From Halarcobacter anaerophilus (GTDB lineage: Bacteria; Campylobacterota; Campylobacteria; Campylobacterales; Arcobacteraceae), in NCBI RefSeq assembly GCF_006459125.1, contig NZ_CP041070.1, positions 744,001 to 808,000 on the forward strand: a DNA stretch of 64,000 bases, given 5' to 3'. The translations under genes were made by a program, and so were the position numbers. Positions within the stretch are counted from its first letter, which is position 1; every line of letters begins with the position of its first letter. Below the pieces are notes generated by a model that worked only from the letters and a program-made list of their open reading frames with translations, made no database searches and was not told the origin of the DNA. Of this stretch, positions 1 to 64,000 are shown piece by piece.

Positions 1-1
1 T

Positions 2-268
2 CCTTGGCATATTTCAGCATTTCATCCCGATTACAAAGAGTTAGATCTTCCTTCAACTTCTATTGATAAATTAAAAACGGCATATAATATTGCAAAAGAA
101 GAGGGGCTAAATTATGTCTATATAGGTAATGTAGCCTTTGAAAACAGCACTGTTTGTCCAAACTGCAAAGAAGAACTTATTTCAAGAGAGTATTTTGGTG
201 TAAGGGTTAATAAAATAAAAGAGGGACGCTGTCCTAATTGTAAGCAAAAAATAGACGGAGTTTTTTAA
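2..268 (+). CDS. amrS: AmmeMemoRadiSam system radical SAM enzyme, C-terminal part
   Basis: The gene enters from the left edge of the window; only the last 88 residues are present. They begin PWHISAFHPDY and end with two Cys pairs, CPNC near residue 56 and CPNC near residue 80 of the fragment, a rubredoxin-like knuckle found at the C-terminus of AmrS proteins. The radical SAM CxxxCxxC cluster lies outside the window. AmrS belongs to the AMMECR1/MEMO/radical SAM set, which is widely conserved but has no settled reaction. The AmrB gene follows 11 bases later, supporting the call and one operon. The family assignment is firm from motif and neighbour; the biochemical role is unknown. Confidence 0.85.
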   Translation, partial: PWHISAFHPDYKELDLPSTSIDKLKTAYNIAKEEGLNYVYIGNVAFENSTVCPNCKEELISREYFGVRVNKIKEGRCPNCKQKIDGVF

Positions 269-279
269 AGGAGATAAAA

Positions 280-1083
280 ATGAGCCAAAGAGAGATGAGT
301 GTTGCCGGAACTTTTTATCCGGATAGTAAAAGTGAAATAGAAAGATATATTACTCATTTTAATAAAAGTTTTTCTGTAAAAGATGAAAACAGAAATAAAA
401 TCAAACCAAGAGCAATAATTTGTCCCCATGCAGGATATATTTACAGCGGGTTTACATCAAATTTAGCTTTTAATCTGTCTTCAAATAAAGATATAAAAAG
501 AGTAATTGTTTTTGGACCCTCCCACAGGGTTTATATAAAAGGTGCTTCTATTGCTCTTTTTGATACATATAAAACTCCTTTGGGAGATTTAAAAATTGAT
601 TTGGAATACTCAAAAAAATTAAAAGAGAAATACGGCTTTTTGGATTTTAATGAGAGTTTGCACAAAGAACATTCAACGGAGACGCAAGCTCCTTTTATAA
701 AAAACTATTTTAAAGAAGCAAAAATAATAGAGATTGTTTACGGTGAACTTGATTTTAATGAATTATCCAAACTAACCGATGAACTTCTTCTTGATAAAGA
801 AAATTTTATAGTAATAAGTACCGATTTAAGTCATTTTTACCCTTTAAACGAAGCAAAAAAGTTAGATAATATATGTTTAAATGCTATTGCTTCAAAAAAT
901 TTGGAACTTTTTGACAAAGGGTGCGAAGCCTGCGGTAAAATAGGAGTTAAAGCCATAATAAAATCTGCAATAAAATATAATTTTGATACAGAACTTTTAT
1001 ATTATTGTACAAGTTACGATAAAACAAAAGATGACAGCAGTGTAGTAGGTTATGCCTCTGCTTTAATAGGAGAAAAAATTTAG
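280..1083 (+). CDS. amrB: AmmeMemoRadiSam system protein B (MEMO1 family)
   Basis: A 267-residue MEMO-like protein related to extradiol dioxygenases. Visible family marks are the N-terminal SVAGTFYP, ICPHAGYIYSG with its metal-site-like His (near 49), VFGPSHRVY (near 78), HSTETQAPFI (near 127) and ISTDLSHFYP (near 180). Length is usual for bacterial AmrB. The ATG follows the Shine-Dalgarno AAGGAG at 267-272. It lies directly downstream of the amrS fragment. The family is a predicted oxidoreductase or lyase module with no established substrate. A partner AmrA domain is not seen here and may lie left of the window. Confidence 0.93.
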   Translation: MSQREMSVAGTFYPDSKSEIERYITHFNKSFSVKDENRNKIKPRAIICPHAGYIYSGFTSNLAFNLSSNKDIKRVIVFGPSHRVYIKGASIALFDTYKTPLGDLKIDLEYSKKLKEKYGFLDFNESLHKEHSTETQAPFIKNYFKEAKIIEIVYGELDFNELSKLTDELLLDKENFIVISTDLSHFYPLNEAKKLDNICLNAIASKNLELFDKGCEACGKIGVKAIIKSAIKYNFDTELLYYCTSYDKTKDDSSVVGYASALIGEKI

Positions 1084-1184
1084 ATTCTTCCAAAGTTTAA
1101 TTTTAAGTCGCTTCTTCTACTTTAGTTTTTCCGAAAATAAAAAGGTAAAAATAGAGTTTTATCTAAATTGATAATTGCATATTG

Positions 1185-1190
1185 TATAAT
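1185..1190 (+). promoter_or_regulatory. -10 promoter element for the metal ABC transporter operon
   Basis: A perfect TATAAT lies 26 bases before the ATP-binding-protein start, in a short intergenic spacer. There is no good -35 at standard spacing, which is common for Campylobacterota sigma-70 promoters. This is inferred from sequence only. Confidence 0.45.
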
Positions 1191-1216
1191 TCACGCGAAA
1201 ATAAGGATAACATTTA

Positions 1217-1969
1217 ATGAAAAAATTAATAGAAGTTAAGAATATCTCTTATAGTTATGATAATACAAATGTTTTGGAAAATATAACTCTTGATATAATA
1301 GATAATGATTTTTTGGCAATAATAGGTCCAAACGGCGGAGGTAAATCTACTTTACTTAAAGTAATGCTAGGTCTTCTAAAAATAAAAAGCGGACAAATAA
1401 TAAAAAATCTGAAAAACGAGGATATAGGTTATGTTCCTCAAAATACCAATTTAAATACGGATTTTCCAATTACTGCTTTAGAAGTTGTTTTAATGGGACA
1501 TAAATCAAAAAAAAGAAAACTTTTCGGATTTAGTAAAGAGGATATTGATGCGGCAATGACCTCTTTAAAAGAAGTTGAGATGCAAGATTTTGCAAACAGT
1601 AAAATAGGTGATTTAAGCGGAGGACAAAGACAAAGAGTATTTATAGCAAGAGCTTTATGTACAAATCCTAAAATAATGCTTCTTGATGAACCTACAGCTA
1701 GTATCGACGTAAAAGGACAAAAAGAGATTTATGAACTTTTAAAAGAGCTTAATAAAACTATATCTATAGTTGTAGTAAGCCATGATATTTCAATTCTTTT
1801 GAATTATGCAAAAAATGTTGCTCATATAAATAAAAAACTTGTTTATCACCATTTAAAAAATACTAAAGAGAAAATAGATACGGAAAAAGAGCATTTATGT
1901 GAAGTTGAACTTCTCTCTGCTCTTGGAAAAACAGAAATTTGCTGCAATCAAACACATCAATTAGGTTAA
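1217..1969 (+). CDS. znuC: Zinc/manganese-type metal ABC transporter ATP-binding protein
   Basis: A 250-residue ABC ATPase. It has Walker A GPNGGGKST (residues 37-45), a Q-loop YVPQN (near 73), the signature LSGGQRQRV (near 133), Walker B IMLLDEPTAS and the switch His in VVSHD (near 189). The best family fit is the ZnuC/MntB type of transition-metal importers. The C-terminal tail past residue 210 carries His and Cys (HHLKN, EHLCE, ICCNQTH), a plausible metal-sensing extension, which is my inference. The permease starts 3 bases after the stop. The substrate (Zn or Mn) cannot be fixed from sequence, so the symbol is by family only. Confidence 0.88.
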   Translation: MKKLIEVKNISYSYDNTNVLENITLDIIDNDFLAIIGPNGGGKSTLLKVMLGLLKIKSGQIIKNLKNEDIGYVPQNTNLNTDFPITALEVVLMGHKSKKRKLFGFSKEDIDAAMTSLKEVEMQDFANSKIGDLSGGQRQRVFIARALCTNPKIMLLDEPTASIDVKGQKEIYELLKELNKTISIVVVSHDISILLNYAKNVAHINKKLVYHHLKNTKEKIDTEKEHLCEVELLSALGKTEICCNQTHQLG

Positions 1970-1972
1970 AAA

Positions 1973-2770
1973 ATGTTAGAAGCTTTACAATATGATTTTA
2001 TTCAAAATGCAATAATATCGGGAATCCTTGTCTCAATAGCAGCAGGAATAATAGGTTCTTTGGTTGTTGCAAACAAAATAACTTTTTTAGCAGGAGGAAT
2101 TGCACACAGCTCTTACGGTGGAATAGGACTTGCTATTTTTCTAGGAATCCCCGTTCTTTTCGGAGCAACCGTTTTTGCCGTTGCTACTGCTATGGTAATT
2201 GCGGCACTTACAATAAAAAGTAGAAAAAGAATAGATGCAATTATAGGTATAATGTGGGCATTTGGAATGGCTGTCGGGATAATTTTTGTAGATTTAACGC
2301 CGGGATATAATGTAGACTTGATGAGTTATCTTTTCGGTTCTATTATTGCAGTCTCACATGAAGATATAGTTTATCTTGCAATATTAGATGTTTTTATTAT
2401 AGGGGCGGTTCTGCTTTTTTACAAACAGATTTTAGCAGTATCTTATGACAGCGAGTTTGCTCTTTTAAGAGGAATTAATGTTAGATTCTTTTATACGTTG
2501 ATTCTTATATTAGCAGCATTAAGTGTAGTTGGAGCAATAAAAGTTGTAGGACTTATTTTAGTTATTGCACTTTTGACGATTCCGACGTATTTAGCAGAGA
2601 TGTTTGCCAAGAAGCTTTCATCAATGATGATAATAAGTGCTTTTTTAGCTACAATATTTACGCTTATAGGACTTGTAATATCTTATTATTTCGATATTAG
2701 TTCAGGAGCAAGTATTATTGTTGTCGGAGTTGCAGCTTTATTAATATCAAAACTTTTAGGAAAAAAATGA
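1973..2770 (+). CDS. znuB: Metal ABC transporter permease (ZnuB/MntB-like, ABC-3 family)
   Basis: A 265-residue inner-membrane protein with about eight hydrophobic segments. The family marks are FLAGGIAHSSYGGIGLA (near residue 38) and GLILVIALLTIPTYLA near 210, as in ABC-3 permeases for Zn, Mn or Fe. It follows the ATPase gene by 3 bases and overlaps the next gene by four bases (ATGA), so the three are co-transcribed. No periplasmic solute-binding protein gene is adjacent, which is unusual; it must be encoded elsewhere or shared. Confidence 0.88.
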   Translation: MLEALQYDFIQNAIISGILVSIAAGIIGSLVVANKITFLAGGIAHSSYGGIGLAIFLGIPVLFGATVFAVATAMVIAALTIKSRKRIDAIIGIMWAFGMAVGIIFVDLTPGYNVDLMSYLFGSIIAVSHEDIVYLAILDVFIIGAVLLFYKQILAVSYDSEFALLRGINVRFFYTLILILAALSVVGAIKVVGLILVIALLTIPTYLAEMFAKKLSSMMIISAFLATIFTLIGLVISYYFDISSGASIIVVGVAALLISKLLGKK

Positions 2771-3603
2771 ATAAAAAAATAGAATTAGGTGTTATAAATA
2801 CCCTAAAAGTAAGCAGAGTTTCAGAACCTGGAATATATCTTTGTTCTCTTGAAAACGAAGAGGTTTTACTTCCAAACTGTTATGTTTCAAGCAGTATGCA
2901 AATAGGTACTGAAATTGAGGTTTTCATCTACACCGACAGTGAAGACAGAATAGTTGCAACAACACTAAAACCTTATGCTATGAAAAATGATTTTGCGGCT
3001 TTAGAAGTCGTTGATAGTACAAAGTTCGGTGCTTTTTTAGATATGGGACTTCCAAAAGATCTTTTAGTTCCTAAAAATAGACAAAAATCTACTTTTCAAA
3101 TAGGTAATTTAAAAGTGGTAAAAATAGTAGAAGATGAAAAAACCCACAGATTAATAGGTACGGAAAAGTTTGTTTTAGAAAAATTTCCCGAAGATTTGAA
3201 AAAAAATGATGAGGTTGAAATCTTACTTTATATGAAAACACCTTTAGGTTTTAAAGTTATCGTAAATAACAAATATGAAGGTTTGATTTATCATAACGAA
3301 ATTTTTGAACAAATAAATGTTGCAAATAGAAGAAGAGCCTTTGTAAAATATATAAGAGATGACGGGAAAATTGATATTTCTTTACAGAAAATAGGGGTAA
3401 AAAAGAGTAACGATAATCCTGAAAAAATTTTAGAAATTTTAGAAGCAAATAATGCCCAAATGAATTTTACGTATAAAAGTGACCCTGAAGATATCAAACA
3501 AAACTTCTCAATGAGTAAAAAAGCTTTTAAAGCTGCTTTAACCAAACTCTTAGAAGAGAAAAAAATAGAACTTTTAGAGGATTCTATCAAACTAAAAGTT
3601 TAG
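2767..3603 (+). CDS. cvfB: CvfB-like S1 RNA-binding protein
   Basis: A 278-residue protein of the CvfB/YitL type. It holds several S1-like beta barrels (roughly residues 5-65, 68-130 and 145-215), with phrases such as KFGAFLDMGLPKDLLVP and YEGLIYHNEIFE, and a C-terminal winged-helix (SKKAFKAALTKLLEEKKI). Members bind RNA and were linked to virulence-factor expression in Staphylococcus. Its role here is inferred by family. The start codon overlaps the permease stop as ATGA, indicating translational coupling with the transporter genes, though a functional link is not evident. Confidence 0.85.
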   Translation: MNKKIELGVINTLKVSRVSEPGIYLCSLENEEVLLPNCYVSSSMQIGTEIEVFIYTDSEDRIVATTLKPYAMKNDFAALEVVDSTKFGAFLDMGLPKDLLVPKNRQKSTFQIGNLKVVKIVEDEKTHRLIGTEKFVLEKFPEDLKKNDEVEILLYMKTPLGFKVIVNNKYEGLIYHNEIFEQINVANRRRAFVKYIRDDGKIDISLQKIGVKKSNDNPEKILEILEANNAQMNFTYKSDPEDIKQNFSMSKKAFKAALTKLLEEKKIELLEDSIKLKV

Positions 3604-3708
3604 TAATTTTTCAATAATTTTTATATTGATTTTAAGTCAAAAATATGTAAAAGTTGTCTAAAATTAACTTTAGGATTTATAATTAAAAGCTGTTTTAAAC
3701 TTTTAAAT

Positions 3709-3714
3709 TATAAT
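3709..3714 (+). promoter_or_regulatory. -10 promoter element of tpx
   Basis: TATAAT lies 29 bases upstream of the tpx start, preceded by periodic A/T tracts typical of Campylobacterota promoters. Confidence 0.45.
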
Positions 3715-3742
3715 TTCACTAAATTTTAGAAAAAGGGAAGAT

Positions 3743-4231
3743 ATGGCAACAACAAATCTTAGTGGAAATCCAGTAAATTTAGCTGGAACAGAAATCAATG
3801 TAGGAGACAAAGCTCCCGTAGTAAATGTTGTAGGGCAAGATTTATCGGATATTGAAATTGGTAAAAAGGCACAAGTTATTGTTGTAGTACCGTCTTTAGA
3901 TACTCCTGTATGTGCAGCAGAAACAAGAAAATTCAATGAAGAAGCGGCAAAAACAGATGCAGAAGTTGTAGTTGTTTCTATGGATTTGCCATTTGCAATG
4001 GGAAGATTTTGTACAACTGAAGGAATTGAAAACTTAAAAGTAGGAAGTGATTTCAGAAATAAAGATTTTGTAAACTCATACGGTGTTTTAATTGCCGACG
4101 GACCATTGGCAGGTGTTGCGTGTAGAGCAATTTTTATTACTGATGAAAGCGGTACTGTAATATATAAAGAGATTTGTCCTGAAATTACGGAAGAACCAAA
4201 TTATGAAGCTGCATTAGCTGCAATCAAATAA
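3743..4231 (+). CDS. tpx: Thiol peroxidase (Tpx, atypical 2-Cys peroxiredoxin)
   Basis: A 162-residue peroxiredoxin that reduces hydrogen peroxide and alkyl hydroperoxides, using thioredoxin as reductant. The peroxidatic Cys is in PSLDTPVCAAETRKF (near residue 57) and the resolving Cys in GRFCTTEGIEN (near 91), the Tpx spacing. The length matches the family. The start has the good ribosome site AAAGGGAAG nine bases upstream. It is transcribed alone, with its own promoter and a hairpin downstream. It is expected to be cytosolic in this lineage because no signal peptide is present. Confidence 0.95.
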   Translation: MATTNLSGNPVNLAGTEINVGDKAPVVNVVGQDLSDIEIGKKAQVIVVVPSLDTPVCAAETRKFNEEAAKTDAEVVVVSMDLPFAMGRFCTTEGIENLKVGSDFRNKDFVNSYGVLIADGPLAGVACRAIFITDESGTVIYKEICPEITEEPNYEAALAAIK

Positions 4232-4239
4232 TATCTTTC

Positions 4240-4262
4240 AAGAAGAGAACTTCTCTCTTCTT
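4240..4262 (+). terminator. Hairpin after tpx
   Basis: A perfect 9-bp stem (AAGAAGAGA / TCTCTTCTT) with a 5-base loop starts nine bases after the tpx stop. It is followed by an A-rich rather than T-rich stretch, so termination is plausible but not canonical. Confidence 0.55.
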
Positions 4263-4751
4263 AAAAATATATTACTTTCCGTAACAATAAATTTTTTATA
4301 AATCTAATGTTTAAATTTAGAATAGATAGACGTCATATTAGGCTTTTTAAATAGTTTTCTTTCTATTTTTTTATTTTTAATCTAATATTATTTTTATTTC
4401 TTAAAAGTTCTTGGATAAGAGATTTATCTTAATAATTAAATTTTTTTATTTTTCAATTCTTTTTTTTATTTTTCAAAAAAATTATTTTTATAGTAGAAAA
4501 AGTATTAAAAACTACTCTATATATCATTTATTCTTATAATTATAAATTTTCAGATAATATAATATTTAATATATTTAATAATTATTTTTATCTTTATAAT
4601 CCATTTCCTGAATCTTATATAAATTATTAAGAAAATAATTTTTTATAAATTAATTAAATAACCAAAGTAATAGTTTGAAATTATTTTTAAGAAAATTTTA
4701 ATAGGTTAATAAGTTATAATAACTCTTAATAGATATGAACATGGAGCAGAT
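4263..4751. other. AT-rich intergenic region with no gene seen
   Basis: About 490 bases of nearly pure A/T between tpx and the chemoreceptor. I see no open frame with a ribosome site, no tRNA-like fold and no strong inverted repeat. A TATAAT at 4715-4720 is a likely -10 for the chemoreceptor. The region also holds the short direct repeat listed separately. Confidence 0.7.
4441..4476. repeat. Short direct repeat of a T-rich 16-mer
   Basis: The 16-mer TTTTTTTATTTTTCAA occurs at 4441-4456 and again at 4461-4476, separated by TTCT. The homopolymer runs could be slippage-prone. No function is evident. Confidence 0.6.
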
Positions 4752-7463
4752 ATGAATAATTGGAGTATAGGAAATAAACTAAACCTATCGATTTTGATAA
4801 GTTCAATAGCGGGACTTGTTATTGCTTTTGGAATATTCTCTTTTTACCTTAATAATGTAAAAGTTAATGTATACAAAGAGTCCTCTTCTAATATGAATTC
4901 AATAGTAAAACAAAAATTAAGCGCAAAAGAGGAAATATGTATTTCAAATGCAGTTTCAATTGCAAATGACGGGAAAATAATAGAGGCTTTAAAAAGTAGA
5001 GATAGAGAAGGTCTAATCTCTATTATGCAAAAACTTTCAAAAGATTTTAAGAACAATACAAATTTTAAAAATATAAAAGTTCATATTCATGATGATAAGG
5101 GTGACTCTTTTTTAAGATCATGGAATCCCAAATCTTTTGGAGATAATCTACTTAAAAGAGAAGCGGTTTTGAGTGTCCATACAAATAAAAAAGCAGTCGT
5201 AGGAACGGAAATCGGTATATCTAACGTAAACTTAGTAGGTGTTGCTCCTATTATCAAAGATGATGAATTTATAGGAAGTATTGAATTTAAAGCAGGATAT
5301 AACTCAATTGTTAAAGATATAAACAGATATTACCACTCTAATTTGTTGATGCTTTTAGATAAAAATATCGTAAAAAACAGTACTGTTTTGTCAAAATTAA
5401 AAACTATAGGCTCATATGCTTTAAACCAAAAAAACTATAACGAAGATTTTGCAGAGTATATTTCAACGTTAAACTTAAAAGAGTTGGAAAAAAATACTTA
5501 TCATGTAGATGACAAATATTTTGTTACTTTAAGTCCGATAATTGATTTTTCAGGTGAAAAAATAGGATATTACGTAATAGGTGAGAATTCAAAATATATT
5601 AAAGAATCAGTATCTCATGCACAAAAAATAGTTTATATTGCGGTTGTTTTGATTGTGGCAATATTGATTATTATAAGTTTGATAATTGCTCTTTTCTCAA
5701 GAAAAATAATTATAAAACCTCTAAAAGAGCTTGATAAAGCGATTACTGATATAAACAATAATTCAAATACTTCAAATAGAGTAGATGTGCAAAGAGAGGA
5801 TGAAATAGGAACAGTTGCAAAAAATTTCAATAAATATTTAGATAAAATCGAAGAAGGAATAAAAAAAGATACAAAAGTTATTGAAGAGGCAATCGATATT
5901 GTTCATAAAGCAAAAGAGGGATTTTATACTTATGATATAAAAGAGGTTGCAAACTCTGTTCAAGTAGAAGAGTTAAAACAAAAAGTAAATGAGATGTTAA
6001 AAGTGACAAAAGACAATCTCTCTTTAATAACAAATGCTTTAATAGAGTACGGAAATGCAAGATATAATTATAAAATCGATGCAAAAAGTTCAGGAAACGT
6101 AGGCTCTTTAATAAAAGGAACAAATGCCCTAGGAACATCGGTTTCTGAAATATTAAGTATGGTTGATAATACCGGCAAAAGATTATCATCAAATGCGGAA
6201 GAACTAGCCGCAACATCAGAACAGCTTTCAGCTTCATCTTTACAACAAGCTGCCTCTTTGGAAGAGACGGCTGCCGCTATTGAAGAGATTACTTCAACAA
6301 TTACGCAAACCGATGAAAAAACAAAAAGAATGTTGACAATATCTAAAGAGATGGAAGATACAAGTCATCAAGACGATGAATTGGCTCATAAAACCGGAAA
6401 ATCTATGGAAGATATTAATCAAGCTACAAATGACATCGTAGATGCAATAACTATCATAGATCAAATAGCTTTCCAAACAAATATTCTATCTTTAAATGCA
6501 GCAGTAGAAGCGGCAACGGCGGGAGAAGCAGGGAAAGGCTTTGCCGTAGTTGCACAAGAAGTTAGAAATTTGGCAAATAGAAGTGCCGAGGCTGCAAAAC
6601 AGATAAAAGAGTTAGTTGATTTTGCACAAGAAAAAACAAAAGAGGGGAAAAGCACCGCCGATAAAATGGTTGAAAGTTTTAATTTCCTAAACTCAAAAGT
6701 TTCCGAAGTAGCACATTTGGTAAATGACGTATCAGACGCTTCCCATGAACAAAGATTAGGAATGGATCAAATAAATGATGCAATAAACCAACTTGACAAA
6801 GCAACTCAAGAGAATGCAAATGCCTCAGAGAGTGTTTCTCAAAAAGCAATGGCTTTAAGCGAACTCTCTTCTCAACTGGTTTCAATAGTAAACAGAACAA
6901 CCTTTGACAAATCAAGAGAAAACAGTGTTTGTGACGTGAATTTGGTATTTGATACAACAAAATTAAAACTAGACCATATCTCATTTAAAGAGAACAATTT
7001 CGAAAAAGTAGGTAACGGTCAAAACTGGCATGTAAAAGATCATCATGAATGTGATTTGGGAAAATGGATAGAAAAACACTCAAATGAAGTTTACACCAAA
7101 AATCAAGATTGGCAGGATCTGTTAAAAGCTCATGAAAATGTACATAAAGGGGTACAAGAGTATATAGATGTAGACTCTAAAGATAAAAAAGATGCCAGAC
7201 TTTATGATATTGCAAAAAATATAGAAGATAATACTTCAAACGTATTTAAATATATTGATAAAGTAAAAGAGCATAAATGTAATGAAATGAGATTAAAAAG
7301 AGGAAGGGATGTTGTAGGAAAAGAGACAAAAGATCCTAAAGTTTATCATGAAAAAATATCTAAATATAAAAAAGATGAATCTCTTCACGACAGAGTATCA
7401 AAAAACGGGACTGTTACTTTAAAAGAAGAGAAAAATGATGATGAACAGTGGGAGAGTTTTTAA
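4752..7463 (+). CDS. Methyl-accepting chemotaxis protein with C-terminal CZB zinc-binding domain
   Basis: A 903-residue transmembrane chemoreceptor. TM1 is at about residues 10-32, followed by a periplasmic Cache-like sensor (about 35-285), TM2 at about 292-315, HAMP with a helical linker, then the cytoplasmic signalling hairpin. The hairpin tip includes [19 protein letters not shown] and [18 protein letters not shown]. At about residues 735-815 is a CZB domain with the pattern His (DHISFK), Cys (HHECDLGKW) and two His (HENVH), which binds zinc and in other receptors senses hypochlorite or zinc. The tail after 820 is Lys/Glu-rich. It is monocistronic. The ligand is unknown. Confidence 0.93.
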
Positions 7464-7548
7464 TTAAATTTCAGGATTTATAGTAATATTAACTATTGAT
7501 TAACCTTTTGTTACTTTAGTATTAATGCTCATTGTCTATAATTTTCAT

Positions 7549-7668
7549 ATGGATTAAGAAGGTGCGATGATTTCCTTCTTAAATATTTAAAAACTGCGAA
7601 TTTTTAAATTTTCCAATTTGTTTCCTTGTGTGTGTAAAAGGCTCCTTGAAAAAGGAGCCTTTTTTTTT
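7549..7668 (+). ncRNA. Candidate small RNA ending in a strong terminator
   Basis: TATAAT at 7537-7542, with a CTTTAG-like -35 about 16 bases upstream, would start transcription near 7549. The transcript would hold a 9-bp hairpin (TTAAGAAGG at 7554-7562 with CCTTCTTAA at 7574-7582) and end in the perfect 11-bp terminator at 7637-7662. I could not match it to 6S, SRP or tmRNA. It may simply be the chemoreceptor 3' UTR. Confidence 0.3.
7637..7668 (+). terminator. Rho-independent terminator
   Basis: A perfect 11-bp stem AAAGGCTCCTT / AAGGAGCCTTT with a GAAA loop, followed by a run of T. It is the strongest terminator in the window and closes the chemoreceptor unit or the candidate small RNA. Confidence 0.93.
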
Positions 7669-7733
7669 ACCCAAATTAAAGTACATTACTGCTACCATTC
7701 GGCAAACAAAAAACTTTCAAAGAGTATTCACTA

Positions 7734-9776
7734 ATGCCATTATCAAATTTAAATGAAGAGCAGTTAAGCGCTGCAACCTGTAAACGAGGTTATAATCTAA
7801 TTATTGCCAGTGCCGGTACAGGAAAAACATCAACTATCGTGGGAAGAATTGCAAATTTAATAAATAATAATATAAAACCCGAAGAGATTTTACTTTTAAC
7901 TTTTACAAATAAAGCAGCCGCGGAAATGGTAACAAGAGTAGGGAAGGTTTTCGGTAAAGATGTTGCAAAAAAGATAATGGCAGGAACTTTTCACTCTGTT
8001 TCATATAAACTTCTAAAACAGCTAAATATAAATATTACTTTAAAGCAGCCAAGTGAATTAAAAACACTATTTAAATCCCTTTATGAAAAAAGGGTTTTTT
8101 ATGACAGAAGCGATGAAGCAAACCCTTATGACGGAGGCTATTTATATGATAGATACTCTTTATATCTAAACTCGAACGAGGGTGAAAATTTTACTTCATG
8201 GATACTAAAAAAAAGTCCTGATCATGAACTGTATACGGCAATTTACGAAGATGTAATTTTAGAGTTTAATGAACTAAAAATAAAATACGGTTATGCAAAT
8301 TTTGACGATTTGCTTACTATTATGCTTGATACGCTAAAAGAGCATGAATTTGATTTTAAAGAGATACTTGTAGACGAATATCAAGATACAAACCCTTTAC
8401 AAGGAAGATTACTTGATGCTTTTAAACCGAAATCGCTTTTTTGCGTGGGAGATTATGATCAAAGTATTTATGCTTTTAACGGCTCTGATATAGGTATTAT
8501 CTCTACTTTTTCAAAAAGATATGAGGATGCAAAAGTATTTACTCTAAGAAAAAACTATCGTTCAAGTAAACCTATACTTGACTTGGCTACAAAAGTTATA
8601 GAGTACAATGAAAGAGTATATGAAAAACATCTTCAAGTGATGAGAACAGATGTAAGCGTTGCTCCTAAACTTTTAGCTTTTACTGAACTTTTTCAGCAAT
8701 ATCATCATATCTCCGAACTAATATCAAACAGCGGAACACCGCACAATGAAATAGCAATTATTTTTAGAAATAATTCAAGTGCAGACGGTATCGAAGCAAA
8801 TCTAAGAGAGTACGGAATTCCTGCAAAAAGAAAAGGGGGAATGTCTTTTTTTGATTCTGTTGAAATCAAATATATCTTGGATATTATGGTAATGCAGTTA
8901 ATTCACAATGATATGATGGCATTTATTCATATTTTGGAGTACGGAAAAGGTATAGGAAAAGCAATAGCCAAAGATATTTTTGATGCTTTGACAAAGCTGG
9001 GACACGGAAATATTTTCAAAGGTTTATTTCATCCTGACGAAAAGATAAACAACCCTTTTGAAACAAACAGAGTAAAAAATATTCAGCTAGGACTTTTTGA
9101 TGATTTTTTAGAGTTAGGTTCAGTGTCCAAATTTAAAAATTGCGGTTTTGAAGAGGCTTTTTTAAGTAATCCCATACTAAAACATCCAAAACTCTCAATT
9201 GACGGGGCTAAATATATTTATGATTTTTATCTGCTTATGAAACAGGTACAAAGAATCAAAAATCCCCAATCAATGGTAAACTCTATTGCAGGTTCTATGC
9301 TTTATTCAAAAATCAGGGATTTTTTGGCAACAAAAAGAGCAACTCAAAAAGACGGAACGGTAAACTCTATTCAAAAAACAAAAGCTTTGGCAAAGATAAA
9401 TAGGAAAGTGATGCTCTTAAGAACACTTTCCAAAAATTTTCAAGAGCTATCAAAATTTCTAAACTCGGTAATTTTAGGCGGCGGGGAGATGAGTGAAGGA
9501 GAAGGAGTAAACCTTTTATCTGTTCATGCAAGCAAAGGTTTGGAGTTTAAAGAAGTTTACGTAATAGATTTGATGGACGGAAGATTTCCCAATAGAAAGT
9601 TGATGAGCAAAGGCGGAAGTTTGGAAGAAGAGAGACGTCTTTTTTATGTAGCTGTAACAAGAGCAAAAGATATTTTGTATCTAAGTTATGCAAAATACGA
9701 CAAAATCAAAAAAATGGATTTTATCCATTCACCTTTTTTAAAAGAAGCAGGGCTTATAAGAAACGAAGAAACCTGA
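7734..9776 (+). CDS. UvrD/Rep-family superfamily 1 ATP-dependent DNA helicase
   Basis: A 680-residue 3'-5' SF1A helicase. Motif I is ASAGTGKTST (near residue 26), Ia is LLTFTNKAA (near 54), II is LVDEYQDTNP (near 216), III is CVGDYDQSIYAFNGS (near 240), IV is LRKNYRSS (near 272), V is LSVHASKGLEF (near 600) and VI is RRLFYVAVTRAKD (near 635). It is of Rep/UvrD/PcrA type, acting in repair or fork restart. It lacks the long C-terminal tail of UvrD, so Rep-like is also possible. The terminator upstream and valS promoter downstream make it a single-gene unit. Confidence 0.9.
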   Translation: MPLSNLNEEQLSAATCKRGYNLIIASAGTGKTSTIVGRIANLINNNIKPEEILLLTFTNKAAAEMVTRVGKVFGKDVAKKIMAGTFHSVSYKLLKQLNINITLKQPSELKTLFKSLYEKRVFYDRSDEANPYDGGYLYDRYSLYLNSNEGENFTSWILKKSPDHELYTAIYEDVILEFNELKIKYGYANFDDLLTIMLDTLKEHEFDFKEILVDEYQDTNPLQGRLLDAFKPKSLFCVGDYDQSIYAFNGSDIGIISTFSKRYEDAKVFTLRKNYRSSKPILDLATKVIEYNERVYEKHLQVMRTDVSVAPKLLAFTELFQQYHHISELISNSGTPHNEIAIIFRNNSSADGIEANLREYGIPAKRKGGMSFFDSVEIKYILDIMVMQLIHNDMMAFIHILEYGKGIGKAIAKDIFDALTKLGHGNIFKGLFHPDEKINNPFETNRVKNIQLGLFDDFLELGSVSKFKNCGFEEAFLSNPILKHPKLSIDGAKYIYDFYLLMKQVQRIKNPQSMVNSIAGSMLYSKIRDFLATKRATQKDGTVNSIQKTKALAKINRKVMLLRTLSKNFQELSKFLNSVILGGGEMSEGEGVNLLSVHASKGLEFKEVYVIDLMDGRFPNRKLMSKGGSLEEERRLFYVAVTRAKDILYLSYAKYDKIKKMDFIHSPFLKEAGLIRNEET

Positions 9777-9813
9777 TTCTTTTTAACTTACCAAAGATAA
9801 ATCAATTTTTAGC

Positions 9814-9819
9814 TATAAT
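9814..9819 (+). promoter_or_regulatory. -10 promoter element of valS
   Basis: TATAAT in AGCTATAATCG, 42 bases upstream of the valS start. Confidence 0.5.
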
Positions 9820-9861
9820 CGCGGATATTTTACAAACTTAATAAAACATATAGGAATTTAG

Positions 9862-12498
9862 ATGAGTGATAAGTATGAACCTTCGAACGTAGAAGATAAG
9901 TATTATAAAATTTGGGAAGAGAGAGGTTATTTTGAAGTAGACGGAAATAAAGCTATTCAAGAAACCGACGAAAAAGGAAAACAAAAAACTTTTGCAATAA
10001 TGATGCCTCCTCCAAACGTAACGGGGAGTTTGCACATCGGTCATGCTTTGACTTTTACCCTTCAAGATATTATTACTAGATTTAAAAGAATGGACGGGTA
10101 TAAAACTTTATGGCAACCGGGAACCGACCATGCGGGTATTGCTACTCAAAACGTAGTTGAAAAACAACTTTTGGCTCAAGGTACTACAAAAGAGGCAATC
10201 GGCAGAGAAGCCTTTTTGGATAAAGTTTGGAAGTGGAAAGAGTATTCAGGCGGTACTATTGTTCATCAAATGAGAAAATTGGGTATTTCTCCTGCTTGGT
10301 CAAGAGAGAGATTTACGATGGATGAGGGATTAAAAGAGGCTGTAAAAGAGGCTTTTGTTCATCTTTACAATGAAGGTATGATTGTTCAAAACAACTATAT
10401 GGTTAACTGGTGTACTCATGACGGTGCTTTATCTGATATTGAAGTTGAGCATGAAGAGGTAAACGGTAAATTTTATCATATGAATTATCATTTTGCAGAC
10501 GGAAGCGGATATGTAACCGTTGCAACTACAAGACCTGAAACATACTTTGGGGATACTGCTATTATGGTTCATCCAAATGATGAAAGATATAAAGATATAG
10601 TAGGAAAAGAGGTTATCCTTCCTTTAACTGACAGAAAAATTAAAATTATTACGGATGAACATGTTGATATGGATTTTGGAACAGGTGTGGTAAAAGTAAC
10701 TCCTGCTCATGACCAAAATGACTACGAAGTAGGGAAAAGACACGATTTAGAGTTTATTACTTGTTTTGATGAAAAAGGTATTTTAAATGAATATTGCGGA
10801 GAGTTTGCAGGTTTAGAAAGACTTGAAGCTAGAAAACCTATTGTTGAAAAGTTACAAAAAGAGGGATATATTACAAAAATAGAGGATCATGTTCATCAAG
10901 TAGGACATTGCTATAGATGTAAAAATATTGTTGAACCTTATATCTCTAAACAGTGGTTTGTAAGAAGCGAAGTTGCAAAAAGTTCTATTGAAAAAACATA
11001 TGCAGGTGAAGCAAAATTCCACCCTTCTCATTGGTTAAACTCTTATAGAGCATGGATGGATGAGTTAAGAGACTGGTGTATCAGCAGACAATTATGGTGG
11101 GGACATAGAATTCCCGTATTTACTTGTGAAGAGTGCGGTCATGAGTGGGCAGACAAAGAGGATAATCCCGAAGCTTGCCCAAAATGTGCAAGTAATAAAA
11201 TAAAACAAGACCCTGATGTACTTGATACTTGGTTCTCTTCTGCTCTTTGGGCTTTTTCACCTCTTGGATGGGGAAATAACGGAAAAATGCAAGGAAGTTT
11301 CCAAGATAGTGATTTAAAAGATTTTTATCCAAACTCTCTTCTTATTACAGGGTTTGATATTATGTTCTTCTGGGTTGCAAGAATGATGATGATGGGTGAT
11401 CATTTTATGGGAAAACTACCTTTCAAAGATATCTATATGCACGCTCTTGTAAGAGATGAACACGGTGCAAAAATGTCAAAATCAAAAGGAAACGTAATAG
11501 ATCCTTTAGATATGGTAAAAGAGCATAGTGCAGATATTATCAGATTTACTTTGGCTTATTTAGCCGTTCAAGGAAGAGATATAAAATTAGGAGCTAAAAA
11601 CTTAGAGCAGTTTAGAAACTTTACAAACAAACTTTACAATGCTTCAAACTTCTTAACTTTAAATGTAGATACTTTCCCTGATTTAAAAGATATAGAGATA
11701 AAAACACCTCTTGGATTATATATGCAAAGCAGACTCTCTTCTGCCGTTGATGAGATAAGAGATACTTTGGAAACTTATAAATTCAATGAAGCTGCAAGTT
11801 CTCTTTATAGATTTGTTTGGAATGAGTTTTGTGACTGGGGTATTGAGTATAGTAAAGCAAGTAAAGAATCTATTATCGAATTAGGAAGTATTTTTAAAGA
11901 GACTCTAAAAATGATATCTCCGTTTATGCCTTTTATTTCCGACTTTTTATACCACAAATTAAGCGGTACTTCTTTAGAAAATAGTGATTCGGTTATGATT
12001 ATGAATTTCCCTAAAGATGTAAAAAAAGATGAAAAAATGGAAGAGATGTTCTCTCTTATAGAAGAGGCAATTATCGCAATAAGAAGAGCAAAAGTGGTTA
12101 TTGATATGGGTAACTCGAAAATTCCTAAAGCTTATGTAAAACTTGATAAAACAATTGATAATGAAATAGCAAAACCTTTTATTCAAAAACTGGCAAAAGT
12201 TGAGAATATAGAGTTTGTAGATAATAAACAAGAAAATTGCGTAACAGACGTATCTGATAATCTAGAAGTTTATATACCGACTTTAGAGATAGATATGACT
12301 CCTATTATCAATAAACTTACTAAACAAAAAGAGAAAACACAAAAAGAGGTTGATAAATTAAACGGTATGTTATCAAATGAAAAATTCGTGGCAAATGCAC
12401 CTGAACATGTTGTAGCTGAAAACAAAGCTGCACTTGAAGATGCACAAGCAAAATTAGAAAAAATAGAGAATGAATTATCATCATTAACGCAAATATAA
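9862..12498 (+). CDS. valS: Valyl-tRNA synthetase
   Basis: An 878-residue class I synthetase that charges tRNA-Val and edits misactivated Thr. The HIGH signature appears as PNVTGSLHIGHAL (near 50) and KMSKS as GAKMSKSKGNV (near 534). The CP1 editing domain contains TTRPETYFGDTA (near 222), and a zinc-type Cys cluster is in FTCEECGHEW and ACPKCA (near 423-440). The C-terminal coiled coil after about 810 is the tRNA-binding arm typical of ValRS. The length is normal. The start is placed by similarity of MSDKYEPSNVEDKYYKIW to the family. Confidence 0.97.
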   Translation: MSDKYEPSNVEDKYYKIWEERGYFEVDGNKAIQETDEKGKQKTFAIMMPPPNVTGSLHIGHALTFTLQDIITRFKRMDGYKTLWQPGTDHAGIATQNVVEKQLLAQGTTKEAIGREAFLDKVWKWKEYSGGTIVHQMRKLGISPAWSRERFTMDEGLKEAVKEAFVHLYNEGMIVQNNYMVNWCTHDGALSDIEVEHEEVNGKFYHMNYHFADGSGYVTVATTRPETYFGDTAIMVHPNDERYKDIVGKEVILPLTDRKIKIITDEHVDMDFGTGVVKVTPAHDQNDYEVGKRHDLEFITCFDEKGILNEYCGEFAGLERLEARKPIVEKLQKEGYITKIEDHVHQVGHCYRCKNIVEPYISKQWFVRSEVAKSSIEKTYAGEAKFHPSHWLNSYRAWMDELRDWCISRQLWWGHRIPVFTCEECGHEWADKEDNPEACPKCASNKIKQDPDVLDTWFSSALWAFSPLGWGNNGKMQGSFQDSDLKDFYPNSLLITGFDIMFFWVARMMMMGDHFMGKLPFKDIYMHALVRDEHGAKMSKSKGNVIDPLDMVKEHSADIIRFTLAYLAVQGRDIKLGAKNLEQFRNFTNKLYNASNFLTLNVDTFPDLKDIEIKTPLGLYMQSRLSSAVDEIRDTLETYKFNEAASSLYRFVWNEFCDWGIEYSKASKESIIELGSIFKETLKMISPFMPFISDFLYHKLSGTSLENSDSVMIMNFPKDVKKDEKMEEMFSLIEEAIIAIRRAKVVIDMGNSKIPKAYVKLDKTIDNEIAKPFIQKLAKVENIEFVDNKQENCVTDVSDNLEVYIPTLEIDMTPIINKLTKQKEKTQKEVDKLNGMLSNEKFVANAPEHVVAENKAALEDAQAKLEKIENELSSLTQI

Positions 12499-12514
12499 AA
12501 AGATAAGACTAAAA

Positions 12515-13282
12515 ATGGCTAAAATTATAAAATATCTTTTTTTTATAACTATTTTAGCTTTTTTTAGTGCATGCTCCGTAACCCAAGATGATATTAGAGG
12601 GGCTCTTCAATCAAACTCGGCGGAACTTATAACAAAAGATAAAAAAAAGTTGCAAGAGCTGCTTGTAAAATTTAAAACAAAACTCGATAAAAGAAATCCA
12701 AATAATTTCAGTAAAAAAAACAGACAGAAAATCTATATTTCTATAGAAGATTTTAATAAAAAACTTTATCTTAAATATAAGAAAAAGGTTTTAAAAGATT
12801 ATAAAGATTACTTGCAAATGGCTTTTAGCAAAGATTCACTTTTTAATAGAAACGATTATTTGATTCTTGGAATGACTTATATGATTTCAAATGCTTATTC
12901 AATAGAAAATTTTCATGCTCTTACAGCTTTTCAATTTGATAAAGAAAAACTTCACAATCTATATAAAAATTTACAGGTTATTAGATGGAGAATTAAAGTT
13001 GAAAAAGATTTAAAAGATGATTATCTTTTTTTAACCTGGCAAAATAATTGGCAAATTCAACTTGAAAAACTGTTGCAAAAAAGACCTGATATCTCTTATG
13101 AAGAGATAAAAGATTTAGAGTATATAAAAAATAAAAAAGAGACTTTGTTTAGTCACTCAAATTTCTCTTTTGAAGTTCTTTTAACACAAATGATAGACCG
13201 TGTGGAAAACTCTTTAAAAGCTTTGGGTGAAGAGCCCAGAGATTTAAGTATCTCTGCACTTACATTTTTTGTATTTTTATAA
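12515..13282 (+). CDS. Predicted lipoprotein of unknown function
   Basis: A 255-residue protein with a lipoprotein signal: basic start MAKIIKY, a hydrophobic stretch, then lipobox FFSACS with the acylated Cys at about residue 20. The mature part is Lys-rich and helical. It has the phrase LGMTYMISNAYS near 117 and a hydrophobic C-terminus (SISALTFFVFL), possibly a membrane tail. It follows valS by 16 bases, so it may be read through from the valS promoter. I do not recognise a family. Confidence 0.75.
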   Translation: MAKIIKYLFFITILAFFSACSVTQDDIRGALQSNSAELITKDKKKLQELLVKFKTKLDKRNPNNFSKKNRQKIYISIEDFNKKLYLKYKKKVLKDYKDYLQMAFSKDSLFNRNDYLILGMTYMISNAYSIENFHALTAFQFDKEKLHNLYKNLQVIRWRIKVEKDLKDDYLFLTWQNNWQIQLEKLLQKRPDISYEEIKDLEYIKNKKETLFSHSNFSFEVLLTQMIDRVENSLKALGEEPRDLSISALTFFVFL

Positions 13283-13358
13283 GTTTAGCAATATTTGGAT
13301 TGTCTGAATTTTTTTCTTTGGTTATACTTATTAAAAATAATATTTATTGGAGGCAATA

Positions 13359-14621
13359 ATGAGTTACATAACAAACAAAAGCTTAGAAGAAGCAGATAAA
13401 GAAGTATTTGAGATATTAGAGAATGAATTAGAGAGACAAACAACACACTTGGAAATGATAGCAAGTGAGAACTTTACAAGTCCTGCCGTAATGGAAGCAA
13501 TGGGAAGCATATTTACAAATAAATACGCAGAAGGATACCCAAATAAAAGATATTACGGTGGATGTGAAGAAGCAGATAAAGTAGAACAACTAGCTATTGA
13601 TAGAGCTTGTGAAATCTTTAACTGTAAATATGCAAATGTACAACCTCATAGCGGATCTCAAGCAAACGGAGCAGTATACGCAGCATTAATAAAAGCAGGA
13701 GATAAAATCTTAGGTATGGATTTAAGTCATGGAGGACACTTAACTCATGGGTCAAAACCATCTTTTTCAGGGAAAAACTATCATGCTTTCTACTATGGAG
13801 TAGAATTAGACGGAAGAATAAATTATGATAAAGTTCTTGAAATAGCAAAAATAGTACAACCAAAAATAATAGTGTGCGGAGCAAGCGCATACGCAAGAGA
13901 GATAGACTTTAAAAGATTTAGAGAAATAGCAGATGAAGTAGGAGCAATACTTTTTGCAGATATAGCACATATAGCAGGATTAGTAGCAGCAGGAGAACAT
14001 CAAAGTCCTTTTCCTTACGCACATGTAGTAACAACAACTACCCATAAGACACTAAGAGGTCCAAGAGGTGGGATGATAATGACAAATGATGAAGAACTTG
14101 CAAAAAAAATAAACTCGGCAATTTTCCCTGGATTGCAAGGTGGACCATTAGTACATGTAATAGCAGCAAAAGCAGTAGCTTTTAAAGAAGTGTTAGATCC
14201 AAAATGGAAAGAGTACGCAAAACAAGTAAAAGTAAACGCACAAATACTAGCAGAGGTAATAAGTAAAAGAGGATATGATGTAGTATCTGGAGGTACTGAT
14301 AATCACTTAGTGTTAGTATCGTTTTTAAATAAAGATTTTTCAGGTAAAGATGCAGATGCAGCATTAGGGAATGCAGGAATAACAGTAAATAAAAACACAG
14401 TACCCGGAGAAACAAGAAGTCCGTTTGTAACAAGCGGGATAAGAATAGGAAGTCCGGCTTTAACAGCAAGAGGGATGAAAGAAGAAGAGTTTAAGTTAAT
14501 AGCAAATAAAATTTGTGATGTATTAGATGATATTAACAACACGGATTTACAAGCTAAGATTAGTTTAGAGCTTAAAGACCTTGCTAATCGTTTTGTGATT
14601 TATAATCAATCTACATATTAA
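13359..14621 (+). CDS. glyA: Serine hydroxymethyltransferase
   Basis: Converts serine plus tetrahydrofolate to glycine plus 5,10-methylene-THF, using PLP. Marks are LEMIASENF (near 30), [17 protein letters not shown] (near 50), the PLP lysine in [14 protein letters not shown] (near 226) and [12 protein letters not shown]. The start is set at 13359 ([15 protein letters not shown]), because the in-frame ATG at 13347 would overlap the GGAGG ribosome site at 13349-13353. That gives 420 residues, the family length. The body of the gene uses A-ending codons (GCA, ATA, GTA) very consistently, while the last 30 codons use more T-ending codons. Confidence 0.96.
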
Positions 14622-14630
14622 TTTAATATA

Positions 14631-14657
14631 AAAAAGTAGTAATCTTACTGCTTTTTT
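14631..14657 (+). terminator. Rho-independent terminator after glyA
   Basis: A stem with arms AAAAAGTAGTAA and TTACTGCTTTTTT (one G-U pair), followed by TTATTTTT, begins nine bases after the glyA stop. Confidence 0.75.
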
Positions 14658-14673
14658 ATTTTTGGGATATTTT

Positions 14674-15522
14674 ATGAAAGATAGTTTATCTTTAGAAAAT
14701 GAAAATTATAAAAAAATAGAAAAAGTAATAAGATATATAGACGAAAACTTTAAAGAACAACCCAAAATAGATGAAATTGCTCAATATATAGGTATGAGTA
14801 AGTATCATTTAATCAGAGTATTTAAAGAGTATGTGGGTGTAACTCCTATTCAATTTCTTCAATCCATCACTTTAAATTATGCAAAAGAACATTTAAAAGA
14901 GTCAAAATCAATTTTAGACAGTTCATTAGACTTAGGTCTGTCAAGCTCCAGCAGACTTCATGATCTGTTTGTAAATATAATAGGAGTTACTCCAAAAGAG
15001 TATAAAGAGCTTGGTAAAAACGTAGATATAATTTATGGATACGGTTCTACTCCTTTTGGTGAGGCTTTAATAGGTTTTACCAAAAGAGGGGTTAGTTATC
15101 TTGGTTTTATTGATGATAACAAAGAGTCCATATTTAACAGGTTTAAGGAAATCTGGGCAAAAGCAAATCTTATAAGAGATGATGAAAAAGCAAAAGAGTA
15201 TCTAAATAAAATTTTCGTAAAAAAAGAGAAATTTGATTTATACGTAAAAGGAACGAATTTTCAAATAAATATTTGGAAAGCACTTTTAAATATTCCAAGC
15301 GGAACAATAACAACTTACCAAGATATAGCAAACAGTATAAACAAACCCAAAGCAGCAAGGGCAGTTGCCAGTGCAATCGGCTCAAACCATATCGGATTTT
15401 TGATTCCCTGCCATAGAGTATTAGCTAAATCAGGAGCAATGAGCGGCTATAGATGGGGAATAGAGAGAAAAAAAATTTTGGTTGCATACGAAGCTATGAA
15501 AAGCGGCAATCAAAAATCTTGA
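14674..15522 (+). CDS. AraC-type regulator fused to O6-methylguanine-DNA methyltransferase (Ada-like)
   Basis: A 282-residue fusion. Residues about 10-110 form an AraC helix-turn-helix pair (IDEIAQYIGMSKYHLIRVF, then GVTPIQFLQ and GVTPKEYKELG). Residues about 120-275 form the Ogt/MGMT domain, with the suicide Cys in LIPCHRVL and the RWGIERKK tail. It moves a methyl group from O6-methylguanine in DNA to its own Cys. The N-terminal zinc-Cys domain of E. coli Ada is absent, so it cannot sense methylphosphotriesters the Ada way. The ATG at 14674 is preferred to an in-frame TTG at 14662. Its stop is followed immediately by the convergent RND gene stop. Confidence 0.88.
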   Translation: MKDSLSLENENYKKIEKVIRYIDENFKEQPKIDEIAQYIGMSKYHLIRVFKEYVGVTPIQFLQSITLNYAKEHLKESKSILDSSLDLGLSSSSRLHDLFVNIIGVTPKEYKELGKNVDIIYGYGSTPFGEALIGFTKRGVSYLGFIDDNKESIFNRFKEIWAKANLIRDDEKAKEYLNKIFVKKEKFDLYVKGTNFQINIWKALLNIPSGTITTYQDIANSINKPKAARAVASAIGSNHIGFLIPCHRVLAKSGAMSGYRWGIERKKILVAYEAMKSGNQKS

Positions 15523-18500
15523 TTACTCTTTTTTTAATCTATGCGAAATTGAATAAATAACCGGAAGATAAAGAAGATTTAAAATAGTTCCCCATAATAA
15601 TCCAAATCCAAGACCAATAGCAATAGGCTGAAAAATTACCGCTTGTCCCGTAGGGAAGAAGATTAATGAAGCCATTCCCATTAGTGTCGTAATAGTCGTA
15701 AGCATAATAGGTCTGAATCTTTTTGTTGCTCTATTAAAAACATCATGCAAGGTTTCTGCTTTTTTAAGATAGGTCATCATAATAATTCCGTCGTTTATTA
15801 CAACTCCCGCTAATCCCAAAGCTCCTATTAAAGAAGGCATTGAAAGATTTATTCCCATAATTTTATGTCCTATTAAAACACCTAAAAGAGAAAAAGGAAT
15901 AACACTCATTAAAATAAAAGTCTCTCTAAATGAGTTAAAAAGATAAAGCATAGAAAGCATTATTAAAATAACAGTAAGTCCCGAAGCTAAAATCAAATCA
16001 TTCATTAAACTCTTTTGTTTTTCCGCTTCTCCTTTAAAAATGAGTTTAACACCGTTTTCTTTAATCTTTTGAAGTGTAGGTTCCAGTTTTTTTAAGACTT
16101 CGTTTGCAGTTAAAATATCAGGGTTTACGTTTGCAAAAACATAAAAGTTTCTTTCTGCATTGTCTTTTACTAACTGTTCAAAACTTTTTATTATTTTGAA
16201 ATCGACTACTTGGTTTAAAGTAACGAAAGTTCCGTTATCTAAAGGAACTTCCATTGTTTTGAAATTTTCATAATCATCTTTGTTTACACTCTCTATTTTT
16301 ATATCAAGCATATCTGTTTCGTCAAAAGAGACTGCTTTTTTCTTAGACAAATACATATTTGATAAAAAAGAACCGATAGTTGCTTCATCTAAACCTAATT
16401 GTTCTCCATAGGCATTTACTTTTAATTTTATTTCATCTACGCCGAATTTTAGAGAGTTTGACAAAGATTTGATTCCTTTCATACTTTTTAACTCTTTTTC
16501 CAAAGTATTAACAGCTGATATTATCTTTTCATTATTATTTGAAACAAGACCTATTTTTATATCTGCTTTAACAGGTCCTACTCTTCTTTCCAAAACAACA
16601 ATTTCATTTAGATTGAATTTTTTTTGATAATCTTTCTCTTTTATAAACTTTTTTAATTCACTTGCTATTTCTATAGATTTTTTTGTTCTCTCTCTTCCCT
16701 CTTTATCATAATAAAGACTTAAATAAGGAGTAATATATTTATCAAGAAAATTTGCATCTTTCATTTTTTGTAATTCAACCGTCATATACATAACATAAGG
16801 GTAATTCTCCGTATTATCCCCCGTATCTTTTCTAAAACCTGCAACAGAATCAATACTTCTTATAAAAAATTTCTTTTTATTTTCAATCATATCTTTTTCT
16901 ATTGATTGAACTATTTTAAAGGCATCTTCGAGTTTTGTATTTTCATTTGCTTTAATAGAGATTTTAATATCCGAAGCATCAAATTTTGGAAACATTTGAA
17001 ATCTTGAACTTTGAAGTTCAAAAAAAGTAGCCAAAGGAACAAGGATTATAAAGATTATTAAAAAACTCTTTTTCCAATCCATAAAAAAGTGTAATATAGA
17101 GTAATAAATATTGTTTACTTTTTCCCAAGAAGTAGCTTTTGCCTTTGCTTTTAAAGTGTGTGCCGCATGAATAGGTAAAAAAGCAAAAGATTCAATAAGT
17201 GAAGCTATAACCAAAGCCGAAACAGCTATAGGAATCAGTTTCATTACTTCACCCATTGTTCCGCTTATCATTAAAATAGGTAAAAAAGAGAAAAGAGTAG
17301 TAATAGAAGCTACCGTAACGGGTTTAACCATCTCTTTTGCACCCATTATAGCAGCCTCTTTAGGTTCATATCCCTCTTCAATATGTTGTTGGATATTTTC
17401 ACTTACTACAATAGCGTCATCAACAACAATACCTATTGCTATTAAAACTCCTACAAGGGAGATCATATTTATAGTATATCCCGAAAGATACATATATAAA
17501 GCTGCAATTACAAAAGAGGTAGGAATACCGATTGCTATAATAAACGACATTCTAAAATTGATTAAAAGCATTACTAAAATAGTAATTAGAATAATTCCCA
17601 AAATAATATTTGATACAACAATATTTAATCTGTCCAAAATTCTTTCACTGTTATCATCGGCAATACTGATTTTTATATCAGGATTTGATTTATTTATTTC
17701 AGGCAAAAGCTTTTTTATTTTTTGGGTTATTTTAATAGCATCCGCAAATTCGCTTTGTTCTATAGCAAGAGATATTGCACTTTGCCCGTTAAATGAATAT
17801 AGAGTAGAAGAGTCTTCATATTTTTTATGAATTGTGGCAATATCTTTTAAATAGATATTGTTTTCTCCGACTCTTATTAAAGTACTTGCAAAAGCATTTG
17901 CAGTTTTTGCTCCATTAAAAGTAGAAAGATAGTAGTGTTTCTCTCCCTCAATTTTTCCTATAGGAAAGATATAAGAGAGGGTTGAAATAGCTTCAAAAAC
18001 CGAACTCTTATTTAGTTTCATTGCTTTTATTTTTTTATCGTCTAAAAGTATTTCGTAAAATTTATCGGAATCTCCGTATATAGTTATATCTTTTACGCCG
18101 TCTACTCCTAAAAGCTGGCTTTTTAATCTATCTGCAAAGGGCTTAAGTTCATCAGTAGAGTATTTTTCTGAAGTTAAAGTTACGTCCATAAGAGATCTTG
18201 AACGCTCTAAAGCATTTACGGTAGGTTCATCCATATCCGAAGGAAGATCTGTTTTTACCAGATTTATAGCATCTCTTACTCTGTTTGCTTCGTTATATTT
18301 GTTTACGCCTTTTTTTAGTTCTAATATAATTGAAAAACTTCCGGGACTTATAACTGTAGTAATTACGTCAACACTATCTAAATTTTTAATATTGTCTTCT
18401 ATCTCGGATACTGCCATTCTATCTAAAATATCGACAGAAGCACCGCTGTATGAACCTTTTATTGAAATCATATCTAGTTCAAAACTAGGGAAAATCTCTT

Positions 18501-18606
18501 TTGGAGTGTTATTATATGACCAAATTCCTACGGCAAAAACTAATACAAAAAGTGTGTAATTCATTCTTGAATTTTCTACAAAAAATCTCAAAAATTTTTC
18601 AAACAT
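15523..18606 (-). CDS. RND efflux transporter permease subunit (HAE1/AcrB type)
   Basis: A 1027-residue inner-membrane pump with the RND layout: TM1 near residues 14-30, a large periplasmic porter domain, a block of TM2-6 (about 335-490), TM7 near 517, a second porter domain and a final TM block (about 850-1020). Marks are IGIVVDDAIVVSENI with the proton-relay Asp pair (near 395), GAKEMVKPVTVASITTLFSFLP, and LAGVVINDGIIMM in the second half. It would export drugs, lipids or metals by proton antiport. No membrane-fusion or outer-membrane gene is adjacent, so partners are elsewhere. A divergent N-terminus argues against a heavy-metal CusA. The substrate is unknown. Confidence 0.9.
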   Translation of the reverse strand: MFEKFLRFFVENSRMNYTLFVLVFAVGIWSYNNTPKEIFPSFELDMISIKGSYSGASVDILDRMAVSEIEDNIKNLDSVDVITTVISPGSFSIILELKKGVNKYNEANRVRDAINLVKTDLPSDMDEPTVNALERSRSLMDVTLTSEKYSTDELKPFADRLKSQLLGVDGVKDITIYGDSDKFYEILLDDKKIKAMKLNKSSVFEAISTLSYIFPIGKIEGEKHYYLSTFNGAKTANAFASTLIRVGENNIYLKDIATIHKKYEDSSTLYSFNGQSAISLAIEQSEFADAIKITQKIKKLLPEINKSNPDIKISIADDNSERILDRLNIVVSNIILGIILITILVMLLINFRMSFIIAIGIPTSFVIAALYMYLSGYTINMISLVGVLIAIGIVVDDAIVVSENIQQHIEEGYEPKEAAIMGAKEMVKPVTVASITTLFSFLPILMISGTMGEVMKLIPIAVSALVIASLIESFAFLPIHAAHTLKAKAKATSWEKVNNIYYSILHFFMDWKKSFLIIFIILVPLATFFELQSSRFQMFPKFDASDIKISIKANENTKLEDAFKIVQSIEKDMIENKKKFFIRSIDSVAGFRKDTGDNTENYPYVMYMTVELQKMKDANFLDKYITPYLSLYYDKEGRERTKKSIEIASELKKFIKEKDYQKKFNLNEIVVLERRVGPVKADIKIGLVSNNNEKIISAVNTLEKELKSMKGIKSLSNSLKFGVDEIKLKVNAYGEQLGLDEATIGSFLSNMYLSKKKAVSFDETDMLDIKIESVNKDDYENFKTMEVPLDNGTFVTLNQVVDFKIIKSFEQLVKDNAERNFYVFANVNPDILTANEVLKKLEPTLQKIKENGVKLIFKGEAEKQKSLMNDLILASGLTVILIMLSMLYLFNSFRETFILMSVIPFSLLGVLIGHKIMGINLSMPSLIGALGLAGVVINDGIIMMTYLKKAETLHDVFNRATKRFRPIMLTTITTLMGMASLIFFPTGQAVIFQPIAIGLGFGLLWGTILNLLYLPVIYSISHRLKKE

Positions 18607-18707
18607 TAACTTCCTTTATTTTAAGAACAGAATTATATTATAGGATTATTAATTGTAGTTTAACACTTTTTTCAAATTTTGATATTGATATAGAGCAAGC
18701 AGAAAAG

Positions 18708-18723
18708 AAGATTTTTTAATCTT
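18708..18723 (-). terminator. Possible terminator after the LapD-like gene
   Basis: On the minus strand, two bases past the stop codon, a 6-bp stem AAGATT / AATCTT with an AAAA loop is followed by CTTTTCT. It is weak but well placed. Confidence 0.4.
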
Positions 18724-18724
18724 T

Positions 18725-20944
18725 TTATCTACTTATTGCAAAAAGTTTTAATTTTTTGACTGTCTCTAAATCTTTTTCCTCTTTAACTGCCTCTGCACAA
18801 ACTTTTATATTAAGAAGATTTCCTAATTCATTGATTGATTCCACAAATTCGATTTTTGATCTGTCTTTGTTCATATCGCTTGTGTAATCTCTTGCAAGTC
18901 TTATATAGTCGACATTAAATGTTTTTAAGTTTTCAGTTGGAATAAATTTACTTTCAAATCTTTTAATAATAATTTTTGCATTGCTGTTATGAACCGTTTC
19001 ACAGAAGTTTTTAAACAGTTCCATATCTTTTGCCACACTGTAAGCAGAGAGTGAAAATACAAGCTGTTTTGAAATCTCTTTATTTGTATTAATTGTGTTT
19101 TCAAGCCAGCTTATAAAAGTATTGTTGGCAATAGAGTCCATAGACAAATTGATACATATATCGTGTTTTATATTGTTTATTAAAATATAATCAATAATTT
19201 TTGAAATAACGGCTTTATCAAAGTCAATTATTTTCTCATATTTTTCGGCAATTGAGATAAATGAACCTATTGGAATAGGATTATTCTCTTTATCTTTTGC
19301 ATTTGTGAATGCCTCTTGCATAATAAGATTCTCTTCATCTTTTAACATATATGTATTATTGATAAAATCAACAATAAAATGATTATTATCTATTATTTCG
19401 GTAATTAAATCTCTCCAAGCATTCATATCTCTTGATAAATCATTCTTATCTCTTATAAAATACTCATTTGGACCTATTAATTTAGCTTTTTCATAAGCTT
19501 CATTTGCCGCTTGTCTCATCTCATCCAAAGTTCCAAGTTCATTAAAAGGAGTACCTCCTATATGGGCTATCTCATTTAACTCAAATTTTTCTGATAAATG
19601 ATTAAACTCTCTTTTTAGTTTAGAAGCTATTACTCTTGCACAATCATAATTACATCTTTTAGCAACAACTAAAAATTCCGAACCGAAAATTCTATATGCT
19701 TTTATTTCAACATCCTCTTCTTCAATAGTTACGTTTTTTAGTTTCTCTGCAAAGTTTATAATATAATCGTCTATTTCAGTATCCGTATGTGTTTTTACGT
19801 AGCCTGATAAATTATCGATTCTAATATCAAAAATATATCCTGTCTCTTTTTTTATAAACATCTGTTTTATATCGGTTCCTAAAGTCTGTTTTAGACTAAG
19901 TCCGGTAAGTTCGTCTTCTGATAATTTTTTTGAAAGATTTGCAAGATTGTTTGTAAGTTTATTTATCATTGCTTCGATTTTTCTTGACATATCGTTCATT
20001 GCAATAGATACATTTTTTATCTCCGTAGTCCAAGGAAGAGGATTAATTACGTCAAATTTACCTTTTGCAATATCTTTTGCCAAACCTTCAATTCTTTTTA
20101 AAGGTCTTAATATAAATTGAACAAAAATTAGAAGCAATACTATAGATACGGCAAAAGCGATTATTGCATAAATAATAGAGTTTCTGGCTTGCTCATAAAG
20201 TTTTGCGTAAGCCTCTCCCGGATTGGGACTTACGTAAATAATAGCGGAAGTATTCCATCCGTCGGATATTTCACTGCGTTTTTCTTCTAAAGTTATGGGG
20301 ATCAATCTTATAAACCATTGAGGAACTGATTCAAATTTAATATTTCTAGTCTCTTTTATAAGAACTTTGTTAATAGTAATGTTTGCGAAAGTATCAACGC
20401 TTTTATCTCCTTTTTGTGCAGTGAAATCAAAAGTTATATTTCCGCCTTTTTTATAAAGCGAACTAGGAACATATCTATATTTCTCATCATTGTCAAAAGG
20501 GTCAGAAACATCAATCTCATCCTCTTCGTCTTCAAGCTTTAACAGCTGTTCATTTAGTTGCTTGTCCGATTCGACTTTTTCCACGTATCCATATTTAGGA
20601 TCAACGGAAATTTTTGTTATTTTCCAATCTTCATCATCTAAATCCGTAGAAGCTTTTATAAGTTCGTTGCTTTTTATAATAAAATCTGCATCTTCTAATC
20701 GTATCTCTTTATAAAATCCGCTGTTGGAAATAGCTTTTATAATTGATTCAATTTCTGCATCTTCTTTATCTTTTATTAGAGGTCTCAAACTCATTCCTAT
20801 GGAAGTTGCCGTATCTTGTGCTTTTGTTGAGGACTCAACCTCTAAATATCCTTTCATATTATTTACACTGATTAAAAAGTTACCGCTAAATATTATAAAA
20901 AATATAAAAGCTATAATTATATAAAGTTGTTTGGATAAAGACAT
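18725..20944 (-). CDS. lapD: LapD-like c-di-GMP receptor with degenerate GGDEF and EAL domains
   Basis: A 739-residue inner-membrane receptor. TM1 is at residues 8-25, then a periplasmic LapD/MoxY-type output domain (about 30-245), TM2 at 252-275, HAMP to about 325, GGDEF-like (about 345-500) and EAL-like (about 525-739). The GGDEF signature reads FGSEF and the EAL signature is lost (QEAFT), so it should bind but not make or cut c-di-GMP. In the Lap system, c-di-GMP-bound LapD holds the protease LapG and so keeps a large adhesin on the surface. The lapG gene lies just upstream (11 bases), which supports this. The C-terminus stops at KLKLFAISR, short of the usual final Q-G-Y-x-F-G segment of EAL domains. 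Confidence 0.85.
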   Translation of the reverse strand: MSLSKQLYIIIAFIFFIIFSGNFLISVNNMKGYLEVESSTKAQDTATSIGMSLRPLIKDKEDAEIESIIKAISNSGFYKEIRLEDADFIIKSNELIKASTDLDDEDWKITKISVDPKYGYVEKVESDKQLNEQLLKLEDEEDEIDVSDPFDNDEKYRYVPSSLYKKGGNITFDFTAQKGDKSVDTFANITINKVLIKETRNIKFESVPQWFIRLIPITLEEKRSEISDGWNTSAIIYVSPNPGEAYAKLYEQARNSIIYAIIAFAVSIVLLLIFVQFILRPLKRIEGLAKDIAKGKFDVINPLPWTTEIKNVSIAMNDMSRKIEAMINKLTNNLANLSKKLSEDELTGLSLKQTLGTDIKQMFIKKETGYIFDIRIDNLSGYVKTHTDTEIDDYIINFAEKLKNVTIEEEDVEIKAYRIFGSEFLVVAKRCNYDCARVIASKLKREFNHLSEKFELNEIAHIGGTPFNELGTLDEMRQAANEAYEKAKLIGPNEYFIRDKNDLSRDMNAWRDLITEIIDNNHFIVDFINNTYMLKDEENLIMQEAFTNAKDKENNPIPIGSFISIAEKYEKIIDFDKAVISKIIDYILINNIKHDICINLSMDSIANNTFISWLENTINTNKEISKQLVFSLSAYSVAKDMELFKNFCETVHNSNAKIIIKRFESKFIPTENLKTFNVDYIRLARDYTSDMNKDRSKIEFVESINELGNLLNIKVCAEAVKEEKDLETVKKLKLFAISR

Positions 20945-20955
20945 ATTTGCTCCTT

Positions 20956-21606
20956 TTAAATTCTACTCATCATTGATTTCCAGTTTCTCAAATTATTTGA
21001 GCCAACTCTAATTGAGGTTCTACCTCTGTTTTTTGCCTGCCACAAGCCTTGGGCATTGAAACTGTAAACAGGTCTTAAATCTTTTCTTGTCGTTGCAAGT
21101 TTAAGTTTCTTGTTTACATTGTCAAGTACAATCGGAGTAGCTCCGGGTTTGTGATAATAAGTCAATACCATGTGGGCCTCTTCATATTTTCTTCCTGCTC
21201 TTAAAAGTTTTACGTAAGTGATTCTTAATTTACTGTCAGGAACCCCTAATTCTCTAAGACTGAAATATTTTGCAATGGCATAATCTTCACAATCTCCGGC
21301 TCCTACACTTAAAAATTCAAAGGGAGTTGCCCAATAATCTTTTTTACGCCAAACAACAATATCTCTTTTATATTTGATTTTATTCCAAAAATCATTTACA
21401 TCTTTTAACTTATGTAAAATATCTTTTGATTTTGAACTTTGCATCACTTTATCCCAAAGCTCAAATCTTTTTCTTGCTTTTTTACCGTATTGTAATGCAA
21501 TTTCTTGGAGTTTTTCTTCTGAAATATTAAAAGTTTTGTTTGCAGGTGTTGTTGTAGTAAAAAGAAGTGAAATTATAAAAAATGATATTAAAAACATTTT
21601 TTTCAT
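20956..21606 (-). CDS. lapG: LapG-like periplasmic cysteine protease
   Basis: A 216-residue transglutaminase-like Cys protease with a signal peptide (MKKMFLISFFIISLLFTTTTPA). The catalytic triad is visible: Cys in SVGAGDCEDYAIAKYFSLRE (near 103), His in EEAHMVLTYY (near 141) and Asp in PIVLDNVNKK (near 157). In known systems LapG cuts a di-Ala site near the N-terminus of a giant RTX-type adhesin, releasing it from the outer membrane when c-di-GMP is low. It precedes lapD by 11 bases. The adhesin and its type I secretion genes are not in this window. A near-identical but Cys-less copy lies directly upstream. Confidence 0.9.
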   Translation of the reverse strand: MKKMFLISFFIISLLFTTTTPANKTFNISEEKLQEIALQYGKKARKRFELWDKVMQSSKSKDILHKLKDVNDFWNKIKYKRDIVVWRKKDYWATPFEFLSVGAGDCEDYAIAKYFSLRELGVPDSKLRITYVKLLRAGRKYEEAHMVLTYYHKPGATPIVLDNVNKKLKLATTRKDLRPVYSFNAQGLWQAKNRGRTSIRVGSNNLRNWKSMMSRI

Positions 21607-21666
21607 ATTTCACTCCTTTTTAAAGTAGATTATAGTCTATTACAGTTTAAGTGCGTTTAAAATAAT

Positions 21667-22293
21667 CTATTCATTGATTTTTTTACTGTTAATTCTTGCC
21701 ATAATATTTTGTTGACTATATTTCTTTGATAAGTTGTTATTTGTGTAAAGAGGTATTAAATCTGTTCTTTTAGTAGCAAGTTTGAGTTTTTTGTTTATAT
21801 TATCTAAGACAATGGCAGTGGCTCCCGGCTTATGGTAATAAGCCAATACTAAATGGGGTTCACGCCTACTCCTGTATCTTTTTTCCGGGTTTGTTAATAT
21901 AACGGAAGTGATTTTTAGTTTACTCCTGGGAATACCTAGTTTTCGAAGGCTGAAATATTTTGCAATGGCATAATCTTCTGAATCTCCTGCTCCAACACTT
22001 AAGAATTCAAGAGGAGTAGTCCAATAATCTTTTTTCTGCCAAACAATAATATCTTCTTGATATTTGATTTTATTCCAAAAATCATTTATATCTTTTAATT
22101 TATGCAAAATATCTTTAGATTTTGCTTCTTGCATTATTTCATTCCAAAGCTCTACTCTTTTTCTAGCTTTTTGTCCATATTTTGATGTGATTTTTTGAAG
22201 TTTTTTCTCTGAGATAATAAAATTATCTTCAGAGAAAAGGTTTTGAGTCAGGAGTAAAACCGTCAAAAAAGTTATTAAAAATAATTTTTTTAT
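21667..22293 (-). CDS. LapG paralog lacking the catalytic Cys, probable pseudoenzyme or decaying copy
   Basis: A tandem duplicate of the neighbouring lapG. Long stretches are the same (SKDILHKLKD, DFWNKIKY, DYAIAKYFSLR, YYHKPGAT), but the catalytic Cys codon TGT is TCA here (GAGDSEDYAIAKY, codon at 21979-21981). The His (EPHLVLAYY) and Asp (IVLDNINKK) remain. The signal peptide reads IKKLFLITFLTVLLL from an ATA codon at 22291-22293, five bases after a good AGGAG; the homologous position in lapG is ATG. A TTG start at 22266 is possible but falls inside the signal peptide and removes its positive end. The last residues, NSKKINE, derive from the end of the MFS gene. It could be a decoy that binds LapD or substrate, or a pseudogene. 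Confidence 0.75.
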   Translation of the reverse strand: MKKLFLITFLTVLLLTQNLFSEDNFIISEKKLQKITSKYGQKARKRVELWNEIMQEAKSKDILHKLKDINDFWNKIKYQEDIIVWQKKDYWTTPLEFLSVGAGDSEDYAIAKYFSLRKLGIPRSKLKITSVILTNPEKRYRSRREPHLVLAYYHKPGATAIVLDNINKKLKLATKRTDLIPLYTNNNLSKKYSQQNIMARINSKKINE

Positions 22294-22329
22294 GAGTACT
22301 CCTGTTTTTTTAATAAGAATTATATTAAA

Positions 22330-23646
22330 TTAAGCTTTAAGCGTATTTAAAATAACCTCTTCATTGATTTTTTCACTGTCATATTTTACGACAATTGTCT
22401 GTTCAGTATCATTTATATACCATTCATCAATTTCCGAAATATCGTTTAACTTATCGCTATTCTCTTTTGAATCTCTGTCAAGAGGTACATATAGAGTTTT
22501 TCTCTTAGAAGGATTTGCCATTGTAAGTATCAAAATAATCCAAATAAGACAGATTACGGCAATTGTTATAACAAGAGCACTTAAAGATACTTTTTGAAAA
22601 AATATACCTCCTAAAAGTCCTCCTATAAAAGTTCCGAAATATCCGCAAGCATTAAATATCCCAAGGACTAAACCTCTTTGGTGAACTTTTGCAAATTTTG
22701 AAGCAAGTGATTGCATAATAGGTTCATGCATATTAAAACCGATAAAGAAGATAACAACTCCGACTACAAAAAAAGCGGCACTTGAACTAAATCCGATAAT
22801 CAAATAAGAAATTGCAAAAAAGATAATTCCCAAAGCCAATATCTCTCTGAATTTTCCTTTTTTCTCTGCAATAATAGCAGCAGGTGCCATTACTAAAAAA
22901 CCGCAAATCATTGAAGGTAAATATACTTTCCATAAATCACCCATTTCCCAATGAAAAGTTTTAATCAAAATAATAGGAATAATCATAAAAGCAAAAGTCA
23001 TTAAACCTTTTTGTAAAAAGTTTGTAATATTCATTTTGATTAGATTTTTATTTGTAATTGCTTGAATAAACTGTTTATCGCTAGGATACGAGTGTATTAT
23101 TTGAGGAGGATTTGGAACAAACTTAATCAAAATAAAGATTGAACCAAAAGCAATAACTGCTGTTAGATAAAAAAGAGATTCAACACCTGCAAAAGTACTG
23201 ATTGTAGGTCCTAAAACCATTGCAGCGGCAAAACTCATTCCTATTGCCATTCCCATAGTTGCCATTGCTTTAGGTCGTTGTTCTTCTTTTACTAAATCAC
23301 TGATTGTTGCAGTTACAACCGCGCCTATTGCACCTGCACCTTGTAAAAATCTTCCTAGCATTAGAAGTAAAATATCATCTGCAATAGCGCAGAAAATTGA
23401 ACCGATACCAAAAAGAATTAAACCTGTAATTATAGTACCTTTCCGTCCTAGTTTATCACTCATTATTCCAAAAGGAACTTGGAAAATCATTTGTGTTAAA
23501 GCGTATCCTCCAACTACGATACCTACTAAAGTGGTATTCGCACCGTGAAGATCTAAAGCATAAACCGATAAAACTGGAAGTACTATAAAAAGTCCGAAAA
23601 ATCTTAAAGCTATAATTGAGCTAAGTGGTAAAATAGATTTAATCAT
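22330..23646 (-). CDS. MFS transporter
   Basis: A 438-residue major facilitator with 12 hydrophobic segments in the first 390 residues. The loop 2-3 signature is GIMSDKLGRKGTI (near 62), and GRFLQGAGAIGAVVTATISDLV (near 98) resembles drug-proton antiporter motif C. A cytoplasmic tail of about 45 residues (from about 393), rich in acidic residues and ending VILNTLKA, follows the last TM and looks like a small folded domain. The fold suggests a drug or metabolite exporter; the substrate is not evident. It is divergent from rdgB. Its 3' end is part of the lapG tandem duplication. Confidence 0.88.
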   Translation of the reverse strand: MIKSILPLSSIIALRFFGLFIVLPVLSVYALDLHGANTTLVGIVVGGYALTQMIFQVPFGIMSDKLGRKGTIITGLILFGIGSIFCAIADDILLLMLGRFLQGAGAIGAVVTATISDLVKEEQRPKAMATMGMAIGMSFAAAMVLGPTISTFAGVESLFYLTAVIAFGSIFILIKFVPNPPQIIHSYPSDKQFIQAITNKNLIKMNITNFLQKGLMTFAFMIIPIILIKTFHWEMGDLWKVYLPSMICGFLVMAPAAIIAEKKGKFREILALGIIFFAISYLIIGFSSSAAFFVVGVVIFFIGFNMHEPIMQSLASKFAKVHQRGLVLGIFNACGYFGTFIGGLLGGIFFQKVSLSALVITIAVICLIWIILILTMANPSKRKTLYVPLDRDSKENSDKLNDISEIDEWYINDTEQTIVVKYDSEKINEEVILNTLKA

Positions 23647-23719
23647 ATATAATCCCGTAAGTTAAATTAGGGAAAAATTATATAGCAATAAAGTTAATAT
23701 TAGAGTTAAAAGGAAAATT

Positions 23720-24310
23720 ATGAAAATAGTTTTAGCTACAGGTAATAAAGGAAAAATAGCTGAGTTTGAAAAATTACTTCCAAATGATGAAGTTGTCTCT
23801 TTTAAAGAGTTAATAGGTGATTATGAAGTTGTAGAAGATAAAGATAGTTTTAAAGGTAATGCAATAAAAAAAGCAAAAGAAATTTACGAAAAAATTGCCG
23901 ATGAAAATATAATCGTAATATCTGATGACAGCGGAATTACTGTTCCTGCAATAAATAATGAACCTGGGGTTTATTCAGCAAGATATTCGGGTGAAAACGC
24001 AACAGATAAACAAAACAATACAAAATTAATCTCAAAATTAAAAGAGAAAAAGTTGGAAAAAACAGAAGCATATTATACGGCTTGTATAGCAATAGTATAT
24101 AAAAATGAAGTTTATACGGTACACGGTTGGATGTACGGAGAAGTTATTCCAAAAGAGCTAGGAGAAGGAGGGTTTGGTTATGATCCGATGTTTATACCAA
24201 GAGGTTTTGATAAAACTTTGGGAGAACTTCCTTATGAAGTAAAAAAAGAGTTTTCTCACAGAAGCAAAGCTTTAAATCTGGCAAAAAAAGTGTTGGATGT
24301 GATTTTATAA
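23720..24310 (+). CDS. rdgB: XTP/dITP diphosphatase (non-canonical purine NTP pyrophosphatase)
   Basis: A 196-residue HAM1/RdgB protein that hydrolyses dITP, ITP and XTP to monophosphates, keeping deaminated purines out of DNA. Marks are the start [16 protein letters not shown] (residues 4-19), the [24 protein letters not shown] core (near 72-95), [11 protein letters not shown] (near 153) and SHRSKAL near the C-terminus. It has a good ribosome site (AAAGGA). The convergent pseudopilin gene ends within its terminator. Confidence 0.96.
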
Positions 24311-24340
24311 AAAGGTTGAGTTTTAAAGCTCAATCTTTTT
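24309..24340. terminator. Bidirectional terminator between rdgB and the pseudopilin operon
   Basis: Arms AAAAAGGTTGAG and CTCAATCTTTTT (12 bp with one G-T pair) around an 8-base loop, T-rich on both strands, overlap the last bases of both convergent genes. Confidence 0.85.
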
Positions 24341-24649
24341 AAAAACTCTTACTTTGTAATCAAGAGCTTTAACACTTAAAAAAGCAGTAAATTTTTCATC
24401 CTCTTTTTTTATTAAAGCTAAGATTTCAAAATTATCGTTTTTTATTTGAATTTTGTCAACCATTTCCAAAGATTCCATACTTTTTATATACTCTTCTAAA
24501 AATCTAAGATGATTTTTTGCCTGAATATAGTTATATTGTTTTAAGATATTTATTGATGTGATATTTTTTGTTTCAAATATTTTTACGGCTAATAAAGAGA
24601 AAAGTAAAATTAAAATCAGCGTTGAAAAAAGGGTAAAAGATTTTTTCAT
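24323..24649 (-). CDS. Small pseudopilin-like protein
   Basis: A 108-residue protein starting MKKSFTLFSTLILILLF, a type IV pilin/pseudopilin-like N-terminal helix. The usual Glu at +5 is Ser here (FTLFS), as in some minor pseudopilins of the tip. The rest has no recognisable fold. The ATG at 24649 overlaps the stop of the previous gene as ATGA, so it is preferred over an in-frame TTG at 24664. It is the last gene of the proC-pseudopilin operon. Confidence 0.7.
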   Translation of the reverse strand: MKKSFTLFSTLILILLFSLLAVKIFETKNITSINILKQYNYIQAKNHLRFLEEYIKSMESLEMVDKIQIKNDNFEILALIKKEDEKFTAFLSVKALDYKVRVFKKIEL

Positions 24650-24996
24650 AATCCAAATTCCCAATTTTGTTTTATTTTTTTATCTAAAGTAATGTTAATA
24701 TTTAGGTATTTTGGCTCTTTTTTCATACTAAAAGAAGTTACATCTTTAAGTAAAATATTTTCATTTATATATAAAGTTTGGTTTTCATATCTTAATTTAT
24801 TGATTATTTCAGGTAGATTTTTTTCTATAATTATTTTAGTCGAGTTTAAATCCAGTTTTAATATTGCAAGCTTTTCATTCTCTTTTTGTGTAAATAAGAA
24901 CTCTTTTGTAAGCATAGAGGTGGAGATTAAAACTATAGAAGAGATAAAAATTACTAAAATCAACTCAAATAAAGAGAAAGCTTTAATTAATCTCAT
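24646..24996 (-). CDS. Prepilin-type pseudopilin
   Basis: A 116-residue protein with a prepilin start MRLIKAFSLFELILVIFISS: basic leader, cleavage before Phe, Glu at +5 and a hydrophobic helix. The short globular part may form a minor pseudopilin of a type II secretion or transformation pilus. It overlaps the preceding gene by 14 bases and the following gene by four, so the genes are translationally coupled. Confidence 0.78.
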   Translation of the reverse strand: MRLIKAFSLFELILVIFISSIVLISTSMLTKEFLFTQKENEKLAILKLDLNSTKIIIEKNLPEIINKLRYENQTLYINENILLKDVTSFSMKKEPKYLNINITLDKKIKQNWEFGL

Positions 24997-25279
24997 ATTT
25001 TATCAACTTTGTTTTTTCATCTTTGTATTTTATCTCTTTTACTGAAATTTCTTTTATTTGGGTTTCATTTATAAAAACTTGAATATCTTTTGAGGAGTTT
25101 GTAAAGTTATGTGTATAGTTTTTTTTATTAAATGAGTTTTCTATTTTGTTTAAAGAGTTAAACTCTTCATCAAAATTGTCATAGTAGGAGTATTTTATAA
25201 ATCCTACTACAACAAGACTTAGCAAAACAATACTAAGCAGAGTTTCAAAAAGAGTAAAGCTACTTTTTACCAATTTCAA
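24983..25279 (-). CDS. Prepilin-type pseudopilin
   Basis: A 98-residue protein starting MKLVKSSFTLFETLLSIVLLS, with the prepilin peptidase motif (Phe +1, Glu +5) and a single N-terminal helix. It overlaps the end of proC by 20 bases. Three such genes in a row suggest a set of minor pilins that assemble together. The main pilin and the secretion machinery are not in the window. Confidence 0.78.
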   Translation of the reverse strand: MKLVKSSFTLFETLLSIVLLSLVVVGFIKYSYYDNFDEEFNSLNKIENSFNKKNYTHNFTNSSKDIQVFINETQIKEISVKEIKYKDEKTKLIKYEIN

Positions 25280-26024
25280 CTGCTTTGTTATGGGCAGCTT
25301 CGATAGCTTTTATCATATGGCTTCTTACGGCACCTTCTTCTATTTTTGCAACACCTGCAGCCGTTGTTCCTCCTGGACTCATAACAGAATCTTTGATTAT
25401 TGCGGGGTGATTATTTTCCAAAAGTTTTGCATACCCTTCAAAAAGACCTTGAACTAATTCATTACTTATTTTTCTGTTTAAACCTGCTTTTACGGCTCCA
25501 TCACTTAAAGCCTCTGCAATCAAACATAAAAAAGCAGGACCGCTTCCGGCAACCGCAGTTGCTATATCTAGTTCTTTTTCCGTATCAACCCAAACAGCTT
25601 TTCCAATATACTCAAAAATTTCATGAGCTAATTTTTTTACCTCTTTGTCTCCTGTTAGGGTAGTTGCCGATTTACTGACAGAAGCAGCTACGTTTGGCAT
25701 TACTCTTACATAATATTTTGATTTAATCTGTTTTCTCAAACTCTCCAAAGAGGTACCCGCTAAGATTGAAAACAGGATATTTGCTTCTCCTTCAAGTCTT
25801 GCCGCAACACTTTGCAAAGCATAGGGTTTTACGCAAAAGATTACGTTTTTACCGTTTATATCTTCTGCATCTTCCAACTCTTTAATTTCAATAGCGGGAA
25901 TTAACTCTTTTACTTTTTTTAATTTGTTAATATCTCTTCCTATAATTTCAACTTCAAATTTTTTAATCAATCCTTTAGCCAAGGCTTGAGCCATAAAACC
26001 GTTCCCTATAAGTGTAAGTTTCAT
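25260..26024 (-). CDS. proC: Pyrroline-5-carboxylate reductase
   Basis: A 254-residue NAD(P)H-dependent enzyme for the last step of proline synthesis. The Rossmann start is LIGNGFMAQALAKGL (residues 4-18), with NVIFCVKPYAL (near 54), VRVMPNVAASVSKSATTL (near 106), AVAGSGPAFLCLIAEAL (near 157) and the C-terminal signature VMSPGGTTAAGVAKIEEG (near 213). It starts the operon that continues with three pseudopilin genes; in related genomes this neighbour pair is common, but no functional link is known to me. Confidence 0.95.
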   Translation of the reverse strand: MKLTLIGNGFMAQALAKGLIKKFEVEIIGRDINKLKKVKELIPAIEIKELEDAEDINGKNVIFCVKPYALQSVAARLEGEANILFSILAGTSLESLRKQIKSKYYVRVMPNVAASVSKSATTLTGDKEVKKLAHEIFEYIGKAVWVDTEKELDIATAVAGSGPAFLCLIAEALSDGAVKAGLNRKISNELVQGLFEGYAKLLENNHPAIIKDSVMSPGGTTAAGVAKIEEGAVRSHMIKAIEAAHNKAVEIGKK

Positions 26025-26149
26025 ATATTTCCTCTTATTTTTAATTATTTTTGATATTATAACTAATCTAAAATATTAGGTCAAAAAAAGTAAGAAAATA
26101 GCAAGGTTTTATTAGATAGAATAACTGTTCTAAGATAAAAAAGGACTGA

Positions 26150-26824
26150 TTGATGGGTAATTACGTAAAGTTTAGAAGTCTACTTTTTGCAGTAGCTTTG
26201 GTTTTTGTGTTTTCGGCTTGTTCTCAAAAATCCGAAAAAGTAAAAGAGTTTGATAAACCGGCACTGTATTGGTATAACAAAATGATTAAAGAGATTAGTA
26301 CCGGATATTTGGAAGATGCAGATGACACTTATATCTCTCTTGAGAGTGAACATAGAAATTCACCGCTTCTCTCAACAGCACTTCTTGTTTTGGCAAACGC
26401 TCATATTGATGAAGAAGAGTATGAATTAGCGAATTTTTATTTAGATGAGTATATAAAAAGATATGCCCTTAGTAAAAATATTGATTATGTTAGATATTTG
26501 AAAATTAAAGCAAACTTTCAAGGTTTTGCTTATGATTTAAGAGATCAACAATTAATAGAAGATACTATTGCCCAAATAGAAGAGTTTAGAAAAAGTTTTC
26601 CAAGGTCTCCGTATACACCTTTGGTTAATACAATGAGTGCAAGACTTTATATGGCAAAAGCAAACTTGGATAAAGAGATTGCTGATCTATACAGTAGATT
26701 AGACAAACCCGAAGCAGCAAAATATTATAATGAAAAAGTAAAAAAATCATGGGTTAACCCAAAAGAGATAGAACCTGTTGAGGTTCCTTTTTATAGATAC
26801 CCGTTTGAAAGAAATCTTTTTTAA
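26150..26824 (+). CDS. bamD: Outer membrane assembly lipoprotein BamD
   Basis: A 224-residue lipoprotein with signal and lipobox (VFVFSACSQKS; acylated Cys near 24) and tetratricopeptide-like helical repeats (ALYWYNKMIKEI, TALLVLANAHIDEEEYELANFYLDEYIKRY). BamD is the essential lipoprotein of the BAM complex that inserts beta barrels into the outer membrane. The lipobox, size and TPR pattern match. It is followed 19 bases later by lon, the arrangement seen in Campylobacterota. Confidence 0.9.
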   Translation: MMGNYVKFRSLLFAVALVFVFSACSQKSEKVKEFDKPALYWYNKMIKEISTGYLEDADDTYISLESEHRNSPLLSTALLVLANAHIDEEEYELANFYLDEYIKRYALSKNIDYVRYLKIKANFQGFAYDLRDQQLIEDTIAQIEEFRKSFPRSPYTPLVNTMSARLYMAKANLDKEIADLYSRLDKPEAAKYYNEKVKKSWVNPKEIEPVEVPFYRYPFERNLF

Positions 26825-26843
26825 ATAAAAATTAGGAGTTTAG

Positions 26844-29261
26844 ATGGAATTAGAAAATTATGATTCTTTTCCACAGGAGATACCATTAATTATAGAAGAT
26901 GATATCTTCTTATATCCATTTATGATTGCACCACTTTTTTTGAGCAATGAAGAGAATATAAAAGCAGTGGAAGATGCAATTGAACAAAATAAATTAGTAA
27001 TTGTAACAGTAAGTAAACCCGGACAAGAAGGTAAAAGAGAAAAAGAGAGTTTTTATGATGTCGGGGTAGTTGGAAATATTATGAGAAAAGTAAGTCTTCC
27101 TGACGGTAAAGTAAAAGTGCTTTTCCAAGGATTGACAAAAGGTGAAATCAAAAATTTTAGCGAAGATAATCCGATTTATGCTTTTGTTGACAGATTAATT
27201 GATGAAGAGTATTCACAAGAGAGCGTTAACTCTATAATTGATGTTTTAAGAGAACAAGTTAAAAAACTTTCTAGAATAAACTCGAAATTTCCTGTTGATT
27301 TGATAAAAACAATTGAAGAAAATGATGATGCAACAAGAATTGCGGATTTGATCTCTTCTGTTTTAAGAGTTAAAAAAGAGGATGCCTACAAACTCTTTTC
27401 TGAAAGAAATGTTGAAAAAAGACTGCTTGAAATAATCGAAACTATAAAAAAAGAGATAGAGAGTTTTAAAATACAAAAAGAGATTACCCAAAAAGTAAAC
27501 TCTAAAATAGAAAAAACTCATAAAGATTATTTCCTTAAAGAGCAGATAAAAGCAATTCAAAAAGAGTTAGGTACGGATAATCAAAAAGATGTAGAGATAA
27601 AAGGTTATAAAAGAAAATTAAAAAAATTAAAACCTTTTATGCCAAAAGACGGTTATAAAGAGACAAAAAAACAGATTGAAAAACTATCAAGAATGCATCA
27701 AGATTCGCCTGACAGTGCCCTTTTACAAACATATGTCGAAAATGTTCTTGATGTTCCTTTCGGAAAATATTCAGATGAAAAAATTTCTGTTGAAAATGTA
27801 GAAAATCAATTAGATCACGACCACTACTCTTTGGAAAAACCAAAAGAGAGAATTTCTGAATACTTTGCCGTAAAAGAGATGCTTGAAGAGAGAAAAATCG
27901 AGAGCTTAAAATCTAAAGGTACTGTTTTATGTTTTGTAGGACCTCCGGGAGTGGGTAAAACTTCTTTGGCAAACTCTATTTCAAAAGCCTTAAAAAGACC
28001 TCTTGTTAGAATTGCCTTAGGTGGAATGGAAGACGTAAATGAATTAAGAGGTCACAGAAGAACATACGTAGGTGCAATGCCCGGAAGAATAGTAAAAGGT
28101 TTAGTCGATGCAAAAACTATGAATCCCGTAATTGTACTTGATGAGATTGATAAATTAGGAGCAAATCATAGAGGTGATCCAACGGCAGTTATGCTTGAAG
28201 TTTTGGATCCTGAACAAAACAATGATTTTAGAGACCTTTATTTGAACTTTGCTATTGATTTATCTCAGGTTATTTTCGTAGCAACTGCAAATGATGCCAG
28301 AAATATTCCCGCACCTCTTAGAGATAGAATGGAATTTATAGAGATGTCGTCATACACTCCAAATGAGAAATATCATATTGCAAAAGATTATTTGATACCT
28401 CAAGAGCTTGAAAAACACGGTTTAAAAAGAAGTGAAATAGTTCTTTCAAAAACAACAATAGAGATAATTATTTCTAAATATACAAGAGAAGCCGGAGTTA
28501 GAAACCTAAGAAGAGTTTTTGCAAAACTTTTTAGAAAAGCGGTAAAAAAACTTCTTAAAAATAAAGATTTGAAAAAAGTATCTATAAATACAAAAAATCT
28601 AAAAGAGTATTTGGATAATCCAATTTTTGAAATTGATCCTGCAGAAAAGAAAAACTCAATCGGAGTTACAAACGGTCTTGCTTGGACGGCTGTCGGCGGA
28701 GACGTTTTAAAAACCGAAGCTGTAAAACTAAGAGGAAAAGGAATTTTAAGCGTAACCGGTAATATGGGAGATGTAATGAAAGAGTCATCAAAAATCTCAT
28801 ATTCGGTCGTAAAACTTTTAATTGATAATAAAAAATTAAAAATAGATAAAAAAATAATTCCTCTTACGCAAAAAGAGAAAGAAGAAAAAGTCGAATTAGA
28901 ACCAAGTGAAGTCTATAAAAGATTTGATATACATCTTCATATTCCTGAAGGTGCTACTCCAAAAGACGGACCAAGTGCAGGTATTACCATGGCAACGACA
29001 ATTGCTTCAATTTTAAGTGAAAGAGAAGTCCGTTCTGATATCGCTATGACGGGAGAATTGACTCTTACGGGGAAAGTACTGCCTATTGGTGGATTAAAAG
29101 AGAAACTAATAGCAGCTTATAAAGCTAAAATGAAATTGGCATTAATCCCTAGAAAAAATTTCCAAAGAGATTTGGATGAAATACCTTCTGAAGTAAAAGA
29201 AGCGATGCAAATCAAAGCTGTAGATACTATAGAAGATGTTTTAAAAGAGGCATTAGTCTAA
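26844..29261 (+). CDS. lon: ATP-dependent protease Lon
   Basis: An 805-residue AAA+ protease that degrades misfolded and regulatory proteins in the cytosol. It has an N-terminal substrate domain ([20 protein letters not shown]), a long coiled coil (about 200-300), Walker [14 protein letters not shown] (near 367), Walker [12 protein letters not shown] (near 430), sensor regions, and the Ser-Lys protease domain with catalytic Ser in [10 protein letters not shown] (near 712) and Lys in [10 protein letters not shown]. The length is typical. It is downstream of bamD. Confidence 0.97.
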
Positions 29262-29265
29262 ATAG

Positions 29266-29841
29266 ATGGGAAGAGGGGCAAGAGACAGTTTAGTAGTTAA
29301 TAACTTCTTTACTTTTGCCTCTATTGTCATAATTACAATTACCCTTACACTTTATACAAAATATATTCGAAATGATTCAGATAAATTAAAAATCAAAGAG
29401 CTTCAATGTCAAAAACAGAGTTATACAAAAGTTACACTTTTTAATCATAAACTCTTAAAAAAATCAATAAAAGCTTTAAATAAAGGATATTATAAAGTTG
29501 AAGGGGCATACTTAAAGTCTCAAATCAACAAGTCTATAATAGAAGATGTAATCTCACTTGAAGAGATTGAAAAATATTATGAAACTTTAATAGGAGTCGA
29601 GCCTAAAAAAGAGATTGAAAAGTTTCTAAAAATTAGATTTGAGTTAGTTGAAAATGATAAAAGTGATAAAGAGAGTAAGGAAAAAGAGCGTTTTAAAGCA
29701 GGTACTTTGATAACCTCTTTTAGAATAAATTCAAAAGAGCTGTTGCGATTTGAGAGTGATTTTAAATTTATGTATAAAAATGCAATTAAACAAAGAGTTG
29801 ATTGTTCTATGAAGGTTTATAAAAATTATGTTAAAAACTAA
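29266..29841 (+). CDS. Hypothetical membrane-anchored protein
   Basis: A 191-residue protein with one hydrophobic segment at about residues 15-33 (FFTFASIVIITITLTLY) and a Lys/Glu-rich periplasmic-looking domain of about 150 residues. It starts four bases after lon without a strong ribosome site and ends 14 bases inside the rhomboid gene. I do not recognise a family. Confidence 0.6.
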   Translation: MGRGARDSLVVNNFFTFASIVIITITLTLYTKYIRNDSDKLKIKELQCQKQSYTKVTLFNHKLLKKSIKALNKGYYKVEGAYLKSQINKSIIEDVISLEEIEKYYETLIGVEPKKEIEKFLKIRFELVENDKSDKESKEKERFKAGTLITSFRINSKELLRFESDFKFMYKNAIKQRVDCSMKVYKNYVKN

Positions 29842-30367
29842 AGATTTTACATTAACAAATATTGTTATATTTATTACCGTGATATTTTATCTCTTACAGA
29901 TAAATATGAATTACGGTGCTTTATATTTTGGACTTAATATCTATTTTACCGAAGGATTGTTTTTTTGGCAACCTCTAACTTCTATGTTCGCCCACGGCGG
30001 ATTTGGACATATTGCTATGAATATGTTTGTACTTTATCAGTTTGGAAATTTAATAGAGAGATTCAGAGGTAAAAAAGAGTTTTTCTTTGTCTATTTCCTT
30101 GGCGGAATTTTAACTTCACTTTTAAGTTATTTGTATATCTATTTTTTAGATAATCAAGTAAATTTAGTAGGAGCATCAGGAGCAATTTGTGTTCTTTTAG
30201 GATATGTAGCATATTTTGATAAGTTTCAAAGAAAAGGTATAATAACTTGGATTTTGATTATCTCGGTTGCACCTATTTTAATTGGATTGCCTATAGCTTG
30301 GTACTCTCACTTTATAGGACTTGCTTTAGGATTTATTTTTGGAGTTATTAGAAAACTGACTCACTAA
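29828..30367 (+). CDS. Rhomboid-family intramembrane serine protease
   Basis: A 179-residue, six-segment membrane protein. The rhomboid marks are MFAHGGFGHIAMNMFVLYQFG (oxyanion His/Asn, near 55-65), the catalytic Ser in VGASGAICVLLGY (near 117), and the catalytic His in WYSHFIGLALGFIFG (near 160). It cuts transmembrane substrates in the inner membrane. Substrate unknown. It overlaps the preceding hypothetical gene by 14 bases. Confidence 0.92.
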   Translation: MLKTKDFTLTNIVIFITVIFYLLQINMNYGALYFGLNIYFTEGLFFWQPLTSMFAHGGFGHIAMNMFVLYQFGNLIERFRGKKEFFFVYFLGGILTSLLSYLYIYFLDNQVNLVGASGAICVLLGYVAYFDKFQRKGIITWILIISVAPILIGLPIAWYSHFIGLALGFIFGVIRKLTH

Positions 30368-30369
30368 AC

Positions 30370-30543
30370 TCACTGTTGGGGCATGAAATATGTCACAACA
30401 GACATTACAACTAAAACTACGGCAATTCCTATAAAAATATCTTTTAATTTAACGGTCGGATTTAGTATCCCGCAATAAGGACATCTTCTTAGTTTAGGTT
30501 TGATCTCTCTCTTACAGTTTCTACAAGGTTCTAACTTTTCTAT
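30370..30543 (-). CDS. Small zinc-ribbon membrane protein with an apparent ATA start
   Basis: A 57-residue frame reading IEKLEPCRNCKREI onward. It has two Cys pairs, CRNC and CPYCG, forming a zinc ribbon (residues 7-25), then one transmembrane helix (DIFIGIAVVLVVMSVVTYF, residues 35-53). The only sensible start is ATA at 30541-30543, six bases after AAGGA, and an in-frame TAA lies four codons upstream. No ATG, GTG or TTG is available before the ribbon. This is either a non-canonical AUA initiation or a gene with a lost start. Function unknown. Confidence 0.65.
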   Translation of the reverse strand: MEKLEPCRNCKREIKPKLRRCPYCGILNPTVKLKDIFIGIAVVLVVMSVVTYFMPQQ

Positions 30544-30620
30544 TTTAAATCCTTTTTATTTTTTCGATTATAACTAAATCTCTCTTGATAAAAATAGAAA
30601 TTTTTAAAATAATTTCATAG

Positions 30621-30659
30621 TGCAATTATATTGCAATTTGAAATATTTTAAGATATAAT
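30621..30659 (+). promoter_or_regulatory. dinB promoter with palindromic operator candidate
   Basis: A perfect -10 TATAAT at 30654-30659 ends six bases before the dinB ATG, so the transcript probably starts at or next to the start codon. At 30621-30635, around the -35 position, lies the palindrome TGCAAT-TAT-ATTGCA, a likely repressor site. Confidence 0.5.
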
Positions 30660-30665
30660 TAGAGA

Positions 30666-31958
30666 ATGTTTATTCACCTAGACCTTGATTGTTTTTTTGT
30701 ATCGGCTCATAGAACTTTGGATAATAGTTTAAAAAATATTCCTGTTGCGGTGGGAGGAAGAAGCAATTTGAATATTTTTTCAAGCCAAAAAGAGGTTCGT
30801 AAGATCAGCCAAAACAGCGGTGCTTTTGTTAGTACTATTTTAACTAATGAAGGAAATAAGACTTTTAAAGACTATTTTGTCGATGAAAACGGAAAGATCA
30901 GAGGAATTATCACTACCTCTTCTTATGAGGCAAGAGGTTTTGGAGTAAAAACGGCAATGAGTGTAAATGAAGCCTTGCGTTTATGTCCTTCTCTTAAAAT
31001 GATTCCTCCTAATTATCCTTTGTATCATGAACTTTCACAAAAACTTTTTAAACTTTTGGAAGAAGAGATACCTTTAGTTGAACAGTTTTCTATAGATGAA
31101 TTTTTTGCAGACTTAAGAGGATATGTAAAAGAAGAGGATATTGTAGCTTTTGCCTATAAAATAAAAAACAGGATAGAAAAAGAGTTAAAATTACCTATTT
31201 CTATTGGAATTGCCCACTCTAAATATCTTGCAAAACTAATAACTGAATATGCAAAACCTGACGGAATAAAATATATAAAAAAAGAGCATATGCAAAGTTT
31301 TATAAAAGATATTCCAATAGAGAAGTTTCCTGGTATCGGAAAAGGATATCAACAACGACTTAAAGGTTACGGGATTAAAACCTTAGGAGATATTAAAGAG
31401 AAAAAAAATCTTTTTTATTCTTGGAAAAAGCCCGGGATTGAACTTTATAACAGAGTTTGCGGGATAAACGATACGAAAATTGTACAGCAAAGAGATAAAA
31501 AATCAATAGGAATGGGAAGATCTTTTGATCCTATTTATGATAGAGATGAACTTATTAGAAGAGTATTGATTTTAAGCAGGTATCTCTGTTTTATCGTAAA
31601 AAAGAGTGAAGTGAATCCTTTGACATATGCGATTAAAATAAAATATGAGTCAAATTTAAAATCGAAAAATTATATAAATGTAAATAGGATTTTTAATGAA
31701 AGTGATTTTAAAGCAACAATGAAAAAGTTATTTATACAAAACGATACTCACGCTTCCCACGGGGTAATTCAATTAAATCTTACCGTATCAAATTTTTCAA
31801 ATGAAAAAGAGTTTACCTATAATATTTTCGAGTATGAAAACGACTTAAAAAAAAGAGAATTAAGTAATAAACTTCAATATCTTAGAAATAAGTACGGTAT
31901 AGATATTATAAAAACAGCTTCAGAATTAAAAGATAAATTATCGACTAAAATGTTATAA
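30666..31958 (+). CDS. dinB: DNA polymerase IV (Y-family)
   Basis: A 430-residue translesion polymerase. The first catalytic Asp residues lie in FIHLDLDCFFVSAHR (residues 2-16) and the second site in EQFSIDEFFADLRG (near 140). A helix-hairpin-helix thumb signature is FPGIGKGYQQRLKGYGIKTLGD (near 220), and a little-finger domain follows. An insertion of about 30 residues (near 38-75, KEVRKISQNSG to DENGKIRG) sits in the fingers compared with E. coli Pol IV. It has no ribosome-binding site, consistent with a leaderless message. It copies damaged DNA, and a damage-inducible operator is a reasonable inference. Confidence 0.93.
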   Translation: MFIHLDLDCFFVSAHRTLDNSLKNIPVAVGGRSNLNIFSSQKEVRKISQNSGAFVSTILTNEGNKTFKDYFVDENGKIRGIITTSSYEARGFGVKTAMSVNEALRLCPSLKMIPPNYPLYHELSQKLFKLLEEEIPLVEQFSIDEFFADLRGYVKEEDIVAFAYKIKNRIEKELKLPISIGIAHSKYLAKLITEYAKPDGIKYIKKEHMQSFIKDIPIEKFPGIGKGYQQRLKGYGIKTLGDIKEKKNLFYSWKKPGIELYNRVCGINDTKIVQQRDKKSIGMGRSFDPIYDRDELIRRVLILSRYLCFIVKKSEVNPLTYAIKIKYESNLKSKNYINVNRIFNESDFKATMKKLFIQNDTHASHGVIQLNLTVSNFSNEKEFTYNIFEYENDLKKRELSNKLQYLRNKYGIDIIKTASELKDKLSTKML

Positions 31959-31986
31959 TATAAAAAAATGTAATAGGTAAGCGTAA

Positions 31987-32301
31987 ATGAGTATAAAAGA
32001 TAGAGTAAAAAAGGGTTCAAGCAAACTTATAAATATAGCTTCAGAAAATATTACGAAAGCTTTTGATTACCCTTCAATAAAAGGTCGAGAACTAAAAAAC
32101 GCAGTAAAACAAAAAATAAGAGAGAAAGCAATTTTAAGTACAAAAGCAAGATTGGCAGAGCATCATAAAACTTTTGATGACTATACTGACGAAGAGTTAG
32201 AAATAATAATTTGCGATGAAGAGAGTAGAATAAAAGATGATTTAAAAACGAAATCGTTAGTAGGGGCTTTGGCGATTTTAGGTTTAGATTTTTTAGTTTA
32301 G
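31987..32301 (+). CDS. Hypothetical protein
   Basis: A 104-residue, Lys-rich helical protein (SIKDRVKKGSSKLINIAS) with a short hydrophobic C-terminal end (SLVGALAILGLDFLV) that may be a tail anchor. It follows dinB by 28 bases and precedes another small membrane gene by 9 bases. No family recognised. Confidence 0.6.
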   Translation: MSIKDRVKKGSSKLINIASENITKAFDYPSIKGRELKNAVKQKIREKAILSTKARLAEHHKTFDDYTDEELEIIICDEESRIKDDLKTKSLVGALAILGLDFLV

Positions 32302-32310
32302 AGAAAAAGA

Positions 32311-32715
32311 ATGTTTAAACAAGTAAAATCAGCACTCTTTTGGTACTATTTATATAAGTTTAGAAGAAAAGTCGTTTTAATAGCTTTTTTACTCTTAATA
32401 GCCTTTTTTGCAAATGCAATTTATTCAGACATAGTTCAATATTTGACTTTAAAAGAGAAGTTGGAGTATTTGGAATTAGTCCTTATAGGCAAATGGTTTA
32501 TTATCATATTTAATATTTTATTTTCTATATATCTTCTTTTAACTTTATTTAAAAAACAAGAGAAAAATGAAAAAGAAAAATCTGTAAAAAATTTTGAAAA
32601 GAAGAGTAAAGTTTCAAAAGAAGCTCCTAAAAAAGAGTCAAAATTTACAAAAAGAGAAGAAGAATTTTTAAATAAAAAGTTGAAATCAAAAGCTGATTTA
32701 CTTGTTGAAAGATAA
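32311..32715 (+). CDS. Hypothetical two-helix membrane protein
   Basis: A 134-residue protein with two hydrophobic segments (about residues 20-38 and 60-82) and a highly basic/acidic C-terminal tail (KKQEKNEKEKSVKNFEKKSK onward). It stands four bases upstream of the histidine kinase start, so co-transcription is likely. No family recognised. Confidence 0.6.
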   Translation: MFKQVKSALFWYYLYKFRRKVVLIAFLLLIAFFANAIYSDIVQYLTLKEKLEYLELVLIGKWFIIIFNILFSIYLLLTLFKKQEKNEKEKSVKNFEKKSKVSKEAPKKESKFTKREEEFLNKKLKSKADLLVER

Positions 32716-32719
32716 AATA

Positions 32720-34285
32720 ATGGATGAAAGTAAGCAAAATTTAGAAGATAATATTATAAAACAGAATAAAGAGATTGATACTTTAAATGAATACTACAGT
32801 AAACTTTTTGAACATACGCAAGTAGGAATTATTTGTTTAAATCCCGACGGTTGGTTTATAAAAGCCAATCAAACTTTTTGTAATATTCTAGGATATACAA
32901 AAGAGGAGCTTCAAAAATTAAATTTTCTGGAAATTACTTACAAAGATGATATTGATAAGAGTGTGGATTTATATAATAATGTTTCGGAAAATAAAAAAAG
33001 AAGCTATAACTTAGAAAAAAGATATATAAGAAAAGACGGAAAACTTATTTGGACTGAAATTTTTGTAAATCATATAACAGATAAAAAAGGAAAGTTTTTA
33101 TATACCTTGGGAGTTGTTACTGATATTTCAAAAAGAAAAGGTATTCAAGATACTATTTTAGAACAAACTAAAACAATGCAGTTATATCTTGATATTGTCG
33201 ATGTTGCTATTGTAGTAGTAAACAAACAAGGGAATATAACCTTGGTAAATAGAAAAACCTGTGAAATACTAGGTTTTGAGGAATACTCTATATTAGGAAA
33301 AAACTGGTTCAAAAACTTTATCAGCAAAGATGAAAGAATGGATCAAATCAAAGATTTCCAAGATGCAATAATAAATAAAACGGATATTTCAGAGAAAATT
33401 CAATATAGCGTTATTTGTTCAAGCGGTGAAAAAAGAACAATTTTATGGCGAAGAAGATATATTTATGATGAAGAAAAAAGTATTGACGGAATGATCTCCT
33501 CAGGTGAAGATATTACGGAACTTCTGAAACTTGAAGAAGAGAAAAGAAAAAATGACGAATTACTTTTTCAGCAGGCAAAACTTGCATCAATAGCAGAGAT
33601 GTTAAGAAATATAGCCCATCAATGGAGACAACCTTTAAGTACGATTTCAACTGCAGCTTCTGGTATGAAAATGCAAAAAGAGATGGGAATTTTAAGTGAT
33701 GAAGATTTTGATTTGGGTATGTCTTCTATTGTAGGTATGACTAAATACTTATCACAAACCATAAATGATTTTCAAAGTTTTTTTAAAGTAGATGATATAA
33801 ATAAAGAGTTTACAAATGAAGAACTTTTTTTCAAAGTAGAAAATTTTATTTTAACGACTTTTAAAGCTTCAAATATAGAGTTAAATATCAGGGCAAAAGA
33901 GCATTTTACTATAACAGGCTCTCTTAATGAAATGATAAAAATCATTATAACTTTGTTAAATAATGCAAGAGATGCTTTTGCCCAAAAAAATTTGGATAAA
34001 AAAGCAGTTTTTTTAGAGAGTCATCTGCAAAAAAAATCTTTTTCTATTATTGTAAAAGATAATGCAGGCGGAATTAAAGAAGAGATAAAAAATAAAATTT
34101 TTGAGCCGTACTTTACCACAAAACATCAAAGTTTAGGTACGGGAATAGGGCTTTTTATGGTTAAAAATGTTGTAGAAAACAGACTTAACGGAAAAATCGA
34201 AGTACATAATGAAGAGGTCTCTTATAAAAAAGTTCATAGAATAGGAGCTGTTTTTAAAATTACAGTTCCTATAAAAAAATATTAA
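32720..34285 (+). CDS. PAS-domain sensor histidine kinase
   Basis: A soluble kinase of 521 residues from the ATG at 32720 (an in-frame TTG at 32702 would overlap the previous gene). Two PAS/PAC modules span about residues 20-140 and 150-275 (NPDGWFIKANQTFCNILGY; NKQGNITLVNRKTCEILGF), followed by a coiled coil. The phospho-acceptor His is in RNIAHQWRQPLSTIS (near 300), and the HATPase domain shows NNARDAF, DNAGGIKEE and GTGIGLFM. No transmembrane segment is present, so it senses a cytosolic cue. No response regulator is adjacent. The stop overlaps the convergent MscS gene by four bases. Confidence 0.9.
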   Translation: MDESKQNLEDNIIKQNKEIDTLNEYYSKLFEHTQVGIICLNPDGWFIKANQTFCNILGYTKEELQKLNFLEITYKDDIDKSVDLYNNVSENKKRSYNLEKRYIRKDGKLIWTEIFVNHITDKKGKFLYTLGVVTDISKRKGIQDTILEQTKTMQLYLDIVDVAIVVVNKQGNITLVNRKTCEILGFEEYSILGKNWFKNFISKDERMDQIKDFQDAIINKTDISEKIQYSVICSSGEKRTILWRRRYIYDEEKSIDGMISSGEDITELLKLEEEKRKNDELLFQQAKLASIAEMLRNIAHQWRQPLSTISTAASGMKMQKEMGILSDEDFDLGMSSIVGMTKYLSQTINDFQSFFKVDDINKEFTNEELFFKVENFILTTFKASNIELNIRAKEHFTITGSLNEMIKIIITLLNNARDAFAQKNLDKKAVFLESHLQKKSFSIIVKDNAGGIKEEIKNKIFEPYFTTKHQSLGTGIGLFMVKNVVENRLNGKIEVHNEEVSYKKVHRIGAVFKITVPIKKY

Positions 34286-36144
34286 TCGTTTTTCATAAAC
34301 AGTGTTTGAGTAGGGTATGCGAAATCACAATTATTTTTCTCAACAAGTTTGTTGATTTTTATTATTACATCCTCTTTTATTAAAAGCCAATCTTCCCATG
34401 AAGGGCTTCTTGTAAAACAGTAAATCAGAATATTTATAGAACTTGCTCCATATTCATCTATATAAACCATTAGATTTCTTTTTACACCATGCAAATCTTC
34501 TCTTTTTATTGCTTCAAACTTTCTGGTTCTTTTTTCCGTAATTGTTTTTTCACTTGCAATTCCGGAATGATTTGAAAGCATTTCATAGATATCTTTTTTT
34601 AGATTGTAAATATCCTCAATAGAACTTTCATAAGTTATATTAAGAGTCATTTTTATTCTTCGTCCTATTCTTCTTTTTGAATAGTTTTTAATATGAGTAT
34701 TTGCAAGTTCGGAGTTTGGAATAGTAATCATAGCATTGTCAAAAGTTCTTATTCTTGTAGTTCTCATTCTAATATCGACAACAGTTCCTTCAACATCGTT
34801 TGCAACTATCCAGTCTCCTTGAGAAAAAGAGTTATCACTCATAATATTAAGCGAGCCGAAAAAGTTTGCCAAAGTATCTTTTGATGCAAGAGCTATTGCG
34901 ATACCACCGACTCCAAGTGAAGCTGCAATAGCTTTTATATCAATTCCTAACTGGGTAAAGAGAAAAAGAATTACTAAAAGAATAAAAAATACTTTTATTA
35001 TTCTTAAAATAAAGACAATCATTTCTCTTCTGACGTTTGGGTATTTTTCTACTAATTGTTCGGCAAAATTTGAAATACTGTTTGATAAAAGAGAATAAAT
35101 AGCCCAAGAAAAAAGACCCATATAAAGTGTATTTATCCAAGGAATTACTTTATTTAAAAGTATAACGTCTTTTATTAATATATATAAAGATATATGTATA
35201 GACAAAGTATATAAACCTATAACAAAAGGTCTTTTTATTGAGTCTTCAATATACTCTAAAATTGCCTGATCTTCTTCCTCCTCTTCATCCTGCTTTTTTC
35301 GTGTTATAAAAATCTTATTTAAAATTAAAATAACCAAAGAGATAAATTTTGTAACAAAGAGTTTGAAAAACAGCAGAATTAATAAAACAACGGTTACTTC
35401 GCCTATAGTAACTTTAAAATGATAAGAACAAAATTTTGAAATAGGTGAAATAAAAGAGTTTGAATCAATCAATGATATTAAATATTTGTAATTTAAATTA
35501 TCAATAAAAAAGTTGGGTTTTCTATATAAATCAATATTTTCTTTTAAATATTTTAAGGTAAAAAGATGTTGAATATTCTGATTGGCAAGTTTGATATAAT
35601 TGTCAATTAACTCTTTAGAAATTTTATTTTCACTGTTTCTTTCTTGTTCATACAAGCTTTTATAGTTATTAAAACTATTTTTTTCAATAAATTGAATATT
35701 ATTGTCTAATACGGAAATAAAATAGTTTCTATCTTTAAAAGATTTTTTTGCCTCAATCAACTCTTTTAAAGTATTATCATAAATCTTTTGCCCTTTTAGC
35801 TGCAAGAGTTCTATCTCATCTCTTTTTATTGCCAAAGTATTATCTTCTCTTTGATTAATACTTATTCTGTTTTGCAGATAGTTTATTCTGGTATCATAAT
35901 CTTTATTCTTGAACTCGTCTAAAATATATATTTCATCATTTATATTTTTTAATACATCTTTTGCTATGTTTAACTGTTCCGTTAATCTATCATCTACACT
36001 TTTTATACTCTCTTGTTTCTCTTCAATTTTTACATTTTCATTTAAATTATCTTTAGGTGTATCATTAAATACAGGTTCAACGCCAAATAAATAAATAGGA
36101 ATTAAAAAGAGTAAAAATAGAGTTTTGAAAAGGTGTTGTTGCAT
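34282..36144 (-). CDS. MscS-family mechanosensitive ion channel
   Basis: A 620-residue inner-membrane channel. A signal peptide (FLLFLIPIYLFG) leads a long coiled-coil periplasmic domain (about 25-225). Several TM segments follow (about 245-275, 310-345, 375-420), with the pore helix in ASLGVGGIAIALASKDTLANF (near 414-434) and the beta domain NSFSQGDWIVANDVEGTV. It opens under membrane tension to protect against osmotic downshock. It is larger than E. coli MscS (286) and in the range of YbdG/MscM-like channels. Confidence 0.9.
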   Translation of the reverse strand: MQQHLFKTLFLLFLIPIYLFGVEPVFNDTPKDNLNENVKIEEKQESIKSVDDRLTEQLNIAKDVLKNINDEIYILDEFKNKDYDTRINYLQNRISINQREDNTLAIKRDEIELLQLKGQKIYDNTLKELIEAKKSFKDRNYFISVLDNNIQFIEKNSFNNYKSLYEQERNSENKISKELIDNYIKLANQNIQHLFTLKYLKENIDLYRKPNFFIDNLNYKYLISLIDSNSFISPISKFCSYHFKVTIGEVTVVLLILLFFKLFVTKFISLVILILNKIFITRKKQDEEEEEDQAILEYIEDSIKRPFVIGLYTLSIHISLYILIKDVILLNKVIPWINTLYMGLFSWAIYSLLSNSISNFAEQLVEKYPNVRREMIVFILRIIKVFFILLVILFLFTQLGIDIKAIAASLGVGGIAIALASKDTLANFFGSLNIMSDNSFSQGDWIVANDVEGTVVDIRMRTTRIRTFDNAMITIPNSELANTHIKNYSKRRIGRRIKMTLNITYESSIEDIYNLKKDIYEMLSNHSGIASEKTITEKRTRKFEAIKREDLHGVKRNLMVYIDEYGASSINILIYCFTRSPSWEDWLLIKEDVIIKINKLVEKNNCDFAYPTQTLFMKND

Positions 36145-36212
36145 AGTTGCTCCCTATATAAACTAAAAACATATTATATAAAAAATAGACTTATTTAGAC
36201 TTATTGCATAAA

Positions 36213-36235
36213 TTTATGATAACAGTTATCAATAT
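36213..36235 (+). promoter_or_regulatory. Fur-box-like palindrome upstream of the DUF2325-flavodoxin operon
   Basis: Contains the perfect palindrome GATAACAGTTATC (36218-36230) and the 10-mer GTTATCAATA shared with three other intergenic regions of this iron island. It lies between the divergent MscS and DUF2325 genes. Confidence 0.6.
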
Positions 36236-36269
36236 TAGGAAACTTTAAGTTTACAAAGTGTAATATTTT

Positions 36270-36288
36270 GATATTGATTATCATTAAA
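36270..36288 (+). promoter_or_regulatory. Second Fur-box-like site just upstream of the DUF2325 gene
   Basis: GATATTGATTATCATTAAA matches the 19-base Fur consensus GATAATGATAATCATTATC at 15 of 19 positions. It lies just before the ribosome site, so binding would block transcription. Confidence 0.65.
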
Positions 36289-36299
36289 AGGAGTATCGA

Positions 36300-36602
36300 A
36301 TGTCAGTATTAATTATAGGTGGAGATAAAATAGATACCATCAAGGGAATTTTAGATGAACTTGGAAAGTTTTCAATAACTCACTGGGATACTAGAAAAAA
36401 ATCAAGTGCTTGTAGAAAAGAGATTCCTAAAAATACGGATTATGTCTTAATGCTTACGGATTTTATAAATCATAATGCAATGTATAAATATAGAAAAGAG
36501 GCAAAAAAGAAAAATATTCCTTTAATCTGTACAAAAAGAAGTGCAAGTTCAGTACATTGTGAAGTGTGCAAGTTTTTAAAAATGGACAAATGCAAGGAGT
36601 AG
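36300..36602 (+). CDS. DUF2325 family protein
   Basis: A 100-residue protein with the DUF2325 pattern: start VLIIGGDKIDTIKGILDELG, middle DYVLMLTDFINHNAMYKYRKEAKKKNIPLICTK in the usual order, and a C-terminal Cys set (CEVCKFLKMDKC) plus an earlier Cys in SSACRKE. The Rossmann-like fold and Cys residues suggest a redox or metal role, but no function is established. First gene of an iron-responsive operon by its upstream sites; good ribosome site AAAGGAG. Confidence 0.82.
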   Translation: MSVLIIGGDKIDTIKGILDELGKFSITHWDTRKKSSACRKEIPKNTDYVLMLTDFINHNAMYKYRKEAKKKNIPLICTKRSASSVHCEVCKFLKMDKCKE

Positions 36603-36605
36603 AAA

Positions 36606-36806
36606 ATGAGTGAGATTGTAATTAGTAAGTTAAGTCACTTTAGAAATTATAAGTATGAACCTCTTTCTAATAGAATTGTTAATCTAAGAGGAGCAACAAA
36701 TGCCGATCTGGATGAGTTCTTGGCAATTGCACATATCTTAGACTCCAACTATATTAAGTATAAATTCTCTACTAATATTGATATTCGAATAATTGGGAAA
36801 AAATAA
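36606..36806 (+). CDS. Hypothetical protein
   Basis: A 66-residue protein (MSEIVISKLSHFRNYKYEPL onward) with mixed alpha/beta character and no Cys, signal or membrane segment. It sits three bases after the DUF2325 gene and overlaps the next start by one base (TAATG), so it is part of the operon. No family recognised. Confidence 0.65.
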   Translation: MSEIVISKLSHFRNYKYEPLSNRIVNLRGATNADLDEFLAIAHILDSNYIKYKFSTNIDIRIIGKK

Positions 36807-37564
36807 TGGGAAAAATAGGTTTTGACGTAAATAACGAGTTTTTACCCTCTTTTGACAAGTTTCAAACGATGGTAAACAGAAGATTGATGTTTCTTAAACT
36901 TTATAATCAAGAAGTGCCTTGTGATATGAAGTTTTCAAAAAATGAAATTAATGAGTCGAAAAAAGAGACTCTTTTTAATATTTTTGCTAAAAAAATTTTA
37001 AAAAATTTAAAACATCCTACATATATTCAATCTCATATAACAAAGATTGATGTGGAATTGACAAACAAAATTAACACCTTTTTAAAAAAAGTGAATAAAA
37101 AGAGCGGCAGTTTATATAGATTTTCTCTTTTAAATAGCTTTGAAGAGAGAAATATCTCAACGGCTGCAAAATTGATTTGCATATTAGAAGAGTGCAATTA
37201 CTCTTTTTATTTAGACGGGGAGAAAATCTTTAAAAATTTTGTTTTAAATAAGATTTTGCGTTCTAGTGAAAACAGAGAAGTAAGCGTAAATTTGGACTCA
37301 ATAGATATAAAAAGCGAAGAGTATCTTTTTAAGACCAAAATTTTTACTTTTTGGGAGTTTATAAACAGCGAAAATTTAAAAATTGATAAACATATACAAA
37401 AAGCCGTTAACTGCATAAAAACTTCGGAATTCAATCAAGTATATCTTGTTTATCCAAAGAATGAAAATTTTAACAGACATATTCAAATCAAATGTGAAGA
37501 TTTGGCAAACAGTGAATATATGATTAAATTAATACCGTATTCTATGCGTTCAACATTAAGATAA
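36806..37564 (+). CDS. Hypothetical protein in the flavodoxin operon
   Basis: A 252-residue cytosolic protein, Lys/Asn-rich, without a signal or membrane segment. Its N-terminus (MGKIGFDVNNEFLPSFDKF) and predicted helices give no family I recognise. Its place between a DUF2325 gene and flavodoxin, under Fur-like sites, suggests a role in iron limitation. Confidence 0.65.
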   Translation: MGKIGFDVNNEFLPSFDKFQTMVNRRLMFLKLYNQEVPCDMKFSKNEINESKKETLFNIFAKKILKNLKHPTYIQSHITKIDVELTNKINTFLKKVNKKSGSLYRFSLLNSFEERNISTAAKLICILEECNYSFYLDGEKIFKNFVLNKILRSSENREVSVNLDSIDIKSEEYLFKTKIFTFWEFINSENLKIDKHIQKAVNCIKTSEFNQVYLVYPKNENFNRHIQIKCEDLANSEYMIKLIPYSMRSTLR

Positions 37565-37577
37565 AGGAAGAAAAAAA

Positions 37578-38069
37578 ATGAAAGCAATATTTTATGCAAG
37601 CAGCACCGGTAATACAGAAGATGTAGCAAATAAAATAAAAGATAAACTAGAAGATTTTGAACTTATTGATATAGCCTCACAGGGAGTATCGAAAATAAGT
37701 GAATGTGATTCGTTGATAATAGGAACACCTACTTGGGGTGAAGGAGATTTACAAGATGATTGGGAAGATAGTTTTGATGAATTACAAGAAATAGATTTTT
37801 CAAATAAAACAGTTGCTTTGTTTGGTCTAGGTGATCAAGAAAACTATTATGATGAGTTTGTAAACGCTATGGGAACTATGTATGAAGCTTTAAAAAGTAA
37901 AGGTGCAAATATTATAGGATTTACCTCTACTCAAGGATATGAATATGAAGAATCAACTGCTGAACTTGATGGAAAATTTGTAGGTTTGGTACTTGATGAA
38001 GACAATCAACCCGAACTTACGGATGAAAGAATTGCAAACTGGATAAGTGATATAAAAACAAAACTATAA
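37578..38069 (+). CDS. fldA: Long-chain-type flavodoxin
   Basis: A 163-residue flavodoxin. The FMN phosphate loop is ASSTGNTEDVA (residues 7-17), the isoalloxazine-contact loops are TPTWGEGDLQDDWED (near 51) and LGLGDQENYYDEF-like (FGLGDQENYYDEF, near 80), and the C-terminal half carries the usual long-chain loop (TSTQGYEYEESTAELDGKFVGL). It is an electron carrier that replaces ferredoxin when iron is scarce, fitting the Fur-like operators at the head of this operon. Confidence 0.95.
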   Translation: MKAIFYASSTGNTEDVANKIKDKLEDFELIDIASQGVSKISECDSLIIGTPTWGEGDLQDDWEDSFDELQEIDFSNKTVALFGLGDQENYYDEFVNAMGTMYEALKSKGANIIGFTSTQGYEYEESTAELDGKFVGLVLDEDNQPELTDERIANWISDIKTKL

Positions 38070-38141
38070 TATTGATAACTGTTATTAAAGTTTAAAGTAA
38101 AATCTGTTAATATTACAAAATTAATATAGATTATCATTTTC
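38070..38141 (+). promoter_or_regulatory. Fur-box-like sites upstream of the porin
   Basis: Two sites: TATTGATAAC at 38070-38079, the reverse complement of the shared 10-mer GTTATCAATA, and AATATAGATTATCATTTTC at 38123-38141, 14 of 19 to the Fur consensus. Both lie between the flavodoxin stop and the porin start. Confidence 0.55.
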
Positions 38142-38168
38142 TATATTAAAACACAAGGAGAACAATTA

Positions 38169-39356
38169 ATGAAAAAAATTAGTCTAGTAGCAGCTTCTTT
38201 ACTATTATCTAGTAACTTAGTAGCAAATAATAGTATAGAAGAGGCTATTAAAGGTGGAACAATAAGCGGTGACGTAACACTTTACGGTGAGAGACAAAAT
38301 AACAGCGGTCACAATACAGCTGATGAAAACGTAAAAGATTCTGGTTTTACAATGGGATCAATTAATCTTATGTATGAAACAGGAGACTTTAACGGTTTTA
38401 AAGCAGCTGTAGGATTTAGAGGTAATCATGATTTTTCAGAAGTAGAAGATAATGATTATTTTAACGAAGATGATGAGGGATACCAAGAAAAAACCGCTAT
38501 TCTTCATACTGCAAATATCTCTTATACAAATGCTTATTTCGGTTTAACTTTCGGTAGACAAGAGATTGATTTGGAGTGGATGGGTGATTTTCATGAAGCT
38601 GCCGTATTAGCTGTGACAGCTATTCCCGATACGACAATTGTTGCCGGATATTCTGAAAGAATTGCAGTTGCCGATGAAGATGCCTTTTTAGAAAAATTCG
38701 ATGACCTTGGTGACGGAGCATTTGTTTTAGATGCAAAGTATGAAGGTATTGAAAATTTAGTATTAAATCCATACTACTATAATGTTGATAAAGATGTTGA
38801 AGATGAAGATACGGGAAGACATAGAAATGCAGATGCCTCTTGGTATGGTTTAAAAGCGGATTTTGATACGGAAATGTTCGGAATTACACTTCACGGTGCA
38901 AAATCATCGGAAGATGAAAATGGAGTGGATGACGGACAGATTGTTCATGCAGAAGGTAGATTAAATATTGCGGGATTAGGTTTAGCAGCAGGATATATAA
39001 AGACTGATTCAGACGGAGGAATCGGTTCAATGGATGCAGCAGGAGACAATATTAATCCTTTTGATGCAATTATCGGAGGGGATGGTAACCAAGTCTATTC
39101 AACCGATGCAAAAACAGCTTATATTGCCGCAACTTATGAATTGGCAGGAATTGGATTAACAGCTGTTTACGGGCAAACAAAATATGACAATGAAGATGAT
39201 GAAATAAAAGAAAAAGAGTTTGATTTAGGTGCTGAATACGGAATTACCGAAAATCTAAGTGTTGCTGCACTTTATATTAATGTAGATTCGGATAAACCAA
39301 CTGAAGATTATGAAGATTACGATAAATTTACTCTAACTTTACAATACTCTTTTTAA
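38169..39356 (+). CDS. Opr-family outer membrane porin
   Basis: A 395-residue beta-barrel protein with signal peptide (KKISLVAASLLLSSNLVA, cut near residue 20) and alternating strands rich in Gly, Asp and aromatic residues, ending in Phe (LTLQYSF), the BAM signal. The mature protein is strongly acidic. It is of the Campylobacterota Opr/OprD-like porin type; what passes is unknown, but the Fur-like sites upstream hint at control by iron. A bidirectional terminator follows. Confidence 0.85.
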   Translation: MKKISLVAASLLLSSNLVANNSIEEAIKGGTISGDVTLYGERQNNSGHNTADENVKDSGFTMGSINLMYETGDFNGFKAAVGFRGNHDFSEVEDNDYFNEDDEGYQEKTAILHTANISYTNAYFGLTFGRQEIDLEWMGDFHEAAVLAVTAIPDTTIVAGYSERIAVADEDAFLEKFDDLGDGAFVLDAKYEGIENLVLNPYYYNVDKDVEDEDTGRHRNADASWYGLKADFDTEMFGITLHGAKSSEDENGVDDGQIVHAEGRLNIAGLGLAAGYIKTDSDGGIGSMDAAGDNINPFDAIIGGDGNQVYSTDAKTAYIAATYELAGIGLTAVYGQTKYDNEDDEIKEKEFDLGAEYGITENLSVAALYINVDSDKPTEDYEDYDKFTLTLQYSF

Positions 39357-39372
39357 AAAAGAAAGTGTATAG

Positions 39373-39406
39373 AAAAGGGAAGAAAAATCATTTCTTCCCT
39401 TTTTTT
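39373..39406. terminator. Bidirectional terminator between the porin and the GGDEF-EAL gene
   Basis: A 13-bp perfect stem AAAAGGGAAGAAA / TTTCTTCCCTTTT with a 5-base loop, followed by T residues on the plus strand and T-rich on the minus strand. Confidence 0.9.
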
Positions 39407-41297
39407 ATAAGTTTTCTTCAGGTTTGGAAAAGTAAAAACCTTGAGAATATTCGATTTTTAACTCTTTTACTTTCTCATATATTTTCTCATCGCTTACAAA
39501 CTCGGCAATCACTTTTATATTTGCCTCTTTTGCAAAGTTTACGATATTTTTTACAACCAAATAAGAGACTTTGTCATCTAGTATTTTTCTTATTATATTT
39601 CCGTCAATTTTTATAAAATCTGTTTTTATTTCCGTTAAATAAATAAAGTTTGAATAACCACTTCCAAAATCGTCTATATAGAGTTTGTAGCCTAAGTTTT
39701 TCAGCATAAGAAGATTCTTTTTTGCTCCGTCGTAATTTATAATATCTTCATTCTCTACTATTTCCAACCCTAATCTATTTGGGATATCGGGTTCATTTGC
39801 ATAGTTTCTAAGAATTGCCAAAATCGAATCATTTACCACATCTTGAGGATTTAGATTAACATTTAAAGAGATATCTTTATTTTCCAAAAGTTTTTTATAA
39901 CAAATATCTAATACGTATTTTGTAATATTTCTTGAGATAAAAGTTCCTTTTATTACAGGAAAGATTTTATCAGGGGTTATAATTTCACCTTTTTTATTAA
40001 TTACTCTTAATAAAGCTTCATAATGTGAAGTATCTAAATTTTCATTATTTACGATTTTTTGATAATAACAAGTTAATCTTCTCTCTTCTATGGCATCTTT
40101 TATATCGTTTATTGTCATATAAAAGTTTTCATTTTGTTCATTTGAGTAAATTTCGATTTTATTTCTACCCTTGTTTTTTGCATTATACAGTGCAATATCG
40201 GCTAATTTGAAAGCATCTTGAAAAGTTCTTGATTTCCCCGGAGTAAGATTAACTCCTATTGATACCGTAAGGTTTATACTCTCTGTTTCGGAAATTCTAA
40301 ATTTACTTTCTTGAATAGAATTAAAGACTCTTTCAAGTACGTTTAACGCGGATAAATGATTTTTCCTTTTTGTTTTTATAAGAATAAGAAACTCTTCTCC
40401 TCCGTATCTTACTATTGTATCGTCATTTACTCTTGTGCAAAGCTGCATAATATTTGCAACTTGTTTTAAGATTCTGTCTCCTGCATCATGTCCGTAGGTG
40501 TCATTGATTTTTTTGAAATAATCGATATCTATGGCAACTAAAAGATAATCATTTAAATTGATAAAATCTTTGTGCTCTTGAAGATAGTTTCTGTTAAATA
40601 CATTGGTTAGTTTATCAATAAAGGCACTTTTTTTAGCCGTTACATATTTTATTGTTTGAACGACTAAGGCAATAATAAAAAACAAAATAATCAAAATAAT
40701 CGTGATAATGGCATATTTCATTATTTTGATAATTTTATTTATATCTTCGATTTTTTTTACGGAGAAATCAATTGCCAAAATAAGTTTGACTTCATTTTTA
40801 TTCAAAATAGGGATTAAATAGGTAATTGAGAGCTGATGTAAAAGAGGTTGTTTTATTAAAACGGGATTTTTAGTTTTGAAAATTTCAAGCCACTTGGGAC
40901 TGTCAATATCAAATTTTTGATTAATAAAAGCCTTGTCCTCTTCTGCCGCATCTGCTAAAAATCTAAAAACTCCTTTTTTGTCCCTATAAAGCAGATATGC
41001 GTATTTGATATTTTTTGTTAAAAGGATATTTAGATTTTTTTCAACTTCTTTATGTAAGTTTTCATCTTTTTTAATATCTTCTATATAATTTGAGCTGTTT
41101 TTTAATAATTTGGAGATAGCTTTTGAGCTGTTTAAAGAGATGGAAATAACGTCACTAATAGAGATACTAAGCATTTTTTGTTCTAATTTTTTTTCCAGTT
41201 TTATTGTTCCGTAAAGAACAACAAACATTGATACAAAGATTATAAGAGAGAATAAGATTAAGTATTTTGGATTTTTTATTACGAATTTATTTTTCAT
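39405..41297 (-). CDS. Membrane GGDEF-EAL c-di-GMP turnover protein
   Basis: A 630-residue protein: TM1 at about 12-30, periplasmic sensor (about 32-192), TM2 at 194-215, GGDEF at about 225-390 with active GGEEF (VRYGGEEFLILI) and EAL at about 405-628 (YEALLRV, NVNLNPQDV, DDFGSGYSNFIYL, KIDGNIIR). Both domains keep active-site motifs, so it may both make and break c-di-GMP. It overlaps the small periplasmic gene by 11 bases; that gene in turn overlaps the TonB receptor, giving a receptor/periplasmic/c-di-GMP operon. Confidence 0.9.
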   Translation of the reverse strand: MKNKFVIKNPKYLILFSLIIFVSMFVVLYGTIKLEKKLEQKMLSISISDVISISLNSSKAISKLLKNSSNYIEDIKKDENLHKEVEKNLNILLTKNIKYAYLLYRDKKGVFRFLADAAEEDKAFINQKFDIDSPKWLEIFKTKNPVLIKQPLLHQLSITYLIPILNKNEVKLILAIDFSVKKIEDINKIIKIMKYAIITIILIILFFIIALVVQTIKYVTAKKSAFIDKLTNVFNRNYLQEHKDFINLNDYLLVAIDIDYFKKINDTYGHDAGDRILKQVANIMQLCTRVNDDTIVRYGGEEFLILIKTKRKNHLSALNVLERVFNSIQESKFRISETESINLTVSIGVNLTPGKSRTFQDAFKLADIALYNAKNKGRNKIEIYSNEQNENFYMTINDIKDAIEERRLTCYYQKIVNNENLDTSHYEALLRVINKKGEIITPDKIFPVIKGTFISRNITKYVLDICYKKLLENKDISLNVNLNPQDVVNDSILAILRNYANEPDIPNRLGLEIVENEDIINYDGAKKNLLMLKNLGYKLYIDDFGSGYSNFIYLTEIKTDFIKIDGNIIRKILDDKVSYLVVKNIVNFAKEANIKVIAEFVSDEKIYEKVKELKIEYSQGFYFSKPEENL

Positions 41298-41754
41298 CGT
41301 AATCCTCTATGAACTGATTATACTCTTTTGGAAGTTTTATTCTTTTTTTATTTAATCTTTTTTTGATTAAGACAATATTGGGGCGGCTTTTACTCCAAAA
41401 AAAAGCACCTAAAAATTTTCTGTTTTTTAGAAGTTTTTTATAATTGTTTGTAAAGAAAATTTTATTTTTTTCACCTTCACATTTTTTTAGATTAACTTTG
41501 TATTTTATAAAAATAAAGTTGGCTTCTTCACAATTATGAACTAAATCTACTTTGCTTGAATAGACTTTTTCATCCAATCTTTTTAAGTGGGGAATATAGA
41601 GTTTGACTTTTTTATCTTTTACTATATCTTTTGCAATTTTACTTATGATTTTTGCTTCTAAATCAATTACTTTATCATATTCATCAATCAAATATGTATA
41701 GTTTCGTGCTTCTAAAGAGAGAATCAATAAAGCTACTATAAATAAAACTCTCAT
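41287..41754 (-). CDS. Small periplasmic protein, possible YfiR-like regulator
   Basis: A 155-residue protein with a signal peptide (MRVLFIVALLILSLEA). The mature part is basic and contains VDLVHNCEEANFIFIKYK and NKIFFTNNYKKLLKN. The ATG at 41754 shares its A with the TonB receptor stop (TAATG), so it is preferred over an in-frame TTG 12 bases upstream. TonB receptor, YfiR-like repressor and diguanylate cyclase often form one operon in other proteobacteria; the YfiR assignment here rests on position and size rather than clear motifs. Confidence 0.6.
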   Translation of the reverse strand: MRVLFIVALLILSLEARNYTYLIDEYDKVIDLEAKIISKIAKDIVKDKKVKLYIPHLKRLDEKVYSSKVDLVHNCEEANFIFIKYKVNLKKCEGEKNKIFFTNNYKKLLKNRKFLGAFFWSKSRPNIVLIKKRLNKKRIKLPKEYNQFIEDYDEK

Positions 41755-43634
41755 TAAAATCTCCAATTTAAGCTAAATGAAACTTCTCTATCATAATCAT
41801 CAATTAAAGATAGAGTAGGACCGTTAATGATTGATTGAGTTGATTTATCAAGTAAATTTGCTGCTTTTAAACTAAAACTTAAATTTTTTGTAAAATTATA
41901 AGTCGCACCTAAATTTAGATCAAAACTATCGTCTACATCCAAATCCATATAGGTAAAACCTTTTCTGTAAAGAACTGAAGCAAAATAACTAAACTTGTCA
42001 AAACTTTGCATATATTTAAAATATCCGCCGTGGGTATAGTTGTTTTCATTTTCCGTTAATTGGCTGGAAAAATAGTTTAGTTCTACTTTGCTTGTCTTGT
42101 TTATATTGTATAAATAGTCAAAAATAAAACCGTTTGTTTTTATAGTATGGTCAATATTTATAAAACCTATTGATTTTTCATGATATATATAATCATCAAT
42201 ATGTACGTTAAAATATTCTAAACTTATTCTGCTTTTGTTATATGTATAAGCCGTATCAAAAGTGAAATATTTATATTTCTGAGAATCTATTTTGTGATCT
42301 AAAAAAGATGAAAAATCAGTGTTATAAAATGAAGGAGGAATATGACTTATAGTATAAAAAGTTTTAAAACCTAAATTTTTTGTAGGAAGATATATGGAAC
42401 CTATTCTGTAAAGAGTCTCGGTGCTATCTTCCATATAACCGTTTCTATGATATTTATCTACTTTAAAATTTCCTATTAAGATAAGATTATCTAAAATTTT
42501 ATAATCATCTTGTATTGCAAGAGAGTATGAAGTCTCTTCATTAAAATCGTAAATCTCTCCAACTTTTGTGTTATTTATTTTTCTGTTTTTAGTATCATAT
42601 TTAATATTTTTTATATTAAAAGCCGTAAAAAAATTGTTTTTTCGTGTTTTAAACTCTTTTGAAAGAGAAGCCGTTGTTTTGGTTAATTTTATATCTTCTT
42701 CATATGCTTTTATCCAATCTATTTTCATGGGGTTAAAATATGCAGGAATAGATATTCCTTCTTTATTTTCTTCTTTATACTCTCTATTTTGAACATCAAC
42801 AGAAAGCGTAAATTTCAGGGATTTGTCCCTTTAAAATTTAGTGCTGTAATTTATAAAAAAATCGTTTGATGAGGTTTCTCCGTCATCTGATAAAGAGTCA
42901 AAAGACAATCCTTGGTAGTTGTCTTTTTTTAGGGTTGTATATGCTACGTTAATAGTGTTATTTCCGTCACCAATGTCTAGAAAAACATATTGCTGCGAGC
43001 TATTTGCATTTAAGTTGTTTTTATTATAATCTCTTTTAAAAAAATTATTTTGATTTGCAAAATAGGCAAAATATGACCAACCGTTTTCTAAAACAGTTGC
43101 ATAAGAGATCTCTTGAGAATTTGTACTTTTACTTGTTATTGTTGTTTTTAGATTTGCACCGTTCTCTTTTGAGGCTTTTTTAGTATATACTCTGATAAAT
43201 TCAATTCCTGTTTTATTTCCTAAAGTAAAAGAACCTTCACCGTAATAAACTTCAATATAATCAATAAGAGAAATAGGAAGATCATACCAACTTAAAAACG
43301 GAGATTGGGTATGTGCGGAACTTACTTCATGGTCATTAATAAAAAGTCTGAAAAAGCCACTTGCATCGGCTTTTGTTCCCACAAGAGACAAAGTACTTAC
43401 TCCTAAAGCATTTCTATTTAGACTTGTAATAGGAAGCTCTTTTAATACTTCGCTTAGCTTGTCATACTGCATAAGTTTTAACTCTTTTTGGGAGTAGATT
43501 CTTGCATGACCCATTTTTTCATTTAGTGTTTGAAGTGAATTTTTTGAAGTATCTTCATACTCTTCTAAGAGATTTTGTAAAGAGGAGGCAGAACAAAAAT
43601 TAAAAAGTAATAAAATTAAAAGTAGTCTAGACAC
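41754..43634 (-). pseudogene. TonB-dependent outer membrane receptor interrupted by one in-frame TAA
   Basis: Two parts in the same frame. The first (43634-42831, 267 residues) has a signal peptide, a plug domain (SEVLKELPITSLNRNALG, then IDYIEVYYGEGSFTLGN) and the start of the barrel. After a TAA at 42831-42833 the frame stays open (RDKSLKFTLSVDVQNREYK onward) to 41754, giving the rest of the barrel with a C-terminal SLNWRF. Without the stop it would be about 625 residues, a normal receptor size. A single A-to-T change (AAA to TAA) could explain it, as could a sequencing error. The ligand, perhaps a siderophore or heme, is unknown. Confidence 0.82.
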
Positions 43635-43750
43635 TAATTTCCTAATGAATGGTTTTTCATTTATTATTATACTTTTTATCTTTTAAAGATTAGTAAAAAG
43701 TTAAAAAAAGATTTTTTGAAAGATCTTCTAAAAAAGGAGATCTTCCAAAT

Positions 43751-44911
43751 TTATTTATTTTCTTCCAAAAGATGTTCATATCTTTTATCCGTTAATAGTT
43801 TTAAAAAGGCTACTAAAGCATCGATTTTTCTATCATTTTGTTTTTTTGCTTTTAATTCATCCAAAGATATAGTATCTTTTACTTCCGGTTCTTCCCAAGG
43901 TTTTTTTGTTTCCGGATTTATTTTTCTATCTTTATTGTTATATTTATCATAAAACTCAACAACTGTTCTTAAATCTTTAAAAACTCCGTTATGCATATAT
44001 GGAGCGGTTACGGCAACGTTTCTTAGTGTAGGAACTTTATATTTTCCTCTTTTGCTTTTGTCCGTAACCTCAGGATTTGCCAGTAATCCGTCGTCATGTA
44101 TTTTTACTCCGTTTTTAGCTCTTAAATTTTTGTTTTCAGGTACACCTATATTATGATATTCATAATTGGTAAAAGTTTCTCCTTTTTTATCTTCTCCTTT
44201 TAAAACATGGCAAGTTGCGCATGAGTTATTGTTATTTGAGAAGAACAAAGATCTTCCTAAATCTTCAAGAGGAGTCAAATCATATTTACCTTCTAAAAAT
44301 CTGTCATATTTTGAATCAAAAGGTGCAAACTCTTTTGTCATTTCAAACTTTTCGATAGAATCAGTCATAGCCCAATATGCTTTATCTACAGAGTTGAAAA
44401 TATTGTCTCCGTAAATAGTTTTTAGAGTATTAATATAATACTCATTCTCTTTTAATCTATCAACTACGCTTTTTTTGTCGGGCATTCCCATTTCAATAGG
44501 ATTTAAAGGAGGTCCGCCTGCTTGTCCTGCCAGTGTTGCTTCTCTACCGTCCCAAAATTGACCGCCTATGTATTTTTTCTTTTTTTTGTCATAATGGAAT
44601 TTAGGACTAAACATTGCGTAGGTTGCCGTAGGAGCTTGTCTGTCTCCTATTGATTTTCCGTTATCGCCCATAGATGCCATAGAGTTTACACCGTTGTTTC
44701 TGTCATCGGTAAAACCTTTTTGGGGATTATGGCAGGTTGCACAAGCCTGAGTTCTGTTTTTAGATAAATTTTTATCAAAAAAAAGCGCTTGTCCTAGTTG
44801 TTCTTTCATTTTTATTTTTTTTGCCAAATCTTCTTTTGTGGGTGTTGTATTTGAACAAGCATTTAAAAGAAATGCACTTAAAATAAAAGTGCCGAATTTC
44901 AAATATTTCAT
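43751..44911 (-). CDS. Di-heme cytochrome c peroxidase/MauG-family lipoprotein
   Basis: A 386-residue exported protein with lipobox LLNACS (Cys near 19) and two heme c sites, CATCH at about 57-61 and CATCH near 237. Other family marks are LFFDKNLSKN, FWDGREATLAGQAGGP and VAVTAPYMHNGVFKDLRTVVEFYDKY. It would reduce hydrogen peroxide or oxidise a periplasmic substrate. Its ATG overlaps the preceding hydroxylase stop by one base (TAATG), so it belongs to the imelysin operon. Confidence 0.92.
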   Translation of the reverse strand: MKYLKFGTFILSAFLLNACSNTTPTKEDLAKKIKMKEQLGQALFFDKNLSKNRTQACATCHNPQKGFTDDRNNGVNSMASMGDNGKSIGDRQAPTATYAMFSPKFHYDKKKKKYIGGQFWDGREATLAGQAGGPPLNPIEMGMPDKKSVVDRLKENEYYINTLKTIYGDNIFNSVDKAYWAMTDSIEKFEMTKEFAPFDSKYDRFLEGKYDLTPLEDLGRSLFFSNNNNSCATCHVLKGEDKKGETFTNYEYHNIGVPENKNLRAKNGVKIHDDGLLANPEVTDKSKRGKYKVPTLRNVAVTAPYMHNGVFKDLRTVVEFYDKYNNKDRKINPETKKPWEEPEVKDTISLDELKAKKQNDRKIDALVAFLKLLTDKRYEHLLEENK

Positions 44912-45813
44912 TAATTTTTCCTTCTTAAAATATTTATAAATGGATAAAATATAATTTTAATAAGCGACTCATAGTTTTTCATCTGTTCTTTTCTTAAACC
45001 GAATTTCAAAACATTCACTTCATGTGAAAGTTTTAAACTTCCGAAAACTCTGTCCCAAATAGCCAAATAACTTCCGTAATTTTTATTAAAATATTTTTTA
45101 CTGTGGTGTATTTGGTGTTGTTTTGGGGATATTAACCATTTTTCCAAAAATTTAAAGTATCCCAAAGGAATATGAGAGTGTCTTAAGTTAGAACCTAAAA
45201 GAGAAAAAACAAAAACAAAAATATTTGCTCCCAAGATTTCATAAAGTCCGATTTTTGAACCAAAAAAGTATATAAAAACTCCGGTTACCAAACCTATACT
45301 TAAAGAGTATCTAAAGCCGTATAAAATATTTTCAACGGGATGAACCCTGTAAAAAGTTAAAGGATTTAAAACTTTTGCACTATGATGTACTTTATGAAAA
45401 TCCCATAATAACGGGATTGTATGTAGAAATCTGTGAAGCCAATATCTAGTAAAGTCACTTACGACAAAGATTGTAATTGTATATAAAACAATAATCATTT
45501 CATAAGAGATAGATTGAATATGATTAAAACCAAAGTTATAGTATAAGTATTTATTTACTGAAAATGCTACTGTTTTTGCACTGATTACAATAGGAAAAAT
45601 CAGTGAAATTTTTATAAAGTATGATAATAAAAAGTAGTAATAATCAAGTTTTGAACTTGGATGCAACCAAAGTTTTGAACTGAAATTTACTCTTTTATAT
45701 TTTCTGTTAAAATAGATAAAAACTATTGCTATGGCAAAAGAAGAGAGTAGATAAATCCAATAAGTTCTTCTTCCTGAATTTATCAAATACTCAAATACTA
45801 AATAATCATTCAA
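44911..45813 (-). CDS. Sterol desaturase / fatty acid hydroxylase family membrane protein
   Basis: A 300-residue integral membrane di-iron enzyme. The His clusters are visible: HRFLHTIPLLWDFHKVHHS (near 128-146) and HQIHHSKKYFNKNYG (near 236). Members hydroxylate or desaturate lipids using oxygen and two irons. It has four to five hydrophobic segments. It sits in the middle of an iron-linked operon, 12 bases after the second imelysin gene. The substrate is unknown; sterols are unlikely in this group. Confidence 0.88.
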   Translation of the reverse strand: MNDYLVFEYLINSGRRTYWIYLLSSFAIAIVFIYFNRKYKRVNFSSKLWLHPSSKLDYYYFLLSYFIKISLIFPIVISAKTVAFSVNKYLYYNFGFNHIQSISYEMIIVLYTITIFVVSDFTRYWLHRFLHTIPLLWDFHKVHHSAKVLNPLTFYRVHPVENILYGFRYSLSIGLVTGVFIYFFGSKIGLYEILGANIFVFVFSLLGSNLRHSHIPLGYFKFLEKWLISPKQHQIHHSKKYFNKNYGSYLAIWDRVFGSLKLSHEVNVLKFGLRKEQMKNYESLIKIIFYPFINILRRKN

Positions 45814-45825
45814 TCTAAAATCCTC

Positions 45826-46812
45826 TTAATCCCCGTCTGCTTCAATAATTTTTGCATTAATAGAGAGCTCTTCAATAATTTCCAAAAACAGAATCAAATG
45901 AATATTGCTGACCTCTTCATATAACTCTTTAGCGTTTGAAAAATCGTCATTTTTTATATTTTTAACAAGTTTTAAAGAGTTGTTTATAGATTCTCTTAAA
46001 TCTTTCACCTGTGTACCATCGGTGATTTCAAGAAGATAATCTCCGTAATCTTTAAACTCTTTATTTTCGAAAATCTCTTTGAATGTCTCTAAAATAGCCT
46101 TTATAGCATTTGCGCTGTTTTTACTAAAATAGTATTCTGCTCTGCTGTTTAAAGGTTTCCCTTCATACTTTTTAGTCTCTCCTATTACGTCTCCTATTCT
46201 CCACTCTTTTAATTTATAAGTATTTTGGATAATTGCATTGATAGTAATAGAGTTGGCTTTTTTTAAATCACTTAAAAAGTTTTTCTCTTGGAGTTTATAT
46301 TCACTTTGTATCTCTAACATTAACTCTTTTAATCTATCAAGAATTGTTAAAACAATCAAATTAACTCTTTCATTTTTTATATCTTTTGAAAAAAGAGTAT
46401 ATTCTAAAGCATTGATTGATTTAAAAGAGTTTTTAAATAGGGCAATAGAGGGTGAATCACCGCTTTTTATCGCTCTGTCTAACTGTTTTGCAATATCTTC
46501 GCTGTTGTTGTGGAAAATATCGAAATATCTTGGAAGATCGATATAATCATCGTTTAAATCTCCCAACAAATAAAAAGCTTGAACACTTTTCCAAGATTTT
46601 ACCAATGAAGTAAAATCCTCTTTTGTTTTCTTCTCTTTTTTCTCTTCTACGGATTGCTTTAAAGTATCAATATCTTTTAAAGTTCTATTTACATCTTTTA
46701 ATATAACTTTTTCATAAAGATTTTTTAAAACCTCTTTGTTGTCTTTAGTATCATCTGCAACTGCAAAAAGTGATAATAAAGTAACTAATAATAAACTTTT
46801 AATTAATTTCAT
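45826..46812 (-). CDS. Imelysin-family periplasmic protein
   Basis: A 328-residue secreted protein with a signal peptide (LLLVTLLSLFAVADD). It is helical and has the imelysin phrases VKSWKSVQAFYLLGDLND (near 70), NALEYTLFSKD (near 133, in place of the classical G-x-H-x-x-E) and KEWRIGDVIGETKKYEGKP. Imelysins (peptidase M75, IrpA and EfeO relatives) are iron-regulated and thought to bind iron or act in its uptake. It lies two bases after the di-heme gene. Confidence 0.82.
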   Translation of the reverse strand: MKLIKSLLLVTLLSLFAVADDTKDNKEVLKNLYEKVILKDVNRTLKDIDTLKQSVEEKKEKKTKEDFTSLVKSWKSVQAFYLLGDLNDDYIDLPRYFDIFHNNSEDIAKQLDRAIKSGDSPSIALFKNSFKSINALEYTLFSKDIKNERVNLIVLTILDRLKELMLEIQSEYKLQEKNFLSDLKKANSITINAIIQNTYKLKEWRIGDVIGETKKYEGKPLNSRAEYYFSKNSANAIKAILETFKEIFENKEFKDYGDYLLEITDGTQVKDLRESINNSLKLVKNIKNDDFSNAKELYEEVSNIHLILFLEIIEELSINAKIIEADGD

Positions 46813-46813
46813 T

Positions 46814-48214
46814 TTATACCTCTTCTAAAAATTTAAGTAGTTTTTCTCTTTTACTTTTTTCAAGATTCATATAAGACTCTTTTATGTTTTGAGCCTCTCC
46901 TTGATGCCAAAGAATAGCTTCTTGGAATGTTCTTGCTCTTCCATCATGTAAAAGTCTGGGTTTTTTCCCGTTTATTTTTTCATGAAGTGCTAATCCCCAT
47001 AAAGGAGCCGTTCTCCACTCTGTGCCTGTTGCTCTAAATTCACTTCTTTTATCGGCTAAGCCTTCTCCCATATCATGAAGCAGCAGATCCGTAAAAGGAG
47101 CAATTTCTATTCCGCTTTTTGTTGTAAATGAAGATATATGACATTTGTTACAACCGATTTGCTTAAATATTCTTAGACCCTCTTTATACTCTTTTGTTTT
47201 TTCTGCCGTATATGTTTTTCTTTTTTCTACATAATAAGTTATTGCATCTAATCTTTCTTGTGTTATATCAAAAGGATCTCTTGCTTTAGGTGCTTTTTTA
47301 CACTCGATTTGTTTTGAAGTACAAGTATCAAAAGGGTAATAAACAGTTGTTAATCCCATATCGTTATTTGCAGCATCTGCCACTTGGTGTTTAACGGAAG
47401 TTATATTTGCTTTCCAGCTAAATCTTCCTAATTCAACTCTTTTTGTAATAGGTGAATAAGCATAATTTGCTTTTCCTGATATTCCGTCACTGTTTCTGTC
47501 AAATTCATCTTCGTTTTTAAGAATATCCTCTTTTGAAATATCTTCTAATAAACCTATACCGTTTAAAGAAGGTGCTAGTCTAAAAGTAAGAATTGAGTCT
47601 TTATGAAGTTCGCCGTATTGCAGCTGTTTTAAAGCATAATGGGGTTTTAAAAGAGTATCAACTTCTCCGTCAGGGAATGTTATTTGAATTTTCTCATAAG
47701 TAATACCGGCTTTTGCTTCAAAGTTTACACCGTGAACACCGTTTATTGATATTTGGTTTCCATAACTTGGTTCGGGTACTAATCCCATTTTTTCTATAAG
47801 GGCTTTATGCTCTTTAGAGTTATTACTCTTTATTGATAGTTTTGGAATAAGACTTCTTGAAAAATCACCGTTTTTATTATACAAATTTCCTCTTCCGTTG
47901 CCCGGATGGCAACTTGCACAGGTATTTGCATTAAACAAAGGACCTAAACCGTCTCTTGCAGTTGTAGCACTTGGAGCTTCAACCCAAGGAATTCTAAAAA
48001 AACTTTTTCCTAAAATAAATTTGTCGTACTGCTCATCACTAAGTTGTGATATTGGTTTAAGAAGTAAAGAGTTATTTTTATCAGTTGATAAATCTTTGCT
48101 TGAACTATTAACGGCAAAAAGCCCCATAGCAAAAATTGCTATAAGGCTTTTATTTAAGGCTTGTTTTGTAATCGAAAAATTAAATCTTAGTTTCTTCTGG
48201 ATCTGTAACATCAT
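46814..48214 (-). CDS. Di-heme oxidoreductase (DUF1111, thiol oxidoreductase-like)
   Basis: A 466-residue c-type cytochrome. A signal-like segment is at about 22-36 (LIAIFAMGLFAVN). Heme sites are CASCH in FNANTCASCHPGNGRG (near 100) and CNKCH in GCNKCHISSF (near 355). The C-terminal LWGLALHEKINGKKPRLLHDGRART and AILWHQGEA segments, in that order, are typical of the family. It is regularly found next to imelysin genes in Fur-controlled operons. Its start overlaps the upstream imelysin gene by 35 bases. Confidence 0.88.
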   Translation of the reverse strand: MMLQIQKKLRFNFSITKQALNKSLIAIFAMGLFAVNSSSKDLSTDKNNSLLLKPISQLSDEQYDKFILGKSFFRIPWVEAPSATTARDGLGPLFNANTCASCHPGNGRGNLYNKNGDFSRSLIPKLSIKSNNSKEHKALIEKMGLVPEPSYGNQISINGVHGVNFEAKAGITYEKIQITFPDGEVDTLLKPHYALKQLQYGELHKDSILTFRLAPSLNGIGLLEDISKEDILKNEDEFDRNSDGISGKANYAYSPITKRVELGRFSWKANITSVKHQVADAANNDMGLTTVYYPFDTCTSKQIECKKAPKARDPFDITQERLDAITYYVEKRKTYTAEKTKEYKEGLRIFKQIGCNKCHISSFTTKSGIEIAPFTDLLLHDMGEGLADKRSEFRATGTEWRTAPLWGLALHEKINGKKPRLLHDGRARTFQEAILWHQGEAQNIKESYMNLEKSKREKLLKFLEEV

Positions 48215-49523
48215 CTGTACTTAACGAAACTCCGTTTGCTTGTGCAACTGCAACCATTTGGTCACCTAATTTTCTCAACTCGTTTTTAAGTTTTACAATA
48301 ACTTTTGCTTGAGGATTATCAGGTCTTATTTGATAATCGAAGTGAGCAGTAGTTTTTGCTATTTTATCAATGCTTGCAATTTTTACTTCAATTGATTTCA
48401 TAAGAGCAATAATTTTTGCTTTTTCTTCAACTGAAACAGCATCTAAAAGAGAAGAACCGTAAGATTTACCCATATATGATGAAGTTAAAACATTTTTAAA
48501 TCCTAAATAGTTTGTAACAATATCTCTGTGTGTATTATCAGAAAAACAAGAGTGTTCATCTTCTTCTGACGGAGTTAATACAGCAACGGCAATTCTTTCG
48601 TTTGCAAGTTCTGATTTTATAAATACACCCATTCCTGCAATAATTTGTTTTAAAGCAGTATTTGTCGGAATATTTTTATTTGCATCTTTTCCTGTTAGTT
48701 TTCCTAAAAAGGCATTTTTATATAATCCGTTATCTTCCCACGCATTAGATACTGTTTCTAAATCATTAACAATTTTATCCGTTGATGCTTTTAGGTATGT
48801 CAATCTTCTTTGAGCGTTTTTATCTGTTGTAAAATCAGATAAAGGTCTTTGTCCCGCAGTTAAAGGTCCGTTTGTTATTGAATCTTTCATAAAGTTTGAA
48901 TAATCTTGATCTTGTCCCCAAAGTAAAAATTCAACTGCATGATAACCTGTAGATACATTTGCTTCTCCACCGTTTTCATTTAAAGCAGTAAGTGAATCAA
49001 TTGTGATTTTAGAAACATCAACTGCACTTGAATCTTCACCGCCTGGATTAAAACTACCTTTTGTATCGATAATATTTCCTGAAGTTGTTTTTCCGTCTGC
49101 ATCTGTTGTATAATCAATCATATTTTCATCTAAAGGCCAAGCATTGATTTGTCCTTCAAGTGCTCCGTAAGTATCTGCTACCCAACCTTCTTCTGCATCA
49201 ATAGGACCGTTTGAAAGTCTGAAAATTTCAGTTTGCCCGTAAGATTCTCTTGAAGTAAGCCAAGCTTTTTTTGCATTTTCAAGTGTTGTGCCAGTGGGAT
49301 TTTTAACAAAAGCATTAATTGCTGCTTGTAAAGCTTTTGCATCTTTTAGTGCATCACCGTAAGTATCTTGAGCAATTTTTGCATAAGAGTTTAATATATT
49401 TTCCGTTTTATTCTCAACTTTTATCGATGCTGTTTTTGTATTTTCAGAAGTTGTAGAACAACCTGCAAACGCTAATGCAGCTGCAAAACTTATAGAAGCT
49501 GTGATTAATTTCGTTTTTTTCAT
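48180..49523 (-). CDS. Imelysin-family lipoprotein (iron-regulated protein A type)
   Basis: A 447-residue lipoprotein with signal and lipobox (LAFAGCSTTSE, Cys near 21). It holds two imelysin repeats and the family signature GYHAVEFLLWGQDQD (near 189-203), with NAWPLDENMIDY upstream and YQIRPDNP near the C-terminus. Family members are iron-starvation-induced and bind iron at the G-x-H-x-x-E site. First gene of the minus-strand iron operon; a Fur-like site stands just upstream. Confidence 0.92.
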   Translation of the reverse strand: MKKTKLITASISFAAALAFAGCSTTSENTKTASIKVENKTENILNSYAKIAQDTYGDALKDAKALQAAINAFVKNPTGTTLENAKKAWLTSRESYGQTEIFRLSNGPIDAEEGWVADTYGALEGQINAWPLDENMIDYTTDADGKTTSGNIIDTKGSFNPGGEDSSAVDVSKITIDSLTALNENGGEANVSTGYHAVEFLLWGQDQDYSNFMKDSITNGPLTAGQRPLSDFTTDKNAQRRLTYLKASTDKIVNDLETVSNAWEDNGLYKNAFLGKLTGKDANKNIPTNTALKQIIAGMGVFIKSELANERIAVAVLTPSEEDEHSCFSDNTHRDIVTNYLGFKNVLTSSYMGKSYGSSLLDAVSVEEKAKIIALMKSIEVKIASIDKIAKTTAHFDYQIRPDNPQAKVIVKLKNELRKLGDQMVAVAQANGVSLSTDDVTDPEETKI

Positions 49524-49636
49524 TTAGTTTCCTTTTTATTATTTAAGAGAATGATATCTTAATTACTATTTTAATAATTAATATCAAGAATGTGGAGGAA
49601 TTCTATTATTATCAAGCTTAACAAACACTTAATACT

Positions 49637-49655
49637 AATAATGGTTATCAATAAA
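49637..49655 (-). promoter_or_regulatory. Fur-box-like site for the imelysin operon
   Basis: AATAATGGTTATCAATAAA, 13 of 19 to the Fur consensus, contains the shared 10-mer GTTATCAATA (49644-49653), about 115 bases upstream of the imelysin start. Confidence 0.5.
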
Positions 49656-49722
49656 AAGAAAAATAATACAAGAGAAAAATAACAGATTTATAAATGTTTA
49701 AGTTTATTAGATATATTATTAT

Positions 49723-49741
49723 AATAATGATTATCAAAATA
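49723..49741 (+). promoter_or_regulatory. Fur-box-like site before the 56-residue gene and the organelle-like operon
   Basis: AATAATGATTATCAAAATA, 14 of 19 to the Fur consensus, ends 16 bases before the start of the small gene. It could control that gene and the downstream ATPase operon. Confidence 0.6.
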
Positions 49742-49757
49742 GTTTAAAGGAGAATTT

Positions 49758-49928
49758 ATGTCAGATTACAGAATAAGAGCGGAAATTAACAGGTTGGTGG
49801 AACAAAACAATATAGAAGATCCTAAAAAATCAATTTGCCCAATTATAAAAATCATAAAAATGAGACACAAGCAATTAGATACGAATAGAATTTTAAAAGT
49901 TGCAAAAGAGGTTTTTATAGAAGAGTAA
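49758..49928 (+). CDS. Small hypothetical protein under a Fur-like site
   Basis: A 56-residue protein, MSDYRIRAEINRLVEQNNIE and on to EVFIEE, basic and helical, with a single Cys (KSICPIIK, near 27). A strong ribosome site AAAGGAGA lies seven bases before the ATG. There is no membrane segment. The size, helices and place upstream of the ATPase operon suggest a small regulator or adaptor, which is inference. Confidence 0.65.
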   Translation: MSDYRIRAEINRLVEQNNIEDPKKSICPIIKIIKMRHKQLDTNRILKVAKEVFIEE

Positions 49929-50081
49929 GTTTTTTTTAATTATACTTTTATGATATTAATTATTAAAATTGTACTTATATAGCTCTTATTATGTTTATAA
50001 GAATAGATATTGCAAATATCTTTTAAAGAAGATTTTAATTTGAATTATAAATAGTATACTAAGAGCAGAGGTTAAAAGAAA

Positions 50082-52235
50082 ATGAACGACGAAATTATTA
50101 TAAAAAGCGTAGCAAACAACAGAGTCAGATTAAAATCCGACTTGTTTGCATTAAGTTCCAATTTGGAACTTATAGAAAATGAGTTTAAAGATATTTTTAT
50201 AGATTTTAGAAAAAATATTTCCTGTAAATCGATTATCTTTAAATATAACCTTAATATAACACTTGACAGTGTAATTGAGAGATTAAATAATTTATTTAAT
50301 ATAACTGCATCTATTCCTGCAAGTAAAGCTATATGCGGTACAAGTTGCAGCAGTTGTAGTTTGAAAAAGCATGATGAAAAGTCCTGGAAAAGAAAACTTT
50401 TTGAATTTGCTCTTTTAAGCGGTTATGCAATCTATATTTTTGTAAGTGAAAATATTTTAGGAGCAACAATTGCTTCAACTGCTTTTAGCTTAGTGGGAAT
50501 TATCTCTTTTGTAGCAGCAATTCCGCTTTTAAAAGAGTCTTTAGAGGATATAAAACAAAAAAGATTTACTCTTCAAACTTTTATGAGCGGAACACTTCTT
50601 CTTGCAATTTTCTTTGGAGAAGCAACGGCAGCTTTTGAAATTATCTATATTTTAAGAGGCGGAATGCTGCTTGAAGAGTATATTGCAAATAGATCAAGAC
50701 AAGAGATTCAAAATTTAGTTGAATTAGATGTAAAAAAAGTTTATGTTTTAGTTGATGATGTTGAGATAGAAGTAAATATAGAAGAGCTAAAACAAAACGA
50801 TATAGTTGTTTGCAGAAGCGGAGAAAAAATTCCCGTTGACGGAATAATTACCCAAGGAAGTGCTGAAATAAATGAAGCAATTATAAACGGAAGAAGCGAA
50901 CCTGAATATAAAAAAGAGTCAGATGAGGTCTTTGCGGGAACTGTTTGTGAGAGAGGAAGAGTTTTTATAAAAGTTATTGCTTTGGGAAATGAAACTTATA
51001 TCTCAAGAACAATGAGAGAAGTAGAACTCTCTTTAATGCAAAAATCTCCAAGTGAATTAGAAGCGGATAGATTGGCAAACAGACTTCTTAAACTTGGAAC
51101 AGCTTTAACAGTAGGTACTTTTTTATTAACAGGCTCTTTTAGTGCAGCCTTTTCCGTTATGATAATTATGTCTTGTCCTTGTGCAACGGTATTAGCTGCT
51201 TCAACGGCAATAAGCGGTGGAATTGCAAATGCTGCAAAACAAGGAATTTTAATAAAAGGCGGAGATGCCTTAGAAAATGTTAGTAAAAGTGAAGTTTTTT
51301 GTTTTGATAAAACAGGAACTTTGACAACAGGAAAACCCGTAATCACGGATATAATCTCTTTAAGCAATAAAGATGAAAAACTGTTATTAGAGTATGCTGC
51401 ATCGGCTGAATACAGAAATTCTCATCCTCTTGCAAATTCAATCGTAAAATATGCAGATGAAAAAAACATAGAGATAAATCAAAATATTTTAAGTGAAGTC
51501 ATTCCAGGTTTCGGAGTTAAATCAAAAATCGATGATAAAAGACTTCTAGTAGGTAACAAAGCTTTATTAAACAGATATAAAATTTCTTTAAAAGATTATA
51601 AAAATGTTAGTTCAAAACTACTAAACAGCGGCAAAACGGCAGTTTATATAGCATTGGACGATGAAATTTTAGGAGTTCTTGGCTTTACTCATGAAGTAAG
51701 AAAAGGAACAAAACAGATGATTGAGGATTTAAGACAAAGAGGAGTTAAACATATAGCTTTATTAACAGGTGATGAGGTTAAAGTGGCAAACGGTTTTGCT
51801 CTTGATTTCGGTTTTGATTCTGTTTTTGCAAATCAATCTCCTAAAGGCAAAGCCGATGCAATAGAAGAGTTGAAGAAAAAATACAAAAGCGTTGTTATGG
51901 TAGGAGATGGAGTAAATGATACTTATGCTATGAGTAAAGCAGATGTTGCAATCTCTTTTGCAGCAGGTGGAAGTGAAGCCGCTATTGCAGTATCGGATGT
52001 AGCAATCACACACTCACATCCCGAAGATATCGTTAATCTATATGATGTAAGTAAAAAAAGCTTGAATGTAGTAAATCAAAATTATTATATAGGAACAAGT
52101 ACAAATTTAGCGGGTGTTGCTTTGTCTGCCATGGGAAGATTAACCCCTGTAGGTGCGGGTTTGATCCATATCGGACATACAATAGGAATTATGGCAAACT
52201 CTTCAAGATTGGCTATTGATGATAATAATTCTTGA
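50082..52235 (+). CDS. P1B-type metal ATPase with SCPC channel motif and atypical N-G-R actuator loop
   Basis: A 717-residue heavy-metal P-type ATPase. Residues 1-80 form an HMA-like domain without CxxC but with the basic NNRVRLK, then a Cys cluster C85-x3-C89-x2-C92 before TM1. The channel motif is SCPCA (364-368), the phosphorylated Asp is D409 in FDKTGTLT, the HP locus is NSHPLANS and the hinge GDGVNDTYAMS (canonical: GDGxNDAPAL). The actuator motif, normally T-G-E-S, is N-G-R-S (269-272), which should block dephosphorylation. It may be a regulatory or structural subunit, or move metal unusually. It opens the operon; the second ATPase in the operon has a standard TGES. Specificity is not certain; by context iron. 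Confidence 0.87.
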   Translation: MNDEIIIKSVANNRVRLKSDLFALSSNLELIENEFKDIFIDFRKNISCKSIIFKYNLNITLDSVIERLNNLFNITASIPASKAICGTSCSSCSLKKHDEKSWKRKLFEFALLSGYAIYIFVSENILGATIASTAFSLVGIISFVAAIPLLKESLEDIKQKRFTLQTFMSGTLLLAIFFGEATAAFEIIYILRGGMLLEEYIANRSRQEIQNLVELDVKKVYVLVDDVEIEVNIEELKQNDIVVCRSGEKIPVDGIITQGSAEINEAIINGRSEPEYKKESDEVFAGTVCERGRVFIKVIALGNETYISRTMREVELSLMQKSPSELEADRLANRLLKLGTALTVGTFLLTGSFSAAFSVMIIMSCPCATVLAASTAISGGIANAAKQGILIKGGDALENVSKSEVFCFDKTGTLTTGKPVITDIISLSNKDEKLLLEYAASAEYRNSHPLANSIVKYADEKNIEINQNILSEVIPGFGVKSKIDDKRLLVGNKALLNRYKISLKDYKNVSSKLLNSGKTAVYIALDDEILGVLGFTHEVRKGTKQMIEDLRQRGVKHIALLTGDEVKVANGFALDFGFDSVFANQSPKGKADAIEELKKKYKSVVMVGDGVNDTYAMSKADVAISFAAGGSEAAIAVSDVAITHSHPEDIVNLYDVSKKSLNVVNQNYYIGTSTNLAGVALSAMGRLTPVGAGLIHIGHTIGIMANSSRLAIDDNNS

Positions 52236-52300
52236 TTTATATTAAGTTAAGTTTAAAATAGAAGTGTAGATAATTGTGAATAATAAAAAGGAATATAAAA

Positions 52301-52615
52301 TTGATTACAACAGAAAAATTAATAGAGATTAGTTCTTATTTAACTTTGGTTCACCATATAAAAGGAAGAATAAGAGTTAGGGTAAATCCCAAAATAAAAG
52401 AACAGAGTCAAAATATAACTTTAGAAGATATTGAAGATATTCCTAATAAAATAGATGGAATAAAAAAAATAAAGATAAATAAAATTGTAGGTTCAATAAC
52501 AATTGAATATGATAATAAAATATTTCCTGATAAATTATGGAAAGATTTGATTGGTCAAGAAAATTTAGAAGAGATTGCAGAAATTTTAAACAAGCTTGAA
52601 AAAGAGGTGGCATAA
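52301..52615 (+). CDS. HMA-like (HMA2-type) Arg-rich protein
   Basis: A 104-residue single-domain protein, TTG start with AAAAGGA seven bases upstream. The ferredoxin-like HMA fold is suggested by VHHIKGRIRVRVNP (near 21-34), IDGIKKIKINKIVGSITIEYD and helices. The metal-binding CxxC is absent and replaced by G-R-x-R-x-R, as in small HMA2 proteins that accompany P1B ATPases. The same basic beta-strand pattern is at the N-terminus of both ATPases of this operon (NNRVRLK; SKRARF). It may act as a docking or regulatory partner. Confidence 0.75.
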   Translation: MITTEKLIEISSYLTLVHHIKGRIRVRVNPKIKEQSQNITLEDIEDIPNKIDGIKKIKINKIVGSITIEYDNKIFPDKLWKDLIGQENLEEIAEILNKLEKEVA

Positions 52616-53406
52616 TGCAAGAAAATATTCAAGAAAACACAGTAACGCAGGAACAACTGGAAACAAAGCAAGATAGTATAATAAAAAATTTTGATGAAGA
52701 TCTGCTAAAAGGTTTAAGAGTAGATCCAAACTATAATGAACCGGTTTTAGATCAAGTCTTAAGAATAGCTATCTATGATGAGTATCATGCTTATGAAACA
52801 TATAGAAAAATATTGGAAAAATTTGGTAACGTATCACCTTTTTCAAATATTTTAGAAGCAGAAATAAGACATTATCAAGAGTTGGCTTTAATATTGGAAA
52901 AACATCAAGTTCCTATGCCCGTAAATGACTGGGAAGGTAAAATCGAAGCCCCGAACTCTTTATTGGAAGCTTCTGAAATAGCAGTTGCAGCAGAAATCGA
53001 TAATATAAAAATGTATGATAATCTAATCTCTTATGCTAAAGATTATCCAGATGTTTTAGACACTCTTTACAGAATGCAAGCTGCTTCTTATAATAATCAT
53101 CTTCCAAGTTTCAGACAGGCTGTAATTAATCATTCAAGCAGTGATACACAAGTAAACGTAAATGAAATTTATCAACAATATTCGCAACATAATATAGATG
53201 AAGCAATTTCAAAAATGGATGAATTCGGTCAAATGGCTTCAAAATTTGCTTCAGGACAAGTTACCCAAGAAGATATGTTAAAGCTTTTAAGTAATACAAA
53301 TCTCTCTTTTATAGGCGGAGCTTTGTTAGGAGCCGTAGGTGCAGGTGTTTTATCTCAAATGACGAAAGAAAAAAGCGAAGATATCCAAGAAGACGAGGAG
53401 GTGTAA
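52615..53406 (+). CDS. DUF2202-like ferritin-fold protein with C-terminal membrane anchor
   Basis: A 263-residue protein. A four-helix di-iron domain spans about 45-170: YDEYHAYETYRKILEKFG (E56), FSNILEAEIRHYQEL (E83, H86), AVAAEIDNIKMYDN (E127) and ASYNNHLPSFRQAV (H162), as in DUF2202 ferritin-like proteins. Residues 230-248 form a Gly/Ala-rich membrane helix (SFIGGALLGAVGAGVLSQM), followed by an acidic tail, which is unusual for a ferritin. It could oxidise ferrous iron at a membrane surface. The start overlaps the HMA-like gene stop by one base (TAATG). The iron-oxidation role is inferred. Confidence 0.85.
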   Translation: MQENIQENTVTQEQLETKQDSIIKNFDEDLLKGLRVDPNYNEPVLDQVLRIAIYDEYHAYETYRKILEKFGNVSPFSNILEAEIRHYQELALILEKHQVPMPVNDWEGKIEAPNSLLEASEIAVAAEIDNIKMYDNLISYAKDYPDVLDTLYRMQAASYNNHLPSFRQAVINHSSSDTQVNVNEIYQQYSQHNIDEAISKMDEFGQMASKFASGQVTQEDMLKLLSNTNLSFIGGALLGAVGAGVLSQMTKEKSEDIQEDEEV

Positions 53407-53407
53407 T

Positions 53408-53500
53408 ATGCCGTTAATTCCGTTTGCCTTAGGAGCTGTTATAGGCAGTTCTTTAGTGTTGTTATTTTCAAAAAAGAAAAAATCTAAAAAGGAGAAATAA
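53408..53500 (+). CDS. Thirty-residue membrane peptide
   Basis: A 30-residue peptide MPLIPFALGAVIGSSLVLLF followed by a basic tail (SKKKKSKKEK). One hydrophobic Gly-rich helix. It starts two bases after the ferritin-like gene, with the GAGGAGG ribosome site 9 bases upstream, and overlaps the next gene by one base (TAATG). The tight fit on both sides supports a real gene despite its size. Confidence 0.7.
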   Translation: MPLIPFALGAVIGSSLVLLFSKKKKSKKEK

Positions 53501-53754
53501 TGTTACCGTTCATAGCAGGTATAGCAGCAGGAGCAGTTGCAGTTGTTGCATACAATAATAATAAAAAAATCAGAAAAAACGTAAATGAAGGTGCAAAAAA
53601 AGCCAAACATCTTGCCCAAGAGGGATATGAAAAAACAAAAGAGTTTGCAAAAGACGTAAAAGCAAGCGTTGATGAAAAAGTCGAGTCTTTAAAATCAAAA
53701 AAAGAAGAGAAGAAAATTGAAAAAGAGGGAGAAACAGCCAATGGCAACGAGTAG
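53500..53754 (+). CDS. Membrane-anchored amphipathic helix protein (YtxH-like)
   Basis: An 84-residue protein: one N-terminal Gly/Ala-rich membrane helix (LPFIAGIAAGAVAVVAY, residues 2-18) and a long charged amphipathic helix with repeats such as EGAKKAKHLAQEGYEKTKEF, like YtxH-type and LEA-like proteins. It overlaps neighbours at both ends. A membrane-coating or membrane-shaping role is an inference. Confidence 0.75.
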   Translation: MLPFIAGIAAGAVAVVAYNNNKKIRKNVNEGAKKAKHLAQEGYEKTKEFAKDVKASVDEKVESLKSKKEEKKIEKEGETANGNE

Positions 53755-54088
53755 TTTATCAATTAATACAGGTGCACCAAGAAATGTAACAGGGCATGTA
53801 GTAAGCGGTTCATTAGCAGCAGGGGCACTTGCTGCGGCTATAAATTATAATAAATATAAAAACGGTGAAATTCAAAAGAGTGAAGCTATTAACAGTTCAA
53901 TTAAACTCTCTGCTCAAGGTGGAATTGCAACAGGAAGTGCAATTGCAGCGGCTAATTATTTAGGGCAGGGAAATATAGTTAATATGCTTACTGCAATTTC
54001 AGTAGGTGTTATGGGTGTTTATGCAGTGGAAAAAGTAAGTGATAAATTAACTCAAAGAAAAGAAATCGAAGCAGAAGAGGAAAAATAA
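53741..54088 (+). CDS. Small two-helix Gly/Ala-rich membrane protein
   Basis: A 115-residue protein (MATSSLSINTGAPRN) with two Gly/Ala-rich hydrophobic segments, about 20-40 (VVSGSLAAGALAAAINY) and about 62-92 (GGIATGSAIAAANYLG and ISVGVMGVYAVEKV). The start at 53741 follows the ribosome site GAGGGAG; an earlier in-frame ATG at 53717 lies deeper in the previous gene. The architecture resembles the small Gly-rich proteins found in magnetosome and other organelle membranes, but no sequence family is recognised. Confidence 0.75.
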   Translation: MATSSLSINTGAPRNVTGHVVSGSLAAGALAAAINYNKYKNGEIQKSEAINSSIKLSAQGGIATGSAIAAANYLGQGNIVNMLTAISVGVMGVYAVEKVSDKLTQRKEIEAEEEK

Positions 54089-54423
54089 TGCAAAATAATA
54101 CAATAGATACAAATCCATATATAAATAATCAAAATCAGGCACAACAAGATCTTAACTTAGCAAATCAAAACCCGTATATAAGCGATAATACGACTGCTGC
54201 AAATACAAATTCAAGTCTTTTAGGCAGTTTTGATACAAATAAATTTTTATTAGGTGCCGTAATAGGAGCTGTGGGAGCTTATGTTCTTACAAATGAAAAA
54301 GCACAAAAAACAATTTTTAAAACTATTGCAAAAGGAAGTGCTTTGTTCGGTGCAGGAATCGAAGAGATGAAAGAGAGATTTGAAGACGCAAAAGCTGAAA
54401 TGGAAGCTCAAAAAGAGGATTAA
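54088..54423 (+). CDS. Membrane protein with NPYI repeats and YtxH-like helix
   Basis: A 111-residue protein. A polar Asn/Gln-rich N-terminus carries two copies of N-P-Y-I (NPYINN near 9; NPYISD near 28), which could be protein-binding motifs. Residues 50-68 (KFLLGAVIGAVGAYVL) form a glycine-zipper membrane helix and the rest an amphipathic charged helix (GIEEMKERFEDAKAEME). It overlaps the previous stop by one base and ends eight bases before the second ATPase. Confidence 0.75.
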   Translation: MQNNTIDTNPYINNQNQAQQDLNLANQNPYISDNTTAANTNSSLLGSFDTNKFLLGAVIGAVGAYVLTNEKAQKTIFKTIAKGSALFGAGIEEMKERFEDAKAEMEAQKED

Positions 54424-54431
54424 ACAGATTT

Positions 54432-56558
54432 ATGAGTTGTAATATAAAACTTTTACATAAAACTTCCAAAAGAGCAAGATTTTATTGTGAAAGCTTAAAA
54501 AATGAAGAGTATAACACTTCTTCTTTAATTCAATATTTAGAGTCCATTAACGGAATAAATAAAGTACGGATAAATAAAAAAATAGGTTCTATAGTTTTTG
54601 AACATGACGGCAGTGCGTTAAATACTATTAGAGATATTCTTTTGGGACTTGATGTAAACAAATATAAAATATGTGATACCTTCAAAGGTTCATGTATAGA
54701 TTGTATAGATGAGAGTGAACCTAGTTTAAACGGTGTAATAAGAGCAAGCAGTGTTTTAGTAGCAGAACGATTTATCTCAAATGATTTGGCAAAATTTCTT
54801 CTAACAACTGTTGCTGCAAAACCTCTTTTAGTAGAAGGAACAAAAGAGCTTTTTAAAGAGGGATTAACTTCTAAAGTTCTTGAAGCAACTGCTGTTTCGG
54901 TTAGTATTGCACGAAAAGATTATTTAGCTGCAAATAGTACCAATGCTATGCTTGAACTTGGCGAATATATTGAAGAGACTACGGTTCATAAAAGTGATGA
55001 TTTGATAAAAGAGTTGGCAAAACCAAATGTAACCAAAGCCTGGGTTGAGTTTGAAGAGAATGGAAAATTAACCCAAAAACTTATAAATACAAGTGAACTT
55101 AAAGTAGGGGATATAGTAATAGTAGGTGCTGGCGATACAATAGCCGTTGACGGTCATGTACTTACGGGAAATGCTTCTGTTAATCAAGTCTCAATGACAG
55201 GCGAGAGTGAACCTGTAGCAAAACAAAGAGGTGACAGGGTTATCTCAGGAACCGTTATAGAAGACGGAAGATTAAAAATCTGGGCTGAATACGTAGGAGA
55301 AGATACTGCAACTGCAAGAATAAAAAATTATATTGTAAGTTCTTTAAACGAAAAATCTTCTATAGGACTAAAAGCTACGAAACTAGCTGATAAATTAGTG
55401 CCTGTAACTTTAGGTTTGGCAGGAGTCTCTTATCTTATAAACAAAGATTTTGAGAGTGTTGCAGCTGTGCTTCAAGCTGATTACTCTTGTGCCCTTAAAC
55501 TAGCAACTCCCGTTGCTTTTAAATCTTCAATTTCAAAAGCGGGAAAAGACGGAATTATGATTAAAGGTGCAAAAGCTATTGAAGCTTTACATAGTGCCGA
55601 TACTTTTGTTTTTGATAAAACAGGAACCTTGACTTACGGTCATTTAGAAGTAGAATCTATTAACTCTTTTGATGAAAAGTGGGAAGAAGATGATATCTTA
55701 AATTTGACGGCAAGTGCGGAAGAACACTATTTTCATCCTGTTGCTGAAGCTGTTGTTAAAGCCGCAAAAGAGAAAGGTTTTGTTCATATGCATCACGAAG
55801 AGGTTGAATTTATTGTTGCACACGGCGTAAAAACTATTGTAAATGATAAGGAGGTCGTAATAGGAAGCAGACACTTTTTAGAAGATGATGAACAAATTGA
55901 TTTTTCTAATTATGAAGATAAAATAGAACAATGCCTATTGGACGGAAAAACTATTCTTTATGTAGGATATGACAAAAAACTTTTGGGTACTATAGGTATG
56001 AGAGATAAAGTTCGTGAAAATGCCAAAGATGTACTTCAAAAATTAAAATTATCGGGTGTAAAAAATATCGTAATGCTAACAGGTGATATAAAAGAGAAAG
56101 CGGAAGCTTTAGCTTTTGAGCTGGGAGTTGATACGGTGTATGCAAATATGAGACCCACTGATAAAGCAAATATAATAAATAAATTAAAAGAGCAGGGTTC
56201 TAAAATAGCTTTTGTAGGTGACGGTATAAATGATGCACCGGCTTTAATGAGTGCAGATGTCGGAATAAGTATGAGCAAAGGTGCCGATATTGCAAAAGCT
56301 ACAGCCGATATTGGATTATTAAAAGATGATTTGGTAGCTATTGCGGAAGTAAAAGAGTTGGCAAATAAAACAATGAAACTAATAAAATATAATTTTAATG
56401 CCACAGTAGGAATTAACAGTTTGATTCTAACAGGTGCTACCATCGGATTGTTTACCCCTATTACCACAGCTGTTTTACATAACGGAACGACTATAGGTTT
56501 ACTCTTTAATTCAATGAAGGGTGTTAGTATTAAAAATAGTATAGAAAATTCTAAATAA
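54432..56558 (+). CDS. P1B-type metal ATPase with SCA channel motif (P1B-6-like)
   Basis: A 708-residue ATPase. Residues 1-75 form an HMA-like domain lacking CxxC, with KRARF near 13, then a Cys cluster C81, C88, C91 (CDTFKGSCIDC). The channel helix reads DYSCALKLATPV (350-361) in place of CPC, the SCA-type pattern I associate with the P1B-6 class that includes FezB of ferrosomes. Catalytic parts are standard: TGESEP (256-261), D395 in FDKTGTLT, HP in HYFHPVAEA and GDGINDAPALM. Few strong hydrophobic segments lie between residues 100 and 180, so topology is unusual. Likely an iron pump loading a compartment, by context and class; not proven. Confidence 0.87.
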   Translation: MSCNIKLLHKTSKRARFYCESLKNEEYNTSSLIQYLESINGINKVRINKKIGSIVFEHDGSALNTIRDILLGLDVNKYKICDTFKGSCIDCIDESEPSLNGVIRASSVLVAERFISNDLAKFLLTTVAAKPLLVEGTKELFKEGLTSKVLEATAVSVSIARKDYLAANSTNAMLELGEYIEETTVHKSDDLIKELAKPNVTKAWVEFEENGKLTQKLINTSELKVGDIVIVGAGDTIAVDGHVLTGNASVNQVSMTGESEPVAKQRGDRVISGTVIEDGRLKIWAEYVGEDTATARIKNYIVSSLNEKSSIGLKATKLADKLVPVTLGLAGVSYLINKDFESVAAVLQADYSCALKLATPVAFKSSISKAGKDGIMIKGAKAIEALHSADTFVFDKTGTLTYGHLEVESINSFDEKWEEDDILNLTASAEEHYFHPVAEAVVKAAKEKGFVHMHHEEVEFIVAHGVKTIVNDKEVVIGSRHFLEDDEQIDFSNYEDKIEQCLLDGKTILYVGYDKKLLGTIGMRDKVRENAKDVLQKLKLSGVKNIVMLTGDIKEKAEALAFELGVDTVYANMRPTDKANIINKLKEQGSKIAFVGDGINDAPALMSADVGISMSKGADIAKATADIGLLKDDLVAIAEVKELANKTMKLIKYNFNATVGINSLILTGATIGLFTPITTAVLHNGTTIGLLFNSMKGVSIKNSIENSK

Positions 56559-56567
56559 AGAAGCAAT

Positions 56568-57248
56568 ATGGAAAATCAAATAATAGAACAAAAAGAGAAA
56601 AAGAGTTATCTGCCGGAAATAGATTTAGATACGAAAAAAGAGCTGGCTAAAATAGGAATGACGGCTTCAATGGGAATCACAGTTGCTACTTCAATGTATA
56701 TGAAAACAAAATTTATGAAAAGACTTCATGTAGTAGCAGGTGTTGCCCTTGTAGGCTTCTCTTATTGGCATCATACTTTATATCAGCCCTCAAAAAAGAA
56801 GACTAAAAAAGAGCTGTCAAAAATAGATAACAGTGTAAAAGAGCTTGAGCAGACAAAAAATGGGCAGACAGAAGAGGAACAAGTAGAAGAAGAAAACTTG
56901 GCAATCTCTTTAAATGACTTTTTTGTTGAATTAGCAGTAAAAGGAAAATTAACCCATAAAGAGTCCCAATCTTTTAAAGATAAAATTGATACTCTGTTGT
57001 CAAATTATGAAGTACCTTCAATAAATATTTTATTGGATATTAGAGAGTTTGAAGGAATAGAGTTAAAAGGTTTATGGGATGAAATCCTTTTTACGGTTAA
57101 ACATATTAAAGAGATAAAAAAAGTCAGTATTGTAGGTCATAGTAAGTTTGAGGAATATTTTATAAATATTGCTCATAAAATGATCTCTTTTAAATTAAAA
57201 TATTTTGAGGATTATTCCAAAGCCAGAGAGTGGCTTTTATCAAACTAA
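56568..57248 (+). CDS. Membrane-anchored protein with C-terminal SpoIIAA/STAS-like domain
   Basis: A 226-residue protein. The N-terminus (about 30-70) has two short hydrophobic segments (IGMTASMGITVATSMYM; LHVVAGVALVGFSYWHH), then a Glu-rich linker (TEEEQVEEE), and residues about 105-226 resemble SpoIIAA-like/STAS domains (INILLDIREFEGIELKGLWD, VSIVGHSKFEEYFINIA, KAREWL). STAS domains bind partner proteins or lipids. The last gene of the operon, nine bases after the second ATPase; a short hairpin follows. Confidence 0.75.
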   Translation: MENQIIEQKEKKSYLPEIDLDTKKELAKIGMTASMGITVATSMYMKTKFMKRLHVVAGVALVGFSYWHHTLYQPSKKKTKKELSKIDNSVKELEQTKNGQTEEEQVEEENLAISLNDFFVELAVKGKLTHKESQSFKDKIDTLLSNYEVPSINILLDIREFEGIELKGLWDEILFTVKHIKEIKKVSIVGHSKFEEYFINIAHKMISFKLKYFEDYSKAREWLLSN

Positions 57249-57249
57249 A

Positions 57250-57271
57250 AAAGGATAATTATTTATCCTTT
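57250..57271. terminator. Bidirectional hairpin after the ATPase operon
   Basis: AAAGGATAA / TTATCCTTT stem (9 bp) with a 4-base loop between convergent genes. The T-run is short, so strength is uncertain. Confidence 0.6.
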
Positions 57272-57510
57272 GCAGTTTTTAGCAGATTAACATACCAATC
57301 TTCACTTATATCTTCTGATTCTAAATCACATAAAATAATCTCTAAACCGTTTGCAGTATAAGAGAGTTCTTCTATTTTCTCTTCAGGGATAAACAGTGCT
57401 TCAAGACAGTAGTCATACAGCTGTTCGTCACAAACGATATCTTCCATACCCCAACCCTCTTCAAATTCACTGATTATGAAATACTTTTCATAGTCAATAA
57501 CTCTTTTCAT
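57259..57510 (-). CDS. Hypothetical acidic protein under a Fur-like site
   Basis: An 83-residue protein (MKRVIDYEKYFIISEFEEGW onward), acidic, no signal or membrane helix, with Cys in DIVCDEQLYDYCLEAL and ILCDLE. The ATG at 57510 follows AAAGGAG by five bases; an in-frame upstream ATG at 57555 would run through the Fur-like site, so it is not preferred. No family recognised. Confidence 0.7.
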   Translation of the reverse strand: MKRVIDYEKYFIISEFEEGWGMEDIVCDEQLYDYCLEALFIPEEKIEELSYTANGLEIILCDLESEDISEDWYVNLLKTAKDK

Positions 57511-57524
57511 AAGACTCCTTTTAT

Positions 57525-57543
57525 AATTATGATAATCGGTATT
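57525..57543 (-). promoter_or_regulatory. Fur-box-like site before the acidic hypothetical gene
   Basis: AATTATGATAATCGGTATT, 14 of 19 to the Fur consensus, ends 14 bases before the start at 57510. Confidence 0.55.
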
Positions 57544-57601
57544 AAAAATTTTCATGAATAATATAACTAAAATACTTTGTATGAACTTAATAAAAGATAA
57601 A

Positions 57602-57633
57602 TTATAGGGAGGAAAAAAAGAAACTCCCTATAA
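57602..57633 (-). terminator. Terminator after the DUF4198 gene
   Basis: A perfect 10-bp stem TTATAGGGAG / CTCCCTATAA with a 12-base loop, about 50 bases past the DUF4198 stop on the minus strand, followed by AT-rich sequence. Confidence 0.65.
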
Positions 57634-57680
57634 GTTTTGAGTAGTCTATTTTTATTTAAACCAGTTTTAATAACTTTGTT

Positions 57681-58532
57681 TTATTTCATAGGTTTAGCTT
57701 CAACCCAGATTACGGCATCTTGGCTTAGTTCTTTACCTTTATATTCTTTATCCGAACCTACACCTAAAGCGCAAAAGCCCCAAAATCCTGCTTTTGGAAT
57801 AGAAAAAGTAAATTCACCGTCTTTGTTCGCTTTTATTCCCATTGTTATAAAAGCATCTTGCGGCGCTTGTACATATGATGATCCCATTTTATTGTTTTTT
57901 AAATCTACGTCTCTGTTTAGATATTCAACTTCAATTTCTGCAAAAGGTACAACTTTACCGTTTGATTTAACAACTCCGGTAAAACTTCCGCCTTCCCAAA
58001 TTGCATAAGGTTTTGTCAAAGGTACGATTTCAGCTTTTAATCCTAACTCTTCATCCCAACCTGTAGGAGTTCCCGCAACATTTACTATTGATTTTGTAAT
58101 TTGCTGGATATAGATATCTTCTCCTGCTTCATAATAAGGTGCCGGTTTTAAGATTAAAATATGATCTCCCATTCTTCTTGCTTTATATTGTGAAGCATAA
58201 GCATGACCGCTGTTATGATTTCCTTTAAAGGTTATATCTTTTAAAGTCGATTTTAGATCTTTCTTTTTGCCTTTATTTATTACATAAAACTCTTCAACGG
58301 GCATAAGTTTTTTTGAATCATGTTGTTTACCCATATCCATTGTATGCTCATCTGCAAAAGGGTGGGTGAAAACTTCTCTTAGTTCAATAGTCTGACCTTT
58401 TGTTAAAGCTGTATTTGGTGTATACAACATCTGAAAGTGTGCCAATGCACTTGTAGCCATGATAGTTGTTGCAGCAGCTGCACTTATTAGAAACTTTTTA
58501 CTTGAAAATTTAAGTTCATCCTTCTTTAACAT
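57681..58532 (-). CDS. DUF4198 periplasmic protein
   Basis: A 283-residue exported protein: after a cytosolic start (MLKKDELKFSSKK) a signal segment FLISAAAATTIMATSALAH, then His-rich HFQMLYT, HPFADEHTMDMGKQH and HNSGHAY, which may bind metal. Later phrases (WEGGSFTGVVKSNGKVVPFAEIEVEY, FSIPKAGFWGFCALGVG) match DUF4198, a family of predicted transition-metal-handling periplasmic proteins. The shared 10-mer GTTATCAATA lies at 58563-58572 just upstream, so it probably has its own iron-responsive promoter after the feo operon. Confidence 0.82.
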   Translation of the reverse strand: MLKKDELKFSSKKFLISAAAATTIMATSALAHFQMLYTPNTALTKGQTIELREVFTHPFADEHTMDMGKQHDSKKLMPVEEFYVINKGKKKDLKSTLKDITFKGNHNSGHAYASQYKARRMGDHILILKPAPYYEAGEDIYIQQITKSIVNVAGTPTGWDEELGLKAEIVPLTKPYAIWEGGSFTGVVKSNGKVVPFAEIEVEYLNRDVDLKNNKMGSSYVQAPQDAFITMGIKANKDGEFTFSIPKAGFWGFCALGVGSDKEYKGKELSQDAVIWVEAKPMK

Positions 58533-58617
58533 TGTTCTTCCTTTATAATAATTTTAAGAATTGTTATCAATAAAATAAAATGCCGAGTTTGAAATGCGGC
58601 ATAAAATAATAAACCTT

Positions 58618-58917
58618 TTATTCAGTTATATCTGAACCTTTAACTTTTACTTGGTGTCCTTCTCCCGCACTAAATACGGCAGTATATTCACCTTCGGGTT
58701 TTTTAAATGTAACTTCACTATCTTCACTCATTTTTGTTTTAAGAACTTCTTTGCCGTCTTTTAAAATATAAAAGTTTACTCCGCTAGCACTGCTTCCGTC
58801 ACTAAAACCCCCTTCACAAGTAACAGTACCGTCACCGTTATCAAAACAACTCATAATTGCCGTATGGGCAAACACCGAACTAGCAAAAAATGCTAAACTA
58901 ATTAAAATCTTTTTCAT
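58618..58917 (-). CDS. Small exported protein of the feo operon
   Basis: A 99-residue protein with a signal peptide (KKILISLAFFASSVFA, then HTAIMSCFDNGDGTVTCEGG). Two Cys, in SCFD and TCEG, could form a disulfide, and the rest is a small beta sandwich (FYILKDGKEVLKTKM). It starts two bases after the feoB stop, so it is co-transcribed. Function unknown; the mature N-terminal His is notable as a possible metal ligand. Confidence 0.75.
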   Translation of the reverse strand: MKKILISLAFFASSVFAHTAIMSCFDNGDGTVTCEGGFSDGSSASGVNFYILKDGKEVLKTKMSEDSEVTFKKPEGEYTAVFSAGEGHQVKVKGSDITE

Positions 58918-58919
58918 TT

Positions 58920-61436
58920 TTATTCTCCTTTATTAAGATTTTTGTCATAAATGTTATATTGACCTTGTGCTTTTGATTGTAAGCCGCCTTTCCAGTTTAT
59001 TCTTTTACTTGGAACTAAACCTATTATCAATGCAATTGAGACAATCGTAATGTAAAAGTAGGTCATAGCTTCTACACCGCTCCAGTTGTTTATCAATCCC
59101 ACACTAAATACGATTGAAGATAAAACAATTCCTAAAAGTACAGGAAAAAATATTGCAAAAACCATCCATTTGTAACTGTTTGTCTGCATTTTTACTACAA
59201 TCATTGTTGCAATACAAGGAGGAGTTAAAAGCATAAAAATTATAATTGCAGCTGCATGAAGAGGAGTATATCCGCTGTTTAATGCCATTGCTTCTTCTGC
59301 TCTCATATCATCTGCTTTATTGTTTTCATAAATTGAACCAAGCGTTGCAACCGCACTCTCTCTTGCTGCAAAAGAGCTTAGAAAGGCTACATTTATTTTC
59401 CAATCAAATCCTGCGTATTGGGTTACGGGTTCGATTGCTCTACCTGCCATACCAAGAAGAGAGTTTTCTACTTTTTCGTTTTTTATTGCTCTTAAAATTC
59501 TTTTTCTGTCTGTTGATAATTTTCTAAGAGCTTTATTTACGGTTTTAGCCTCTTTATCTCTTTTTGGTTTTATAAATTTAAAATATGATTCATTTAACGC
59601 AAGATAATCTTCGTCAATAGCTTTTGCCGAATCTTTTGACGTAGCAACCATTCTTTTTGTTCTATACCCGTCATAATAGTTTAAAAGTTCAGATACCTCT
59701 TCTTTTGTATTAACCTCTTCATAATATTTGCTTTTTTTAACTTTGTTATCAAAAGAGCTTAATGCTTTATCAAGAGATTTTTCATATTTAGCCTCTGCTT
59801 CTTTATTTAATCCCGGAAGTTGCAACATTGCAAAAAGAACTATAGCAACTGCCAATACTATGGTTACGACTTTTTTAATATATATCCAAACTCTTTGTGA
59901 GGCTCTTATAATTACACCTTTGAAAGTAGGCATATGATAAGGAGGCAGTTCCATTAAAAAAGGTGCTGTCTCTCTTGCTTTTAAAACAGTTGTAGTTAAT
60001 AATTTTGCCACAATAAGAGCAACAAAAAGAGTAACGGTTGAGATAAAAAACATCATCAAAGCCATATCAGGTTTAAAAAAAGCACCCAGCAAAAGGGTAT
60101 AAAAAGGAACTTTTGCCAAACAGTTCATATATGGAACGGAAAAAATAGTAGCCATTCTAGCTCTGTCATCCGCAATTCCTTTTGTAGCCATAACACCAGG
60201 AACCGCACAACCTCCGACCATTGCCCCTCCTAAAACCAAAGGAAGAGTTGACTGTCCGTGAAGACCGAATCTTTTAAAGACTCTATCTAAAATAAAAGCC
60301 ATTCTAGGCATATATCCAACATCTTCCATAATCGCAATAAGAGCAAAAAGAATAAAAAATATGGGAATATAGTTCATAAGTGCATTTGCACTATTTACCA
60401 TCCATATACCAAAATCCGTAATCATAGGAACATCTATCAAATTAGCAGGAGGTAAGATATCTATTACAAAGTTTTTAATTGCCGCAAGTATAGGCCAAGT
60501 GTAATCCGTAAGTTTATATCCCCAGACAATTGAAATTTCATACACTAAAAACATAATCAAAATCAAAATAGGGAGAGCCAGAAATCTATTTAAAAGGATT
60601 TTATCTGCTTTATCCGTTAAAGTCTCTTGTCCTATTTTTTTCTCTTTTACTGCTTTGTGATAAATTATATCGGCAGATTCATATCTAACCGAAGCTAGAA
60701 AAGAAGGAGAGTCTTTATCATATTTTTCATGAAAAATATTTTCTTCTTTTTTTACATCCTCTTCAATATTTGAAAACTGATGTTTTAAATGTTCGGTGAT
60801 ACTTGTATCACCTTCTAAAAGTTTAATTGCAAGCCATCTTTTATTTAAAGGTGAAGTGCTTGAAGAAATTTTTTCTTCAATAGCATTGATATGGGGTTCC
60901 AGCTCTTCATAATTGATTTTAAAATCTTCATATTGTTGATTATTTGAAGCAATATTTACGATATTTTGCATTATCTCTTCTGATCCGATTCCTTTTGAAC
61001 CTGTAGCTTCAATAACGGGGCAATTAAGCATTTTTGCTATTTTTTTAGAATCAATTTCAATCTCTCTTCTTTTTGCTACATCCATCATATTTAATACAAC
61101 AATAACCGGAATTCCTATTTCAAGAAGCTGAAAAGTTAAGTATAAATTTCTTTTAATATTTGAAGCATCTACAACATTTACAATTACATCGGGATTTTCA
61201 TCTATTATAAACTCTTTTGCGACTCTCTCTTCTAAAGAGTAAGAACTAAAAGAGTAAGTTCCTGGTAAATCAACCATCTCTATTCTATGTTCATTGTATG
61301 TGAAAAATCCTGTTTTTTTATCTACCGTAACACCTGGATAGTTGGCAATATGTTGTTCAATTCCACTTACCATATTAAAAATTGTGGATTTACCGCAATT
61401 TGGTTGTCCTGCAAGCGCTACTTTAATTTTCTTCAT
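58920..61436 (-). CDS. feoB: Ferrous iron transport GTPase FeoB
   Basis: An 838-residue inner-membrane ferrous iron importer. The N-terminal G domain has G1 GQPNCGKST (residues 10-18), G3 DLPGTYSFSSYS (near 57), G4 NMMD (near 115), and a GDI-like helical part. The membrane core has the two gate motifs with Cys, GGCAVPGVMATKGI (near 411) and PPCIATMIVVKMQT (near 739). An extra loop of about 120 residues (about 545-665, Lys/Glu-rich) lies between gate regions. It overlaps feoA by 14 bases. Confidence 0.97.
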   Translation of the reverse strand: MKKIKVALAGQPNCGKSTIFNMVSGIEQHIANYPGVTVDKKTGFFTYNEHRIEMVDLPGTYSFSSYSLEERVAKEFIIDENPDVIVNVVDASNIKRNLYLTFQLLEIGIPVIVVLNMMDVAKRREIEIDSKKIAKMLNCPVIEATGSKGIGSEEIMQNIVNIASNNQQYEDFKINYEELEPHINAIEEKISSSTSPLNKRWLAIKLLEGDTSITEHLKHQFSNIEEDVKKEENIFHEKYDKDSPSFLASVRYESADIIYHKAVKEKKIGQETLTDKADKILLNRFLALPILILIMFLVYEISIVWGYKLTDYTWPILAAIKNFVIDILPPANLIDVPMITDFGIWMVNSANALMNYIPIFFILFALIAIMEDVGYMPRMAFILDRVFKRFGLHGQSTLPLVLGGAMVGGCAVPGVMATKGIADDRARMATIFSVPYMNCLAKVPFYTLLLGAFFKPDMALMMFFISTVTLFVALIVAKLLTTTVLKARETAPFLMELPPYHMPTFKGVIIRASQRVWIYIKKVVTIVLAVAIVLFAMLQLPGLNKEAEAKYEKSLDKALSSFDNKVKKSKYYEEVNTKEEVSELLNYYDGYRTKRMVATSKDSAKAIDEDYLALNESYFKFIKPKRDKEAKTVNKALRKLSTDRKRILRAIKNEKVENSLLGMAGRAIEPVTQYAGFDWKINVAFLSSFAARESAVATLGSIYENNKADDMRAEEAMALNSGYTPLHAAAIIIFMLLTPPCIATMIVVKMQTNSYKWMVFAIFFPVLLGIVLSSIVFSVGLINNWSGVEAMTYFYITIVSIALIIGLVPSKRINWKGGLQSKAQGQYNIYDKNLNKGE

Positions 61437-61677
61437 TCATTTTTTCCTCTATCTCTATTAGTCGGGCTTCGCTTTTTCTTACACTTAAATGATAATTATG
61501 TAGTTTTAACTCCATTGGATCAAAAAGAGGAGCTTCTCTTATTACTTCTATTTCTACATTATTTACAAAGCCCATATCTAAAAGTTTGTGTAAGAGTTTG
61601 CCTTTTGCATGTAGTTTTCTTACTCTTGCTTTTTTACCTTTTGGAAGAATATCCAGGGTTTTAACTTTTGCATTCAT
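61423..61677 (-). CDS. feoA: FeoA-like ferrous iron transport accessory protein
   Basis: An 84-residue SH3-like protein (TLDILPKGKKARVRKLHAKG; LLDMGFVNNVEIEVIREAPL; LHNYHLSVRKSEARLI), the FeoA fold that binds and modulates FeoB. It precedes feoB with an overlap of 14 bases. Confidence 0.92.
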   Translation of the reverse strand: MNAKVKTLDILPKGKKARVRKLHAKGKLLHKLLDMGFVNNVEIEVIREAPLFDPMELKLHNYHLSVRKSEARLIEIEEKMNEEN

Positions 61678-61791
61678 GATTTATCCTTATTGTCAAAGAT
61701 ATTGTTTTTATACAATACTTTATTGAGCCGATTTTGAAATCAAATTAAATATTTGAAAGTCTATTTTGTAATGAAAAATAAAAAATTTAAA

Positions 61792-61908
61792 CTATTTTTT
61801 TGAAGAACAATTCTTGTCTCCGCAATTACAACCGCCACTTTTAAATGTTTTTTTAAATATATAATATAGTGCCAACAGAGCAATTATTACCAATATAAAA
61901 TTTTCCAT
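61792..61908 (-). CDS. FeoB-associated Cys-rich membrane peptide
   Basis: A 38-residue peptide: one membrane helix (MENFILVIIALLALYYIF) and a short Cys-rich tail (GGCNCGDKNCSS). This is the family of small Cys-rich membrane proteins found beside feoB, called FeoC-like in some genomes. A good ribosome site (AAGGA) lies six bases before the ATG. It would start the feo operon, 114 bases before feoA. Confidence 0.85.
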   Translation of the reverse strand: MENFILVIIALLALYYIFKKTFKSGGCNCGDKNCSSKK

Positions 61909-61930
61909 AATTAGTCCTTATAATAAATAG

Positions 61931-61956
61931 TGATTTTAATAATAATTATTAATTAG
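61931..61956 (-). promoter_or_regulatory. AT-rich inverted repeat, possible Fur site of the feo operon
   Basis: TTTTAATAATAATTATTAATTAG, a near-palindrome (TTAATAATAATTATTAA), stands 25-50 bases upstream of the Cys-rich peptide gene. It lacks the G/C of the Fur consensus, so this is weak. Confidence 0.35.
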
Positions 61957-62107
61957 AATTGTAATATATTGACTCTTTATAAATTCTTAAAAGTAAATCA
62001 TTTTTTTTAAAAAAAATTAATATAAGTAAAAGTTATCTATCTTTTGTCTTTTTAATAATAATTTTCCCAATTTAATTAAATAATACCCTTCTAATACTTT
62101 TTTTCTG

Positions 62108-62113
62108 TATAAT
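62108..62113 (+). promoter_or_regulatory. -10 promoter element of the sensor kinase gene
   Basis: TATAAT in TCTGTATAATTG, 28 bases before the kinase start, with AAAGGAAA as ribosome site. Confidence 0.5.
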
Positions 62114-62141
62114 TGAATAAGTTATTATAAAAAGGAAAAAA

Positions 62142-64000
62142 ATGCCTAAAAAAGCTCTTAAGAATGTAATATCATCACACTTTATAAAGTTTTCTCTAAT
62201 TCCGATTTTTGTTGTTGAAGTTGCATTGTTGATTCTATATTTTTCTATTAATGAATATATATCTTCCAAGAGTACGAATCTGTTATTAAAAGAGGCACAA
62301 GCTCATACCTATGAAGTTTTGCAGGATGAATCAAAATTTATAAGCGATAAATTAAATGATGTCTCGACCCTTGCAAAATTTTTGCAAAATGAGCATCAGA
62401 CACTTTTTAAAAATCCATCTAATTTTGCACTTCCAAACGGGAAACCCTCTTTTAGTGTTGCTAAAAACGGAGTTTTTTATAAAACAAATCATGCAGGAGC
62501 AAGTCTTTATTACTCTTCTCATACAAAAATAGATAAAAAAGCCAGAGAAAAAGCAATTTTCACAGAAGCCATGGATACTTCTTTAAAAAATATTGTTGAT
62601 ATAAATTCAAACATAGTAGCTGCATATTTTAACAGTTGGGACAATATGAATAGACTATATCCTTTTATAGACTATGTTTATGATCAGTACGGTTCACATA
62701 TTCAAATGAAAGATTATAATTTTTACTATTTGGCGGATTTAAAACATAATCCAAAAAAAGAGCCAGTGTGGACAAGTACCTATTTAGATCCCGCAGGAAA
62801 CGGCTGGATGCTCTCTTGTATTGTTCCTATTTACAAAGGAGATTTTCTTGAAGGAGTAACGGGATTGGATATTACGATTGACAGTATCGTAAATAATCTT
62901 TTAAGCAGAAAACTTCCATATAATGCAAACCTTTTTATGGTTGATGATAAAGGCATGATTCTTGCTATGCCTGAAAAAATTGAGAACCTTCTTGGACTAA
63001 AAGAGTTGAAAGAGCATCTTTATACAAATGCAATATTAAAAACTATAGAAAAACCCGAAGAGTTTAATATCTTAAAAAACAACAGTCCTTTTGCTTCACA
63101 TTTTAAGAAACTTTTTGAAAAAGATATCTCTGACAGTATATTAAAAATAGGAGAAAATGAGTATCTGACTTTTCAACAAACTATAAATGAAACAAATTGG
63201 AAGTTGATGATTTTGATTGATAAAAAGGAGATTTTCGGTGCAATTTCATCTTTAAAAGATATGTCAAACAAAATAGGGTATTTGGCAATTGCATTTTTGC
63301 TACTTTTTTATATAATATTTTTCTATCTGTTAATAAAAAAGATATATCAATTTTCTCAAGGAATTACTGAACCTATAGAAAAACTCTCTACTCAAACTTC
63401 ACAGATAAAAAGTACGGATTCAAAAATAGATTTAATCAAAACCGATATTTCCGAAATTTCTTTACTGAATTCAAATTTTAGAACAATGATGAATGAGTTG
63501 AATGAAAAAACGCAAAAACTTTTTGAAGCAAAAAATGTTGCAGAGAGGTTATCTCAAGCAAAAGATGATTTTATGGCGAATATGAGCCATGAATTAAAGA
63601 CTCCTTTAAACTCGATAAATGTAATAAGCAGCATAATGAAAAGAAACAGTAGTGGAAATCTAAATGAAAAGCAGTTAAAAAGTTTGGAAATAATAAACAG
63701 ATGCGGCAATGATTTACTCTTTTTGATAAATGACGTATTAGATTTATCTAAACTTGAAGCAGGACAAATTATATTGGATAATAGAACTTTCAGCGTAAAA
63801 AATTTAATGGAAGGAATTCATGAAATTTTCCATTTTCAAGCAGAAGATAAAAATCTTGAGCTGGTATATGAAATAGATGAAAGTTTGGATTTAATATACA
63901 GTGATGAAGAACGTATAAAACAGATAATAAAAAATCTTTTGTCAAATGCTTTAAAATTTACCCATGAAGGGAAAATCTTCTTTAGAGTAAAAGATGAAAA
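62142..64000 (+). CDS. Cache-type sensor histidine kinase, 3' end beyond the window
   Basis: The frame is open from ATG at 62142 to the window edge (619 codons). TM1 is at about 15-36, then an extracytoplasmic dCache-like domain (about 40-365, with WTSTYLDPAGNGWMLSCIVP and GVTGLDITIDSIV), TM2 at about 380-400, a HAMP-like linker and coiled coil, the HisKA His in DFMANMSHELKTPLNSINVI (near 482) and the N-box IIKNLLSNALKFTHEG of the ATPase domain near 600. The rest of the ATPase and any receiver domain are outside. The promoter region is shared with the divergent feo operon. Signal unknown. Confidence 0.9.
   Translation, partial: MPKKALKNVISSHFIKFSLIPIFVVEVALLILYFSINEYISSKSTNLLLKEAQAHTYEVLQDESKFISDKLNDVSTLAKFLQNEHQTLFKNPSNFALPNGKPSFSVAKNGVFYKTNHAGASLYYSSHTKIDKKAREKAIFTEAMDTSLKNIVDINSNIVAAYFNSWDNMNRLYPFIDYVYDQYGSHIQMKDYNFYYLADLKHNPKKEPVWTSTYLDPAGNGWMLSCIVPIYKGDFLEGVTGLDITIDSIVNNLLSRKLPYNANLFMVDDKGMILAMPEKIENLLGLKELKEHLYTNAILKTIEKPEEFNILKNNSPFASHFKKLFEKDISDSILKIGENEYLTFQQTINETNWKLMILIDKKEIFGAISSLKDMSNKIGYLAIAFLLLFYIIFFYLLIKKIYQFSQGITEPIEKLSTQTSQIKSTDSKIDLIKTDISEISLLNSNFRTMMNELNEKTQKLFEAKNVAERLSQAKDDFMANMSHELKTPLNSINVISSIMKRNSSGNLNEKQLKSLEIINRCGNDLLFLINDVLDLSKLEAGQIILDNRTFSVKNLMEGIHEIFHFQAEDKNLELVYEIDESLDLIYSDEERIKQIIKNLLSNALKFTHEGKIFFRVKDE

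Follow-up and report, generated by a model that had tools for sequence, protein, structure and literature searches.

The nine genes at positions 50082 to 57248 of the window, by which we mean the whole 64,000-nucleotide stretch of Halarcobacter anaerophilus DNA that was analyzed, probably constitute a Fur-regulated ferrosome (fez)-type operon. We give this assignment, made here from sequence, a probability of about 0.72. Ferrosomes are iron-storing membrane vesicles, known from a handful of species, and a literature search of limited scope, hence weak evidence, returned no report of them in Campylobacterota. What appears to be new is a phylum-wide fez-type operon in which an accessory ATPase of an unusual kind is encoded together with a ferritin-like protein of the DUF2202 type and a homologue of MamC. 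A ferrosome-type compartment with a role in iron had been proposed in a sequence-only reading of this DNA, and that proposal is supported by an ATPase of the FezB clade, by small genes shared with fez-type operons, by the Fur/Feo context and by the conserved gene order.

An open reading frame and family check of the window found all nine genes on the plus strand at the coordinates at which they had first been placed, and it confirmed the tight, codirectional packing noted earlier: several junctions overlap by 1 base and one overlaps by 14, and the longest intergenic gap, between 52235 and 52301, is 65 bases. The majority of the nine proteins fall in known families (Pfam and NCBIfam profiles). 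Upstream, a 56-codon open reading frame on the plus strand (49758 to 49928) has no match in Pfam or NCBIfam; it is kept 5′ of the first ATPase gene in two related loci (L036 and L038) and may be a tenth, leading gene of the operon.

The link to ferrosomes is carried by the second ATPase, ATP2 (54432 to 56558, plus strand), which is a P1B-type ATPase that carries an HMA_2 domain at its N terminus; tree, identity and motifs place it in the FezB clade. Its channel motif is ADYSCALKLATP, and its TGE motif is intact. In the ATPase tree it groups with the operon ATPases of Rhodopseudomonas and Azospirillum with a support of 97/96; long branches occur elsewhere in this tree (Priestia, Cereibacter, Vibrio), and the joining of Priestia to the first ATPase, ATP1, is unreliable. 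A position among Cu or Zn exporters had been named beforehand as evidence against an iron compartment, and ATP2 is indeed separate from the Cu/Zn-type P1B pumps of the host genome itself. When plasmids were searched with ATP2 by using tblastn, the best match was on an Arcobacter plasmid (64%), and the same search led to a six-gene operon of Azospirillum (46% identity) and to operons of Vibrio and Cereibacter with the same small genes.

In a scan of named genomes, we found a six-gene operon in Rhodopseudomonas sp. BR0M22 (locus L164) with the order HMA_2-hairpin fusion, HMA_2, Y1, MamC-like, Y2 and ATPase, and the ATPase of this operon is 53% identical to ATP2 over 577 amino acids; the next best ATPase in the same genome is only 36% identical. 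The published fez operon of R. palustris also has six genes, RPA2333 to RPA2338, and ferrosomes have been reported for it (PMC12016538). An ATPase of the L164 type lies at 2.49 to 2.55 Mb on two complete 5.3-Mb Rhodopseudomonas chromosomes. By our own estimate, gene 2333 of some 4,800 would be expected near that position. Since genus, gene number and chromosomal position all match, we infer that L164 is the Rhodopseudomonas fez operon, with the link to R. palustris running through a relative in the same genus.

Through L164, the operon of H. anaerophilus shares with the Rhodopseudomonas-type fez operon a FezB-clade ATPase with the motif ADYSCALKLATP, an HMA_2 protein, two YtxH-like proteins, a MamC-like protein, a hairpin with weak similarity to DUF4405 and the iron context; counterparts of the HMA_2, Y1, Y2 and MamC-like proteins in fez-type operons were found with hidden Markov models. 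It differs in that the hairpin is encoded by a separate gene with a STAS domain, whereas in Rhodopseudomonas it is fused to HMA_2, and in that a DUF2202 ferritin-like gene, ATP1 and a 30-codon transmembrane peptide are added. Fez-like operons of betaproteobacteria (Thauera, Rhodoferax, Azoarcus) come closer still, with HMA_2, DUF2202, Y1, MamC-like, Y2 and a FezB-like ATPase in the same order, but they lack ATP1 and several of them lack the diiron ligands. The ferrosome gene sets of Desulfovibrio magneticus and Clostridioides difficile are shorter; likened by description, they share a P1B ATPase and one or more small membrane proteins. A further likely resemblance lies in FezC, a DUF4405-like cytochrome (PMC11334425). 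A distinct class of organelle, as suggested earlier, is thus not favored, since the small genes and the S protein have counterparts in the six-gene operons of Rhodopseudomonas and Azospirillum and the ferritin-like gene is present in the betaproteobacterial operons. Of the parts that had been thought absent from fez sets, ATP1 and the STAS extension stand, but the ferritin-like gene and the S hairpin do not; as far as the compared loci indicate, only ATP1, the STAS extension and the 30-codon peptide are lineage specific.

Conservation was assessed in 73 mapped loci, 72 from Campylobacterota plus the window. The loci were picked by one gene, so the remaining genes provide an independent test. 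The six core genes, encoding HMA_2, the ferritin-like protein, Y1, the MamC-like protein, Y2 and ATP2, have the same order in 72 of the 73 loci, which come from several families, and in the remaining locus (L113) two core genes were missed by the profiles. Lack of a conserved gene order in relatives had been set in advance as a ground for rejection; the order instead recurs across the phylum, and the nine-gene arrangement is therefore beyond chance. The ferritin-like protein was found in 63 of 101 genomes of the host family, and the MamC-like protein was found in at least 127 of 397 Campylobacterota genomes and 25 of 68 genera, the former being a lower bound because one genome below the search threshold still has the operon. 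Judged from these genomes, the operon appears to span the phylum Campylobacterota.

Among the small proteins, the HMA_2 protein (52301 to 52615, plus strand, TTG start) matches PF19991 with an E value of 1.2e-10 and is conserved in all mapped loci. The YtxH-like membrane protein Y1 (53500 to 53754, plus strand) is likewise present in all loci; its match to PF12732 (E = 3e-5) is under the cutoff. A second YtxH-like membrane protein, Y2 (54088 to 54423, plus strand), matches proteins of the Azospirillum, Vibrio and Cereibacter operons with E values of 3e-13 to 4e-20 in a small set. The 30-codon gene (53408 to 53500, plus strand) encodes a basic peptide with a single transmembrane segment and is restricted to close relatives of the window (L033 to L036).

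The protein encoded at 53741 to 54088 (plus strand) has hydrophobic helices with a connecting loop, as does the magnetosome protein MamC (Mms13). The MamC profile NF038051 matched 19 of 20 family members, with an E value of 4e-9, but the score of 36.6 bits is well below the curated equivalog cutoff of 100; in control genomes, the profile gave matches in 8 of 14 at E ≤ 1 and in 0 of 14 at 0.01. Alignment to MamC of Magnetospirillum sp. SS-4 by using hhalign gave a probability of 92%, an E value of 6e-7 and 35% identity over 91 columns, whereas 40 shuffled sequences reached at most 1.1% and the reversed sequence reached 0.8%. A low-complexity artifact of glycine zippers was considered as a source of the NF038051 match and was set aside, since no control genome matched at 0.01 and shuffles and reversal fail. 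The Campylobacterota profile matched that of the MamC-like proteins of Pseudomonadota fez-like operons with 98% probability (E = 1.5e-13); the alphaproteobacterial versions themselves have no MamC match, and the Campylobacterota and Vibrio proteins form the bridge. An AlphaFold model had a pLDDT of 90, and a Foldseek search of the PDB with it gave no significant match. Homology to MamC is shown by these comparisons and does not imply a shared function; the protein is best described as a MamC homologue and not as an equivalog. We found no report of MamC homologues outside magnetotactic bacteria, again in a literature search of limited scope that is weak evidence.

The ferritin-like protein (52615 to 53406, plus strand) is of the DUF2202/MJ0754 type. 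DUF2202 was matched by 14 of 20 family members, and MJ0754 in the PDB was matched both by sequence (E = 1e-6) and by fold; the ligand set E56, E83, H86, E121, E127 and H162 is kept in an alignment of the window's relatives. With its four-helix fold and diiron ligands, the protein belongs to the DUF2202 ferritin-like class, from which it differs in having a tail region as well as a glycine-zipper membrane anchor at the C terminus (transmembrane segment at residues 228 to 246). The membrane-tethered ferritin described previously is thus a DUF2202 diiron protein with a C-terminal membrane segment. We also considered whether the ferritin is unique to this operon, which is ruled out by the presence of a DUF2202 gene in 18 of 67 Pseudomonadota fez-like operons. 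E83 and H86 are lost in parts of Campylobacterota and in about half of the Pseudomonadota members, and not every member can therefore have ferroxidase activity. In Cereibacter, a proline-rich protein shares only the C-terminal anchor; since the anchor occurs there without a ferritin domain, what stays constant may be the anchor and not the ferritin domain. The host genome (complete, 3.0 Mb) holds at least two other proteins of the Pfam Ferritin family, and thus the operon would not be the sole iron store.

The last gene (56568 to 57248, plus strand) encodes S, a DUF4405-like hairpin followed by a SpoIIAA-like STAS domain (about 56925 to 57236; E = 2e-20). Most orthologues consist of a membrane hairpin of 70 to 95 residues alone, and the STAS domain is an addition seen in the clade of the window and in a small number of other clades. 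The notion that STAS is a core part is ruled out, since most orthologues stop after the hairpin; the earlier description as a STAS-like membrane protein was right about the domain, but the core is the hairpin, to which STAS has been added. Two histidines of the hairpin are invariant (67/67), a weak, subthreshold match to DUF4405 was seen in all eight members tested, and the first genes of the Rhodopseudomonas and Azospirillum operons end in a similar hairpin. FezC is a DUF4405-like heme b protein thought to form its heme sites by dimerizing (PMC11334425). We read S as the putative counterpart of FezC.

ATP1 (50082 to 52235, plus strand) matches TIGR01525 and was found in 19 of 397 Campylobacterota genomes, in all 19 of them directly upstream of this operon. 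The orthologues are monophyletic, and as sampled, the clade appears to be confined to Campylobacterota. Candidate relatives were sought elsewhere and rejected: the best matches were at most 33% identical in 26 Pseudomonadota genomes with fez-like operons and at most 32% identical on plasmids. In all 16 aligned orthologues the TGE of the actuator domain is replaced by NGR, and DKTGT and GDGxND are kept. A motif survey of the same 16 orthologues found that the proline after CPC is replaced by serine (channel motif SCPC[AS]T[VI]LAAS), that a cysteine-rich linker of the CxxCxxC type follows the N-terminal region and that the eighth transmembrane segment carries HIGHT-type histidines. In P-type ATPases, the glutamate of TGE drives dephosphorylation. 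Since this glutamate is lost, the catalytic cycle of ATP1 is predicted to be slowed or blocked, and the protein is most likely a regulator, a gate or a structural partner and not an ordinary pump.

A Fur-like site upstream of the operon had been noted. Indeed, overlapping Fur box-like sites at 49717 to 49741 match GATAATGATAATCATTATC at 15 of 19 positions in two registers and rank among the three best in the window, and a second pair in the divergent intergenic region (49631 to 49655) matches at 14 of 19 in two registers. Across the 73 operons, sites with at least 15 of 19 matches were present in 11% of the orthologous upstream regions and in 0.7% of shuffles. Iron genes lie on both flanks, as had been stated: feoB and feoA (58920 to 61677, minus strand; PF02421 and PF04023) on one side and a cluster encoding imelysin, DHOR, imelysin, a fatty acid (FA) hydroxylase and MauG (43751 to 49523, minus strand; Pfam) on the other. 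A Fur-family gene is present in 31 of the 73 orthologous loci, feo genes are present in 17 and an imelysin neighbor is present in 9. The fez genes of C. difficile are repressed by Fur (PMC12574912).

If the operon builds ferrosomes, ATP2 would transport cytosolic Fe(II) into vesicles derived from the inner membrane, and metal at the cytosolic face would be handled by the HMA_2 protein together with ATP2's own HMA_2 domain. The small glycine-zipper proteins would be packed about the ATPase, where they would give the vesicle membrane its shape or its coat, and the MamC-like protein may act as a template for the mineral or set its size. The hairpin of S would dimerize, bind heme b and carry electrons across the vesicle membrane, thereby setting the balance between Fe(II) and Fe(III). 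For the tail-anchored DUF2202 protein, we propose a role as a ferroxidase or iron buffer bound to the membrane, probably at the cytosolic face since it has no signal peptide, and ATP1 would be an accessory P1B ATPase of altered catalysis.

An iron pump of the plasma membrane that forms no vesicles would look much the same by sequence. PacL proteins cluster the mycobacterial ATPase CtpC, and the genes could likewise encode an efflux platform for iron or a broader range of metals in the inner membrane, in which small proteins cluster a P1B ATPase and no organelle is made. A P1B ATPase together with small YtxH-like and HMA_2 proteins would fit such a platform, and HMA_2-ATPase operons without the other parts do exist, for example on Priestia pBM400. 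However, ATP2 falls in the FezB clade, the full fez-type set is present including the putative FezC-like hairpin, and ferrosomes have been reported for the six-gene operon of R. palustris (PMC12016538), and we consider the platform unlikely.

Resistance to Zn, Cd or Cu is far less plausible: the CPC motif is kept in ATP1 and both ATPases score above the cutoffs of TIGR01525 and of the broad model TIGR01512, but both miss the ZntA and CopA equivalog cutoffs by far, neither groups with the canonical P1B pumps of the genome, and the Fur/Feo/imelysin context speaks for iron. Equally remote is a separate kind of organelle that forms mineral and is nearer to magnetosomes than to ferrosomes, which the MamC homologue might suggest. 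The profiles revealed no other relative of magnetosome proteins among the nine, the rest match fez-type operons, and the true mamC of Magnetospirillum sp. SS-4 is a gene separate from the fez-like operon of that strain.

Under the ferrosome reading, one may go further and propose that the MamC family descends from, or shares its origin with, a core ferrosome protein and that the dephosphorylation-defective P1B ATPase of Campylobacterota works only in the ferrosome machine; we hold this combined proposal tentatively, at somewhat short of even odds. The relationship to MamC makes a link between ferrosomes and magnetosomes testable, and ATP1 raises the question of what role a P-type ATPase without the dephosphorylation glutamate plays. 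If the ferrosome reading is true, lipid-bounded iron storage would be extended to a whole phylum, and since a ferritin-like diiron protein would be part of the same machine, both known ways of storing iron may work together.

The imelysin/DHOR/imelysin/FA-hydroxylase/MauG cluster (window positions 43751-49523, minus strand) is divergent to the fez-type operon, and a Fur-like intergenic region is common to both; an imelysin gene was found near the operon in 9 of the 73 Campylobacterota loci. Adjoining this iron cluster is a TonB-dependent receptor (41754-43634, minus strand) that shows up as a plug ORF (42831-43634) and a barrel ORF (41754-42728), and since these are two separate ORFs, the receptor looks broken. 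Farther away, a LapD-like EAL/GGDEF protein is encoded together with two tandem LapG-like peptidases (18725-22266, minus strand). Because the copy at 21667-22266 has GAGDSED at the site where the other has GAGDCED, it seems, from its sequence, to lack the catalytic cysteine.

The hairpin gene of G058 (L034:10081-10377) has only 98 codons and no STAS domain, and the full 222-codon gene is present in its near relative L035. A frameshift is a possible cause of the short form.

A fez-like operon is also found on a conjugative plasmid of Cereibacter azotoformans (L137:4191-8659), where it adjoins FeoA and TonB receptor genes. In Arcobacter, the core fez-type operon is carried by 133-kb plasmids of two chicken-meat isolates (CP129951.1:123888-133549 [L138] and CP134847.1), and thus the core operon can move between replicons.

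Follow-up and report, generated by a model that had tools for sequence, protein, structure and literature searches.

A conserved P1B-type ATPase lacking the TGE glutamate and its TGE-bearing partner in an iron-linked operon

The glutamate of the TGE motif is taken to be a hallmark of every P-type ATPase. In KdpB, the E161Q change prevents the aspartyl phosphate from being hydrolysed; ATPase activity is abolished, and the phosphoenzyme is stable and reaches its highest levels (PMC7535926). TGE mutants of ATP7A and ATP7B are mislocalised to post-Golgi vesicles, and this trapping has been read as the phosphorylation state controlling location, a link that is debated (PMC5428812). P1B ATPases can also be organised by small membrane scaffolds, as in the PacL1-CtpC system of Mycobacterium tuberculosis (PMC9374683). 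The fez clusters build ferrosome iron-storage organelles, with FezB as a transporter and Fur as the repressor (PMC12574912, PMC10979944).

Here we describe an operon that encodes two P1B ATPases, A1 and A2, the first of which reads NGRS at the place where the second reads TGES. The operon lies in a 64,000-nucleotide stretch of the Halarcobacter anaerophilus genome, called the window throughout, and its features are collected in Table 1. The best sequence and structure matches of A1 were CopA and ZntA (PDB 7r0g, 4umv/4umw, 7qbz), at 26-31% identity. We found no P-type ATPase described as lacking the glutamate or as a pseudo-ATPase in the literature, of which our coverage was partial, so this is weak evidence of novelty.

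Loss of the dephosphorylation glutamate in A1

The Pfam E1-E2_ATPase match of A1 (131 bits) and its NCBIfam TIGR01525 score (460.6 bits against a cutoff of 346.25) place the protein in the heavy-metal P1B group. A preliminary description of this locus had reported NGRS in the place of TGES, an intact D409 in DKTGT, an intact SCPC channel, a hinge reading NDTYA rather than NDAPA, and a partner with both TGES and NDAPA. All of these readings hold. The translation of A1 gives N269-G270-R271-S272, S364-C365-P366-C367, D409-K-T-G-T413 and N612-D-T-Y-A616, and NGRS aligns exactly onto the TGES of the A1 paralogues.

That description had also left room for a strain-specific error, and here the observation survived the alignment of orthologues. 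Nineteen A1 orthologues were found in 397 genomes of the class, and the set grew to 26 species, the window included, after three families of one order were searched. All 26 read ING[R/H/Y]S, with arginine in 23, histidine in two, tyrosine in one and glutamate in none, and N269, G270 and S272 are kept in every one. The arginine is encoded by four different codons (AGA, CGA, CGC and CGG), thus synonymous change went on while the residue stayed, and pairwise dN/dS values of A1 lie between 0.055 and 0.13. Taken together, the codons and the low dN/dS indicate that the site is maintained and that the gene is not a decaying copy; A1 is under strong purifying selection. No support was found for a sequencing error or a pseudogene in A1, and an error, pseudogene or mutation confined to the strain has a negligible probability, being ruled out by 26 independent species with open frames as well as by the codons and dN/dS. 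In the maximum-likelihood tree the histidine and tyrosine variants form one small clade nested among the arginine bearers. Since position 271 tolerates both, arginine as such is not essential.

The rest of the catalytic apparatus is kept. Eighteen other functional positions (DKTGT, HP, G478, G563-D564, K590, D609-G610, N612-D613 and CPC) are invariant across the 26 orthologues, and the TM8 histidines H696 and H699 (HxxHT) are invariant too. Of the features that mark a P1B pump, DKTGT, the SCPC that precedes it, the HP of the N domain and the GDGxND of the P domain each occur in 26/26, and the (T/S)GE glutamate in 0/26. As a control, GE is present in 49/49 A2 sequences and in every other P-type ATPase examined in these genomes; one of these ATPases reads NGE, which shows that the threonine can vary while the glutamate stays. 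The invariant positions, the dN/dS values and the control ATPases together argue that the loss in A1 is selective, old and maintained, and the substitution is firmly established as fixed and ancient. By descent A1 is a P1B ATPase; judged by its motifs it is not a complete catalytic pump of that group, half of the cycle having been selectively lost.

The hinge deserves less emphasis than it had been given. The NDT change is real and fixed, but it carries little weight alone because other active-looking ATPases of the same genome vary there as well (NDS and NDAL). It is probably of minor importance, and we do not count it as a second lesion. A neighbouring acid that could compensate for the lost glutamate was also considered and rejected: E273 varies among the orthologues (E, Q, R or D), and E265 corresponds to the I(D/N)E glutamate that TGE-bearing pumps ordinarily have as well, so no compensating acid is visible. 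In the AlphaFold model of A1 the pLDDT is below 50 over residues 269-272, thus the direction of the R271 side chain cannot be read from it.

Used as a single query against named genomes, A1 returned only one distant ATPase, from Azospira, which has TGE. Beyond the class no A1 orthologue was found on plasmids, where all matches fell below 60% identity and the best of those listed was at about 35%.

Table 1. Features of the A1/A2 operon and its upstream region (window positions)
Feature	Position	Strand	Basis
Possible Fur box, TATTATAATAATGATTATC	49717..49735	+	15/19 to E. coli consensus; consensus match only
A1, P1B-type ATPase without TGE glutamate, 717 aa	50082..52235	+	Translation, Pfam/NCBIfam, alignment
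A1 codons 269-272, NGRS replacing TGES, Arg codon AGA	50886..50897	+	Orthologue alignment, codons
A1 codons 364-367, SCPC metal site, same in 26/26	51171..51182	+	Orthologue alignment
A1 codons 409-413, DKTGT phosphorylation site, same in 26/26	51306..51320	+	Orthologue alignment
A1 codons 612-614, NDT hinge (A2: NDA), same in 26/26	51915..51923	+	Orthologue alignment
HMA_2-domain small protein, 104 aa	52301..52615	+	Pfam PF19991, 42 bits; syntenic in all loci
Ferritin-like protein (rubrerythrin / DUF2202-like), 263 aa	52615..53406	+	21.8 bits, under 22.8 cutoff
YtxH-like small membrane protein, 84 aa	53500..53754	+	Sub-threshold Pfam; syntenic
MamC-like small membrane protein, start codon uncertain	53717..54088	+	NCBIfam NF038051, E 5e-9, 36 bits against cutoff 100
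YtxH-like small membrane protein, 111 aa, conserved NPYI and GxEExKER motifs	54088..54423	+	Sub-threshold Pfam; conserved motifs
A2, partner P1B ATPase, 708 aa, TGES, NDAPA, D-Y-S-C-A for CPC	54432..56558	+	NCBIfam, alignment
SpoIIAA-like (STAS) protein, last gene of the operon, 226 aa	56568..57248	+	Pfam PF11964, 73.9 bits; syntenic

The operon, the partner ATPase and the links to iron

The eight genes run in the order A1, HMA_2, DUF2202/rubrerythrin-like, YtxH-like, MamC-like, YtxH-like, A2 and SpoIIAA-like, and the same order is seen in 18/18 A1 orthologue loci, although in one of these (L033) the contig ends after A2 and hides the last gene. The YtxH, rubrerythrin and MamC assignments are weakly supported, as all scores are below the curated cutoffs; for the ferritin-like protein a relative is annotated as DUF2202 in CP134847 while the Pfam match itself is sub-threshold. 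The listed start of the gene resembling magnetosome MamC, at 53717-54088 (+), overlaps the preceding YtxH-like gene, and this gene is kept in every operon copy examined.

A2 is present in 19/19 of the A1-bearing genomes of the class and A1 was never found without it (hypergeometric 6e-10, with the genomes treated as independent though they are related). The distances of the two proteins are correlated (Mantel r 0.88). Each forms a separate, well-supported clade with a long stem in the maximum-likelihood tree, hence A1 did not arise recently by copying of A2. The pairing of a glutamate-less ATPase with a TGE-bearing one, which the preliminary description had singled out, is thus found in every A1-bearing genome of the class, and in the same operon in all 18 loci. 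The pairing is obligatory in this sample. The description missed the iron-linked, ferrosome-like nature of the operon, the optional status of A1, and the replacement of CPC in A2, which reads D-Y-S-C-A in 49/49 sequences. P1B-6 ATPases of the FezB type carry S-C-A.

A2 is found in 136/397 genomes of the class and A1 in 19/397, and the 20 loci with A2 only that were examined have the same operon minus A1, which is the optional first gene of an otherwise widespread operon. In one genome (G210, locus L087) the A1 slot holds a free-standing gene for a 135-aa A1-like N-domain (HMA_2, 29.7 bits) at 2507-2914 (+), which ends 12 bases before the HMA_2 gene.

These last observations have to be weighed in considering A1 as a pseudo-ATPase, whose fold and N-terminal HMA_2-like domain would serve to buffer metal or as a subunit in assembly, with the ATP chemistry irrelevant. 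A relative in which only the N-domain fills the slot, and an operon that is common without A1, are what such a role could produce. It is nevertheless unlikely, as the complete invariance of DKTGT, TGD, K590, GDGxND, HP and GxG in 26 species would be unexpected if catalysis did not matter.

The surroundings of the operon point to iron. In most loci a gene of the Fur family (Pfam FUR, 116 bits) directly precedes A1, or the HMA_2 gene where A1 is absent, which places the A1 slot between the Fur and HMA_2 genes. This adjacency is seen in most loci outside the genus of the window; within that genus the Fur gene is not next to A1. The putative Fur box upstream of A1 is the joint best consensus match in the 64 kb, and FeoB lies near the operon in many loci. 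Plasmid relatives of A2 are found beside TonB receptors in Arcobacter (64-68% identity), beside an iron ABC transporter in Azospirillum, and beside FeoA and TonB receptors in Cereibacter; these plasmid operons have no A1 (L137, 6780-11254; L138, 6076-10115; L140, 6650-10659).

Two further features of the upstream region were noted. An open frame of 56 aa at 49758-49928 (+), between the Fur-box-like site and A1, is conserved (55% identity) in the same place in locus L030 and has no Pfam match. Divergent from the operon, at 43751-49523 (-), lie genes for a cytochrome c peroxidase-like protein, a sterol-desaturase-like protein, two imelysins and a di-haem oxidoreductase, and this set is conserved beside the operon in L030 and L031.

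A possible half-cycle role for A1

The fixed loss of the glutamate in all 26 species suggests that A1 is probably a phosphorylation-locked partner or switch for the complete pump A2 and not an ordinary transporter. The reading we favor is that A1 works through half a cycle, forming a long-lived phosphoenzyme whose task, set off by metal, is to scaffold or switch A2 and the small membrane proteins, and we consider the chances of this to be about evenly balanced. A1 would retain the metal site, ATP binding and phosphate transfer to D409, which make up the first half of the cycle, and would lack the second, the glutamate-activated hydrolysis of the aspartyl phosphate. Studies of other P-type ATPases lead one to expect that arginine at 271 would block dephosphorylation, and by analogy with KdpB E161Q and the TGE mutants of ATP7A and ATP7B, A1 should load metal, phosphorylate D409 and stay so. 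Once loaded by metal and ATP, A1 could then accumulate as a long-lived phosphoenzyme, most likely in an E2P-like state. Side chains of arginine, histidine and tyrosine can bond to phosphate and may favor this trapped state. In its phosphorylated form, reached in response to metal, A1 may serve a ferrosome-like iron storage system as a sensor, scaffold or switch that acts on A2 and on the small membrane proteins. However, most operons do well without A1, and this counts against such a role.

Some turnover may be left in A1, through slow spontaneous hydrolysis or through another residue. A stronger version of this would make A1 a working but slow pump that is dephosphorylated by another route, be it a different side chain, a water activated by His, Tyr or Arg, or a partner protein acting in trans, and that supplies metal to the compartment that A2 also feeds. 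The residues of the metal, ATP and phosphorylation sites are intact, including the invariant SCPC and the two TM8 histidines, and histidine could in principle act as a base. However, arginine, which is found in 23 of the 26 orthologues, is a poor general base, the two nearby glutamates offer no compensating acid, and the KdpB glutamine mutant has no ATPase activity at all. We regard a slow pump as rather unlikely.

A bolder form of the half-cycle reading can be proposed, though only tentatively and with more doubt than belief: A1 would be a natural P-type ATPase from which evolution has removed the reset step alone, so that a lasting, metal-triggered aspartyl phosphate could be the signal or structural lock by which a partner iron pump, or the assembly of an iron-storage organelle, is controlled. 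A subfamily without the glutamate that still has all it takes to be phosphorylated would amount to a naturally occurring version of the E-to-Q trap mutants, and an example of a P-type pump serving as a switch. The operon is common in this order of bacteria and, as far as the texts searched show, unstudied, and it gives access to the study of ferrosome-like iron storage there.

Comparison with known systems

The setting of the operon resembles the ferrosome (fez) cluster, and a possible identity with it is a lead. By the descriptions of fez clusters in the texts consulted, the two share a P1B ATPase with an unusual transmembrane metal motif, small membrane proteins, an upstream Fur-family gene and a FeoB that is often near. 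A second, glutamate-less ATPase goes unmentioned in those texts (PMC10979944, PMC12574912). None of the operon proteins gave a Pfam DUF4405 match at E 0.01, as would be looked for in FezC, a DUF4405-like haem protein that may not be universal.

The PacL1-CtpC system offers another likeness, in that a P1B ATPase is co-transcribed with small single-TM scaffolds and several ATPases may share one platform (PMC9374683). It differs in that PacL is an actinobacterial DUF1490 protein, that the system serves zinc efflux and not iron, and that a glutamate-less pump is not its topic (PMC9374683). No Pfam match to DUF1490 was found among the proteins of the A1 operon.

With CopA and ZntA, A1 has in common the P1B fold, the domain order, and the DKTGT, CPC, HP and GDGxND motifs. 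It is set apart from them by the missing TGE glutamate, the HMA_2-like N-domain, the invariant TM8 HxxHT and the fixed N-G-[RHY]-S. The nearest likeness for the loss itself is KdpB of KdpFABC, where the TGES loop is a control point and either E161Q or phosphorylation of Ser162 leads to a stable phosphoenzyme (PMC7535926). There, however, the change is a laboratory mutant or a reversible modification, whereas in A1 it is a natural and fixed state.
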